This document shows positions 1 to 43,572 of a DNA stretch of 43,572 nt, piece by piece; position 1 is the first letter of the stretch, and each line of letters begins with the position of its first letter. The notes under the pieces were generated by a model. That model worked only from the letters and a program-made list of their open reading frames with translations. It was not told the DNA's origin and did not search any database. The translations under genes were made by a program, and so were the position numbers. This DNA is from Candidatus Gastranaerophilales bacterium. Lineage in GTDB: Bacteria > Cyanobacteriota > Vampirovibrionia > Gastranaerophilales > Gastranaerophilaceae. Where the stretch lies: NCBI GenBank assembly GCA_944324365.1, contig CALUWA010000017.1, positions 1 to 43,572 on the forward strand, written 5' to 3'.

Positions 1-2
1 GG

Positions 3-134
3 AGATTTGCAAGCCGAATATTCAAGACAGCCTTACTAAACGAAGGTGTAAGCCCCTTAAAAGCACAGATTATGTATCTGGCAGTTGATATCTGGCAGGC
101 TGTGAAAAATATAAAGACAAAAAAGTGGAGGTGA
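3..134 (+). CDS. 3' end of a phage-type protein (partial)
   Basis: An open frame enters from the left edge and stops with TGA at 132-134, giving 43 residues that end in VKNIKTKKWR. The stretch SPLKAQIMYLAVDIWQAV is reminiscent of the C-terminus of small phage proteins of the DUF1353 type, but too little remains to be sure. The stop lies three bases before the ATG of the next gene, whose Shine-Dalgarno GGAGG lies inside this frame, so the two are probably translationally coupled. The next genes encode a one-pass membrane protein and an M15 peptidase, which supports a phage structural or lysis module. Its start is outside the window. Confidence 0.5.
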   Translation, partial: RFASRIFKTALLNEGVSPLKAQIMYLAVDIWQAVKNIKTKKWR

Positions 135-136
135 AA

Positions 137-541
137 ATGCCCGAACAACCTGACAAATGTTTTGAACACCATATGTTATTGAAGCGGGAATTGGAAGACT
201 TTAAAAAAGAATTTGATGACTTAACCAAAAGCTGCCGGGATATGCATTGTTTTTTCTTTGGCGGAGTAACCCAGTTGGATGGGCATATTTCGTTTGTTGA
301 TAAGGTTAACAGCCTTTATGAAAACCAGCAAAATACAAGAAAATTTTATAACACATTTTTAAGTATTTTTGGCTGCTTAATTGTTACCGGTTTGGTAAGT
401 TTGGGTATGGCCTGCCATTCCTTTCAGATGACAAATCAGGCTGTAACAAACCTGACTAAAATTATTGAAAATACCCAAAGCGAAAATGTAGAAATAAAGG
501 TGGAATTAGCTCAATTAAAGGCAAAGGTAGGATCGCAATGA
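137..541 (+). CDS. Phage-associated one-pass membrane protein (holin/spanin-like position)
   Basis: The 134-residue protein has a charged helical N-terminus (about residues 10-35, rich in K, E and D), one hydrophobic segment at about 71-93 (SIFGCLIVTGLVSLGMA), and a C-terminal amphipathic helix ending in ELAQLKAKVGSQ, probably a coiled coil. I chose ATG 137 over upstream GTG codons in frame because GGAGG at 127-131 sits five bases before it. Its stop overlaps the peptidase start (ATGA). A membrane protein immediately before an endolysin-like peptidase is the usual place of a holin or accessory lysis protein, but no specific family is recognised, so that role is inferred from position only. 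Confidence 0.7.
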   Translation: MPEQPDKCFEHHMLLKRELEDFKKEFDDLTKSCRDMHCFFFGGVTQLDGHISFVDKVNSLYENQQNTRKFYNTFLSIFGCLIVTGLVSLGMACHSFQMTNQAVTNLTKIIENTQSENVEIKVELAQLKAKVGSQ

Positions 542-957
542 AATTAACAGAAAATTTTTCAATAAATGAATTTATAATATCGGATACTGCAAAAAAGCAT
601 AACATTGACAATCGGCCGTCAGTTGAGGTCGTCGGAAATTTAAAAGCTTTGTGTGAACATATTTTGCAGCCGTTGAGAAATTATTTAAAGTGTCCGGTAG
701 TGATAACAAGCGGATACAGATGTAAGGCATTGAATGAGGCTGTCGGCGGGGCTTGCAATTCACAGCACTTGAATGGACAGGCTGCCGATTTTGTTTGTCC
801 TGCAAAAAGTTTAACAGAAGTTTTTAAGTGGATAAAAAATAATTTGATTTTTGATCAGCTTTTGTATGAACGCAGTGGTTCTGCATGTTGGATTCATATT
901 TCATACAGAAATGATGGCAAAAATCGAAAACAAGCAATTGATAACTATATTGTATAG
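538..957 (+). CDS. Peptidase M15A-family endolysin (D-Ala-D-Ala carboxypeptidase-like)
   Basis: This 139-residue protein matches the M15_3 fold of phage endolysins and VanX/zinc carboxypeptidases. The zinc ligand motif SxHxxGxAxD is seen as SQHLNGQAADF (His77, Asp84), and the third ligand is the histidine of WIHISY (His120). The family cleaves peptide cross-links in peptidoglycan. The N-terminus LTENFSINEFIISDTA is typical of the group. There is no signal peptide, so release would need a holin; the membrane protein encoded just upstream, overlapping by four bases, could serve. The gene ends about 30 bases before a strong terminator, so it closes the phage cassette. Confidence 0.9.
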   Translation: MKLTENFSINEFIISDTAKKHNIDNRPSVEVVGNLKALCEHILQPLRNYLKCPVVITSGYRCKALNEAVGGACNSQHLNGQAADFVCPAKSLTEVFKWIKNNLIFDQLLYERSGSACWIHISYRNDGKNRKQAIDNYIV

Positions 958-986
958 TTCTTTTCTGGTTTTTGGTGCAGGATTCC

Positions 987-1016
987 GCCCCCGAGGTTAC
1001 TCGGGGGCTTTTTTTT
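987..1016 (+). terminator. Rho-independent terminator after phage cassette
   Basis: The stem GCCCCCGAG / CTCGGGGGC has nine perfect pairs around the loop GTTA and is followed by eight T. It lies 30 bases after the endolysin stop and ends the phage-derived transcript. It is much more GC-rich than its surroundings. Confidence 0.93.
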
Positions 1017-1093
1017 GCTTGTTTAAAATAAAAAGAGCAGTTTAGTACTGCTCTGTATATAACTTTAGCTAGTTATGAATAAGTTAATGACAT

Positions 1094-1519
1094 TTACCAA
1101 TTGTTCGTATTAATAAATTTCAGGTATCTTTGGCATTGTTGTATTTTGTCGTAACCAAGCAGGGTTCCAAGTATGAAATCCTGCTCCGGAGTGTATTGAT
1201 TTAATTTTGGCTGATTAAAGGATTTGATTACTGCTACTGAATCTTTATTTCCAAAGAAAACATTTATTTTTTTATTGTCAACTTCTTGTATCAGATATGA
1301 AATATTTTCTTTTTTTAACCTGTTTTCAATTATTTCCTGATTTGTTTTCTTTTCTGTTGTTAATATTAAATTTCTGAGCCCTTTCTTATATTCATATATA
1401 TGGTGAAAAAATACTCTGAGTTCGTTCCAGCTTTGTGTTGTTGGGACAATTTTTTCTTTGCCTGCAAAAAGCGGCTTGTTTGCCGGTATATATGAATTTC
1501 CTATACTTACAATCTGCAT
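1094..1519 (-). CDS. DUF2023 family protein (flavodoxin-associated family)
   Basis: From about residue 33 the 141-residue protein carries the DUF2023 signature: FFHHIYEYKKGLRNLILTT, then INVFFG, then the C-terminal TPEQDFILGTLLGYDKIQQC. In several proteobacteria this family is encoded beside or fused to flavodoxin; its biochemical role is not known. The first 30 residues (MQIVSIGNSYIPANKPLFAG) are an extension outside the domain and resemble the N-terminus of the ATPase at 10221-11630. AGAAGG lies 7 bases before the ATG. A consensus promoter (1561-1589) followed by an iron-regulator-like palindrome (1538-1555) precedes it, which suits a gene switched on by iron shortage. Confidence 0.82.
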   Translation of the reverse strand: MQIVSIGNSYIPANKPLFAGKEKIVPTTQSWNELRVFFHHIYEYKKGLRNLILTTEKKTNQEIIENRLKKENISYLIQEVDNKKINVFFGNKDSVAVIKSFNQPKLNQYTPEQDFILGTLLGYDKIQQCQRYLKFINTNNW

Positions 1520-1537
1520 AGTATTTCCTTCTATATT

Positions 1538-1555
1538 TGTTAGGGTTACCTAACA
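1538..1555. promoter_or_regulatory. Candidate DtxR/IdeR-like operator
   Basis: TGTTAGG GTTA CCTAACA is a perfect 7-bp inverted repeat with a 4-base spacer. The half-site TTAGG/CCTAA is that of DtxR/IdeR/MntR-type metal-dependent repressors. It sits immediately downstream of the -10 box of the DUF2023 promoter, across the predicted transcription start, a classic repression position. No regulator gene of this family is in the window. Confidence 0.6.
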
Positions 1556-1560
1556 TATTT

Positions 1561-1589
1561 ATAGTACAATTTTTTATTCTTTTTGTCAA
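1561..1589 (-). promoter_or_regulatory. Promoter of the DUF2023 gene
   Basis: Read on the minus strand: -35 TTGACA (1584-1589, perfect consensus), 17-base spacer, -10 TACTAT (1561-1566) with a TG extension. The predicted start is near 1554, inside the palindrome at 1538-1555. Confidence 0.75.
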
Positions 1590-1607
1590 GTTGTTTGTCT
1601 TTGTAAT

Positions 1608-1636
1608 TTGTATTTATTTACAAAATAGTATATAAT
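1608..1636 (+). promoter_or_regulatory. Promoter of pilC-like gene, leaderless arrangement
   Basis: -35 TTGTAT (1608-1613), 17-base spacer, -10 TATAAT (1631-1636, perfect). Only nine bases separate the -10 box from the ATG at 1646, so transcription should start about three bases before the ATG, with no room for a Shine-Dalgarno. Confidence 0.75.
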
Positions 1637-1645
1637 CAGATTGTT

Positions 1646-2869
1646 ATGGCAAAATATTTCTATAAAGCATTAAAAGATCAAAAAGAGCTGGTTACGGGTT
1701 ATATTGAGGCGAATAGTCAAAAAGAAGCCAGAGATGCGGTTAGGCGGCTGGGCTTCTTGCCAACAAATATTTATGAAGAAATTCCGGAAAATAAAAAATC
1801 CGTACCTAATTTGAAGAAATTTGCCGGGAAAAAGCTTAGTTTATCTGATAAAATATCTTTTACATCGGAACTTCAGGTGCTTTTGAGTTCCGGAATTTCT
1901 ATTTTGGAGTCTTTGGAATCTGTAGCAAAATATTCGCCAAAACCTAAGATTGAACGAATAGCAAATGAGCTTAGTCTTGCAATCAAAAGCGGGGCGACAT
2001 TTTCGGAAGCATTAAGAATGTACCCGGATGTGTTTGGGGAAATATATATTGCATTATGTTATTCCGGAGAAACCGCCGGTTCCTTGCCAGAGGTTCTAAA
2101 TTATATTTTGTCGCTGTTAAAAAAACAAAGTGCATTGAAGGGCAAACTTATACAAATGTCTATTTATCCGGCAATTCTTATTCTTATGTTGATTGTTTTG
2201 TTCTTTGGAATGGGCGGCTTTGTTTTTCCTATGCTAATAAACAGTCTTTCTGTAGAACAGGTGCCCCCGATGGTGTCGGTGTTAACTGACAGTGTCAGTT
2301 TTATTTATAAATATTGGTGGTTTATGTTGATTGCCGGCGTGGGATGTGTATATGGAATAAATATTTTGTTTGGTTTAGATAAATTAAAAACGGCTATAAG
2401 TAAATTTTTAATGAAAATTCCTTTAATTGCCGCATGTGTCCAATATTTTTCGCTGGCACATTATATGTCCGTTCTTCATATTGCTTATGAGTCCGGTATT
2501 CCTATTGTAGAAGCAATGAATATGGCTGAAAAAACAATAAGTAATGATGTTATGCGCAAACATGCGGAAGATGTTGTGAAATTTGTATCGGAAGGGCAGT
2601 CTTTAACAGATGCATATTATAAAAGTCAGCTAATCCCGGGGATTTTGATGCCTTTAATTGCAACCGGAGAGAAAACTGGAAAATTAGGGCAGATGTTCAG
2701 AGATGCTTCAATTGCGATAGAAAAGAAGCTGGATATGGCTATTAAAGCTTTGGCCAGCGCGTTTGAACCTGCTTTAATAATTATAATAGGTATCTGCGTA
2801 GGGTATTTTCTAATAGCATTTATTCAAATGTATACCCAGGGGCTTTCGTCTATAATAAATGCGTTCTAA
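1646..2869 (+). CDS. pilC: Type II secretion / type IV pilus inner-membrane platform protein (GspF/PilC)
   Basis: The 407-residue length is that of the GspF/PilC family. The N-terminus (YFYKALKDQKELVTGYIEA) and two T2SSF domains (about residues 67-190 and 270-392) are clear; the domain hallmark is seen twice, as FTSELQVLLSSGISILESLE and as HYMSVLHIAYESGIPIVEAM. Three hydrophobic segments lie at about 170-192, 218-240 and 374-396. The protein forms the inner-membrane platform that recruits the assembly ATPase and moves pilin subunits. It stands alone here; the pilin-like gene (38502) and PilB-like ATPase (37060) are 35 kb away. The ATG has no Shine-Dalgarno and is predicted to be translated from a leaderless mRNA. 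Confidence 0.93.
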   Translation: MAKYFYKALKDQKELVTGYIEANSQKEARDAVRRLGFLPTNIYEEIPENKKSVPNLKKFAGKKLSLSDKISFTSELQVLLSSGISILESLESVAKYSPKPKIERIANELSLAIKSGATFSEALRMYPDVFGEIYIALCYSGETAGSLPEVLNYILSLLKKQSALKGKLIQMSIYPAILILMLIVLFFGMGGFVFPMLINSLSVEQVPPMVSVLTDSVSFIYKYWWFMLIAGVGCVYGINILFGLDKLKTAISKFLMKIPLIAACVQYFSLAHYMSVLHIAYESGIPIVEAMNMAEKTISNDVMRKHAEDVVKFVSEGQSLTDAYYKSQLIPGILMPLIATGEKTGKLGQMFRDASIAIEKKLDMAIKALASAFEPALIIIIGICVGYFLIAFIQMYTQGLSSIINAF

Positions 2870-2872
2870 ACA

Positions 2873-2901
2873 TTTACAGGCATCAGGCATTATGATATAA
2901 T
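2873..2901 (+). promoter_or_regulatory. Promoter of padR-like gene, leaderless arrangement
   Basis: -35 TTTACA (2873-2878), 17-base spacer, extended -10 TGA-TATAAT (2893-2901). Six bases separate the -10 box from the ATG at 2908, so the predicted start is the A of the ATG itself. Confidence 0.75.
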
Positions 2902-2907
2902 TTCTGT

Positions 2908-3432
2908 ATGATAGAGATTTTGATATTATATGTGCTGTTGCGTCGGGAATTTACAATGTACGGAATTTCGAAAGAAATCGAAAGTAAATTTTCCCCGTAT
3001 ACTTCTCCGAGTTTCGGGGCTTTGAAACCTGCGCTCAGAAGATTGGAAGAAGCTAATTGTCTGACTTCCAAAAAAGTAATGTCTAATGGCGGCAAGCTAT
3101 CGGTGTATTATTCACTTACAAAAGAGGGGCAGAAAGAATTAAAACGATTAATACTTGAGCCGTTGACTGAAAATCCTGTCCAGTTTATTACCAATGCAAA
3201 ATTAAAGCTTTCTTGTGCCGGTGTGCTTGATAAGGAAGAACGGAGCGAACTTTTTTTGCAGCTAAAGACTTTGGCATTGGATATAAAAAATAAAGCGCAG
3301 CATATATTGGATGATGAATATACTGATAAGGATTTTTACCAGAGGATACTGCTGGATAATTCGCTGGTAGAATATTCAAATTTAATTACTATTATAGAAG
3401 GATTTGAAAAAGATAATGAGCGCAATAGTTAA
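2908..3432 (+). CDS. PadR-family transcriptional regulator
   Basis: The 174-residue protein has the PadR winged helix in its first 80 residues: LILYVLLRREFTMYGISKEI (helices 1-2), FGALKPALRRLEEANCLTSK (recognition helix and turn) and the wing YYSLTKEGQKELKRLI. Family members bind palindromic operators and often sense phenolic compounds or drugs; the ligand here is unknown. The C-terminal half is helical, like the PadR dimerisation domain. Its 3' end overlaps the DUF512 gene by 17 bases, so the two are one transcript, and the promoter overlaps nothing else. It may regulate itself and the gene behind it, an inference from position. Confidence 0.85.
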   Translation: MIEILILYVLLRREFTMYGISKEIESKFSPYTSPSFGALKPALRRLEEANCLTSKKVMSNGGKLSVYYSLTKEGQKELKRLILEPLTENPVQFITNAKLKLSCAGVLDKEERSELFLQLKTLALDIKNKAQHILDDEYTDKDFYQRILLDNSLVEYSNLITIIEGFEKDNERNS

Positions 3433-4681
3433 TAAAGTTTTGGAAAGTTCTATTGCAGAAGAGCTTGAGATTGAAGCCGGTGATGAAATCGTTTCAATTG
3501 ATGATACTCCAATGCTTGATATGATTGATTACAATTATCTTTGTAAGTCGGATTTTATTACTGTTGAAGTAAAAAAGAAAAACGGCGAAACGGAAGTTAT
3601 TGAAATAGAAAAAGATTATGATGAAGATTTAGGCATTGTTTTTGAGAGTGCTGTTTTTGATAAGATTAAACCTTGCTTAAATCATTGTATATTTTGCTTT
3701 GTCGATCAGCAGCCAAAAGGTTTGAGGGAAAGTTTATATGTCAAAGATGACGATTATCGTCTTTCTTATCTTCAGGGAACATATATAACGCTTACTAATT
3801 TAACAGAGAAGGATAAAGACAGAATTAAACGGATGCATTTGGGGCCTTTTTATGTTTCTGTTCATACTACTAATCCTGAATTGCGTATTAAGATGTTAAG
3901 AAATCCGAATGCGGGAAAAGCTTTGGATAATTTAAAATGGTTCAGAAAAAATGATATTCCGATTCATGCCCAAATTGTATTATGCCCTGGCTTAAATGAC
4001 GGCAGAGAATTAGAGAGAACTCTTTCTGATTTGGCTGAGCTTAAAAATACAGTTTTATCCGTTGCAATAGTACCTGTCGGGATTACGCAGTTCAGGCATG
4101 AAAATCTTAAGCAGGTTGACAAGCAATGTGCGTTGGAAACCATTGAAATTGCCTCTAAATACAAAAGAGTATGCTGCTCGGACGAGTTTTTCCTGCTTGC
4201 GGAAAAGGAAATTCCGCCTGCAAAGTATTACGGGAATTTTGTTCAGCTTGAAGACGGTGTTGGCGCGATAAGAATGCTTTTGGATGATTTTAAGTGCCGG
4301 AAGCTGCCTGATAAAATTAATAAACCTCTAAAAGTGCTGTTTGCAACTTCTTATGCTGCGAAAGATGCTTTGAATACAATTTCTTCAAAACTTAACAAAA
4401 TAAAAAATCTTATTACGACGGTTTTGCCAGTTAAATCTGAATATTGGGGAAAAGATATTACTGTTGCGGGACTTATTACGACTGATGATTTGATAAGAAC
4501 TCTTCAAAATCAGGAAGGGGATTTGGTTGTAATTCCTTCCGTAATGCTAAGACCGTACAGTGAAGATTTTCTTGACGGCAAAAATCTTGATTATGTTAAA
4601 AGTATTGTAAATAAAGAATTTTTGGTTATACAGAATAATTATTCAATTAAAGAGTTTGTTGACTATTTATATTCAATATAA
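3416..4681 (+). CDS. PDZ-like / radical SAM / DUF512 protein (cyanobacterial FeS family)
   Basis: Three parts are visible in 421 residues: an N-terminal PDZ-like segment (IEAGDEIVSIDDTPMLDMID), a radical-SAM-like cluster motif CLNHCIFCFVDQQPKGLR (three cysteines spaced C-x3-C-x2-C) near residue 85, and a C-terminal DUF512 domain. This architecture is characteristic of a conserved cyanobacterial family annotated as a putative FeS oxidoreductase; related proteins occur in Clostridia. Its substrate is unknown. ATG 3416 is preferred to the in-frame TTG at 3404, which would lie one base from the GAAGGA Shine-Dalgarno (3397-3402). It overlaps padR and ends just before a shared terminator. Confidence 0.9.
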   Translation: MSAIVNKVLESSIAEELEIEAGDEIVSIDDTPMLDMIDYNYLCKSDFITVEVKKKNGETEVIEIEKDYDEDLGIVFESAVFDKIKPCLNHCIFCFVDQQPKGLRESLYVKDDDYRLSYLQGTYITLTNLTEKDKDRIKRMHLGPFYVSVHTTNPELRIKMLRNPNAGKALDNLKWFRKNDIPIHAQIVLCPGLNDGRELERTLSDLAELKNTVLSVAIVPVGITQFRHENLKQVDKQCALETIEIASKYKRVCCSDEFFLLAEKEIPPAKYYGNFVQLEDGVGAIRMLLDDFKCRKLPDKINKPLKVLFATSYAAKDALNTISSKLNKIKNLITTVLPVKSEYWGKDITVAGLITTDDLIRTLQNQEGDLVVIPSVMLRPYSEDFLDGKNLDYVKSIVNKEFLVIQNNYSIKEFVDYLYSI

Positions 4682-4717
4682 AAATCCCTCTCTTCTTTAA
4701 AGGAGAGGGATTTTTTT
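4682..4717. terminator. Bidirectional terminator between DUF512 gene and glnA
   Basis: AAATCCCTCTC and GAGAGGGATTT form an 11-bp stem flanked by A-rich sequence on the left and seven or more T on the right, so it can end transcripts from both convergent genes. Confidence 0.9.
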
Positions 4718-4727
4718 GTGTTTTTTA

Positions 4728-6092
4728 TTAGTATCTTTCAAGGTATCTGTCGATTTCCCATTGAGAAACGTAGGTTCTGAACGAATCCCATTCTTTACGT
4801 TTTGCAGACATAAATTCGTTAAATGCATGATCGCCTAATGCAGCTCTGCCCACGAGAGATTTATCGAGGTATTCCAAAGCTTCTGCAAGAGAACCCGGAA
4901 GAGAATCTATTCTCTGTTTCTTACGTTCTTTTGTTGTTAATTTGTAGATGTTGCTTTCTACAGGTGCCGGCGGATCAATTTTATTTCTTACCCCGTCAAG
5001 ACAAGCCTCTAAAATTGCCGCAAAAGCTAAATACGGGTTGCATGCAGGATCCGGAGAGCGCAACTCAACACGGGTTGAATTGCCGCGTTTTGCAGGAACT
5101 CTCAATAACGCACTTCTGTTTGCTAACGACCAGGCAAGGTAAACAGGTGCTTCGTAACCCGGAACAAGACGTTTGTAGCTGTTTACTGTCGGGTTTAGAA
5201 TTGCAGTAATGCTTTTTACGTGTTTTAACATACCGCCGATAGCGTATTTTGCGGTGTCTGAAAGTTCATATTCGGCATTCGGATCATAAAACGCGTTTTT
5301 ACCGTCTTTAAACAGTGAAACATTGCAATGCATTCCGGAGCCGTTTATGCCGTATATAGGTTTTGGCATAAATGTCGCGTGAAGATTGTGCTTTGCCGCA
5401 ATTGCTTTTACTGCAATTTTAAATGTTGCAACGTTATCTGCTGTTGTTAAAATATCTGCGTATCTGAAATCAACTTCGTGCTGTCCGTCTGCAACTTCGT
5501 GATGAGAAGCTTCAATATCAAATCCCATTTCCTGCAGAGTTAAAACGATATCGGATCTTACATCTTCTCCCAAATCTTCCGGGCCTACGTCGTAATATCC
5601 GGCTCTGTCTTGTGTTGTTGTTGTGACTTTTCCGTCTTTATCTTTTGCAAACAAGAAAAATTCTGCTTCGGGCCCCATATTCATTGAGAACCCCATTTTA
5701 TCAGCTTCTTTCATTACTCTTTTTAAGTTGCATCTAGGGCAGCCTTCAAACGGAGTTCCGTCCGCATTGTATATATCGCATATCAACCTTGCGGAATGTA
5801 TTCCGCCCTGCTCTCTCCACGGAAGAATTTGGAATGTATTTTTATCAGGATGGAAAAACATATCAGAGGTTTCAATACTTCTGAACCCTTTGATAGATGA
5901 ACCGTCAAGCATAATTTCATTTTCCAGTGCTTTATCAATATGTTCGGAAGGGATTGTCATATTTTTTACCTGTCCGTTTATATCAACAAACTGAAGTTTG
6001 ATGAATTTGATATTGTACTCTTTGATTAATCTTTTGATTTCATCATCGCTGAATTGTTTGTTGTCCAGTCTTGTGTGTGTAAATTCTTTCAT
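4728..6092 (-). CDS. glnA: Glutamine synthetase, type I
   Basis: ATP-dependent synthesis of glutamine from glutamate and ammonia, the main entry point of nitrogen. The 454-residue protein shows LDGSSIKGFRSIETSDM, the metal-site segment EAEFFLF, the NGSGMHCNVSLFKDG ATP/glutamate loop, and LLRVPAKRGNSTRVELRSPD. Around the position where adenylylated enzymes have the tyrosine of NLYDLPP it reads NIYKLTTKERKKQRIDSLPG, as in the GSI-alpha enzymes of Firmicutes and relatives, so control by adenylylation is unlikely. ATG 6092 is chosen over one five codons upstream because AGAGGGA sits correctly before it. A consensus-like promoter lies at 6142-6170. No NtcA GTA-N8-TAC site is evident. Confidence 0.96.
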   Translation of the reverse strand: MKEFTHTRLDNKQFSDDEIKRLIKEYNIKFIKLQFVDINGQVKNMTIPSEHIDKALENEIMLDGSSIKGFRSIETSDMFFHPDKNTFQILPWREQGGIHSARLICDIYNADGTPFEGCPRCNLKRVMKEADKMGFSMNMGPEAEFFLFAKDKDGKVTTTTQDRAGYYDVGPEDLGEDVRSDIVLTLQEMGFDIEASHHEVADGQHEVDFRYADILTTADNVATFKIAVKAIAAKHNLHATFMPKPIYGINGSGMHCNVSLFKDGKNAFYDPNAEYELSDTAKYAIGGMLKHVKSITAILNPTVNSYKRLVPGYEAPVYLAWSLANRSALLRVPAKRGNSTRVELRSPDPACNPYLAFAAILEACLDGVRNKIDPPAPVESNIYKLTTKERKKQRIDSLPGSLAEALEYLDKSLVGRAALGDHAFNEFMSAKRKEWDSFRTYVSQWEIDRYLERY

Positions 6093-6141
6093 AAATCCCT
6101 CTTTCATTAATTGTTACACTGTTTCTATAATCTATTTTTCT

Positions 6142-6170
6142 ATTAGAATACTTTTTTTTTAAAAGGTCAA
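6142..6170 (-). promoter_or_regulatory. Promoter of glnA
   Basis: On the minus strand: -35 TTGACC (6165-6170), 17-base spacer, -10 TCTAAT (6142-6147). The predicted start near 6135 leaves a 43-base leader carrying the Shine-Dalgarno GAGGGA. Confidence 0.65.
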
Positions 6171-6405
6171 TAGCTCCGGATGTAAAGATTTGATAAAGGT
6201 TTGATGTATTATGAGTTGTTTATTTAAATTTAGAATTATATTCTGTAAAACTCATGTTTCCAGTTAAAAATTTTATCCCGGATTCGCTTATTTATTATAT
6301 TTAGTCTGTTTTAAAGATGATTTTATTTGTAAAGTTATGTAACAAAATATATAAGATATAGCAATTATATACTTTAAAAATACTTTATTAATATGTAAGT
6401 AACAA

Positions 6406-6533
6406 CGAATTAAATAAACACGAGAATCATAAAATACACAAACTATTTACACTACCTACTACACACTAACCTTCTACACACACGAGGAATTGTAAAAGAT
6501 TCCAAACTCTATCAAAAGATAGAGTTTTTTTTT
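6406..6533 (+). ncRNA. Candidate small RNA A (G-poor, CU-rich, with terminator)
   Basis: No open frame occupies 6171-6554. On the plus strand a block TTAAATAAACACGAGA (6410-6425) is followed by a 58-base stretch with no G at all (6426-6483) containing CTACCTACTACACACTAACC, then a small hairpin GGAAT/ATTCC (6486-6503) and a terminator. The layout and several sequence blocks recur at 32961-33080. The unpaired CU-rich part could pair with purine-rich Shine-Dalgarno regions, as in C-rich regulatory sRNAs. The 5' end is set by alignment with copy B; no convincing promoter was found for this copy. The part 6171-6405 holds TGTAACAAAA (6339-6348) but no other feature I can name. Confidence 0.55.
6504..6533 (+). 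terminator. Terminator of candidate sRNA A
   Basis: AAACTCTATC and GATAGAGTTT form a 10-bp stem with loop AAAA, followed by a run of nine T on the plus strand only. This fixes the direction of the transcript it ends and rules out aroH, which is on the minus strand. Confidence 0.88.
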
Positions 6534-6554
6534 GTGTAAAATATTTGTAACCTA

Positions 6555-6905
6555 TTAATTGCGTAAGTCTTTTGCACCTTTCATATATACAAATTTCGGT
6601 ACAAAACCTTCAATGCAGTTAACAACTATTAAAACTCTCAGGCACATTTGTAATGATCCCGGAACATTAAGTTCATGAAAACAAATCATAGCAGCATCAG
6701 TCCATTTTAATTCTTCACGTGCGAATTTTGCAGGAAATGCTGCATTTAAATCCTCCGTTAATGTAAAGAACACATGTGATATACTTCTTTTACTGATACT
6801 GTTTTGAGTTATCATTTCATTCAATAATTCCAAAGTTGCAGTTTTTATTGCTTCTTCAGTATTCTGTTCTACTGTAATTGCGCCTCTAATACCTTTTGTA
6901 ATCAT
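6555..6905 (-). CDS. aroH: Chorismate mutase, AroH class
   Basis: The 116-residue protein matches the small trimeric chorismate mutase of Bacillus: the start IRGAITVEQNTEEAI with the arginine of the active site, the segment VFFTLTEDLNAAFPAKFARE, and the NVPGSLQMCLRVLI motif with its second active-site arginine. It converts chorismate to prephenate for phenylalanine and tyrosine. Its ATG overlaps the fmt stop (ATGA), so it is the last gene of the dnaJ-queE-def-fmt-aroH transcript; the pairing with formyltransferase has no obvious functional logic. Confidence 0.94.
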   Translation of the reverse strand: MITKGIRGAITVEQNTEEAIKTATLELLNEMITQNSISKRSISHVFFTLTEDLNAAFPAKFAREELKWTDAAMICFHELNVPGSLQMCLRVLIVVNCIEGFVPKFVYMKGAKDLRN

Positions 6906-7813
6906 TTCTTTAACCCGTTATACCAATCTCTTGCATTCATTTCACTTTTGCCTTCCGGTTTTACACGTTCGAGAAGAAGGCAGTTCTCGCCGCAAGCAAC
7001 TTTTATTCCGTCTTTGCATACCTGAACAAATTCACCTGCTTTGCCTGAGCCCTCACAGACTTTTGTTTTTAGGACTTTTATAATTTTATCATTATGTTTA
7101 AAAGAAGCCGACGGAAATTTATAGATGCCTCTTACAAGGTTATGAATTTCTCTTGCAGGTTTTGTCCAGTCTATAATTGTTTCTTCCTTTGTCAGCTTGT
7201 TTGCCATACAAACCCCTTCTTCGCACTGCGGAGATGGTGTGATTGTGTGGTTAACAAGTCCCAAAAGAGTTTCTTCAATAAGTTTTGGCGAAAGGTCGCT
7301 GATTTCATTGAAGAGTTCTTCACAATTCATATCATCAGAAATCGGAATTATAATCTTTTTGCATACAGCTCCGCAATCAAGCCCAAGCTCCGTAATCATT
7401 GTACAGATTCCGGTTTCTTTTTCCCCGTTTATAATTGCGCGCTGAATTGGGTTTGCCCCCCTGTATTTTGGCAAAAGCGAAGCATGGAGATTAATTGTTT
7501 CATATTTTGGAATATCCAAAACTTCCTGCGACAATATTTGCCCGAAAGCAAAGGTTACAAAAAAATCCGGAGCCAATTTTTTTAGTTCTTCCTGAATGTC
7601 CGGTTCTTTTCTTATGGATTTTGGCTGAAAAACCGGCAGGTTATGCGCAAGCGCAAACTCTTTTATCGGGGACATTGTAAGCTTGTGTCCTCTTCCGGCC
7701 GGCTTGTCCGGCTGTGTTACTACTGCTGCAACGTCAATGGTATCCGAATTATACAGATATTCAAGGGATTTCAGCGCTATCTTAGGTGTTCCGAAGAATA
7801 CAATTTTAATCAT
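6902..7813 (-). CDS. fmt: Methionyl-tRNA formyltransferase
   Basis: Formylates initiator Met-tRNA using 10-formyl-tetrahydrofolate. The 303-residue protein begins MIKIVFFGTP and carries the family signatures VVTQPDKPAGRGHKLTMSPI and the catalytic loop INLHASLLPKYRGANPIQ with Asn-His...; the C-terminal OB-like domain includes LVRGIYKFPSASFK. The start is placed at 7813, ten residues inside the longest frame, because the family starts there and GGAGG lies 12 bases upstream inside def. It overlaps def by eight bases, the usual def-fmt pairing. Confidence 0.96.
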   Translation of the reverse strand: MIKIVFFGTPKIALKSLEYLYNSDTIDVAAVVTQPDKPAGRGHKLTMSPIKEFALAHNLPVFQPKSIRKEPDIQEELKKLAPDFFVTFAFGQILSQEVLDIPKYETINLHASLLPKYRGANPIQRAIINGEKETGICTMITELGLDCGAVCKKIIIPISDDMNCEELFNEISDLSPKLIEETLLGLVNHTITPSPQCEEGVCMANKLTKEETIIDWTKPAREIHNLVRGIYKFPSASFKHNDKIIKVLKTKVCEGSGKAGEFVQVCKDGIKVACGENCLLLERVKPEGKSEMNARDWYNGLKK

Positions 7814-8369
7814 TCCCGAGTTCAGCCTCCAGTTCAGGTTCATCTATTAGTCTGTCAACCTCGACCGGAGGAAGATTAAATTTGCTTAAAACATTATCTG
7901 CTTCAAATCTGTTTACGCAGTGATCTATAAACAAAATGCCGTTCAAATGATCAAATTCATGTTGAATTGCGCGAGCAAGAAGGCTTCCGTCTTTTCCTTC
8001 AATTACAAACGGACGACCGTGGGCATCTAATGCTTTAACCGTTACATTTTTATATCTTTTTACATCAGTATAAGCTTCCGGAAAACTTAAACATCCTTCA
8101 TTGCTTATAACAGCGCCTGATTTTTTTATGATTTTAGGGTTAATAAATACCATAGGATTCAGCGGCTCGTCATTTGAAGAAACATCAATTACAAAGACCC
8201 TGTAGTTAACACCTATCTGCGGAGCGGCTAAGCCAACCCCGTTTTTTGCATACATTGTTTCTAAAAGATCGTTAACGAGTTCCGTAATTTTTTTAGAAAC
8301 TTTGTGGACTTCCTTTGAAGGTTCTCTTAATGATTTTGTCCCATATGTTAATATATTTCTTACAGCCAT
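7806..8369 (-). CDS. def: Peptide deformylase
   Basis: Removes the N-formyl group from nascent proteins. All three metal/catalytic motifs are present: GVGLAAPQIG, EGCLSFPEAY (metal cysteine) and QHEFDHLNGILF (HExxH, here HEFDH). At 187 residues it is of normal size, with an acidic C-terminal tail. ATG 8369 is used because GTGAGG stands five bases upstream; an in-frame ATG five codons earlier lacks a Shine-Dalgarno. It is followed by fmt with an eight-base overlap. Confidence 0.96.
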   Translation of the reverse strand: MAVRNILTYGTKSLREPSKEVHKVSKKITELVNDLLETMYAKNGVGLAAPQIGVNYRVFVIDVSSNDEPLNPMVFINPKIIKKSGAVISNEGCLSFPEAYTDVKRYKNVTVKALDAHGRPFVIEGKDGSLLARAIQHEFDHLNGILFIDHCVNRFEADNVLSKFNLPPVEVDRLIDEPELEAELGND

Positions 8370-8435
8370 AAAAACCTCACACAATAATATATATAATATA
8401 TTATAAATTTTATTGTTTGTAAATGACTGTTACAT

Positions 8436-9110
8436 TTATCTTACGTTTAGAAATTTGTGCATTTGTGGAATGAGCCTGGTTTGCGGGTATAGTGTAATAA
8501 ATTTTTTGAATATTTCTTCAATTTGCGCGGTTGTTAAGGTGAAGTTATTCCCGCTCATTTCGGGCTGCAGGATGAGTTCAAAATTATATTTCTTTGCAAG
8601 TGCTATTGAAGATTGGATTTCTTCATCTGTTATATTTTTATTGAATACCACTTTTGCAAACAGTTCTTTTGAAGATGCTATTTCAAAAAAATTGTCAAAA
8701 ACATCAGATGATATTTCTTCCCCGGTTGCACTTTTTAGCTTTATATCAGCGGATATTATATCAACAAATTGGATAACTTCTTCTAATTTTTCAGTCAAAG
8801 TTGCATTTGTTTCAAGATAAATTTTATGTCCGTATTGCTTTGCCTGCGGTAAAAATTCTTTTAAAAATTCTGCTGATAATAAAGGTTCCCCGCCAGTAAG
8901 CGAGAGTGTTAACGGCCTGTCATATTTGTTGATTTCAGTTAAAAGTTCCTGCACGGTGTACTCTTTTGATTTCGAGAGTTCAAAATCGGTGTCGCAATAT
9001 GCACAATGCAAGTTGCACTTGCAAAATCTTATAAACAGCTGTTCTTCTCCGATATAGGGGCCTTCGCCCTGTATTGATAAAAATATTTCTCTTATATGGG
9101 TTTTAGTCAT
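8436..9110 (-). CDS. queE: 7-carboxy-7-deazaguanine synthase QueE (radical SAM)
   Basis: Makes 7-carboxy-7-deazaguanine from carboxytetrahydropterin in the preQ0/queuosine pathway. The 224-residue protein shows EIFLSIQGEGPYIGEEQLFI, the cluster-binding CNLHCAYCDTDF (C-x3-C-x2-C), LSLTGGEPLL, and the C-terminal LILQPEMSGN. QueC, QueD and QueF are not in the window. The start overlaps the dnaJ stop by eight bases. The phenylalanine-glutamate strand order is that of bacterial QueE and differs from activases, which are larger. Confidence 0.93.
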   Translation of the reverse strand: MTKTHIREIFLSIQGEGPYIGEEQLFIRFCKCNLHCAYCDTDFELSKSKEYTVQELLTEINKYDRPLTLSLTGGEPLLSAEFLKEFLPQAKQYGHKIYLETNATLTEKLEEVIQFVDIISADIKLKSATGEEISSDVFDNFFEIASSKELFAKVVFNKNITDEEIQSSIALAKKYNFELILQPEMSGNNFTLTTAQIEEIFKKFITLYPQTRLIPQMHKFLNVR

Positions 9111-10164
9111 TTGTGATATTTCCCCGGATATTTGTCTGTGACATTTTTTTCAGCTTTTCGTACATTTTAATTTCTTCGTTTGATAATTTGTTTGGAAGCT
9201 GAATTTCTACCGTAACTATCATATCACCAAATTTTCCGTTTGTCTTTAAACCCTGGTTAGAAAGTCTGAATTTTTGTCCGGAATGAGTCATTGCGGGCAG
9301 TATAAGATTTATTTTGCCGCTCAGTGCAGGGATTTCTATTTTTCCGCCAAGTACTGCTTCAAACGGAGTAATAGGAATTTTATATAGAATATTTGCGCCG
9401 TCGATTTCAAAATTGGAATGTTTTTCAATTTTTACGGTTATGTAAAGAGTTCCGCTTTTGCCGCCATTGAAGCCCGGGTTTCCTTCGTTGAGAATACGCA
9501 ATTTTGCATTGTTTTTTATGCCTTTGGGGATTTTTACGGTAATTTTTTTATGTGAGGTGAACTCTCCGCTTCCTTCACATACTGAACATTTAGAGCCGTT
9601 TATGAATTTTCTGCCCCTGCAGTTTGGACAGAGTTCTTTGTGCATAATGTTAAGTATGCGTTCTGTTCCGTTGATGGCTTCTTCCAGCGAAATTGAAATA
9701 TCCGTATTGATGTCGTCCCCGTTTTTTATGTTTTTTTGTTGTTTTTGTGAGTAATGACTGCGGGTAATTTCATCAAGTATTGAATTTATGGAATCTTTAA
9801 AAAATTTTTTGCGGTATATTTCGTTATCAGAAGTTGGAGCTTCCTGTTCTTCGGCAGATGGTTCTTTGGTAAAGCTCTCGTTTGTTTTGTGCTGCGGATT
9901 TGTTTTATATTCTGTTTTATAAGATGATTTCGAGGTCTTATAAAATCCGTTCACCATATTATATTGCTTGCGCTTAATTTCGTCAGCCAGAACTTCGTAA
10001 GCCTCCAGGATATCTTTAAATTTCCGGACGCTGTCGGGAGCCTTGTTGATATCAGGGTGAAATTTCCGCGCGAGTCTTCGGTAAGCGGATTTTATCTCTC
10101 CGGCCTCACTGTCCGGAGTGACCCCGAGAATTTCATAATAGTTTTTACGACTTTTTATCACCAT
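9103..10164 (-). CDS. dnaJ: DnaJ-type co-chaperone with half a zinc finger
   Basis: The 353-residue protein has an N-terminal J domain (about 9-70) with the Hsp70-contacting HPD in LARKFHPDINK, a long linker rich in K, E, S and T (70-150), then a cysteine-rich region with only two CxxCxGxG-like repeats (CPNCRGRKF and CSVCEGSG) instead of four, so one zinc site rather than two, and two C-terminal beta-barrel domains. It is therefore intermediate between DnaJ and CbpA types, and a second full-length DnaJ may exist elsewhere. No Shine-Dalgarno precedes the ATG; the promoter at 10172-10199 predicts a leaderless start. First gene of the queE-def-fmt-aroH transcript. Confidence 0.9.
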   Translation of the reverse strand: MVIKSRKNYYEILGVTPDSEAGEIKSAYRRLARKFHPDINKAPDSVRKFKDILEAYEVLADEIKRKQYNMVNGFYKTSKSSYKTEYKTNPQHKTNESFTKEPSAEEQEAPTSDNEIYRKKFFKDSINSILDEITRSHYSQKQQKNIKNGDDINTDISISLEEAINGTERILNIMHKELCPNCRGRKFINGSKCSVCEGSGEFTSHKKITVKIPKGIKNNAKLRILNEGNPGFNGGKSGTLYITVKIEKHSNFEIDGANILYKIPITPFEAVLGGKIEIPALSGKINLILPAMTHSGQKFRLSNQGLKTNGKFGDMIVTVEIQLPNKLSNEEIKMYEKLKKMSQTNIRGNITND

Positions 10165-10171
10165 ACAAGTA

Positions 10172-10199
10172 TTTATAATGATGATAAAAAATTTTTCAA
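10172..10199 (-). promoter_or_regulatory. Promoter of dnaJ, leaderless arrangement
   Basis: On the minus strand: -35 TTGAAA (10194-10199), 16-base spacer, -10 TATAAA (10172-10177). Seven bases separate the -10 box from the ATG at 10164, so transcription should start at or next to the ATG. No heat-shock CIRCE palindrome is visible. Confidence 0.65.
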
Positions 10200-10220
10200 C
10201 CTATATTTGGGGAAATTTGT

Positions 10221-11630
10221 TTATTTGTTGAAACCGACTGTCGGACGGGTTTGTCTTGCCATATATTCCCGTTCTTTAACTTTCATGTTCTGATTTTCAT
10301 TTACGGGTTGAATAAAATCAGAAGCCATAATATCACGTCTGTTATCTTTTCTGGCAATAAGAGAAGCTTTGTCGGTTAGTATCGTCAAATCTCTGTTTGA
10401 AAAGCCGTTTGTAAGTTTTACAACTTTTGCAAGTTCTTCGTCATTATCAGCAAGTGCAACCCCTTTGGTTCTTCTCTTTAAAAGAACTTTAAGTACGGCT
10501 TTTCTGGTTTCATCATCAGGAAGCCCGATGTAAATTTTATCTTCAAAACGGCTTTTTATTGCATCATCAAGCTGGTCAAAACAGTTTGTTGCCCCTAAGA
10601 TGATAACATTTCTGCCTCTTGCTTCTTCGATTATCTGCAAAAGCGTGCTGACCATTTTGTCATCTTCAGAACCTGTTTCTCCGCCTTTTCTTTTAGAAGT
10701 CAGGGATTCCATTTCATCCATTGCAAGAAATACAGGCTTGCCGCTTTCTTCCGCAATTTTTACAGCCTGTTCGTAGGCCTGCTGAACATTATTTGCACTT
10801 TCATTTACATATTTTGAGCCGGCTTTGGAAATTTTTAAATTGTATAAAGGAATACCGCTTTCCATTGCTAAAGCCTGCATTATTGCGGTTTTTCCGCATC
10901 CCGGAGGCCCGTAGAATAATTCACCGCGCGGAGTCTTTTTGCCGTATTCTATTTCATCAAGTTTTGCGTTTTCCGGATAGTAAAGAGGGTATATTACTTT
11001 ATCAAAAAGAGCTTCTTTTACATCATCCATACCGCCAAGACTTGAAAATCCGGTCGGCGAATACTCTGTCGGTGTAAATTTTTCTAAAAGTTCCGCTTGT
11101 TTCTTTACTTGTTTATTGTTTTTGTTTTTCTGTACCTGCGGGGATTGATTTGAAGTTTTTTTGCTTTCAGGGGTTATTTTTGAGTTAGTGTCTATATTGT
11201 CAATATTATGCATACGCATTTCTTCCTGCATTACAGCTTTAAATTCTTCTTCATCCATGAGCTCGTCAATTATTTCATCTTTCCAGGTGTATTCTTCGCT
11301 TTTTGGATTCTTTGGGCTTAACTCTTTTCTGTATGTCGAAAGTTCTGTTTCCCTGTATTTTAATTGAGGAAATCTTTTATCAAGAACTTCAGTTATAGTA
11401 GGTTTAATATTTATAAATATATTAGAATATATATCTACAAGCTGTTGATTTTTGTTCTTTTCGGCCTGGCGTAATTTATCTTCTGTTGCGTTCGCAAACC
11501 TGTTCATCTCAAGCAATGTTTTTGCAAGTTCTTTATTCCCTTTTGCTTTTTCTAGTTTCTTGTTAACCGTATCGTTTAATTGCTTATTATACCCAAAATT
11601 AACTGTGTTATTGATGCTTTGTATTCTCAT
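10221..11630 (-). CDS. AAA+ ATPase, Cdc48/FtsH-like single ring, with N-terminal FG tag
   Basis: The 469-residue protein has a helical, low-complexity N-terminal half (to about 205) and one classical AAA module: Walker A GPPGCGKTA, Walker B FLAMDEMESL, sensor 1 LGATNCFDQLDD, and the arginine finger in AIKSRFEDKIY. No protease or transmembrane part is seen, so it is not FtsH; substrate and role are unknown. The start at 11630 (MRIQSINNTVNFGYNK) follows GGAGG by nine bases. This N-terminal tag resembles that of two unrelated proteins in the window, and a similar TVGFNK ends the protein. TATAAT at 11655-11660 is a likely -10 box. Confidence 0.85.
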   Translation of the reverse strand: MRIQSINNTVNFGYNKQLNDTVNKKLEKAKGNKELAKTLLEMNRFANATEDKLRQAEKNKNQQLVDIYSNIFINIKPTITEVLDKRFPQLKYRETELSTYRKELSPKNPKSEEYTWKDEIIDELMDEEEFKAVMQEEMRMHNIDNIDTNSKITPESKKTSNQSPQVQKNKNNKQVKKQAELLEKFTPTEYSPTGFSSLGGMDDVKEALFDKVIYPLYYPENAKLDEIEYGKKTPRGELFYGPPGCGKTAIMQALAMESGIPLYNLKISKAGSKYVNESANNVQQAYEQAVKIAEESGKPVFLAMDEMESLTSKRKGGETGSEDDKMVSTLLQIIEEARGRNVIILGATNCFDQLDDAIKSRFEDKIYIGLPDDETRKAVLKVLLKRRTKGVALADNDEELAKVVKLTNGFSNRDLTILTDKASLIARKDNRRDIMASDFIQPVNENQNMKVKEREYMARQTRPTVGFNK

Positions 11631-11682
11631 TAAGGGGTTCCTCCATTTGAGGCTATTATATGTCAAAGAGAATTTATGTACT

Positions 11683-11699
11683 ACTTTTGTAACAAAAGT
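11683..11699. promoter_or_regulatory. Perfect palindrome upstream of the AAA ATPase gene
   Basis: ACTTTTGT-A-ACAAAAGT, eight-base arms around one base, lies just upstream of the presumed -35 region of the ATPase gene. The core TGTAACAAAA also occurs at 6339-6348 and 32900-32909, each about 70 bases before a candidate sRNA. It could be an operator; no regulator is known. Confidence 0.35.
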
Positions 11700-11704
11700 T
11701 TTAC

Positions 11705-11738
11705 AAAAAAGCCTCCAATTTATTTTGGAGGCTTTTTT
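11705..11738 (-). terminator. Terminator after nifS
   Basis: On the minus strand GCCTCCAA and TTGGAGGC form the stem with a short T/A loop, followed by six T. It starts directly after the nifS stop and separates the nif pair from the ATPase gene. Confidence 0.88.
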
Positions 11739-11739
11739 A

Positions 11740-12942
11740 TTATAAAGATTTTCTGCGTTTAAGTTCTGCGAGCTCTTCCTGATAAGGCGACAGGTTCCTT
11801 ATTTTTTCTATAACTCCCGGCAGAACAGAGTTTACGTAATCAATATCAGCATCTGTAGTATATTTACTTAGTGAAAAACGAATGCTTCCATGGATTGCGG
11901 TAAACGGAACATTCATTGCTCTTAATACATGGCTTGGTTCAAGCGAGCCTGATGTGCAGGCAGACCCGGAACTTGCGCAAATTCCTAAATCACTCAGGTG
12001 AAGAAGAATTAATTCACCTTCAATATATTCAAAACCTATGTTTGTAGTGTTTGGAACACGGTTTGCAAGGCCTGTATTCAATCTTGCATTGTAAATATTT
12101 TTCAGAATACCGTTTTCGAGCTTGTCGCGTAATCTTTTAACTTCCGTTGCCTCATATTTCAGGAAATCCTGAGCAATATCACAGGCTTTTCCGAGGCCCA
12201 CAATGTAAGGTACGTTTTCAGTGCCTGCGCGTTTGCCTCTTTCCTGGTGTCCGCCTATGATTAACGGAGTAATGATTGTTTTTGAATTTACATATAAAGC
12301 TCCGACGCCTTTCGGTGCGTGAAACTTATGACCTGAAATTCCGAGTAAATCAACTCCGAGAGCCTGAACATCAATCGGAATTTTGCCCGCAACCTGAACC
12401 GCGTCTACAAAGAATTTCGTATTCGGGTTTTTGGTTTTAATTATTTCGGAAATTTTTTGAATTGGATTTATTACACCCGTTTCATTATTTGCATACATTA
12501 TTGAAACCAGTGCGGTATCATCGTTTATAGCTTCCTGTAATTGTTCAAGGTCAAGTTCCCCGACTGAATTTACACCTATATAATCAACTTTATAGCCTTG
12601 TTTTTCAAGAGTTTGGTATAAGTTTAAAACGCAAGGATGTTCAACCTTTGATGTAATAATGTGCTTTTTATTAAGGTTCATATTCAAAACTCCGCGGATA
12701 GCGGTATTCGCACTTTCAGAACCGCAGGAGGTAAATATGATTTCTTTTTCGCTTTTTGCGTTAAAAAATTCTCTTACCTGTTCCCTTGCATCTTTCAAGG
12801 CATTAGATGCCTTTGTTGCAAATGCATACATACTTGAAGGGTTTGCATATTCTTCTTTAAAGTATGGAAGCATCGCTTCATACACATTATCATCAACGCG
12901 TGTGGTTGCGTTGTTATCCAAATATATTAACTTATCTGCCAT
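11740..12942 (-). CDS. nifS: Cysteine desulfurase NifS
   Basis: A PLP enzyme that takes sulfur from cysteine to build Fe-S clusters. The 400-residue protein begins with YLDNNATTRVD, has the cofactor lysine in GISGHKFHAPKG (Lys206) and the persulfide-forming cysteine in the long loop SSGSACTSGSLEPSHVL (Cys329). The gene follows nifU with one base between them, so both come from the same mRNA. This is the NIF-type pair found in anaerobes and epsilonproteobacteria; no nitrogenase genes are present, so it is presumably the housekeeping Fe-S system and would supply QueE, MiaB and the DUF512 protein. Confidence 0.95.
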   Translation of the reverse strand: MADKLIYLDNNATTRVDDNVYEAMLPYFKEEYANPSSMYAFATKASNALKDAREQVREFFNAKSEKEIIFTSCGSESANTAIRGVLNMNLNKKHIITSKVEHPCVLNLYQTLEKQGYKVDYIGVNSVGELDLEQLQEAINDDTALVSIMYANNETGVINPIQKISEIIKTKNPNTKFFVDAVQVAGKIPIDVQALGVDLLGISGHKFHAPKGVGALYVNSKTIITPLIIGGHQERGKRAGTENVPYIVGLGKACDIAQDFLKYEATEVKRLRDKLENGILKNIYNARLNTGLANRVPNTTNIGFEYIEGELILLHLSDLGICASSGSACTSGSLEPSHVLRAMNVPFTAIHGSIRFSLSKYTTDADIDYVNSVLPGVIEKIRNLSPYQEELAELKRRKSL

Positions 12943-12943
12943 C

Positions 12944-13801
12944 TTAATTTACCTCTATAACCTCAATATTCTTATCAATTGCTTCCCTGAGTGTCATTTC
13001 AACAAATGATTTGATTGTTAAATTTGAATTTTTACATCCGGAGCATCTGCCTCTGAGTTTTACATATACTTTATCCCCGTCAATATCGGCTAACGTTATA
13101 TCTCCGCCGTCTTTTTGAAGTTCCGGAGAAATTTGTTTCTCAATTATGCTGTTTATTTTCAATATTTTTTGAGCCGGAGAAAGCGTAGATTTTTCTTCTT
13201 CCTCTTTCTTTTCTTTGTGGTAATAAGTATCAATAATATCCTGGATTAACCCTTTGCATTTTCCGCAGGCACCGCCGGCTTTGGTGTAATTTGTAACTTC
13301 TTCAACAGTTTTAAGTCCGTTAATTTTCAGTGCTTCCCAGATTTGATTTTCTGTTACTCCAAAGCATGTGCAAACGATTTTATCCTGTTGTTCCGGTTTG
13401 CCGTGAAGCTCATCCATAGCTTCATCAAGTTCATCTTTATTTACGTAACCTTTCAGTGCATCTTCCAAAGCTTCGTATCCCATAACGGAACAGTGCATTT
13501 TTTCAGGCGGAAGTCCGCCGAGCTGGTCTGCGATGTCTTTGTTTGTGATTTTCCTGACTTCATCTATAGATTTACCTATAATCATTTCAGTTAAAATGCT
13601 TGAACTTGCAACGGCAGAACCGCAGCCGAACGTTTGGAACTTCGCATCAGTAACGATTCCGTCTTTAATTTTTAAATATATTTTTAACTGGTCACCGCAG
13701 GTGAGCGAACCCGCAGTTCCTATAGCATCGGCATCATCAATTTTTCCGACATTGCGCGGATTCCTGTAGTGATCCATAACTTTTTCAGAATAATCCCACA
13801 T
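12944..13801 (-). CDS. nifU: Fe-S scaffold NifU, full three-domain form
   Basis: All three NifU modules are present in 285 residues. The IscU-like scaffold has its three cysteines (SLTCGD Cys35, FGCGSA Cys60, HCSVMG Cys104); the central BFD-like 2Fe-2S ferredoxin domain has CTCFGVTENQI (Cys144, Cys146) and ACGKCKGLI (Cys179, Cys182); the C-terminal Nfu domain has GRCSGCKNSN (Cys253, Cys256). A charged linker (KKEEEEK) separates the last two. AGAGGG precedes the ATG. First gene of nifU-nifS; no IscR-type regulator is nearby. Confidence 0.95.
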   Translation of the reverse strand: MWDYSEKVMDHYRNPRNVGKIDDADAIGTAGSLTCGDQLKIYLKIKDGIVTDAKFQTFGCGSAVASSSILTEMIIGKSIDEVRKITNKDIADQLGGLPPEKMHCSVMGYEALEDALKGYVNKDELDEAMDELHGKPEQQDKIVCTCFGVTENQIWEALKINGLKTVEEVTNYTKAGGACGKCKGLIQDIIDTYYHKEKKEEEEKSTLSPAQKILKINSIIEKQISPELQKDGGDITLADIDGDKVYVKLRGRCSGCKNSNLTIKSFVEMTLREAIDKNIEVIEVN

Positions 13802-13920
13802 ATTTTTCCCTCTTTGTTTTCTACTACAATAACTATATTCTAGCGCAAAAATACAAAATAACTTATTCTCTTAATTATTTCATAATGTTTGTGATGGCAC
13901 CTTTTAAAATTGCTGTTATC

Positions 13921-13950
13921 TTGTCAAGTAAATTTTTAGTGTAATAATAT
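13921..13950 (+). promoter_or_regulatory. Promoter of uvrA, leaderless arrangement
   Basis: -35 TTGTCA (13921-13926), 18-base spacer, -10 TAATAT (13945-13950). Seven bases then lead to the ATG at 13958, so the transcript should start at about the ATG. No Shine-Dalgarno is visible, and no LexA-like site was found. Confidence 0.6.
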
Positions 13951-13957
13951 TAATATC

Positions 13958-16798
13958 ATGCTAGATAAAATTACGATTAAGGGAGCCAAGGAACATAATT
14001 TAAGGGACGTATCGCTGGAGATTCCGAAAAACGAGCTGATTGTTTTTACGGGAGTTTCGGGATCCGGAAAATCTTCCCTCGCGTTTGATACAATTTTTGC
14101 GGAAGGACAAAGACGATATATAGAAAGTCTTTCCACTTATGCAAGACAATTTCTCGGGCAGATGGATAAGCCTGATGTGGAATATATAGACGGGCTTTCT
14201 CCTGCGATTTCAATAGACCAGAAGTCGACAAGCAACAATCCGCGCTCAACAGTCGGAACAGTGACAGAAATTTACGATTACTTAAGACTTTTGTATGCTC
14301 GTGTGGGAACTCCTTATTGTCCTAACTGCGGGGATGAAATTAAGCCTCAGACGATTGATGAAATTGTTAACAGTATTTTAAAACTCGGGGAAGGTGAAAA
14401 AATCCAAATTTTAGCCCCTGTTGTAAGAGGTAAAAAAGGCGAATTTCAATCTGTTTTTGAAGAGCTTCGACAGGAAGGTTTTGTAAGGGTGAAGGTTGAC
14501 GGCGAGATATATAATCTTGATGAAGATGAAATAAAACTTACCAAAACCCAGAAGCATACAATTCATGTTGTAGTAGACAGAATTGTCGTAAAAGAAAGCG
14601 CTCAATCCAGAATTGCGGATTCGGTTCAAATCGCGCTTAAAAAAGCTGATGGAATTGCCATTGTAGATGTTGTTTCAAGAAAAGATTCCAAAGAAGGTTC
14701 GGAAATTATTTTCAGCGAAAAGCTTTCCTGCCCTAAATGTAATCTGAGTTTTGAAGAACTTACTCCGAGAATATTTTCATTTAATGCTCCGTACGGGGCT
14801 TGTGAAAGATGTTCCGGGCTTGGTGCGGATTTTGTAATAGATCCAAACTTAGTTGTTCCGGACAGAAAAAAATCTTTAAAAGAAGGTGCTATTTATCCGT
14901 GGTCTAAGACTTCGACCGACTATTACGATGATACCCTTAAATCTGTTTGCTCGCATTACGGGATTGATATGGATAAACCGTTTGAGGACTTGCCAAAGGC
15001 GCATCAGGATATAATTCTCTATGGAGGAGATGATCTGATGGCATTCAGGGTAAAGCGCTTTGGTACTCATCGTTATGAAACAAAATATCACAGATTTTCC
15101 GGCGTAATTCCGTTTTTGGAAAAGAGATATAATGATTCTAATGCGGAATACTGGCGTGAAGAAATTGAAAAATATATGACAACAACCCCTTGCCCGGCTT
15201 GTAACGGAGCAAGATTAAAGCCTTTTCCTCTTGCGGTTAAAATTAAAGGGAAAAATATATATGAATTTACTCTGATGCCGATTGACGAGGAGTTGGAATT
15301 TATAGAAGATTTGTATCTTGAACTTGATGAATATCATCTTCAGATTGCAAAACAAATCCTAGATGAAATTCGTGCACGTTTACGGTTTATGAGAGATGTC
15401 GGATTGAGTTATTTGAACCTTGCGCGTATGGCAGGAACTCTCTCCGGCGGCGAAGCTCAGAGAATACGTCTTGCAACCCAAATCGGAAGCGGATTGTCGG
15501 GAGTTCTTTATGTTTTGGATGAACCTTCCATTGGTTTGCATCAGCGTGATAATGACAGGTTAATTAAAACTCTGCTTATGCTCAGAAATCTTGGCAATAC
15601 GTTAATAGTTGTTGAACACGATGAAGACACAATGCGTAATGCTGATTACATTGTCGATATCGGGCCGAAAGCCGGTGTTAACGGCGGAAAAATTGTCGCA
15701 CAAGGTTCGCTTGACGATATTATTAAATGTAAAGCTTCTCTTACGGGGCAATATTTGAGCGGAGCAAGACGTATTCCGGTTCCGGATAAAATCAGGGAAG
15801 GAAACGGAAAATATCTTCAAGTTAAAAACGCTCATTTAAATAATTTAAAAAATATAGATGTTGATATTCCGCTTGGGAAAATAGTTGTTCTGACAGGTGT
15901 ATCCGGCTCCGGAAAGTCAACCCTGATGCAGGAATTGATTTATGAATACGCACTGCATAAGCTTCGCGGAAATCGTCCGAAACCTCAGGGAGTAGATGAG
16001 ATTTTAGGCTTTGAAAATATAGACAAAATTATTGATATTGACCAATCGCCAATCGGCAGAACTCCCCGTTCAAACCCTGCAACTTATACGGATGTGTTCA
16101 CGCACATAAGAGATTTGTACGCAAAGACAAATGAGGCAAAAGTAAGAGGGTATAAGCCGGGACGGTTTAGTTTTAACGTGAAAGGCGGACGCTGTGAGGC
16201 TTGTAAGGGCGACGGTGTTAATAAAATTGAGATGAACTTCTTGTCGGATGTTTATGTCAAATGTCCTGTTTGCAAAGGTAAACGCTATAACCGTGAAACA
16301 CTTGAAGTAAAATTTAAAGGTAAAACTATTGCCGATGTTCTTGATATGAGTGTTAAAGAAGCGTTAGAATTTTTTGACAGTATTCCGACTATAAAAAATA
16401 AATTACAAACCTTAAATGATGTAGGTTTGGATTATATTAAGCTTGGCCAAAGTGCTACAACCTTGTCCGGCGGCGAAGCCCAGAGAATTAAACTTGCTTC
16501 CGAATTAAATAAGCGCGCAACGGGTAAAACTTTGTACCTGCTTGACGAACCGTCGGTCGGACTTCACTGGTATGACTTGGACAAGCTTATAAAAATAATC
16601 CAGCAGCTTGCAGACCAGGGGAATACTATTCTTATTATTGAACATAACCTTGATTTAATAAAAGTTGCGGATTATATAATTGATCTTGGGCCTGAAGGCG
16701 GAAATGCAGGCGGACAGATAGTTGCAACCGGAACACCTCAAGAACTTTCGAAAAATAAAAAATCTATAACGGGCCAGTATCTTAAAGGGGTATTGTAG
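13958..16798 (+). CDS. uvrA: Excinuclease ABC subunit A
   Basis: Damage-recognition ATPase of nucleotide excision repair. The 946-residue length is that of UvrA. Two ABC modules are complete: Walker A GVSGSGKSSLA (near residue 30) with signature LSGGEAQRIRLA and YVLDEPSIGLHQRD, then GVSGSGKSTLMQ with LSGGEAQRIKLA and YLLDEPSVGLHWYD. Zinc-binding cysteine pairs are seen at CPNCGDEI, CPKCNLSFEEL / CERCSG and CEACKGDG / CPVCKGKR. uvrB and uvrC are not in the window. It is monocistronic: the stop is followed by a repeat region. Confidence 0.98.
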   Translation: MLDKITIKGAKEHNLRDVSLEIPKNELIVFTGVSGSGKSSLAFDTIFAEGQRRYIESLSTYARQFLGQMDKPDVEYIDGLSPAISIDQKSTSNNPRSTVGTVTEIYDYLRLLYARVGTPYCPNCGDEIKPQTIDEIVNSILKLGEGEKIQILAPVVRGKKGEFQSVFEELRQEGFVRVKVDGEIYNLDEDEIKLTKTQKHTIHVVVDRIVVKESAQSRIADSVQIALKKADGIAIVDVVSRKDSKEGSEIIFSEKLSCPKCNLSFEELTPRIFSFNAPYGACERCSGLGADFVIDPNLVVPDRKKSLKEGAIYPWSKTSTDYYDDTLKSVCSHYGIDMDKPFEDLPKAHQDIILYGGDDLMAFRVKRFGTHRYETKYHRFSGVIPFLEKRYNDSNAEYWREEIEKYMTTTPCPACNGARLKPFPLAVKIKGKNIYEFTLMPIDEELEFIEDLYLELDEYHLQIAKQILDEIRARLRFMRDVGLSYLNLARMAGTLSGGEAQRIRLATQIGSGLSGVLYVLDEPSIGLHQRDNDRLIKTLLMLRNLGNTLIVVEHDEDTMRNADYIVDIGPKAGVNGGKIVAQGSLDDIIKCKASLTGQYLSGARRIPVPDKIREGNGKYLQVKNAHLNNLKNIDVDIPLGKIVVLTGVSGSGKSTLMQELIYEYALHKLRGNRPKPQGVDEILGFENIDKIIDIDQSPIGRTPRSNPATYTDVFTHIRDLYAKTNEAKVRGYKPGRFSFNVKGGRCEACKGDGVNKIEMNFLSDVYVKCPVCKGKRYNRETLEVKFKGKTIADVLDMSVKEALEFFDSIPTIKNKLQTLNDVGLDYIKLGQSATTLSGGEAQRIKLASELNKRATGKTLYLLDEPSVGLHWYDLDKLIKIIQQLADQGNTILIIEHNLDLIKVADYIIDLGPEGGNAGGQIVATGTPQELSKNKKSITGQYLKGVL

Positions 16799-16883
16799 AG
16801 AAGTGTTTAGATAACTAAGTGACATGAATTAGCTATATAATTCATGTTATCTGTACCTTTTAGATGTAAAAGTTACCGTTTAT

Positions 16884-17240
16884 GTCTATTTCTTTTCTTT
16901 TGGTTGCGAGGCAAAAGAAAAGAAATAGACAAAAGAAAAGAAAGCACGCAAACGTTCCCTGCATTTCGCTGACGCTCAATATCTAAATGTTATTTGAGCT
17001 TTCAGCTCAAATTCTTTCAGGGCTCACTATCGCACTTCGTGCACGTTCGCCTGACGCACTAATCTGCCGAGTGTGTGCGAAAGCATAATAGCGAGGCTTA
17101 ACGATTTTGTGAGCAAAGCGAACAAAACGTACGTCCATTTGGTTGAAGCGATGCCGCAGGCAGCGCAGAAATCTTCTGCGTGTTTTTCTTTTTCGGTTCA
17201 CTTTTTCTTTTTTCTTCGCAACAAAAAAGAAAAAGTGAAC
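16884..17240. repeat. Hairpin-ended intergenic repeat, copy 1
   Basis: The left end is a perfect 19-bp hairpin, GTCTATTTCTTTTCTTTTG (16884-16902) with its complement at 16912-16930 around loop GTTGCGAGG. The right end is a perfect 18-bp hairpin at 17196-17213 / 17223-17240 around loop CTTCGCAAC. A small palindrome, TTACATAAC TTGG GTTATGTAA (17247-17268), follows, and another, ACATGAATTA / TAATTCATGT (16822-16847), precedes. The interior has short palindromes but no convincing gene. An inverted copy lies at 29532-29902. No transposase is present, so it is probably a non-autonomous element. The rest of 16799-17298 has nothing else I can name. Confidence 0.85.
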
Positions 17241-17298
17241 AAAGAATTACATAACTTGGGTTATGTAACAAATCATTAACAAATAGCAAAAAACCAAG

Positions 17299-17327
17299 TT
17301 GACAGGCATTTGTGTTTGTACTACGAT
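17299..17327 (+). promoter_or_regulatory. Promoter of the S10 ribosomal protein operon
   Basis: -35 TTGACA (17299-17304, perfect), 17-base spacer, -10 TACGAT (17322-17327). The predicted start near 17334 gives a leader of about 120 bases before rpsJ. Confidence 0.65.
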
Positions 17328-17387
17328 TGATATGCTTGGAGTATTTTAGTTAATGACCGAAATATTATCCCGATAGCTAATCCAAGC

Positions 17388-17410
17388 AAAGCCTTTAGGG
17401 GCGGCTTTTT
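17388..17410 (+). promoter_or_regulatory. Terminator-like hairpin in the S10 leader
   Basis: AAAGCC and GGCTTT (6 bp) enclose nine bases and are followed by T. It lies between the promoter and rpsJ and could act as an attenuator. The stem is short, so this is tentative. Confidence 0.3.
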
Positions 17411-17454
17411 AAGACCTCTGATGTGTATAACATGACAAAAGAAAAGGAATAAAA

Positions 17455-17772
17455 ATGGCAAGCACAAAAAGACAAAGAATCAGAGTTTGTTTGAAAGCAT
17501 ATGATCACAAATTGATCGATGTATCTTCTGACAAAATTGTTGAAACAGCAAAAAGAACTGACGCTAAAGTTGCAGGCCCGATTCCTTTACCTACTAAAAG
17601 ACGTATATATTGCGTTTTGAGATCACCACACGTAGATAAAAAATCTCGTGAACATTTTGAAATGAGAACTCATAAACGTATTATCGATATATATGAACCA
17701 ACTCAACAGACAACTGAAGAGTTAAGTAGATTAGATTTGCCGGCCGGTGTAGATATTGAAGTTAAATTATAA
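17455..17772 (+). CDS. rpsJ: 30S ribosomal protein S10
   Basis: The 105-residue protein has the S10 core: [19 protein letters not shown], the loop [20 protein letters not shown] and [13 protein letters not shown]. It is part of the 30S head and, with NusB, of antitermination complexes. AAAAGGAA precedes the ATG. It is the first gene of the cluster; the str genes (rpsL, rpsG, fusA, tuf) that precede it in most bacteria are absent and uvrA lies upstream instead. Confidence 0.98.
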
Positions 17773-17974
17773 TTTCAACAGCCAAATCGGTCAAAATTGA
17801 AAATTAAATAAGCATTATGCATATTATAATGTGATCTACTACCCGTCAAAGACGGTGGGTGAAAGTCCCGAAGGTAAAGTACAAGGCAGCAAGTAGCGCT
17901 CGCAAGTGAAAATGCAAACCCGAAACGGGGCGGAGAGTGTCCGCACCAAGTAAGGTGAGCTAGAAAGGTAAAAT
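17773..17974 (+). promoter_or_regulatory. Structured 202-base S10-L3 spacer
   Basis: No gene. From about 17832 the spacer becomes GC-richer than its neighbours and folds into consecutive hairpins: CCCG-AAA-CGGG (17919-17929), GCGGA / TCCGC (17930-17944) and CACC / GGTG (17944-17957), ending just before the L3 Shine-Dalgarno. CTACT pairs with AGTAG further upstream. GGTGAAAGTCC is reminiscent of group II intron text, but no intron-encoded protein or domain V is present. An r-protein-binding leader is possible but not shown. Confidence 0.4.
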
Positions 17975-18610
17975 ATGACACTAGGTGTAATAGGTAAAAA
18001 GTTAGGAATGACCCAGATTTTCGATGAGCAAGGGTTAGCTATTCCTGTAACAGTTATCCAAGTTGATGATATCGTTGTTACTCAGGTTAAAACTGTAGAA
18101 ACTGACGGTTACAATGCTATCCAGGTTGGTACAATTCCTGCTAAGGAAAAACATTTGACTAAAGCTCAGTTAGGTCATTTTAAGAAAAATAACCTGAACA
18201 ATTACAGACATCTTCAGGAATTCAGAGTTGATAATCCTCAAGACTACAAAGTAGGCGATAAAATCGAATTATCAATTTTGGACAATGTGGAAAAAGTTGA
18301 TGTAACCGGTAAATCAATAGGTAAAGGTTTCCAAGGTACGGTAAAAAGATGGAACTTCGGCAGAGGACCTATGGGTCACGGTTCAAAGAACCACAGAGAA
18401 CCGGGTTCAATCGGTGCTGGTACAACTCCTAGCCGTGTTATTAAAGGTAAAAGAATGGCCGGTAACATGGGCAACGAAAGAGTTACTATTACTAAGTTGA
18501 AATTAGTTAAAATTGATGCTGATAAAAAATTAGTATTAGTAAAAGGTTCAGTTCCGGGTTGCGAAGGAAGACTTGTAACAATAGTTCCTTCAAGAACTAA
18601 ATGGAACTAA
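17975..18610 (+). CDS. rplC: 50S ribosomal protein L3
   Basis: The 211-residue protein starts LGVIGKKLGMTQIFDEQG and contains the central extension with KGFQGTVKRWNFGRGPMGHG, which reaches the peptidyl transferase centre, and GNMGNERVTI near the C-terminus. The glutamine that is methylated by PrmB in some bacteria lies in this loop region. GAAAGG precedes the ATG. It is separated from rpsJ by 202 bases and from rplD by 240, where adjoining genes are usual. Confidence 0.98.
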   Translation: MTLGVIGKKLGMTQIFDEQGLAIPVTVIQVDDIVVTQVKTVETDGYNAIQVGTIPAKEKHLTKAQLGHFKKNNLNNYRHLQEFRVDNPQDYKVGDKIELSILDNVEKVDVTGKSIGKGFQGTVKRWNFGRGPMGHGSKNHREPGSIGAGTTPSRVIKGKRMAGNMGNERVTITKLKLVKIDADKKLVLVKGSVPGCEGRLVTIVPSRTKWN

Positions 18611-18850
18611 CGGATTTTGCGTAGAGTGAGTGAGTGAAACGAACGAAACTTGAAGGTGCGCAAACCGAAGCGAAAGACAGCGAAAGCGAATTGAGCGTCA
18701 GGTTTGAGTGAGGCAATAATCCAAGACCAAGACAGTAATTCAGACAAGGAAAAGTCATAAAAACCGGCTGGTTCTGCCAAATAAAGCAATAAAGCAAGCG
18801 GTAGGCAGTCTTAAACGGAAGATATTAAAATAGTAAAGGAAATTAAAACA
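18611..18850 (+). other. Long L3-L4 spacer with repeat-like sequence
   Basis: No gene on the coding strand. The first half is purine-rich with repeated GCGAA and GAGTGA units; TTGAGCGTCAG here also occurs inside the repeat copy at 29532-29902. ATAATCCAAGACCAAGACAG (18716-18735) recurs with one change in the S8-L6 spacer (26247-26266). The spacer may include decayed repeat sequence. Confidence 0.4.
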
Positions 18851-19480
18851 ATGTCAAAAGAAATATTAAGCTCAAATGGTGAAAAATTAGGCGAAATTAC
18901 TTTGGAAAAAAGTGTTTTCGGTGTTGAACCTAATTTGCACGTAATGCATTTAGCATTAAGAAGACAATTAAACAATGCTCGTCAGGGTTCTGCTTGCACA
19001 AAAACAAGAGCAGAAGTTTCCGGCGGAGGTAAAAAGCCTTGGAAACAAAAAGGTACAGGCCGCGCTAGAGCCGGTTCTCTTCGTTCACCTTTGTTTGCAG
19101 GCGGTGGTGTAATCTTCGGACCAAAACCGAGAAGTTTTGCATTTTCTATGCCTCAAAAAGCCAGAAAATTAGCTTTAAAATCAGCATTGTCTTCAAGAGA
19201 AGAACAGTTAGTAATTGTAAAAGATTTTTCTGCAATTACTGAACCTAAAACAAAATTAATGGCTTCATCTTTGAAATCATTAAACTTAAACGGCAAAATT
19301 CTTATTGTAGCGGATTTCCGTGCTGATGAAAATAAAAATTTAGAATTAGCTGCCAGAAATATACCTTCAGTAAAATTAATATTGCCTTCAAATTTGAATG
19401 TAAAAGATTTGTTGGAAGCTGATAACGTTGTAATAACAGAAGCAGCTGTTAATGAAATTACTGAAAGATTAAGCAAATAG
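18851..19480 (+). CDS. rplD: 50S ribosomal protein L4
   Basis: The 209-residue protein has the typical extended loop rich in Gly, Lys and Arg (KTRAEVSGGGKKPWKQKGTG then RARAGSLRSPLFAGGG) that lines the exit tunnel, and the C-terminal Rossmann-like part ending EAAVNEITERLSK. In enteric bacteria L4 represses its own operon through the S10 leader; whether the leader here is used so is unknown. AAAGGAAA precedes the ATG. rplW follows after 29 bases. Confidence 0.98.
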   Translation: MSKEILSSNGEKLGEITLEKSVFGVEPNLHVMHLALRRQLNNARQGSACTKTRAEVSGGGKKPWKQKGTGRARAGSLRSPLFAGGGVIFGPKPRSFAFSMPQKARKLALKSALSSREEQLVIVKDFSAITEPKTKLMASSLKSLNLNGKILIVADFRADENKNLELAARNIPSVKLILPSNLNVKDLLEADNVVITEAAVNEITERLSK

Positions 19481-19509
19481 TTAAATCTAAAATTAAAAGG
19501 ATAAGTAAA

Positions 19510-19818
19510 ATGAGTAAAAACAGAACAAACACAGAAAAGTTATATGATGTAATTAAAAGACCTTTAATTACAGAAAAAACAGTGGCAGGCTCAGCATTAG
19601 GCAAATATACTTTTGAAGTTCGTAAAGATGCTACAAAAATTGACATTGCAAAAGCCGTAGAATTAGCTTTTCCTGGTAGAAAAGTTAAGAGCGTAAACAC
19701 TGTATATATGCCATCTCACGAAAAGAGAATGGGATATAAATTCGGTAGAACTGACAGCTCAAAGAAAGCTATTGTAACTATCGAAGGCGATCCGATTGAA
19801 GAATTAATCGGCGCATAA
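19510..19818 (+). CDS. rplW: 50S ribosomal protein L23
   Basis: The 102-residue protein shows LYDVIKRPLITEKTVAGSAL and KYTFEVRKDATKIDIAKAVE, the tunnel-exit protein that docks trigger factor and SRP. The C-terminus GYKFGRTDSSKKAIVTIEG is normal. AAAAGGAT precedes the ATG. A 161-base spacer follows before rplB, with inverted repeats such as ATTCC/GGAAT and GGCC-AGCA-GGCC but no gene. Confidence 0.98.
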   Translation: MSKNRTNTEKLYDVIKRPLITEKTVAGSALGKYTFEVRKDATKIDIAKAVELAFPGRKVKSVNTVYMPSHEKRMGYKFGRTDSSKKAIVTIEGDPIEELIGA

Positions 19819-19979
19819 CGGATTCCGGCAAAAGAACCGAGGAATGGATAACAAACTTGGTTCAAGCAGGCTGAAAGCAGAATTAAATGTTCGGCCGCCA
19901 AAAATCCGGGCCAGCAGGCCAAAACGGGGCGTAAGGCATAGGTCCCGAAAGTAGACAAAAGCCAAAAAGGAGAAAAATA

Positions 19980-20810
19980 ATGGCAATCAGAAAAATTAAT
20001 CCGACATCTCCGGGACAAAGAGGTATGACAAAGAGTGATTACCAAGATATCACTTCTTCAACTCCAGAAAAATCCCTGTTGAAAAAATTAAAAAAGACAG
20101 CAGGAAGAAATAATACAGGTAGAATTACATGTCGTCACAAAGGTGGCGGTGTAAAAAGAGCTTACCGTGTAATAGATTTTAGACGTGAAAAATTCGGAGT
20201 TCCGGCAGTAGTTAAAACAGTGGAATATGATCCGAACAGAAACGTAAGAATTTCATTAGTGTTCTATGCTGATGGTGAAAAAAGATATATTTTGACACCG
20301 GAAGGCTTGAACGTTGGTGATACAATTGTAAGCGGTCCGGAAGCTCCTGTTCAGACAGGTAATGCGCTTCCGCTTGAACTAATTCCGTTAGGTACAATGG
20401 TTCATAATATTGAATTAAACCCTGGTCGAGGCGGAGTTATGGTTAGAGCAGCAGGTAATGCGGCTCAAGTAATGGCTAAAGAAGGCAATTATGTTACAAT
20501 CAAGCTTCCATCATCAGAAATGAGAATGGTAAGAAAAGAATGTATGGCAACAATTGGTGTCCTTGGTAATTCCGAATTCAAAAACCTCTCTTGGGGTAAA
20601 GCCGGAAGAAAACGTTACTTAGGTATCAGGCCGACAGTTCGTGGTGTAACAATGAACCCTTGCGATCACCCTCACGGTGGTGGTGAAGGTAAGACCGGTC
20701 CTGGCGGACACCCTAAAACACCTTGGGGCAAACCGGCTCTTGGTCATAAGACAAGAAAAGTCGGCAAGGCTTCTGATAAACTAATTGTTAGAAGAAGAAA
20801 AGGTAAGTAA
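19980..20810 (+). CDS. rplB: 50S ribosomal protein L2
   Basis: At 276 residues it is full length. Seen are the zinc-free RNA-binding core [20 protein letters not shown], the SH3-like middle domain, and the universally conserved C-terminal region with the catalytic-centre histidine in [19 protein letters not shown]. It binds 23S rRNA near the peptidyl transferase centre. AAAAAGGAG precedes the ATG by a good distance. The 77-base gap to rpsS is longer than usual. Confidence 0.98.
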
Positions 20811-20887
20811 TACGTAGCCGGAGGAATAAATTTCCTCAACAATCGCACAAGCGATAAACAAGACAAAACCAAAAGGAGAAAATATTA

Positions 20888-21169
20888 ATGGCACGTTCAT
20901 TAAAAAAAGGTCCATACGTAGAAGAAGCTCTACAACAAAAAATTGCTAAAATGAATGCAAATTCAGAAAAAAAAGTAATAAAAACCTGGTCAAGAGCATC
21001 AATGATTGTACCTGATATGTTAGGTCACACAATTGCTGTTCATAACGGAAAAACCCATGTACCGGTTTATGTAACAGAGCAGATGATTGGACATAAGTTA
21101 GGTGAGTTTGCACCTACAAGATTATTCAAAGGTCACGCAGGTTCAGCGAAAACTGCAAAAGTAAAATAA
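20888..21169 (+). CDS. rpsS: 30S ribosomal protein S19
   Basis: The 93-residue protein begins [18 protein letters not shown] and has the family core [20 protein letters not shown] and [14 protein letters not shown]. It forms the top of the 30S head with S13 and contacts bridge B1a. AAAGGAGA precedes the ATG. rplV follows after 18 bases. Confidence 0.98.
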
Positions 21170-21187
21170 TTATAAGGAATAAAAAAA

Positions 21188-21523
21188 ATGGAAGCTAAAG
21201 CAAAACAAACAGATATAAAAATGACAGCAAGAAAATTGCGCCGTGTAATAAACGAAGTTCGCGGCAAGAAAGTTCTTGAAGCTCAAGATATGTTACGTTT
21301 TATGCCTTATTTTGCAGCAAGAGTAGTTGAAAAGAACTTGAAAGCTGCTATTGCAAATGCTCAGGAAAAGTATGGTGTATCACCGGAAGCATTAAAGATT
21401 TCCGAAATCTATGCTGACGAAAGCCAAACATACAGACGTGGTAAACCAAGAGCACAAGGTCGAATCTATAGAAGACTAAAACGTACATCACATCTTACAT
21501 TAAAAGTTAGTGATAATAAGTAG
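21188..21523 (+). CDS. rplV: 50S ribosomal protein L22
   Basis: The 111-residue protein has the long beta hairpin that lines the exit tunnel, ending in GKPRAQGRIYRRLKRTSHLT, and the N-terminal helix AKQTDIKMTARKLRRVINEV. No change that obviously implies macrolide resistance is visible in the loop. AAGGAA precedes the ATG. rpsC follows after 24 bases. Confidence 0.97.
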   Translation: MEAKAKQTDIKMTARKLRRVINEVRGKKVLEAQDMLRFMPYFAARVVEKNLKAAIANAQEKYGVSPEALKISEIYADESQTYRRGKPRAQGRIYRRLKRTSHLTLKVSDNK

Positions 21524-21547
21524 AAGGTAAAATAAAAGGTATAAAAT

Positions 21548-22279
21548 ATGGGACAAAAAACACATCCAAACGGATTCAGAGTAGGTATAATCAAACCTTG
21601 GGAAAGCACTTGGTATGCTAAGTTCAAGGAATACCGTACTTTTGTAAAAGAAGATGATAAAATCAGAAAATTTATTAAGAAAAAATTGTACGCAGCCGGC
21701 GTATCAAAAATAAAAATATCCAGAAAAGCCCAAAATATTACTATTACAGTAGTTACAGCAAAACCTGGTATTGTAGTAGGCCGCGGCGGACAAGGTATTG
21801 ATGAATTAAGACAGGATGTTTCAAAATATATTGGAAAACCGGTTATCATCAATGTTGTAGAAGTTGCAAGAATTGATGCAGATGCTCAATTGGCAGCTGA
21901 AAATATTGCTCAGCAATTAGAAAAACGTATTGCTTTCAGAAGAGCAATGAAACAACAAATGCAGCGTACAATGAGAGCCGGCGTTCAAGGTATCAAAGTT
22001 ATGGTATCAGGACGTTTAGGCGGTGCTGAAATTGCTCGTTCAGAATGGGCTAAAGAAGGAAGAATTCCTCTTCAGACATTAAGAGCTGACGTAGACTACG
22101 GTTTTACCGAAGCAGATACAATCATGGGTAAAATCGGTGTTAAGGTATGGATTTTCAAAGGTAACTTGTTGCCTGGTGAAAAGGCCGACCAAAATATCAA
22201 AGCTAAATCAGGAAAAGAAGGTTCTGACAAAGGCGCTCGCCGTCCGAGAAGAAGAGCCATCGAAACTACTGAAGGCTAG
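21548..22279 (+). CDS. rpsC: 30S ribosomal protein S3
   Basis: The 243-residue protein begins [20 protein letters not shown] and contains the KH domain motif [20 protein letters not shown] and the C-terminal domain with [21 protein letters not shown]3 forms part of the mRNA entry channel and its helicase. The C-terminal tail is basic ([11 protein letters not shown]). AAAAGGT precedes the ATG. Confidence 0.98.
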
Positions 22280-22319
22280 AGAATAGTTAAGTAAAAAATA
22301 ATTAACAGGAGTAAATAAA

Positions 22320-22739
22320 ATGTTACAGCCTAAAAAAACAAAATACCGCAAAATGATGAAAGGCAGAATGAAAGGACATGAAACAAGAGGTACAAAACTT
22401 GAGTTCGGTTCTTACGCATTGCAAGCCTTAGAACCTGGTTGGATTACCAGCCGTCAGATCGAGGCTGCACGTCGTGCTATGACTCGTGAAATCAAACGTG
22501 GCGGTAACGTTTGGATTAAAATATTCCCGGACAAACCGATTACTGCAAAACCGGCTGAAACTCGTATGGGTTCCGGAAAAGGTAATTTGGAATACTGGGT
22601 TGCGGTTGTAAAACCGAACAGAATTCTTTTCGAACTTGAATACTTTGACAGAAATGTTGCTGTAAATGCATTGGAATTGGCAGCACAGAAACTGCCTATC
22701 AAAGTAAAAGTTGTAGAAAAGGCAAAATTAGAAGCGTAA
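22320..22739 (+). CDS. rplP: 50S ribosomal protein L16
   Basis: The 139-residue protein has [20 protein letters not shown], the A-site proximal loop [18 protein letters not shown] and [21 protein letters not shown]16 positions the aminoacyl-tRNA elbow. ACAGGAG precedes the ATG. rpmC follows after 24 bases. Confidence 0.98.
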
Positions 22740-22763
22740 ACTAAAGTAAAAGGAAAATATAAA

Positions 22764-22964
22764 ATGAAATTAAGTGAAATGCGCGAAAAATCAACAGATG
22801 AGTTACAAAGTGCAATTCTTGAATGGAAAAAACAATTGATGGATTGTAAAATTAAACTTGCAACTCATAAATTGGAAAACACAGCACTAGTGTCTAAGAC
22901 AAAGCGCTTAATAGCTCAAGCGAAAACAGTAATAAAAGAAAAAGAGGTACAACAAAATGCCTAA
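22764..22964 (+). CDS. rpmC: 50S ribosomal protein L29
   Basis: The 66-residue two-helix protein shows [20 protein letters not shown] and the conserved [18 protein letters not shown] segment. It sits at the tunnel exit beside L23. AAAAGGAAA precedes the ATG. Its last eight bases overlap rpsQ, the only overlap of r-protein genes in this cluster. Confidence 0.96.
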
Positions 22965-23202
22965 GAAAGAAAAACAAGGAATAGTAGTAAGCAACAAAAT
23001 GGATAAGACAATTGTCGTAAAAGTTGCTGATTATGAACCTCATCCGAAATACAAAAAGATTATGGAAACAAACAAAAATTACAAAGCTCACGATGAACAG
23101 AACATCTGTAATGTTGGTGATACTGTAAGAATTATAGAATCAAGGCCAATCTCAGGTGACAAACGCTGGACTTTGTTAGAAGTTGTTGAAAAAGCTCGTT
23201 AA
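22957..23202 (+). CDS. rpsQ: 30S ribosomal protein S17
   Basis: The 81-residue OB-fold protein has [20 protein letters not shown] and [19 protein letters not shown], the hallmark of S17. It binds helix 11 of 16S rRNA. The start lies inside rpmC with GAGG seven bases before it. A 97-base spacer, with hairpin CATTAC-CATAGA-GTAATG, separates it from rplN. Confidence 0.97.
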
Positions 23203-23299
23203 TATTTGATTGAGCAAAGCATAATTTTACAAAACGGATAGACAACATTACCATAGAGTAATGAGAGGTCGAAAGTAGAAAAAAATAAGGAACAAAACA

Positions 23300-23668
23300 A
23301 TGATACAACAAGAAACAAGACTAGAAGTCGCAGATAACACAGGTGCAAAACAGTTGTTATGCATTCGTGTTATGGGCAGTTCAAATAAGAAATTTGCTGC
23401 AGTAGGCGATGAAATAGTTGCAACAGTAAAGGATGCAACACCAAATCAGGCTGTTAAAAAATCTGAAGTTGTAAGAGCGGTTGTAGTCAGAACAAAAGCT
23501 GATATCAAACGTGCTGACGGCTCAGTAATCAGATTTGATGAAAATGCAGCTGTAATAATCAACAAAGACGGTAACCCGCGCGGTACTCGTGTATTCGGAC
23601 CTGTAGCCCGCGAATTGAGAGATAAAGGATATATGAAGATCGTTTCTCTCGCACCGGAAGTTATATAG
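23300..23668 (+). CDS. rplN: 50S ribosomal protein L14
   Basis: The 122-residue protein starts [20 protein letters not shown] and ends [20 protein letters not shown], with the L14 core [20 protein letters not shown] and [20 protein letters not shown]. It lies at the subunit interface and binds RsfS. TAAGGAA precedes the ATG. A 149-base spacer follows, with the inverted pair CCGAAAT (23715-23721) / ATTTCGG (23753-23759). Confidence 0.98.
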
Positions 23669-23817
23669 ACGGTTTTGGCAAACCTCTGTACAGAACTGAA
23701 ACTGTAGAGTAAGACCGAAATCAAATATCAAAAACCCGGGATAATTAAACTTATTTCGGACTGGAACAATAGGTCGATAGAGTTCAGGCAAAAATTATAA
23801 AATAAAGGATAATAAAA

Positions 23818-24153
23818 ATGGCAAATGATAAGAAAAAATTGCATGTTAAAACCGGTGACAGAGTTATCGTATTAGCAGGCAAAGATAAAGGCAAAATCGG
23901 AAATATTAAAAAAACAAATCCGACAGATTCAACAGTAATTGTTGAAGGCGCAAACATGGTGACAAAGGCACAAAAGCCGCAGCCAATGGCTGGAATTCAG
24001 GGCGGTTTAATTAAACTTGAAGCACCTTTGGATTCTTCAAAAGTTATGGTTGTATGTCCGGCTTGCGAAAAACCGACAAGGATCAAACACGCAGTTGTTG
24101 ATGGCAAAAAAGTTCGTGTTTGTAAAAAATGTGGTGAACAATTGGATGTGTAA
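23818..24153 (+). CDS. rplX: 50S ribosomal protein L24, with C-terminal CxxC pairs
   Basis: The 111-residue protein contains the KOW motif GDRVIVLAGKDKGKIGNIKK and the assembly-initiator features of L24. Its C-terminus has two cysteine pairs, VVCPACEKPTRI and VRVCKKCGEQLD, a zinc-ribbon-like tail known in L24 of several phyla and missing in enterics. AAAGGAT precedes the ATG. rplE follows after 57 bases. Confidence 0.97.
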   Translation: MANDKKKLHVKTGDRVIVLAGKDKGKIGNIKKTNPTDSTVIVEGANMVTKAQKPQPMAGIQGGLIKLEAPLDSSKVMVVCPACEKPTRIKHAVVDGKKVRVCKKCGEQLDV

Positions 24154-24210
24154 GGTTTGTTTTACGATAAAATGAACATATACATCCGCTAGAATTAAGG
24201 AAATACGAAA

Positions 24211-24768
24211 ATGACAAAAACAGAAAGTTTAAAAAAGAAATATGACGAAGAAGTCAAATCAGCACTAAAAGAAAAATTTGGCTATAAAAATGATATGCAG
24301 ATACCTAAACTTCATAAAATTGTAATAAATATGGGTGTAGGTGAAGCTTCTCACAACTCAAAAATAGCTGAAGCAATTGAGGCTCAATTGACAAAAATAG
24401 CTGGTCAGAAATGTGTTATAACAAAGGCTAAAAAGTCAATTGCTTCTTATAAATTAAGAGAAGGTATGCCTGTTGGAGCTATGGCGACTTTAAGAGGGGA
24501 AAGAATGTATGATTTCCTTCAGAAATTAATATGTGTTGTATTCCCTCGTATTCGTGACTTTAGAGGTATCAGTGCAAAATCTTTCGACGGACGCGGAAAC
24601 TATACACTTGGTTTGAAAGAACAGGCATTATTCCCTGAAATTACGTATGAAGAAGTTGATTTGGTAAAAGGTATGAACGTTTCAATTATTACAACTGCTG
24701 AAACTGATGATGAAGCAAGAGAATTGTTGAGGTTGTTAGGTATGCCTTTTAAAGGAATGAACAAGTAA
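24211..24768 (+). CDS. rplE: 50S ribosomal protein L5
   Basis: The 185-residue protein has the L5 signatures [39 protein letters not shown] and [20 protein letters not shown], and a normal C-terminus. It binds 5S rRNA with L18. TAAGGAAA precedes the ATG. The 85-base spacer to rpsN contains a perfect hairpin GTTATAT-AAA-ATATAAC. Confidence 0.98.
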
Positions 24769-24853
24769 GGTGCCTTTAGCATCTTATACCCTGGGCTGTT
24801 TGGCTTAGAGGTTATATAAAATATAACAAACAAAGTAATAAAGGAGATAATTC

Positions 24854-25060
24854 ATGGCTAAAAAAGCGATGATAGACAAAGAACTAAAAAGAGAAGCTCT
24901 TGCTGCAGCAGGAAAATATCCTAAAGTAAGACTTCATAACAGATGCAGTATTTGCGGCAGACCTCACGGTTACCACAGAGACTTTGGTCTGTGCAGAATT
25001 TGTCTACGAAAAATGGCTCATCAGGGTTTATTGCCTGGTGTTACAAAAGCTAGCTGGTAA
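24854..25060 (+). CDS. rpsN: 30S ribosomal protein S14, zinc-binding short type
   Basis: The 68-residue protein is the type Z form with cysteine pairs in [18 protein letters not shown] and [12 protein letters not shown]. It belongs to the 30S head near S3 and S10. AAAGGAG precedes the ATG. A terminator follows it (25108-25139) and the next r-protein gene is 764 bases away, so the S10-S14 block should be one transcription unit. Confidence 0.97.
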
Positions 25061-25107
25061 GCTAATTGCTTTTTAATTTTAATATTAAGATTAACAAACA
25101 ATTTACT

Positions 25108-25139
25108 AAAAAAGACCGATTTGCTACCGGTCTTTTTTT
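25108..25139 (+). terminator. Terminator after rpsN
   Basis: AAAGACCG and CGGTCTTT form an 8-bp stem, A-rich before and followed by a T run. Its presence inside what is normally one uninterrupted spc operon separates S14 from S8. Confidence 0.88.
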
Positions 25140-25279
25140 GTATGCATATATTCAATATGTTATAATTACTTAATATATAATAAATATTTAGCAATTATAT
25201 AATGCAAATTGTTTTTATGTTTGTATAAGAAATTTCTTAGCTATTAACAAGAAGATATTTACGAAAGGAGTATAGTTTT

Positions 25280-25495
25280 ATGACTATGGTGGATAAAGTG
25301 CTTTCAAAAGCTCTTGGCAGGGCAAATAACTCAGATAAAGAGACTCGTTTAAGAAATAGAGAAGAAAAGTAATATCGCGAATTAAAAGCCAGCAAGTCTT
25401 TGACAGAAGATCAACAAAAAAGATTTGATGAATTGGATAAAAAATTTAATCCGGTAAGAAATAATCCTAATATATGGAAAAATATTCATCAATAG
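25280..25495 (+). pseudogene. Small gene interrupted by an in-frame stop, between S14 and S8
   Basis: AAAGGAG stands before ATG 25280. The frame reads MTMVDKVLSKALGRANNSDK and on to REEK, where TAA (25370-25372) stops it after 30 residues. The same frame then continues without another stop for 40 codons, YRELKASKSLTEDQQKRFDE and on to WKNIHQ, ending with TAG at 25493-25495, and a terminator follows. One base change (GAA or CAA to TAA) would explain it. The intact 71-residue product would be small, basic and helical; no family is recognised. A real 30-residue protein cannot be excluded. The rest of 25140-25279 holds nothing I can name. Confidence 0.55.
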
Positions 25496-25545
25496 TATCA
25501 AAGTCAAATATATTTGCCAAATAATATAAATAGAAAGGTATAGAT

Positions 25546-25579
25546 AAAAACCTCTTTTGTTGTAACAAAGGAGGTTTTT
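25546..25579 (+). terminator. Terminator after the interrupted small gene
   Basis: AAAAACCTC and GAGGTTTTT with inner TTTGT/ACAAA form a long, nearly perfect stem around a TGTA loop. It ends a transcript of the small gene independent of the ribosomal genes. Confidence 0.88.
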
Positions 25580-25601
25580 GTAATATATTTTAATTTTTAT
25601 C

Positions 25602-25630
25602 TTGTATTTGTGTAGTATTTGTGGTAATGT
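25602..25630 (+). promoter_or_regulatory. Candidate promoter of the S8-L6-L18 unit
   Basis: -35 TTGTAT (25602-25607), 17-base spacer, -10 TAATGT (25625-25630). The predicted start near 25637 gives a leader of about 188 bases to rpsH. Expected because a terminator precedes it. Confidence 0.5.
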
Positions 25631-25637
25631 AGACTTA

Positions 25638-25824
25638 CAGTTCCGAACTGCCGGGGAACGCCCTGGGGTAGATAAGTTCAAAGAATACTGGGTATGCTGT
25701 TTAGCGGTTCCGGTATGGAGAATGAAACCCTGAAAATAAAGGCAAAAGTTAGCCCGGTAAGCGGTGTAATAGTTAATCAGGATACTGCCTGTGAACTGTG
25801 CAGGTAAGTCCGGAGGTATTTATT
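25638..25824 (+). promoter_or_regulatory. Structured leader of rpsH
   Basis: GC-richer than the flanks and without a gene. Hairpins: CAGTT / AACTG (25638-25650), and CCGGGG / CCCTGG with loop AACG and one G-U pair (25651-25666). A further hairpin CCTG...CAGG lies just before the Shine-Dalgarno GGAGG (25812-25816). S8 is a known autoregulator of its operon in enterics; a similar use of this leader is inference. Confidence 0.45.
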
Positions 25825-26223
25825 ATGTCAATGACAGATCCTATAGCAGATATGCTAACAAGAATCAGAAATGCTAACATGGTTGCTCACGAAACAGTTA
25901 GCATCCCGGCTTCTAAGCTTAAAATTGAATTAGCAAAATTGTTAAAATCAGAAGGTTTTATTGCTGATTACGAAGTTAAAGACGCTGGAAAATTTAAAGA
26001 AATCGTTGTAACTCTTAAGTATGACGAAAGAAAAAGACCTGTTATTTCCAAATTGGAAAGAATTTCTAAACCTGGTTTGAGAAGCTATTGCAAAGCTAAA
26101 AATCTTCCTAAAGTATTGGGCGGATTGGGTGTTGCTATTGTTTCAACAAGCAAAGGTTTGTTAACAGACAGAAAAGCCCGCAAAGAAAATATTGGCGGCG
26201 AAGTAATTTGCTACATTTATTAA
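25825..26223 (+). CDS. rpsH: 30S ribosomal protein S8
   Basis: The 132-residue protein starts [19 protein letters not shown] and ends with the RNA-binding [23 protein letters not shown] 25825 is chosen because GGAGG lies eight bases before it; an upstream in-frame codon would add nine residues not found in the family. Central assembler of the 30S platform. It opens the second transcription unit of the cluster. Confidence 0.97.
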
Positions 26224-26333
26224 TGGATGTTGCTTTGAGAGAAGCGATAATCCAAGATCAAGACAGCGGATTTCGGTATAATTGGTAGAAAAACCGAAAA
26301 GAGGTACAAATATATACCAAAAGGAGAAAAGAA

Positions 26334-26873
26334 ATGTCACGTATAGGAAAGAAACCTATTGAAATCCCTCAAGGGGTGGAAGTAAAAATAGATGGTCAAT
26401 TAGTTACGGCAAAAGGACCTTTAGGCGAAGAATCAGTTAACGTTCGTCCTGAAATTGCTGTAAAAATTGAAGATAATCATATCGTTTTATCTAAAGTTGG
26501 CGATTCAAGAGAAACCGATGCTTTGTACGGCTTATCAAGAACTCTTGTTGCAAATGCTGTACACGGTGTAAAAGAAGGTTTTGAGAAGAAACTTGAAATC
26601 CAAGGTGTAGGCTACCGTGCTAATATGGAAGGCAAAAACCTTAATTTGGCATTAGGCTACTCTCACCCTGTAATTGTTGAACCGCCGGCAGGAATTACTA
26701 TTTCTGTTGAAGCTAACACAAAAATCAGTGTTAAAGGTTCTAACAAGCAAACAGTTGGTGATGTTGCAGCTTTCATCAGATCAAAACGTCCGCCTGAAGT
26801 TTATAAAGGTAAAGGTATCAGATATGAAGGCGAACACATCAGACGTAAAGCAGGTAAAGCTGGTAAGAAATAA
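26334..26873 (+). CDS. rplF: 50S ribosomal protein L6
   Basis: The 179-residue protein has the duplicated L6 fold; SRIGKKPIEIPQGVEVKIDG at the start and the C-terminal PEVYKGKGIRYEGEHIRRKA are diagnostic. AAAAGGAG precedes the ATG. The 110-base spacer before it contains ATAATCCAAGATCAAGACAG (26247-26266), which also occurs in the L3-L4 spacer. The last base of its stop codon is the first base of the next ATG. Confidence 0.98.
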   Translation: MSRIGKKPIEIPQGVEVKIDGQLVTAKGPLGEESVNVRPEIAVKIEDNHIVLSKVGDSRETDALYGLSRTLVANAVHGVKEGFEKKLEIQGVGYRANMEGKNLNLALGYSHPVIVEPPAGITISVEANTKISVKGSNKQTVGDVAAFIRSKRPPEVYKGKGIRYEGEHIRRKAGKAGKK

Positions 26874-27187
26874 TGATTAGCAATGTATCATTTGGCGGGT
26901 ATTATATGATAAAATTCCCAAAATCAACTCCGGATAGCAAAATCAAAGCTACAAAAGAGTTAATGGATAATCATGTAAAAGAAAATAAATATATGTATAT
27001 GGATACACTTTTAAGAAAGGATATTCAACCGCAAAACTCAGAACAGTCAACGACGGATATTCTATTCTTAACCAATATAGATAATTCCGCCCAAATCTAT
27101 GATACATTGTCTGTCGTAAGTCCAAAACTTGCTGACCAATATCTGGATAAAACAAAGGTTTATTTAAACCTTGACACAATAGCGTAA
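26873..27187 (+). CDS. Uncharacterised small protein inserted between L6 and L18
   Basis: The 104-residue frame begins at TAATG, the stop-start junction with rplF, so translation is coupled to L6. It starts MISNVSFGGYYMIKFPKSTP, continues with a charged helical part and ends DKTKVYLNLDTIA. No family is recognised. L6 and L18 are adjacent in nearly all bacteria, so a non-ribosomal gene here is unusual. Its N-terminus with SFGG resembles the tag on the AAA ATPase at 10221-11630. A second methionine at residue 12 is a possible start but lacks a Shine-Dalgarno. Confidence 0.7.
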   Translation: MISNVSFGGYYMIKFPKSTPDSKIKATKELMDNHVKENKYMYMDTLLRKDIQPQNSEQSTTDILFLTNIDNSAQIYDTLSVVSPKLADQYLDKTKVYLNLDTIA

Positions 27188-27247
27188 ATTAATTGCATGT
27201 GAAGGGTGTAAAAGCCCGCTAAAACAAGTAATGAAAGGAAAATTAAA

Positions 27248-27616
27248 ATGATTAAAACTAAAGTTAGAAAAACTCAGGTACAAAAAAGACACCAAACTAT
27301 CAGGGTAAAAATCTCAGGAACACCTGATTGCCCAAGATTGGCTGTTTACAGAAGTACAAAACATATCTATGCTCAATTGATTGATGATGTTAACCATGTA
27401 ACTTTGGCTTCAGCGTCTTCAATTGACAAAGATTTGAAAGAAAAATTGCCTCACGGCGGTAATATTGATGCTGCAAAAGTTGTTGGTGAAGCAATAGCTA
27501 AAAAAGCACTTAAAGCCGGTATCAAAGATGTTGTTTTTGACAGAGGCGGATTCTTGTATCACGGCCGTGTACAGGCTCTTGCTGATGCAGCTCGTGAAGC
27601 AGGTTTGAACTTCTAA
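27248..27616 (+). CDS. rplR: 50S ribosomal protein L18
   Basis: The 122-residue protein has [35 protein letters not shown] and the C-terminal [20 protein letters not shown], all diagnostic. It binds 5S rRNA with L5. AAAGGAAA precedes the ATG. The genes that normally follow (rpsE, rpmD, rplO, secY) are missing; a terminator and a convergent acyl-CoA ligase gene come next. Confidence 0.98.
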
Positions 27617-27645
27617 TCTTGTACTAAATGAAGATAAGATAAAAG

Positions 27646-27676
27646 TAACCCTCCATTTTGTGGAGGGTTATTTTTT
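27646..27676. terminator. Terminator after rplR, probably bidirectional
   Basis: TAACCCTCCA and TGGAGGGTTA form a 10-bp stem with loop TTTTG, followed by six T on the plus strand. It overlaps the last base pairs of the convergent ligase gene. Confidence 0.9.
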
Positions 27677-29348
27677 ATACATTTACAAGTTCTTTAACTT
27701 CTTTTCGTTTTACTTTTCTTGTTGCCGTCCGAGGTAAATCTGTTTTTGAAATAACAACATTTACAGGTCTTTTGTAGGCTGCGAGCTGGCGTGACAGAGA
27801 TTTAACCTCATCTTTTAATAATTTATCGAGAGTCGCATCGTCATACTGGTTTATTAAATCTTCGGTTGGAACGACAACTGCCATTATTTCTTCTGTACCG
27901 TCTTTGTTTCCAAACGTTTTGGTATAGCCAAGCACGCAAACTTCTTTGAAGTACGGACTTTTTTCAAGTGTAGCTTCAACTTCTTCAGGAAATACTTTTT
28001 TCCCGCCTGATAATACAATTAAATTTTTTATTCTGCCTGTGATGAATAAATGTCCGTCCTTATCAAATTTTGCAATATCACCGGTATGAAGCCAGCCGTC
28101 TTTATCTATGACTTCACTTGTCAATTGAGGTTGATTGTGGTACCCCTTCATAACAGCCGGACCTTTTACCAATAATTCCCCTGTTTCAGGTGCAATTTTT
28201 GCTTTATAGCTTTTCAACGGTCTGCCGACAGATGCTATCTCGTGCCGTTTGTCTGTATTAATTGAGATTATCGGGCTGGTTTCGGACAGTCCGTATGCCT
28301 GATAAACTTTTATTCCGATTCTTTCAAAGAATTTGCCGACATTTATATCAAGCGGTGCGCCGCCTGACATACAGCCGTTAAAATGTCCGCCGAATTTTGC
28401 ATGAATATCTTTAAACATAAGTTTTTTTATCCTGGCGCAAGGAATAAATTTTGCAATATGATATTTAAGTTTAAATGCCTGCTGTTCTTTTAATGGCAGA
28501 GAATGCAAATCGGATTCAATTGTTGTTTTTAGCAACTTTAGAAAAGCTGGGACAACTATCATAAAGTTAATCTGTTTAGCACGCATAATAGCTAAAATGT
28601 CTTTTGGTTTCAGGCTTTGAGTGTAATATACAGAAAAGCCTGAATTCAAGAACGTTGCAAACCCTACAGTCATTTCGAACAAATGATTCATAGGGAGAAT
28701 AGAGAGTATTGAACATTTATCCCAAGGCATAATTTTATTGAGTGCGTCTTTTATGTCATCAAGCTGGGATAACATGTTTTTAAAAGTTATTTCCACACCT
28801 TTGGGAGAACCGGTTGTGCCAGAGGTGTAAATTACAAATACTGTTTCATTAGCACTTCTTTTGCGCCATTTTGCATCATAATTTTCAGGCAGTTCATAAA
28901 TACTTTTTAAGTCAAGATTGTATGAAGGTTCATCCATAACAATTATGTATTTAATAGACGGGATATTTTTTTGTAATTCTTTTGCCGCATCAATATATTT
29001 TTGCGATACGAGCATTACAACCGGCTGGCAGTCCGTAAGAATTGAACTTAATTCGTAAGTAGTAAGCTTGATATCAAGCGGAACTGCGGTCATTCCAGAA
29101 AGGATTGAGGCAAAAACACATGCTCCGTATTCGGGTTTAGATTCTGATAAAATTGCGAGTTTGTCGCCTTTTTGGACATTTGCTTCATCTATTAAGTAAG
29201 AGGCAAGTTTTCTGGATAAAAGTCCAAGACCGCGAAAAGTAAATTCTTTCCACCCCATAGAAGTTCTAATCCCTAAGGCAACTCTATCCAAATATTTATT
29301 GGTTTTATCTTCCAATAATGAAAGTACACTCCTGTGTTTTGCGCTCAT
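27675..29348 (-). CDS. AMP-dependent long-chain fatty acid-CoA ligase-like protein
   Basis: The 557-residue adenylate-forming enzyme shows the AMP-binding P-loop YTSGTTGSPKGVEITF (near 173), QAYGLSETSPI, the hinge WLHTGDIAKFDKDGHLFI and ITGRIKNLIVLSGGKK, and the C-terminal lysine of TATRKVKRKEV. Members activate fatty acids as acyl-AMP and then acyl-CoA or, in other branches, acyl-ACP; the sequence alone does not settle the acceptor. Close relatives are annotated long-chain acyl-CoA synthetase. AGGGG precedes the ATG. It converges on rplR. Confidence 0.9.
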   Translation of the reverse strand: MSAKHRSVLSLLEDKTNKYLDRVALGIRTSMGWKEFTFRGLGLLSRKLASYLIDEANVQKGDKLAILSESKPEYGACVFASILSGMTAVPLDIKLTTYELSSILTDCQPVVMLVSQKYIDAAKELQKNIPSIKYIIVMDEPSYNLDLKSIYELPENYDAKWRKRSANETVFVIYTSGTTGSPKGVEITFKNMLSQLDDIKDALNKIMPWDKCSILSILPMNHLFEMTVGFATFLNSGFSVYYTQSLKPKDILAIMRAKQINFMIVVPAFLKLLKTTIESDLHSLPLKEQQAFKLKYHIAKFIPCARIKKLMFKDIHAKFGGHFNGCMSGGAPLDINVGKFFERIGIKVYQAYGLSETSPIISINTDKRHEIASVGRPLKSYKAKIAPETGELLVKGPAVMKGYHNQPQLTSEVIDKDGWLHTGDIAKFDKDGHLFITGRIKNLIVLSGGKKVFPEEVEATLEKSPYFKEVCVLGYTKTFGNKDGTEEIMAVVVPTEDLINQYDDATLDKLLKDEVKSLSRQLAAYKRPVNVVISKTDLPRTATRKVKRKEVKELVNV

Positions 29349-29531
29349 ACATACCCCTATCTTAAATTCGAAACACTTTCTGTTTTCAGCATATTATTAA
29401 TACTGTAAAATGTCAAATATGTTTAGAAAGAGTTATAAACACGTTTGTTCAGCTTACACGATAGTATCTTATTTACATAACCCATGTTATGTGCATCTAT
29501 CGACCACATACGTAAGTTATGTAATTTATTT

Positions 29532-29902
29532 GTTCATTTTCTCTTTTTGATTGCGAAGCAAAAAGAGAAAATGAACCAAAAGAGAAAAACACGCAAATGA
29601 TTTTTGCGCTGCCTTCGGCATCGCTTCGACCAAATGGATGTGCGTTTTGTTCGCTTTGCTCACAAAATCTTTTAGGTTTTGCTATCGTGCTTACGCACAC
29701 GCAAAACTGCTATCTGTTACTCACGTAAGTGAATCAGGCGAACGTGCACGAAGTGCGATAGTGAGCCTTGAAAGAATTTGAGCTTTGCTCAAATAACATT
29801 TTGGCATTGAGCGTCAGCGAAATGCAGGGAACGTTTGCGTGTTTTCTTTTCTTTCGTCTATTTCTTTTCTTTTGCCTCGCAACCAAAAGAAAAGAAATAG
29901 AC
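29532..29902. repeat. Hairpin-ended intergenic repeat, copy 2 (inverted)
   Basis: Left end: 18-bp perfect hairpin GTTCATTTTCTCTTTTTG (29532-29549) with its complement at 29559-29576, loop ATTGCGAAG. Right end: 19-bp hairpin at 29856-29874 / 29884-29902, loop CCTCGCAAC, identical in stem to the left end of copy 1. Interior blocks such as GGCGAACGTGCACGAAGTGC and GCGAAATGCAGGGAACG match copy 1 in reverse complement. Outside lie palindromes of TTACATAAC / GTTATGTAA type (29473-29524). No gene or transposase. 29349-29531 and 29903-29946 hold nothing else I can name. Confidence 0.85.
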
Positions 29903-29946
29903 ATATTCCGATAACATGGGTTATGTAAAATAAGTCTGATAGGCAT

Positions 29947-29975
29947 AAAAAAAGTGGGTGATGAAAATCACCCAC
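29947..29975 (-). terminator. Terminator after the SLH protein gene
   Basis: On the minus strand GTGGGTGAT and ATCACCCAC form a perfect 9-bp stem with loop TTTC, then seven T. It lies 21 bases after the stop codon. Confidence 0.93.
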
Positions 29976-29996
29976 ACACAGTCATAGCAATTAAAA

Positions 29997-31274
29997 CTAT
30001 TTAGCAATGCTTACATCTTTAAGCATAATAACTTTAATTTCTTCACCGGCTTTAGCATGGTAGTTTAGACCTTTTGTAATCAAACCGGTAGCTAAACCAA
30101 CACCAGCACCAACCGGAGTACCGATTGCAATACCTGTACCGATTTTTGTCGGATCAGGAATGAATGCAAATCCAACACCGGCACCAGTACCGATAGCACC
30201 ACCTGTTACAGTGTATAATGCTAATTTACCTGCTGTCATCCAAGGACCTTCTTTTAATTCGTAGTTTTTATAGAAAGGTTTAGCTTCCATAGAAACTACT
30301 TGGCCGTTTGGAAGAACTGCTTTTGAAATTTGAGCATAAACTCTTGCATTTTTGTTGAACCATTTCGGATCCTGTATTCTTAATACAGAACCTTCAAATT
30401 TTGTTCCTGCCGGGAACAATACGGTTCCTTCTTCAGTTGCAATATCTTCGTTAGTAACGAAAGTCAACAAATCACCTTCATTAGCTAATTCAGATTTAAA
30501 TTTATCGCCGAATGCAACATACATAGCATTGCCTTCTTTGATGATGCTTCTTGTGCTTGTAATCAATACTTCATCAGTCGGAGCATTTTTTACAGCTTGC
30601 AAATGTTGAGTTCCAAGTTGTTTTTCTAATTCAGAACCAACGTATTCAGATTTGATTAAGCCTGCTTTTTCTCTCAATCTGTAAAGAATTACAGCAGCTT
30701 CAGCTCTTGATAATACGTCATTTGGTCTTAATTCGTTAGGGTTTGGATAATTTACGTAAATGCCGTAATCAAGTGTTTTGGCATAAGATGTTTTTGCCCA
30801 AGCCGGAACTTCATTAGCATCAGTATAATTATTTAATAATGATGCATCAGCTTTCATATCTCTTGTTATGTGGCTGATAATAGATTGAGTTTCAGCTCTT
30901 GATAATAATTTTTTAGGTTTAAATGTGTCATCCGGATATCCGTAAACTAAACCTAACTGTTGTGATCTCAACACGTCTGAATAAAAATAATCAGATGTTT
31001 TAACATCGGTGAAACTGTTCTTGATGTTAACATTCAAATTGTCATTTGTAAGCAATTTTAATAATGCTGAAACAAAGTCAACTCTTCTTACTGCACCTTC
31101 CGGGTTAAATTTTCCATCAGTCAATGTCATTACGTTGCTATCAACAACATTGTTGATTTCTTTAGATGCCCAGTAAGTGGAGCTAACATCAGAAATGTTT
31201 GCAGCAAATGTAGGCACAGTTGTACTTAGTGCAACAACCCCAGCCGCAAATAAACCAACTAAAAGTTTTCTCAT
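29997..31274 (-). CDS. Exported SLH-domain protein
   Basis: The 425-residue protein has a signal peptide (MRKLLVGLFAAGVVALSTTV, cleavage likely after PTFAA) and three SLH domains (about 27-85, 88-145 and 150-212) with hallmarks FNPEGAVRRVDFVSALLKLL, YPDDTFKPKKLLSRAET and LRPNDVLSRAEAAVILYRL. The middle is beta-rich; a C-terminal part is glycine-rich (TGGAIGTGAGVGFAF, GTPVGAGVGLATG), like glycine-zipper segments. SLH domains attach proteins to the cell wall or, in cyanobacterial porins, link the outer membrane to it. GAGGAAG precedes the ATG; the promoter is near consensus. Confidence 0.9.
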   Translation of the reverse strand: MRKLLVGLFAAGVVALSTTVPTFAANISDVSSTYWASKEINNVVDSNVMTLTDGKFNPEGAVRRVDFVSALLKLLTNDNLNVNIKNSFTDVKTSDYFYSDVLRSQQLGLVYGYPDDTFKPKKLLSRAETQSIISHITRDMKADASLLNNYTDANEVPAWAKTSYAKTLDYGIYVNYPNPNELRPNDVLSRAEAAVILYRLREKAGLIKSEYVGSELEKQLGTQHLQAVKNAPTDEVLITSTRSIIKEGNAMYVAFGDKFKSELANEGDLLTFVTNEDIATEEGTVLFPAGTKFEGSVLRIQDPKWFNKNARVYAQISKAVLPNGQVVSMEAKPFYKNYELKEGPWMTAGKLALYTVTGGAIGTGAGVGFAFIPDPTKIGTGIAIGTPVGAGVGLATGLITKGLNYHAKAGEEIKVIMLKDVSIAK

Positions 31275-31325
31275 TTCTACTTCCTCTTTTTTACTAACTA
31301 CACCTAGTAAACATTTTCTGTTTGT

Positions 31326-31354
31326 AGTATATATTAGAAAAGAAGATTTGTAAA
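31326..31354 (-). promoter_or_regulatory. Promoter of the SLH protein gene
   Basis: On the minus strand: -35 TTTACA (31349-31354), 17-base spacer, -10 TATACT (31326-31331). The predicted start near 31319 leaves a 45-base leader with GAGGAAG before the ATG. Confidence 0.72.
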
Positions 31355-31395
31355 GTCATTAAATTTTTAAACTAATAGGAAGTAAGGAGATAAAA

Positions 31396-32838
31396 ATGGA
31401 CAATTACACGATGACGAAAATAGTGGCTACACTAGGCCCATCAAGTAACACCAAAGAAATTATTAAATCTCTTTTTGAAGCAGGTGTTACTATGTTTAGG
31501 ATGAATTCTTCTCATGGAGATATCGAATTTCATAAGAAAAATCTTGATATTATCCGTGAAATAGAAAAAGAAGAAAATACATTAATCCCTGTATTATTGG
31601 ATTTGCAGGGGCCTAAAATCAGAGTTGGTCAATTAAAAGAACCTATCGAAATTAAAAAAGGACAAGTCCTCAAGTTTAAGCACATGACAGACATGGACGG
31701 CGATATTATTCCGGTAGATTATAAAGGTATTGCCCAGGACGTTACGCCTGGTGAAATGATTATGATTGACGACGGTAAAATTCAGTTGGTTGTCGAAAAA
31801 GCTGAAAATGATGTTGTTTATGCGAAAGTTCAGGCCGACGGTTTGCTAAAACCTAGAAAAGGTATTAATATCCCGGGTTCTCAGGGAAGTTTGGCTGTTT
31901 TGACAGAAAGAGATAAAAAGTTTGTAGAGTGGGCTTCTAAAGAAGATATCGATTACTTTGGTCTTTCTTTTGTAAGAGAAGCAAGTGACGTTGTTGAATT
32001 AAGACAATTGCTTGCAAGTCATGGCAACTTTACTGCTAAAATTATTTCTAAGATTGAAAAACCGCAGGCTGTAAACAATATTGATGCAATTATCGATGTG
32101 TCAGACGGTATAATGGTTGCCAGAGGCGACTTGGGTATTGAAATTTCTACGGAAAAAGTACCTATTGTACAAAAAACTATCATCAGAAAAGCTAATGTAA
32201 AACGTAAGGTTGTTATTGTTGCAACCCAAATGTTGGAAAGCATGATAGAAAATCCGATTCCGACACGTGCAGAAACTTCTGACGTTGCAAATGCTATTTT
32301 GGATGGTACCGATGCAATCATGCTTTCAGGTGAAACTGCAGCAGGTGCATATCCGCTTCAGGCAGTTCAAATGATGAAAAAGGTCGCAGATACCGTTGAA
32401 GATTCTCCATTCATGAGAAAAAATAAATTCCCTAGAAAAATGATTGAAGAGGAAAAAGACAGTCAGGCTATGGCAATCGGTATGTCAATTGCAGATATGT
32501 CTAAGAAAATGAATGTTAAGGCTGTAATTGCCATGACAGGTTCTGGATTTACTGCAAGATTCATATCTGAAGCCCGCTTGAGCGTACCGATTATTGCATG
32601 CTGCCCAAGCAAATGCATTTGTCGTGATATCAAATTGTACCGCGGTGTATTCCCTTATCCGATGGCATATAACGGTGCAATTGATGAACACAGTTTGGAT
32701 TTGTTGGATGAATTTATCCTTAGACATTGGGATATTAAACGCGGTGATACCGTAATTATTACAGGTTCAGTACCGGAATTGCTTGTTGGCGGTACAAACT
32801 TTATCAAAATCCACCAAATCGGATCCCGCAGAAAATAA
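31396..32838 (+). CDS. pyk: Pyruvate kinase
   Basis: Last step of glycolysis, phosphoenolpyruvate plus ADP to pyruvate plus ATP. The 480-residue protein has TKIVATLGPSSNTKEIIKSL, the substrate loop VTMFRMNSSHGD, the catalytic lysine in AKIISKIEKPQAV, VARGDLGIE, and VATQMLESMIENPIPTRAE. There is no extra C-terminal PEP-utiliser domain, unlike some Bacillus and cyanobacterial forms. AAGGAG precedes the ATG. It is monocistronic, with its own terminator. Confidence 0.97.
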   Translation: MDNYTMTKIVATLGPSSNTKEIIKSLFEAGVTMFRMNSSHGDIEFHKKNLDIIREIEKEENTLIPVLLDLQGPKIRVGQLKEPIEIKKGQVLKFKHMTDMDGDIIPVDYKGIAQDVTPGEMIMIDDGKIQLVVEKAENDVVYAKVQADGLLKPRKGINIPGSQGSLAVLTERDKKFVEWASKEDIDYFGLSFVREASDVVELRQLLASHGNFTAKIISKIEKPQAVNNIDAIIDVSDGIMVARGDLGIEISTEKVPIVQKTIIRKANVKRKVVIVATQMLESMIENPIPTRAETSDVANAILDGTDAIMLSGETAAGAYPLQAVQMMKKVADTVEDSPFMRKNKFPRKMIEEEKDSQAMAIGMSIADMSKKMNVKAVIAMTGSGFTARFISEARLSVPIIACCPSKCICRDIKLYRGVFPYPMAYNGAIDEHSLDLLDEFILRHWDIKRGDTVIITGSVPELLVGGTNFIKIHQIGSRRK

Positions 32839-32857
32839 TCTGTACACAAGATACTTG

Positions 32858-32888
32858 AAAAGAACTCCGGCAAACGGGGTTCTTTTTT
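32858..32888 (+). terminator. Terminator after pyk
   Basis: AAAAGAACTCCG and CGGGGTTCTTTT form a 12-bp stem with one mismatch and loop GCAAA, followed by T. Confidence 0.88.
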
Positions 32889-32960
32889 GTGTAAAGAAAT
32901 GTAACAAAAAATAAAAGCTATGAAATTGTGTATTTAGTATATACTTTATATATACAACAG

Positions 32961-33080
32961 AACATTAAATAAACACACGAGAGAGAGTATAAAATCCGTT
33001 TAACAAAGAGAGAGAAACATTCATTCCTATTCCTACCTTCCTAAAACAAATTTAAGCCCCGAAACCGGGGCTTTTTTTTT
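32961..33080 (+). ncRNA. Candidate small RNA B (related to A)
   Basis: The 190-base gap between pyk and miaB has no gene. A possible promoter is -35 TTGTGT (32926-32931), 17 bases, -10 TATATA (32949-32954). The block TTAAATAAACAC (32965-32976) then GAGAGAGAG and TATAAAAT matches copy A at 6410-6436; upstream both share ATGTAACAAAA and ATACTTTAT. Next comes a G-free stretch, about 39 bases from 33018, containing CCTATTCCTACCTTCCT, which could pair with Shine-Dalgarno-like AGGAAGG. It ends with a strong hairpin AGCCCCG / CGGGGCT (33054-33072) and nine T, on the plus strand only, opposite in direction to miaB. Confidence 0.6.
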
Positions 33081-34407
33081 ATACTAATTCTCCGTTTAGG
33101 TACCAGGTTTTGCAGCCGGTGATTTTTACGGTTAAAAATTCACCTGTTCGGTCTGTGTCACAAGGAATATGAACAATTTTGTTATTTCTTGTTCTGCCGG
33201 TAATTATATTTGTACCTTTGTGGTTTTCAAATCCTTCAATTAAGACTTCCATTTCGCGTCCGAGGTATTTTTTGTTTGATTTTAGACAGTTTTCCTGGAC
33301 TTTTTGGTTTAATCTTGCAAGACGTTCGGTTTTTTCTTTTTCCGGGATGTATTTATCAACCCATTTTGCCGCAACGGTTTTTTCACGGGGTGAATAAGCT
33401 GCTGTATTAGAGTAATCCAGTTCAAATTCATCAATAGCGCTCAGGGTGTCTTGGAATTGTTCTTCCGTTTCTCCGGGAAATCCTGCGATAAAGTCGCTTG
33501 TGATGGTCACATCGGGAACCATGGAACGAACTTTTTTTACAATCCCGCCGTAAGTTTCGCGGTCATAGCGTCTGTTCATTTTCTTTAACACTTCAGAATT
33601 GCCGGATTGCATTGGAATATGGAAGTATTCGCAGACCTTATCCAATTCTTTTGCTGTTTGGATTAATTCGTCTGTAATATCTGTCGGATAAGATGTTACA
33701 AAACGTATTCTGAATTTTCCCTCAAGTGCGTTTAGTTCTTTAAGCAAATCTGCCAGACGGTAATTTTTATCCTTAAAGTCCTTGCCGTAGCTGTCAACAT
33801 TTTGCCCGAGAAGGGTAATTTCTTTAAATCCTTGAGAGAGCGCGTCCTGTGCCTCTTTTATTATAAGTTCCGGAGCTCTTGAGCGTTCTCTGCCACGGGT
33901 GTATGGGACAATGCAGTATGTACAGAAATTGTTGCAGCCTTCTGTTATCGGAATCCAGGCATTAACGGATTTTACACGTTTTATTTCGAAGTTTTTTGCC
34001 TTGTCATCTTCGGTTGCATTGGTTTCGGTGCATTCGCATATCCGTTCGCCTTCATTTATCTGCTTGATAATCTCCGGAATCGAATATATTTTATGAGTTC
34101 CGAGCACAAAATCAACGTACGGCGCGCGTTTAAAAATTTCTTTTGCTTTTTGTTGTGCAACGCAGCCGCAAAGACCAATTTTTATGTGCGGACGTTTTTC
34201 TTTTTTCCATTTACCCCAGAGCCCGATTGTGCTATAGGCTTTATCTTCGCTCAATTGGCGGATTGAGCAGGTATTAACCATTAATAAATCTGCTTCTTTG
34301 GGTTCTTTTGTTTCTTCATATCCGAGATGAGAGAGCATTCCGAGCATTCTTTCAGTATCGGATTTGTTCATCTGGCATCCCATTGTTTCTATATATACTT
34401 TTGGCAT
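33079..34407 (-). CDS. miaB: tRNA-2-methylthio-N6-dimethylallyladenosine synthase MiaB
   Basis: Radical SAM methylthiotransferase that modifies A37 of tRNAs reading UNN codons. The 442-residue protein has the N-terminal UPF0004 domain with its three cysteines (ETMGCQMN, NTCSIRQ, LCGCVAQ), the radical SAM motif GCNNFCTYCIVPYTRGRERS, and a C-terminal TRAM domain. The serine/arginine context RGRERSR and QNVDSYG favour MiaB over RimO or MtaB. AAGGAAG precedes the ATG. The T run of the sRNA terminator reaches into its stop codon on the other strand. Confidence 0.96.
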   Translation of the reverse strand: MPKVYIETMGCQMNKSDTERMLGMLSHLGYEETKEPKEADLLMVNTCSIRQLSEDKAYSTIGLWGKWKKEKRPHIKIGLCGCVAQQKAKEIFKRAPYVDFVLGTHKIYSIPEIIKQINEGERICECTETNATEDDKAKNFEIKRVKSVNAWIPITEGCNNFCTYCIVPYTRGRERSRAPELIIKEAQDALSQGFKEITLLGQNVDSYGKDFKDKNYRLADLLKELNALEGKFRIRFVTSYPTDITDELIQTAKELDKVCEYFHIPMQSGNSEVLKKMNRRYDRETYGGIVKKVRSMVPDVTITSDFIAGFPGETEEQFQDTLSAIDEFELDYSNTAAYSPREKTVAAKWVDKYIPEKEKTERLARLNQKVQENCLKSNKKYLGREMEVLIEGFENHKGTNIITGRTRNNKIVHIPCDTDRTGEFLTVKITGCKTWYLNGELV

Positions 34408-34587
34408 TAGTGTACTTCCTTATTCTTGAATTAGATAATGTGATTTTAGCATAAACAAATATAGTCTGAAATACTTAGGACTTTTTTCCGGTGCAGTCTG
34501 ACTATTCGGGTATCGTAATATGTTTTACAAAGTTTAAAATAAAACTGGAGTTACAAACGGGACTCAACGAATTAAGGAGAATAAAGT

Positions 34588-34875
34588 ATGAAGAAATTTT
34601 TAATGTACTTAGGTATTGTATCATTTTTGGCTATTCCTGCACAGGGTGCTTTTGCCTGGGATATCAGTTATTTGAACCCGCTGCCGTATGTCGGAATAGG
34701 GCCGAATTATACCAAATTCAGCTTAAATCCGTTTACCGGATTTAGAAATTGTAATCCTTGCAAACGTGTTGACAAATGTGACCGGTGCGCCCAGGCGGAA
34801 CCTATAAAATGTCCGACTTGCCAGAAAGCTTTTATTCAGGAAATGCCAAGCTGCGGCTGTCAGATTAGGCACTAG
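34588..34875 (+). CDS. Small exported cysteine-rich protein
   Basis: The 95-residue protein has a clear signal peptide (KKFLMYLGIVSFLAI, cleavage likely after QGAFA near residue 23). The mature part starts with aromatic and proline residues (WDISYLNPLPYVG), then has nine cysteines: CNPCKRVDKCDRC, CPTCQKAF and CGCQIRH. Paired CxxC spacing suggests metal binding or disulfides. No family is recognised. AAGGAG stands before the ATG, and a terminator follows, so it is a single-gene unit. Confidence 0.8.
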   Translation: MKKFLMYLGIVSFLAIPAQGAFAWDISYLNPLPYVGIGPNYTKFSLNPFTGFRNCNPCKRVDKCDRCAQAEPIKCPTCQKAFIQEMPSCGCQIRH

Positions 34876-34883
34876 ATACAAAT

Positions 34884-34913
34884 AAAAACCGGCATATCAT
34901 CTGCCGGTTTTTT
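34884..34913 (+). terminator. Terminator after the Cys-rich protein gene
   Basis: AACCGGCA and TGCCGGTT around a seven-base loop, followed by T, ends the small transcript. The A run before the stem would let it act on the convergent flavoprotein gene as well. Confidence 0.85.
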
Positions 34914-34954
34914 CGTATGTATTCTTTTAAAAAGATAAACTGTCTTTTCCTGTT

Positions 34955-35578
34955 TTATCTTATAAAGTTTGTAAAAATCTTCTCTTCTGTGTTTGGATAT
35001 TTTATTCCGGCGGTTTTTCCGGCTTCTATACAATTTAGGAGCCACGTCATATTAAGCCCTAAGGTTCGCATAATTTGCATACCTTCAAGATCCTGTTTGA
35101 CTTCATCTGGGGTATTTCCGTGAACCATATTCCAATAATTTGAAGACACTACTGGCATTTGATTTATTGTAAAGTGCTTCATTATAGGATCGATTGATGC
35201 TGTTGTGCCGGCTCTTCTTGCCGAAACAACAACAGCTGCCGGCTTGAATATGAAATTGCTTCCGGCAGAATAGAACAATCTGTCCATAAAGCTTAACAGC
35301 CTGCCGCTCGGGTGTGCAAAATATACTGGCGAGCCGAATATAAACCCTTGTGCATATTTTGCTTTTTGGGCAAATTCATTAACTTTATCTTCGATAATGC
35401 ATTTTTGTTCATCTTTTCTGCATATTCCGCAGCCGGTGCAATCTCTTATTGGTTCAGAGCCGAGATGATAAATTTCTGTTTCAATAAGATGATCATTCAG
35501 TGTTTTTGCCACTTCTGAGAGTGCCGTAAATGTGCAGCCGTTCGGTCTGGAACTGCCGTTGACTAACAATACTTTCAT
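34955..35578 (-). CDS. Iron-sulfur flavoprotein / NADPH-dependent FMN reductase family
   Basis: The 207-residue protein has the FMN phosphate loop near the N-terminus (LLVNGSSRPNGCTFTAL), a 4Fe-4S motif DCTGCGICRKDEQKC (C-x2-C-x2-C-x6-C) and the flavin-binding GSPVYFAHPSGRLLSFMDRL. This combination defines the iron-sulfur flavoprotein group of anaerobes, which move electrons between ferredoxin and reduced-oxygen or quinone-like acceptors; the partner here is unknown. TAGGAGG precedes the ATG. Confidence 0.88.
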   Translation of the reverse strand: MKVLLVNGSSRPNGCTFTALSEVAKTLNDHLIETEIYHLGSEPIRDCTGCGICRKDEQKCIIEDKVNEFAQKAKYAQGFIFGSPVYFAHPSGRLLSFMDRLFYSAGSNFIFKPAAVVVSARRAGTTASIDPIMKHFTINQMPVVSSNYWNMVHGNTPDEVKQDLEGMQIMRTLGLNMTWLLNCIEAGKTAGIKYPNTEEKIFTNFIR

Positions 35579-35707
35579 TTAATAACCTCCTATTTCACTA
35601 TATATTATAGATGACATAATAACATTTGTAAACTTTTTTTATTTTTGCTGGCAATTTTTTTTATCTCATGCTTTTATATATAAAAAGAAAAATTTAAAGG
35701 CGGAAAA

Positions 35708-36607
35708 ATGGCAGGACTTATGATTAAAGATAAGGCTGAAATGCCTCTGAAAAAGTACAAACCCTCTTCTCATAAATTAAATTTGATTTATATTAAGAAC
35801 AGGTTAAACAAGATTTTTTCAAGAGAAATTAATTCTCCAAAGTCTATTTTTGTTAAAGTTAACGATAATGTAGTAAATAAAATTGCATCATTTATTTCCG
35901 GAGATTTAAAAAGGTCCTGTTCTGTGGGAATTGCGGGAGAAACCGCAAGCGGCAAGTCAACTATCGCTTTTGATATAATTACAAAGATACAGGAGTTTGC
36001 GGATAATTATTCTTTGAATAACGTTATTACCCGTATTAATATAGACGATTATTATTATGATCGTTCGGAGATGGTTAAAGCGGCGGGCAGTTTTGCCAAT
36101 TTTGCAAAAAATTATGATTTGGATGTGCCGGAAGCACTTGAACTTGAGCTTATGAAAGAGCATATGACACGGCTTATGGAAGGCGAAAGTGTAATGCTTC
36201 CTAAATACGATATGTCGGGAACTGCAAAACGTTATGATAATTTTTCACTGGTTAAGCCTTCACGAGTTATAATATCCGAGGGTTTGTTTGCGCTGACTGA
36301 TAAGATTGTTGATGCATTTGATTTTAAGATTTATGTTGATGTATCAAGAGAAGTTCAGAAGGAAAGGTTTTATATAAGAGCGGCGGAGCGTGATTTGGGT
36401 GATTCTTCCGACGAGGTTTATGAAAACGCATATAAAAAGGCGCAGATTTATGTGCATCCGACGGCTGCAAGAGCGGATATAGTGCTTTCCGGAGAAGCCG
36501 ACAGAGCTGATTATAAGAGATTTATTAACGAAATTATAGAACTTATTGAAGATGTTCACGGTCTGAAATCTTTTGAGGAAAGACCTTACAATCTGCTGAT
36601 GAAATAG
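35708..36607 (+). CDS. P-loop kinase of the uridine kinase / phosphoribulokinase superfamily
   Basis: The 299-residue protein has an N-terminal extension (about 75 residues) and then a kinase core: Walker A VGIAGETASGKSTIAFDI, INIDDYYYDRSEMV, the substrate part YDLDVPEALELELM, LPKYDMSGTAKR, IISEGLFALTD and YVDVSREVQKERFYIRAAERD. This is the uridine kinase pattern, though the protein is longer than typical Udk, so the substrate is uncertain. AAAGGCGG precedes the ATG. It precedes the receiver and PilB-like genes by about 75 bases; co-transcription is possible. Confidence 0.82.
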   Translation: MAGLMIKDKAEMPLKKYKPSSHKLNLIYIKNRLNKIFSREINSPKSIFVKVNDNVVNKIASFISGDLKRSCSVGIAGETASGKSTIAFDIITKIQEFADNYSLNNVITRINIDDYYYDRSEMVKAAGSFANFAKNYDLDVPEALELELMKEHMTRLMEGESVMLPKYDMSGTAKRYDNFSLVKPSRVIISEGLFALTDKIVDAFDFKIYVDVSREVQKERFYIRAAERDLGDSSDEVYENAYKKAQIYVHPTAARADIVLSGEADRADYKRFINEIIELIEDVHGLKSFEERPYNLLMK

Positions 36608-36682
36608 CTTGCCTTATTTATTAAAATCAGTTATTATGGTATCATATCGTTAAGGATATGTTTTTAAGGATTAGGTGGAAGT

Positions 36683-37051
36683 ATGAAAAAAATTCTCATC
36701 GTGGATGATGAACAGGATATTGTCGAAAGCTTGAAATTTGTTCTGGAAGCATCGGACTATGTTTGTTACTGTGCGTATAACGGCGAGGACGGTTTGCGTC
36801 TTGCAAAAGAAATTGTTCCGGATTTGATGATATTAGACGTTATGATGCCAAAGATTAACGGGTTTAAAATCAGCCGACTGTTAAAATTTGATAATAAATA
36901 TAAAAATATTCCTATATTGATGGTGACGGCAAGAACCCAGGAGGAAGATAAGCTTATCGGCGAGGAAACCGGAGCTGATGAATATATTACAAAACCTTTT
37001 GAACTGGATGATATTGTTAAGAAAGTAGACAGTTATTTGAAGAAAGATTAG
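36683..37051 (+). CDS. Stand-alone response regulator receiver (CheY-like)
   Basis: The 122-residue protein is a complete receiver with no output domain: acidic pocket ILIVDDEQDIVES (Asp8, Asp9), phosphoacceptor LMILDVMMPK (Asp52), Thr82 in LMVTARTQEE and Lys104 in YITKPFELDD. AGGTGG precedes the ATG. Only eight bases separate it from the PilB-like gene, so the pair is co-expressed, and it may control pilus or secretion activity as PilG/PilH receivers do. No histidine kinase is in the window. Confidence 0.93.
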   Translation: MKKILIVDDEQDIVESLKFVLEASDYVCYCAYNGEDGLRLAKEIVPDLMILDVMMPKINGFKISRLLKFDNKYKNIPILMVTARTQEEDKLIGEETGADEYITKPFELDDIVKKVDSYLKKD

Positions 37052-37059
37052 TCGATATA

Positions 37060-38448
37060 ATGGATGCAGTTACAAATAAAACATTAGAAAAGTTAAAGTA
37101 TGATTTGGTCAGAGCGGGATTGGTGCCTTATGACACTTTGGAGCAGGCGGAAGAGCTTGCGCAGGCACAGAATATTAATATTGGGCAGGTTTTGATTAAT
37201 TCGGGCGCAATTACGGAAGAGGCAATTATAAAATTCCTTGAGTCAAAACTCCATATCCCTTCTGTAGATCTTGAGGATTATACATTGGATGTAAAATGCC
37301 TTAAGTTTGTGAGTTTTTCTGATGCAAGAAAGTATAAAATTATTCCGTTGTTCAAGATAGAAGATACTTTAACGGTGGCTATGGCAGATCCTCTGGATTT
37401 ATTTGCCATAGACAGAATTGTCGAGAGCGCGGAATGTTCAATAGAGCCGGTTATAGCTTCCGAATCCAGTATTTTAAAGAAAATTGAAGAATATTATAAA
37501 ACTGATATTACTGTCGGGGAAATTTTTACCCAGAGCGAAAAAGAAGGTTTTGACTGGCGAGATGAGCTTCACAGCGAAGATTTAAGCGATAATCATATGC
37601 AAAAGATTATCCGCGCTGTTTTGAAGCAGGCCATAATTGAACATGTTCATGAAGTCAGTTTTCAAAAGGATGCGGACGGTTTGGGCGTAAACTTTAAAAA
37701 GAACGGCGAAATTCTTTCAAAAGGTTCCATTCCTAATGTTTTAGCCGCATCTTTCAGTGCAAAATTAAAAACACTTGCGGAACTTGATCCTTCTGTTTCA
37801 GAGGTTCCTCAGCTTGGAAAATTATGCTTTAAAGTTGATGATATAACGGTAGTGACAAGCGTATCTACATTTCCAACGATTATGGGAGAGAGAATTTTCC
37901 TGAAAATTTATATGCCGCCAAAGAAACTTTCAACTATTATCAAGTCCGAAAAACAAATGCAAATTATAAATAATGCATTGAGCAGTCCTGGGATTATTCT
38001 TGTCTGCGGTTCGCCGTTAAGCGGGAAAACGCATGTTATATACTCGCTTTTGCTTGAAATTGCAGAAAGATTTAAGAACAAAAATATCATGACGCTTGAA
38101 AGCCTTGCAAAATATAATCTTGAAGATGTAAATCAGTGTGAATTGAACGAAAATATTAATTTTAATATGGATAAGGCCTCAAGGTTTATTGAATTCCAAT
38201 CGCCGGATATAATTTACCTTGAGGGGGTTAAAACAAAAGAAATTTTTGATTATTTTGCCAGTCTTGTTTACGAAGATAAAATTATAATTATGGAATTTCT
38301 TGCAAATAATATGGAAGATTTGCGCAAAAAAATGGCGTTTTCTGATTTTGAAACTTTAAAATCTCTTCTGAGCTGTATGATATTTATACATTCTCAGGAT
38401 AGTATAGAAGTTTTTGATAAATCTACTGTTCAGAAATATTTAGCATAA
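37060..38448 (+). CDS. Degenerate PilB/GspE-type secretion ATPase with MshEN domain
   Basis: The 462-residue protein has the N-terminal MshEN/GSPII_E domain (about 10-150; GQVLINSGAITEEAIIKFLE, ADPLDLFAIDRIVES) and a C-terminal ATPase fold with a recognisable Walker A, VCGSPLSGKTHVIYSLL. Other motifs have drifted: the Walker B region reads SPDIIYLEGVKTKEIFDYF instead of the usual GEIRD..ET form, the His box is replaced by IIIMEFLANNMEDLRK, and no CxxC zinc motif is present. It may be a non-catalytic partner or regulator of an active PilB elsewhere. It follows the receiver gene by eight bases. Confidence 0.85.
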   Translation: MDAVTNKTLEKLKYDLVRAGLVPYDTLEQAEELAQAQNINIGQVLINSGAITEEAIIKFLESKLHIPSVDLEDYTLDVKCLKFVSFSDARKYKIIPLFKIEDTLTVAMADPLDLFAIDRIVESAECSIEPVIASESSILKKIEEYYKTDITVGEIFTQSEKEGFDWRDELHSEDLSDNHMQKIIRAVLKQAIIEHVHEVSFQKDADGLGVNFKKNGEILSKGSIPNVLAASFSAKLKTLAELDPSVSEVPQLGKLCFKVDDITVVTSVSTFPTIMGERIFLKIYMPPKKLSTIIKSEKQMQIINNALSSPGIILVCGSPLSGKTHVIYSLLLEIAERFKNKNIMTLESLAKYNLEDVNQCELNENINFNMDKASRFIEFQSPDIIYLEGVKTKEIFDYFASLVYEDKIIIMEFLANNMEDLRKKMAFSDFETLKSLLSCMIFIHSQDSIEVFDKSTVQKYLA

Positions 38449-38463
38449 TGATTTTATATAAAA

Positions 38464-38495
38464 ACAGCATGACAAATTTTGTTATGCCATGCTGT
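38464..38495. terminator. Hairpin between convergent PilB-like and pilin genes
   Basis: ACAGCATG and CATGCTGT form an 8-bp stem with a second inverted pair ACAAA/TTTGT inside. There is no clear T run, so terminator function is uncertain. Confidence 0.4.
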
Positions 38496-38501
38496 ATATG
38501 T

Positions 38502-39473
38502 TTATTCTTCTTTTATATCCCCGGCTTTTATTATTTCACTCCATTCTTCTGCTGTGAGTTCTCTGTGCAGGTAATCCATATTACCGGTGGCAATTACCCA
38601 GGTAGCACACGCACCTCCTGAGTACCAGGCGACAGTTTTAGTTGTAGAACAGCCGTTTTGTGTTGAATTCCAAGGGTCATAACCTGTAATTATCGGATAC
38701 CCTTTTTTCGTATTAAGTGCAATAATAAAGAAATCTTTTCCGAACTGATTAGGGCCGTTTCCGCCGTTGGTGTCCACATATAAGAGGACTCTTAATTTGT
38801 TATCAACTTCATCAAGCAAAAAGTCAAATATACCAACAGTTGCCCCGTTAGCTAATGCGAATACATAATGAGCAGATTCCCAACCGTTAAATCCCGTAGC
38901 AATTTTAATGCCATTTAAACCTAAATAATGCATAGGCAGGTTATGTGAACTGTAGTTCGAATTTTGTTTCCAATCCTGAGCAAGGTTAAGATACGGCAGT
39001 AGATTATCGGCAACTATTCTTGCGGATTCGGCTTTGTTATCAAGCGGCAGGTTCCAGTTTTTGATAACACCGTTTTCCTGATATGCCCTTAAATAAGCTT
39101 GTGAAAGAACGGAATAAGTAACTTTGAACTGCGTAAGCCAAGCTTTTTCCTGGTATTTGTTAACAAGCCCCGGTAAGGTCATAGCCGCTACAACCCCGAT
39201 TACACCGAGAGTGATGAGTACTTCCGCGAGCGTGAATGCTGCTTTCTTTCTCCCGTCATTGCGAGCGTAAGCGAAGCAATCCAAGAGAGAATGTTTAAGC
39301 CTAATGGATTGCTTCGTCGCGTTGCTCCTCGCAATGACGGAATTAGATCGCGCAACGGAGTGCGCGATGACAGGTTTTTGTGTGTCCTGCCAGTCACACG
39401 TCATCGCGGAAGGTAAAGCCTGTCCGCGATCTATGGATTGCTTCGTCGCAAGCTCCTCGCAATGACGCCTCAT
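38502..39473 (-). CDS. Type IV prepilin-like protein with repeat-encoded N-terminal extension
   Basis: The mature pilin is clear: KKAA then FTLAEVLITLGVIGVVAAMT, with Glu5 and the hydrophobic N-terminal helix, followed by about 225 residues ending AGDIKEE. Cleavage would be before Phe80 of this frame. The 79 residues before it are a translation of intergenic repeats (VIARSNATKQSI, LLDCFAYARNDG) and are not a normal leader. A TTG at 39284 would give a 15-residue leader but has no Shine-Dalgarno. A good promoter, GGAGG and ATG exist at 39690, upstream of a G12 tract, and would be in frame with this ORF if the tract held 11 or 14 G. Likely an adhesion or competence pseudopilin, currently OFF. 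Confidence 0.8.
   Translation of the reverse strand: MRRHCEELATKQSIDRGQALPSAMTCDWQDTQKPVIAHSVARSNSVIARSNATKQSIRLKHSLLDCFAYARNDGRKKAAFTLAEVLITLGVIGVVAAMTLPGLVNKYQEKAWLTQFKVTYSVLSQAYLRAYQENGVIKNWNLPLDNKAESARIVADNLLPYLNLAQDWKQNSNYSSHNLPMHYLGLNGIKIATGFNGWESAHYVFALANGATVGIFDFLLDEVDNKLRVLLYVDTNGGNGPNQFGKDFFIIALNTKKGYPIITGYDPWNSTQNGCSTTKTVAWYSGGACATWVIATGNMDYLHRELTAEEWSEIIKAGDIKEE
39254..39339. repeat. ATTGCGAG-type palindromic repeat within the pilin 5' region
   Basis: CGTCATTGCGAGCGTAAGCG at the left and CTCCTCGCAATGACG at the right are inverted, with GAAGCAATCC / GGATTGCTTC inside. This CGTCATTGCGAG...GAAGCAATCC family is common between genes of many bacteria. It lies across the codons just before KKAAFTL. 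Confidence 0.85.
39344..39467. repeat. Second composite palindromic repeat
   Basis: TAGATCGCG...GCGCGATGACA and GTCATCGCGG...CCGCGATCTA form an inverted pair, followed by another GGATTGCTTCGTC / CTCGCAATGACG half copy (39434-39467). All three reading frames needed for the pilin stay open through it. Confidence 0.78.
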
Positions 39474-39506
39474 GTCATCCTTACAAAGTGAACCGCCGGT
39501 TACATT

Positions 39507-39574
39507 GTCATCCAGAGCGTAAGCGAAGGATCTCTTATTTAATGAGATTCTTCGGACTTCGTCCTCAGAATGAC
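39507..39574. repeat. GTCATCC/GAATGAC palindromic repeat
   Basis: GTCATCCAGAGCGTAAGCGA and, after a short A/T loop, TTCGGACTTCGTCCTCAGAA-TGAC form an imperfect inverted repeat around GGATCTCTTA / TGAGATTC. This is another widespread intergenic repeat family, seen in many GC-poor and other bacteria. Confidence 0.78.
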
Positions 39575-39633
39575 GACATAGCAGGGACTTTAACTTGCCT
39601 AAAAGGCTGAAACCATCCCCAAAAGCGGAGAGC

Positions 39634-39690
39634 TTAGCCCCCCCCCCCCTGGAGAATATAGGTATAATCAGTATTTCCAGATTTTAACAT
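39634..39690 (-). other. Promoter-proximal start of the pilin gene, frame closed at the G tract
   Basis: GGAGG (39700-39704) stands nine bases before ATG 39690. The frame reads MLKSGNTDYTYILQ, then glycines from the G tract, and stops at TAA 39634-39636 after 18 codons with the present 12 G. With 11 or 14 G it continues through 54 stop-free codons into ATG 39473 and the pilin. This is the likely true start of the pilin gene. Confidence 0.6.
39638..39649. repeat. Homopolymer tract, 12 C (G12 on the pilin strand)
   Basis: Twelve consecutive C in an AT-rich region, between the ATG 39690 and the pilin reading frame. Tracts of this length slip during replication and are the classic switch of phase-variable surface genes. 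Length may also be misread in sequencing. Confidence 0.9.
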
Positions 39691-39726
39691 TTGATATATC
39701 CTCCGTAAATTCAAGTATCTGTTAAT

Positions 39727-39755
39727 ATTTTAACGTATATTTATATATTTTTCAA
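39727..39755 (-). promoter_or_regulatory. Promoter upstream of the pilin start
   Basis: On the minus strand: -35 TTGAAA (39750-39755), 17-base spacer, -10 TAAAAT (39727-39732). The predicted start near 39720 leaves a 30-base leader with GGAGG before ATG 39690. Confidence 0.68.
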
Positions 39756-39851
39756 TATGACGATTGTTTTGGTTATATGTAATAAAATTTTAATGAAACC
39801 GTAAAATGCTGATTTTTGTGTTATATTATTCTTAGATTAAGGAGGGCATAT

Positions 39852-40763
39852 ATGTCAGAATTTTATTTTATGGACGGGAAGTTTGTAGAAGCTGAAAAGG
39901 CAATGATTCCTGTAAGAACTCATGCTTTTTTATATGGTACGGCAGTTTTTGAGGGTATAAGAGCGTATTGGAATGATGAAGAAAAGCAGTTATACGTTTT
40001 CAGAGCTAAAGAGCATTACGAAAGATTTTTGCGCAGTGCGAAAATTATGTATATGGAAAGTCCTTATACTGTAGAAGAGTATTGCGATATTACTAAAAAG
40101 CTTATGGCTAAAAATAATTATAAACAAGATGCATATATGCGACCTACTTTGTATAAATCTGCACAAAAAGTCGGTCCTGGCTTGTATGATAATGAAGATT
40201 CTTTTGTTTTAATTTCAAATAAGATGGGTGATTACATTGATACTTCAAAAGGCTTGAGGGTATGCGTTTCAAGCTGGAGAAGAAATAGTGATAATGCGAT
40301 TCCGCCGCGAGCAAAAGTTGCAGGTTCTTATGCTAATGCTGCATTAATCAAAACTGATGCCCATAATGCGGGTTTTGATGATGCTGTTGTTTTGGATGAA
40401 GCCGGACAGGTGACAGAAGGTTCTGCTATGAATCTTTTCCTTGTTCAAAACGGCAAGCTTGTTACAACAATGAAAACTGATAATATTTTGGTCGGAGTTA
40501 CAAGAAATACTATTATGGAAATAGCGAAAGATCTTGGAATTGAAACCGAAGAACGTGCTATTGACAGAACCGAGTTATATATTTCTGATGAGGCCTTCTA
40601 TTGTGGCACCGGAGCTCAAATCAGTCCTATTACTAGTATTGATACAAGGCCTCTTGGCAACGGGCAGGTTGGACCGATATCAAAAGAACTTCAAAAATTG
40701 TATTTTGATGTTGTTAAAGGAAAAATTGAAAAATACAAACACTGGTGTATGCCGGTTTATTAG
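39852..40763 (+). CDS. ilvE: Branched-chain amino acid aminotransferase
   Basis: A fold-type IV PLP enzyme for the last step of Leu, Ile and Val synthesis. The 303-residue protein has VRTHAFLYGTAVFEGIRAYW, the cofactor lysine in PRAKVAGSYANAALIK, VVLDEAGQVTEGSAMNLFLV, and VGVTRNTIMEIAKDLGIETE. This favours IlvE over D-amino acid aminotransferase or aminodeoxychorismate lyase. The start at 39852 follows AAGGAGGG; an in-frame ATG 36 bases upstream is rejected. It is transcribed away from the pilin gene. A moderate terminator follows. Confidence 0.95.
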   Translation: MSEFYFMDGKFVEAEKAMIPVRTHAFLYGTAVFEGIRAYWNDEEKQLYVFRAKEHYERFLRSAKIMYMESPYTVEEYCDITKKLMAKNNYKQDAYMRPTLYKSAQKVGPGLYDNEDSFVLISNKMGDYIDTSKGLRVCVSSWRRNSDNAIPPRAKVAGSYANAALIKTDAHNAGFDDAVVLDEAGQVTEGSAMNLFLVQNGKLVTTMKTDNILVGVTRNTIMEIAKDLGIETEERAIDRTELYISDEAFYCGTGAQISPITSIDTRPLGNGQVGPISKELQKLYFDVVKGKIEKYKHWCMPVY

Positions 40764-40773
40764 AAATTTATTT

Positions 40774-40800
40774 GGGACGCCTATAAGGCGTCCCGGTTTT
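40774..40800 (+). terminator. Terminator-like hairpin after ilvE
   Basis: GGGACGCC and GGCGTCCC form a perfect 8-bp stem with loop TATAA, followed by GG and only four T. It may be leaky, allowing some read-through into the permease gene. Confidence 0.6.
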
Positions 40801-40811
40801 AAGGTGTATAG

Positions 40812-41549
40812 ATGATTTCATTTTTAGGAAAGTGTACCCAAAATTTTATAAAGTGCCTGAAATATATATTCACGGGCCAGCTGCGTTTTTCTGCGGTTGT
40901 CGAGCAGGCTGCGGCAATAAGTTTTGATTCGCTTTCAATATCATTGATAATTTCATTTATTGCAGCTGCCGTAATAACAATTCAGGTTGCAAAACAATTT
41001 TTGATGTCTGGAGCAGAGGCATATATTGGCGGTACTATTGCTATTGTTCTTATAAGAGAGATTGCACCGGGGTTTGTTGCGCTTGCAATCGGCGCAAGAT
41101 CCGGGACTGCGATTTCTGCGGAAATTGCAAATATGCAGGTAACGGAGCAGGTTGATGCAATAAAAACTTTAAAAGTCGATCCCGTAGGGTATTATTTTGC
41201 ACCGCGTATTGTTGCGACTGCAATTACTGTACCAATGGTTGTTTTGATTGCAGAATTTATTGGGATTGCAGGCGGAATGCTTGTTGCAGATTTGACTATT
41301 AATCTTCATCCGCAAAGATATATGTATTCGGTATGGGCGTGGATGTCCACAAGGGATATATATATAAGTTTGCTGAAAGGTGCGATTTTTGGCGGTTTAA
41401 TCTCACTTGTATGTGCAACACAAGGTTATGAAACAAAAGGCGGAGCGAAAGAAGTCGGGGTTTCAACAACACAAGCTGCAATTTTGTCGACAGTGTTTAT
41501 GCTTGTTGCCGATTTTCTGGTTAATTTAGTTTTTTATATTGCAAAGTGA
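40812..41549 (+). CDS. mlaE: MlaE/YrbE-family ABC transporter permease
   Basis: The 245-residue membrane protein matches the MlaE permease: five to six hydrophobic segments, with SLIISFIAAAVITIQVAKQF, VLIREIAPGFVALAIGARSG, AEIANMQVTEQVDAIKTL and the C-terminal GYETKGGAKEVGVSTTQAAI. In Gram-negatives and chloroplasts (TGD1) it forms a lipid transporter with an ATPase (MlaF) and an MCE-domain protein (MlaD), which keeps outer-membrane lipid asymmetry. Neither partner is adjacent. AAGGTG precedes the ATG. Its last 24 bases overlap mazG on the opposite strand. Confidence 0.9.
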   Translation: MISFLGKCTQNFIKCLKYIFTGQLRFSAVVEQAAAISFDSLSISLIISFIAAAVITIQVAKQFLMSGAEAYIGGTIAIVLIREIAPGFVALAIGARSGTAISAEIANMQVTEQVDAIKTLKVDPVGYYFAPRIVATAITVPMVVLIAEFIGIAGGMLVADLTINLHPQRYMYSVWAWMSTRDIYISLLKGAIFGGLISLVCATQGYETKGGAKEVGVSTTQAAILSTVFMLVADFLVNLVFYIAK

Positions 41550-42305
41550 GGCTTTTGCTTTTTTCCACAAATTGTCATACTCTTCAAAAGAGTATTCCTT
41601 GAGCGGTTTTTCCGCAAGTTCTTCCATTTTGCGAAATCTTGTCATAAATTTTTTATTTGCCTTCAAAAGTGCCTGTTCTGCATCAATTTTGTTCCAGCGT
41701 GCAAGATTTACAACGGCAAATAGAATATCGCCAAACTCCTCTTCCATATGCTCTTTATCTTGTTCTTTTTCAGCTTCTTTGAATTCTTTAAATTCCGAAA
41801 AGATACATTCATACAAAGACTCTTCGCTTGGCCATTCAAAACCTTGCTTAACCGCTTTTTTACTGATTTTTTGCGCACTCATTAACGCGGATTGGGATTT
41901 TGAAATTCCGTCCATTGCTGATTTTCTGTGCTGTTTTTCTTCTTGTTTCAGCTTGTCCCAGTTGTCGAGTACTTCTGTAGTAGAGCCTACTTTTACATTC
42001 CCAAAAACATGCGGATGCCTGTGAATTAGTTTTTCTTTAATTCCGCGTGCAACATCTTCTATATTAAAAGCCCCTTCTTCCGAAGCAATTTGGGCATGCA
42101 ATACAACTTGCAGCAAAACATCTCCCAGTTCTTCCTGTAAATGTTTCATATCACCGCTGTCCATGGCATCGACTGCTTCATACGCTTCTTCCAGCATGTT
42201 TGGTTTTAATGTTTTATGGGTTTGTTCTCTGTCCCAAGGGCACCCGTCCGGTGCACGTAATTTCGCGATAACGTTTATTAATTCTTCTAGTTCTTTTGTT
42301 TCCAT
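41526..42305 (-). CDS. mazG: Nucleoside triphosphate pyrophosphohydrolase MazG
   Basis: The 259-residue protein carries two MazG domains. The first has the family start LRAPDGCPWDREQTHKTLKP, the metal-binding EEAYEAVDAMDSGDMKHLQE, ELGDVLLQVVLHAQIA; the second has EEEFGDILFAVVNLARWN and NKKFMTRFRKMEEL. It hydrolyses NTPs to NMP and pyrophosphate, cleaning the pool of aberrant nucleotides and lowering ppGpp in starvation. The ATG has no clear Shine-Dalgarno, with TAAAAT six bases upstream. Convergent overlap of 24 bases with the mlaE gene. Confidence 0.95.
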   Translation of the reverse strand: METKELEELINVIAKLRAPDGCPWDREQTHKTLKPNMLEEAYEAVDAMDSGDMKHLQEELGDVLLQVVLHAQIASEEGAFNIEDVARGIKEKLIHRHPHVFGNVKVGSTTEVLDNWDKLKQEEKQHRKSAMDGISKSQSALMSAQKISKKAVKQGFEWPSEESLYECIFSEFKEFKEAEKEQDKEHMEEEFGDILFAVVNLARWNKIDAEQALLKANKKFMTRFRKMEELAEKPLKEYSFEEYDNLWKKAKASLCNIKN

Positions 42306-42444
42306 ATTTGAATTTTATCATAAAATCTCAAACAAAAGTATAAGATTTTTTTTAAAGAATACACCAAAAGGTTGATGGATATCTGGCGTGCTGTGCTATT
42401 CTAAGATGTGTAAAGTTATTACTTTGAAAGAAAGGATTATTAGA

Positions 42445-42936
42445 ATGGCATTTTCAATTAAAAGCATTGCGCCTCGTCTTTTCAATAGCACCAAATATGA
42501 GACAAGTGTTGCAAGAAATTCAAACCCGATAGGGAAAGACCTTAAAAATCCATTTAAATCTGATATGAAAATGGATGTTTTGACTGCAGACGTTTTTGGT
42601 ACAAAAACAGATTCTGCAACTTCAAATTCTATTATTTCTAAAACAAAAAGAATGTGTTCAACCTTTGTTGGCTCAATCAATGATATGGGCAACAGTTTCA
42701 AACATGCAATTGAATCTGTAGGGGCATTCTGCAACAGAGTTAAAAAAGATGCGGTAAGCTTCTGGAACTATATTAATGAAAAAGAAGTTCCTAGTATTTT
42801 TGATGCTACCCGCTCTATTAAAGCTAAATGGGATGCTAAGAATTATGACAAAGCTGTCCAGAAATTAGCTGCTAATCCGGTCACGGATTTGGAAAATATG
42901 TTAGTAAAAGAAATTAGCTTGAATGCGGCAGCTTAG
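42445..42936 (+). CDS. Uncharacterised protein, possibly secreted or structural
   Basis: The 163-residue protein starts MAFSIKSIAPRLFNSTKYET and has no signal peptide or membrane segment. It is rich in Lys, Ser and Asn; the C-terminal two thirds look helical (KHAIESVGAFCNRVKKDAVS, WDAKNYDKAVQKLAANP). No family is recognised. AAAGG lies about ten bases before the ATG. It is 13 bases from the next gene and probably co-transcribed with it and with the last gene of the window. The gap 42306-42444 holds nothing I can name. Confidence 0.75.
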   Translation: MAFSIKSIAPRLFNSTKYETSVARNSNPIGKDLKNPFKSDMKMDVLTADVFGTKTDSATSNSIISKTKRMCSTFVGSINDMGNSFKHAIESVGAFCNRVKKDAVSFWNYINEKEVPSIFDATRSIKAKWDAKNYDKAVQKLAANPVTDLENMLVKEISLNAAA

Positions 42937-42949
42937 GAGGGAACAGAGG

Positions 42950-43312
42950 ATGAATACTAGTACAGTTAAAAAAATTATAGATGCATTATCAATTCATCAG
43001 GACCCTGATTCTATCAGAGTTTTGAATGAAGTTGGTACTAATTCTTCTATTGACGAAGTTAGAGAAATGACTTCCCGCGCTCTTGTTAAAAAGAATGTTC
43101 ATGATTCTTTGGAAGTTGTTATCACAAATCAGGGCAAAGGTATTAACGACTTAAGCACAGTTGTTGCGATGAGTACTATTAATGAACTTTTGGCTCTTGA
43201 AGATAAAACTGAAGCAATTAAAATTTTGGAAGATACAGTAAATATGCATTCTGATGAAGATGTAAGAGATAACGCTCGTTCAGTAAAAGCGTTAATGGCG
43301 TTAAGCTGCTAG
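42950..43312 (+). CDS. Uncharacterised all-helical small protein
   Basis: The 120-residue protein is predicted to be all helical, with repeated patterns such as DPDSIRVLNEVGTNSSIDEV, STVVAMSTINELLALEDKTE and MHSDEDVRDNARSVKALMAL, resembling HEAT-like units, but no family is recognised. GGAGG at 42936-42940 stands nine bases before ATG 42950, overlapping the previous stop region. Its stop is followed by a terminator. Confidence 0.78.
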   Translation: MNTSTVKKIIDALSIHQDPDSIRVLNEVGTNSSIDEVREMTSRALVKKNVHDSLEVVITNQGKGINDLSTVVAMSTINELLALEDKTEAIKILEDTVNMHSDEDVRDNARSVKALMALSC

Positions 43313-43348
43313 GGAATTTGCTATTGTAGTGATTTTATATATATTATA

Positions 43349-43379
43349 AAAAGTCCGCCGGTTATATGGGCGGACTTTT
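43349..43379 (+). terminator. Terminator after the 42950-43312 gene
   Basis: AAAGTCCGCC and GGCGGACTTT form a 10-bp stem around a nine-base loop. A second, weaker hairpin with T run (AAACGCCC / GGGTTTTT, about 43391-43418) follows. Confidence 0.87.
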
Positions 43380-43525
43380 AGAATGTAAAAATTAAAACGC
43401 CCGCAGTTAGTGGGTTTTTGACTTAATTGTAACGAAACATTAAGCAAAAGTATTAAAAAATTAAAGAAATAGTTGCAGTAAGCCGTACTGATGAATAAGG
43501 AAATTAGAACGAAAGGGACTAAGTC

Positions 43526-43572
43526 ATGGGTATGGCGGCATCTCAAGCCAGGTTTTTGGGCCTGACGGCGAG
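43526..43572 (+). CDS. Start of a protein beginning MGMAASQARFLGLTA (truncated by window)
   Basis: AAAGGGA precedes the ATG and only 15 residues are visible, reading M-G-M-A-A-S-Q-A-R-F-L-G-L-T-A. From memory, this N-terminus recurs in a large paralogous family in Gastranaerophilales genomes, whose function is not established. The 210-base gap before it holds two hairpins and no gene. The family call cannot be tested further here. Confidence 0.6.
   Translation, partial: MGMAASQARFLGLTA

Follow-up and report, generated by a model that had tools for sequence, protein, structure and literature searches.

The 447 bases that separate glnA (4728-6107, minus strand) from a chorismate mutase gene (6555-6905, minus strand) in a Candidatus Gastranaerophilales contig raise the question of whether this gap harbours a small RNA gene and, if so, how such an RNA would be controlled and with what it would pair. 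The window considered here is the whole stretch of the contig that was analysed, 43,572 nucleotides long, and positions refer to it unless another contig is named. The first-pass annotation had regarded the gap as gene-free, and it contains no open reading frame of at least 80 amino acids.

Two predicted small RNA genes in the window

The plus strand of the gap carries a predicted unit, RNA A, with the following parts:

6391-6533 (+): predicted sRNA A, 143 nt, with a predicted start and a 3' end at T9
6409-6424 (+): leader site of A, ATTAAATAAACACGAG, a 16-nt perfect complement of sRNA C (described below)
6425-6483 (+): G-free run of A, 59 nt, unpaired
6450-6484 (+): CU-rich core of A, CACTACCTACTACACACTAACCTTCTACACACACG, unpaired and strongly conserved
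6480-6488 (+): second C-complementary site of A, ACACGAGGA, 9 bp, -15.4 kcal/mol
6486-6503 (+): hairpin GGAATT...GATTCC of A, from the fold
6504-6533 (+): intrinsic terminator of A, with hairpin 6504-6527 and T9 at 6525-6533

The G-free run that had been remarked on after the leader is present, at 59 rather than 58 nt, and the two hairpins followed by nine T were correctly recognized (fold z of -4.0). In the terminator stem, eight pairs are altered on both sides among relatives with pairing kept; an alternative pairing to the GGAATT...GATTCC hairpin, CCUU-GAGG, is preferred by RNAalifold. Beyond the promoter and leader, the core sequence of A is CACTACCTACTACACACTAACCTTCTACACACACGAGGAAT, and ACACGAG is invariant at the second C-complementary site (alignment A1).

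Conservation was assessed with covariance models of the cores in 219 genomes of the family to which the window belongs and 22 from other families of the order. The core of A (model R2) was found in 212 of the 219 family genomes and in none of the 22 outside. A is often present in two to five copies per genome, some of them in tandem, and the records that carry it include Candidatus Gastranaerophilales, Melainabacteria and Cyanobacteria metagenome-assembled genomes. Tandem or nearby duplicates occur in several species (L066, L100, L101, L144, L162 and L174), and copies of A frequently lie at contig ends, as though assemblies break there.

The genes beside A vary: glnA is the neighbour in approximately 53 of 133 loci, and elsewhere a glycosidase-like gene, tsaD, a GAPDH-like gene or others are found, so A is not the untranslated region of one gene. 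A peptide-coding gene in A was rejected, as the core shows 2-nt and 3-nt length changes in the alignment of relatives and has no start codon. The same observations, together with a promoter and terminator of its own and the breadth of conservation, argue against A and B being untranslated or attenuated leaders, remnants of neighbouring genes or small-peptide genes; with transcription of both being a prediction, some room is left for this explanation, but we regard it as extremely improbable. The unit thus has an own promoter, no open reading frame and an intrinsic terminator, and is kept across gene contexts, as expected of an independent sRNA gene. Judged from its sequence, the stretch of RNA A is a real, conserved, family-wide small RNA gene with predicted transcription, in agreement with the initial suggestion of a CU-rich small RNA; it stands alone, has a promoter and a terminator to itself, and is kept in genomes of Gastranaerophilales type.

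The initial suggestion that A matches no known RNA family also stands: in an Rfam search of A, B and C, no family's gathering cut-off was reached. A literature search of partial coverage found no sRNA described for these bacteria. The Hfq model PF17209 had no match in this genome, and the same model also missed the Synechococcus elongatus control.

The blocks of A had been reported to recur in the same order elsewhere in the window, and they are seen at 32890-33080, in a second predicted unit, RNA B, flanked by a pyruvate kinase gene (plus strand) and a radical-SAM/TRAM gene (minus strand):

32952-33080 (+): predicted sRNA B, about 129 nt, with a predicted start
32963-32993 (+): leader of B, CATTAAATAAACAC and GAGAGAGAGTATAAA, both perfect complements of sRNA C, -34.5 kcal/mol
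33006-33015 (+): second C-complementary site of B, AAGAGAGAGA, -15.8 kcal/mol, conserved in alignment A4
33023-33042 (+): CU-rich core of B, ATTCCTATTCCTACCTTCCT, unpaired and aligned in relatives
33056-33080 (+): intrinsic terminator of B, from alignment and fold

The recurrence is not due to chance, because the 2.05-Mb genome contains TTAAATAAACAC at exactly four places (in A, in B, antisense within sRNA C and once more on contig 27) and because both units are conserved in relatives. The interpretation of A and B as two copies of one family did not survive, since in this genome each of the core models, R2 for A and R3 for B, hits one locus only, its own; a single sRNA family with two copies was ruled out on this basis. 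Alignment of relatives indicates that the promoter type and the leader are all that A and B have in common, whereas their cores differ, that of B following the pattern TCCGTTTAA..AAGAGAGAGA..ATTCCTATTCCTACCTTCCTAAAA before a CCCC/GGGG terminator. Both cores are mostly unpaired in the folds. The core of B (model R3) was found in 113 of the 219 family genomes, almost always as a single copy, and in none of the 22 outside. A and B are therefore best described as two distinct predicted sRNA families that share a promoter and a leader.

Other features of the window include an ordinary ribosomal protein cluster of the S10-spc type (17455-27616, plus strand; L3, L2, S3 and L5 by Pfam), a type II/IV secretion ATPase with an MshEN domain (37060-38448, plus strand) and a protein with a prepilin methylation motif (38502-39473, minus strand). 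The last two are probably type IV pilus-like genes.

HLR1-like promoters and the RpaB regulator

The upstream blocks shared by A and B, TGTAACAAAA...ATACTTTAT, form a promoter with an HLR1-like box, TGTAAA-N4-TGTAAC, located 34-36 nt upstream of (T/A)ATACTTTAT and reading as HLR1 on the opposite strand:

6328-6343 (+): HLR1-like box of A, TGTAAAGTTATGTAAC, 12/12 match
6379-6388 (+): predicted -10 region of A, AATACTTTAT, nearly invariant among relatives
32890-32905 (+): HLR1-like box of B, TGTAAAGAAATGTAAC, 12/12 match
32940-32949 (+): predicted -10 region of B, TATACTTTAT, conserved in relatives

HLR1 is a cyanobacterial element of two (G/T)TTACA(T/A)(T/A) repeats 2 nt apart that serves as the binding site of RpaB (PMC9241938). 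Two KTTACAWW repeats 2 nt apart are present in both A and B, one flanking W failing in B, and many relatives have a degenerate first half-site. Boxes matching at 10 or more of the 12 positions were found in 96% of 111 A promoters (45 of them perfect), whereas dinucleotide shuffles gave 5.7%; for 27 B promoters the values were 85% and 7%. Their spacing is likewise regular: 35-36 nt from the ATACTTTAT block in 110 of the 111 A promoters, and 34 nt in 22 of the 27 B promoters. With the predicted start at 6391, the box of A lies at about -63 to -48, near the position described for activation by RpaB, and RpaB is encoded in the genome (NCBIfam NF045944, 361 bits against a cut-off of 330). On the evidence of this motif, A and B are most likely sRNAs activated by RpaB.

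Promoter, target and complement scans covered 775 kb, or 38%, of the 2.05-Mb genome, and in these 775 kb the only units that combine this promoter type with a terminator and lack an open reading frame were A, B and C. The same promoter type was also found before protein genes. An HLR1-box promoter with TATATACTTTATATATA precedes a short gene starting MAVANLKKID (L176, about 7455, minus strand) and a gene for a 287-aa low-complexity protein (L178, 10641, plus strand), both of which are candidates for further outputs of the regulator that would act on A and B. At another locus (L185, about 19347, minus strand), a GATAG tandem repeat (TAGGATAGGATAGGATAGGATA) lies just downstream of an HLR1-like box with TATAAT at 29 nt.

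A third RNA complementary to both leaders

The TTAAATAAACAC site at position 8957 of contig 1 lies antisense inside a third predicted unit, through which that unit was found:

Contig 1 (L001) 8925-9014 (-): predicted sRNA C, between trxB and pilT, outside the window

C has its own ATACTTTATATAAATGTAAG promoter and a T8 terminator, and its core of approximately 40 nt, TTTATACTCTCTCTCTTAATATCCTCGTGTTTATTTAATG, is nearly identical between genera; the alignments of C were partly selected on this core, whereas the blastn hits that show its conservation were not. It was found in 211 of the 219 family genomes and in none of the 22 outside. Unlike those of A and B, the promoters of C mostly have no HLR1-like box (30%, versus 3.6% of shuffles, at scattered distances).

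The shared block TTAAATAAACACGAG(A) is complementary to C. The C core pairs with the leader of A over 16 nt (-20.7 kcal/mol) and with that of B over 14 + 15 nt (-34.5 kcal/mol), and second C-complementary sites are present in A (ACACGAGGA) and in B (AAGAGAGAGA). Pairing with C is stronger than for shuffled leaders, with a median z of -4.2 for A (108 leaders) and -5.6 for B (30 leaders). Conserved motifs of A and C, and of B and C, are thus mutually complementary beyond chance. In the 775 kb scanned, no exact complements of C, its own gene aside, are longer than those in A and B; the number of 12-nt complements of C there is not above that of shuffled C, so that only length and place stand out. 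The C query also gave antisense matches to B copies in seven relatives. Some subfamilies of A and B have no leader site and keep the second C site alone; among them is an A subfamily that retains a distal ACACACGAGGAAT (L067, L086, L092, L124, L135 and similar). The shared blocks had been noticed in the initial reading, which missed what they represent, namely an HLR1-like box in the promoter and a stretch complementary to a third, conserved sRNA.

The shared leader block could instead be a DNA operator or a signal for initial transcription, inverted in C by chance or by common descent. Its position directly 3' of the promoter in A and B would suit such a role, as would the GAGAG-type leaders that follow the same promoter at protein genes. 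In C, however, the block is found next to the terminator at the 3' end, with the promoter far away and at a variable distance, and the conserved stretch of approximately 40 nt is too long for an ordinary operator, making this alternative highly improbable.

Candidate targets and a possible RpaB-driven circuit

It had been suggested that the CU-rich parts of these RNAs cover Shine-Dalgarno sequences. Developed into a general mechanism, in which A, B and C would be anti-Shine-Dalgarno sRNAs masking the ribosome-binding sites of many mRNAs, this suggestion draws support from the CU-rich, unpaired cores and from the better pairing of all three cores with translation starts than with mid-CDS stretches. 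When the cores were compared with 728 translation starts, however, that of A paired no better than its own shuffles, shuffles of C paired at least as well as C, and B was somewhat above the shuffle mean and within the shuffle spread. General masking by A finds no support in this comparison. As the conservation of the cores also greatly exceeds what such a role would require, we consider a general anti-Shine-Dalgarno function highly improbable.

Individual leaders contain sites that suggest more specific, if tentative, targets. The candidate site for C is in the leader of a gene for a 125-aa orphan protein (contig 1, 230689), ACACGAGAUGAUAUUAAGGAG, with the Shine-Dalgarno sequence inside it; (A)CGAG..GAUAUUAAGGAG is kept in most of 15 orthologs while the surroundings change. 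Part of this site, TTAAGGAG, is a common Shine-Dalgarno sequence in this genome, so the specific evidence is limited to the ACGAG-GAUA part. For A, the best candidate mRNA encodes a 349-aa orphan protein with AAGGUUAG..AAAGGUAG in its leader, where AGGUUAG is kept in 11 of 11 orthologs; AAGGTTAG ranks 10 to 18 among its 560 permutations in leaders and is not clearly enriched, so the targets of A stay tentative. For B, the best candidate is the mRNA of a 395-aa HEAT-repeat protein with GGUAGAAUAGGAAUAG, whose leader (L187) is conserved whole within the genus, so that conservation of the site is weak evidence there.

On balance, we lean towards A and B being trans-acting sRNAs under HLR1 boxes that pair with C, a reading in which transcription, RpaB binding, pairing in the cell, its direction and the targets are all deduced from sequence. 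Active RpaB would cause A and B to be transcribed from their HLR1-like promoters and to accumulate; their leaders, and the second site in each, would base-pair with C; and A and B would thereby titrate C, or be cleared together with it. Free C would mask the 5' ends and ribosome-binding sites of mRNAs with ACGAG-GAUAUUAAG(G)AG or GAGAGUAUAAA leaders, and the CU-rich cores of A and B could act as separate seeds for targets of their own. This direction, with C as an anti-Shine-Dalgarno effector titrated by A and B, is favoured because the candidate site of C in the leader of the 125-aa orphan has the Shine-Dalgarno sequence inside it.

A close rival runs in the reverse direction: C would be a sponge or negative regulator that promotes the decay of A and B, which would act through their CU-rich cores. 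Outside the C sites, no parts of A and B are better conserved than these cores, candidate mRNA sites exist for both A (in all 11 orthologs) and B, and C has no RpaB box, all of which would fit. Against it, C too has a candidate mRNA target, with the Shine-Dalgarno sequence in a site kept in most of the orthologs, and C occurs in genera that have no detected B and have lost the leader site of A. We judge the reverse direction unlikely, and return to the titration of C by A and B in what follows.

The working system that this arrangement most closely parallels is the Yfr1/Yfr2/Yfr10 network. The conserved Yfr1 motif is ACUCCUCACAC, and it is absent from all 324 loci examined. In that network, the motifs of the sRNAs come close to being complementary, and Yfr2 keeps Yfr1 from pairing with its targets (PMC6778093). 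The likeness lies in the shared phylum, near-universal presence in the group and mutually complementary conserved motifs; on the other hand, no sequence relation was found, the complementary stretch of the trio is approximately 30-40 nt, A and B carry HLR1-like boxes, and the trio is limited to one non-photosynthetic family. The comparison suggests that the trio works in a similar manner, and membership in the network is not claimed. A and B likewise resemble sRNA sponges, which bear the complement of an sRNA seed and are expected to titrate that sRNA (reviewed in PMC8383071), in that they carry the complement of C and would act as sponges, but in this case each partner has a free-standing sRNA gene that is deeply conserved. 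With RsaE-type sRNAs, A and B share a CU-rich unpaired stretch and an intrinsic terminator. RsaE pairs with Shine-Dalgarno sequences through an unpaired UCCC motif; the cores of A and B, in contrast, have no UCCC, no Rfam match and, for A, no Shine-Dalgarno enrichment.

RpaB control of an sRNA has a precedent in PsrR1, as far as the reference list of PMC9241938 indicates. A and B resemble that regulon in their two direct repeats 2 nt apart, at about -45 to -63 relative to the predicted start, in being sRNA outputs and in the presence of RpaB in the genome; they differ in that the host has no photosynthesis, that the first half-site is often degenerate and that neither sRNA is PsrR1 by Rfam. 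RpaA, RpaB and NblS persist in melainabacterial genomes even though photosynthesis is absent; RpaB has been noted there as lacking an obvious role, and these proteins may have another function (2013 eLife, PMC3787301). A and B, through their conserved HLR1-like promoters, offer a concrete candidate for an output of RpaB in non-photosynthetic cells. A family-specific three-RNA circuit, in which RpaB drives two sRNAs that titrate a near-invariant third in these non-photosynthetic gut relatives of cyanobacteria, is a possibility to which we give somewhat less than even credence; if it exists, RpaB would have an output in cells without photosynthesis. The parallel with Yfr1 and Yfr2 points to sets of sRNAs complementary to one another that either evolved repeatedly within the phylum or have diverged beyond recognition. 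Because the trio is present in much of the family, with A and C in nearly every sampled genome, it probably matters to these gut commensals.
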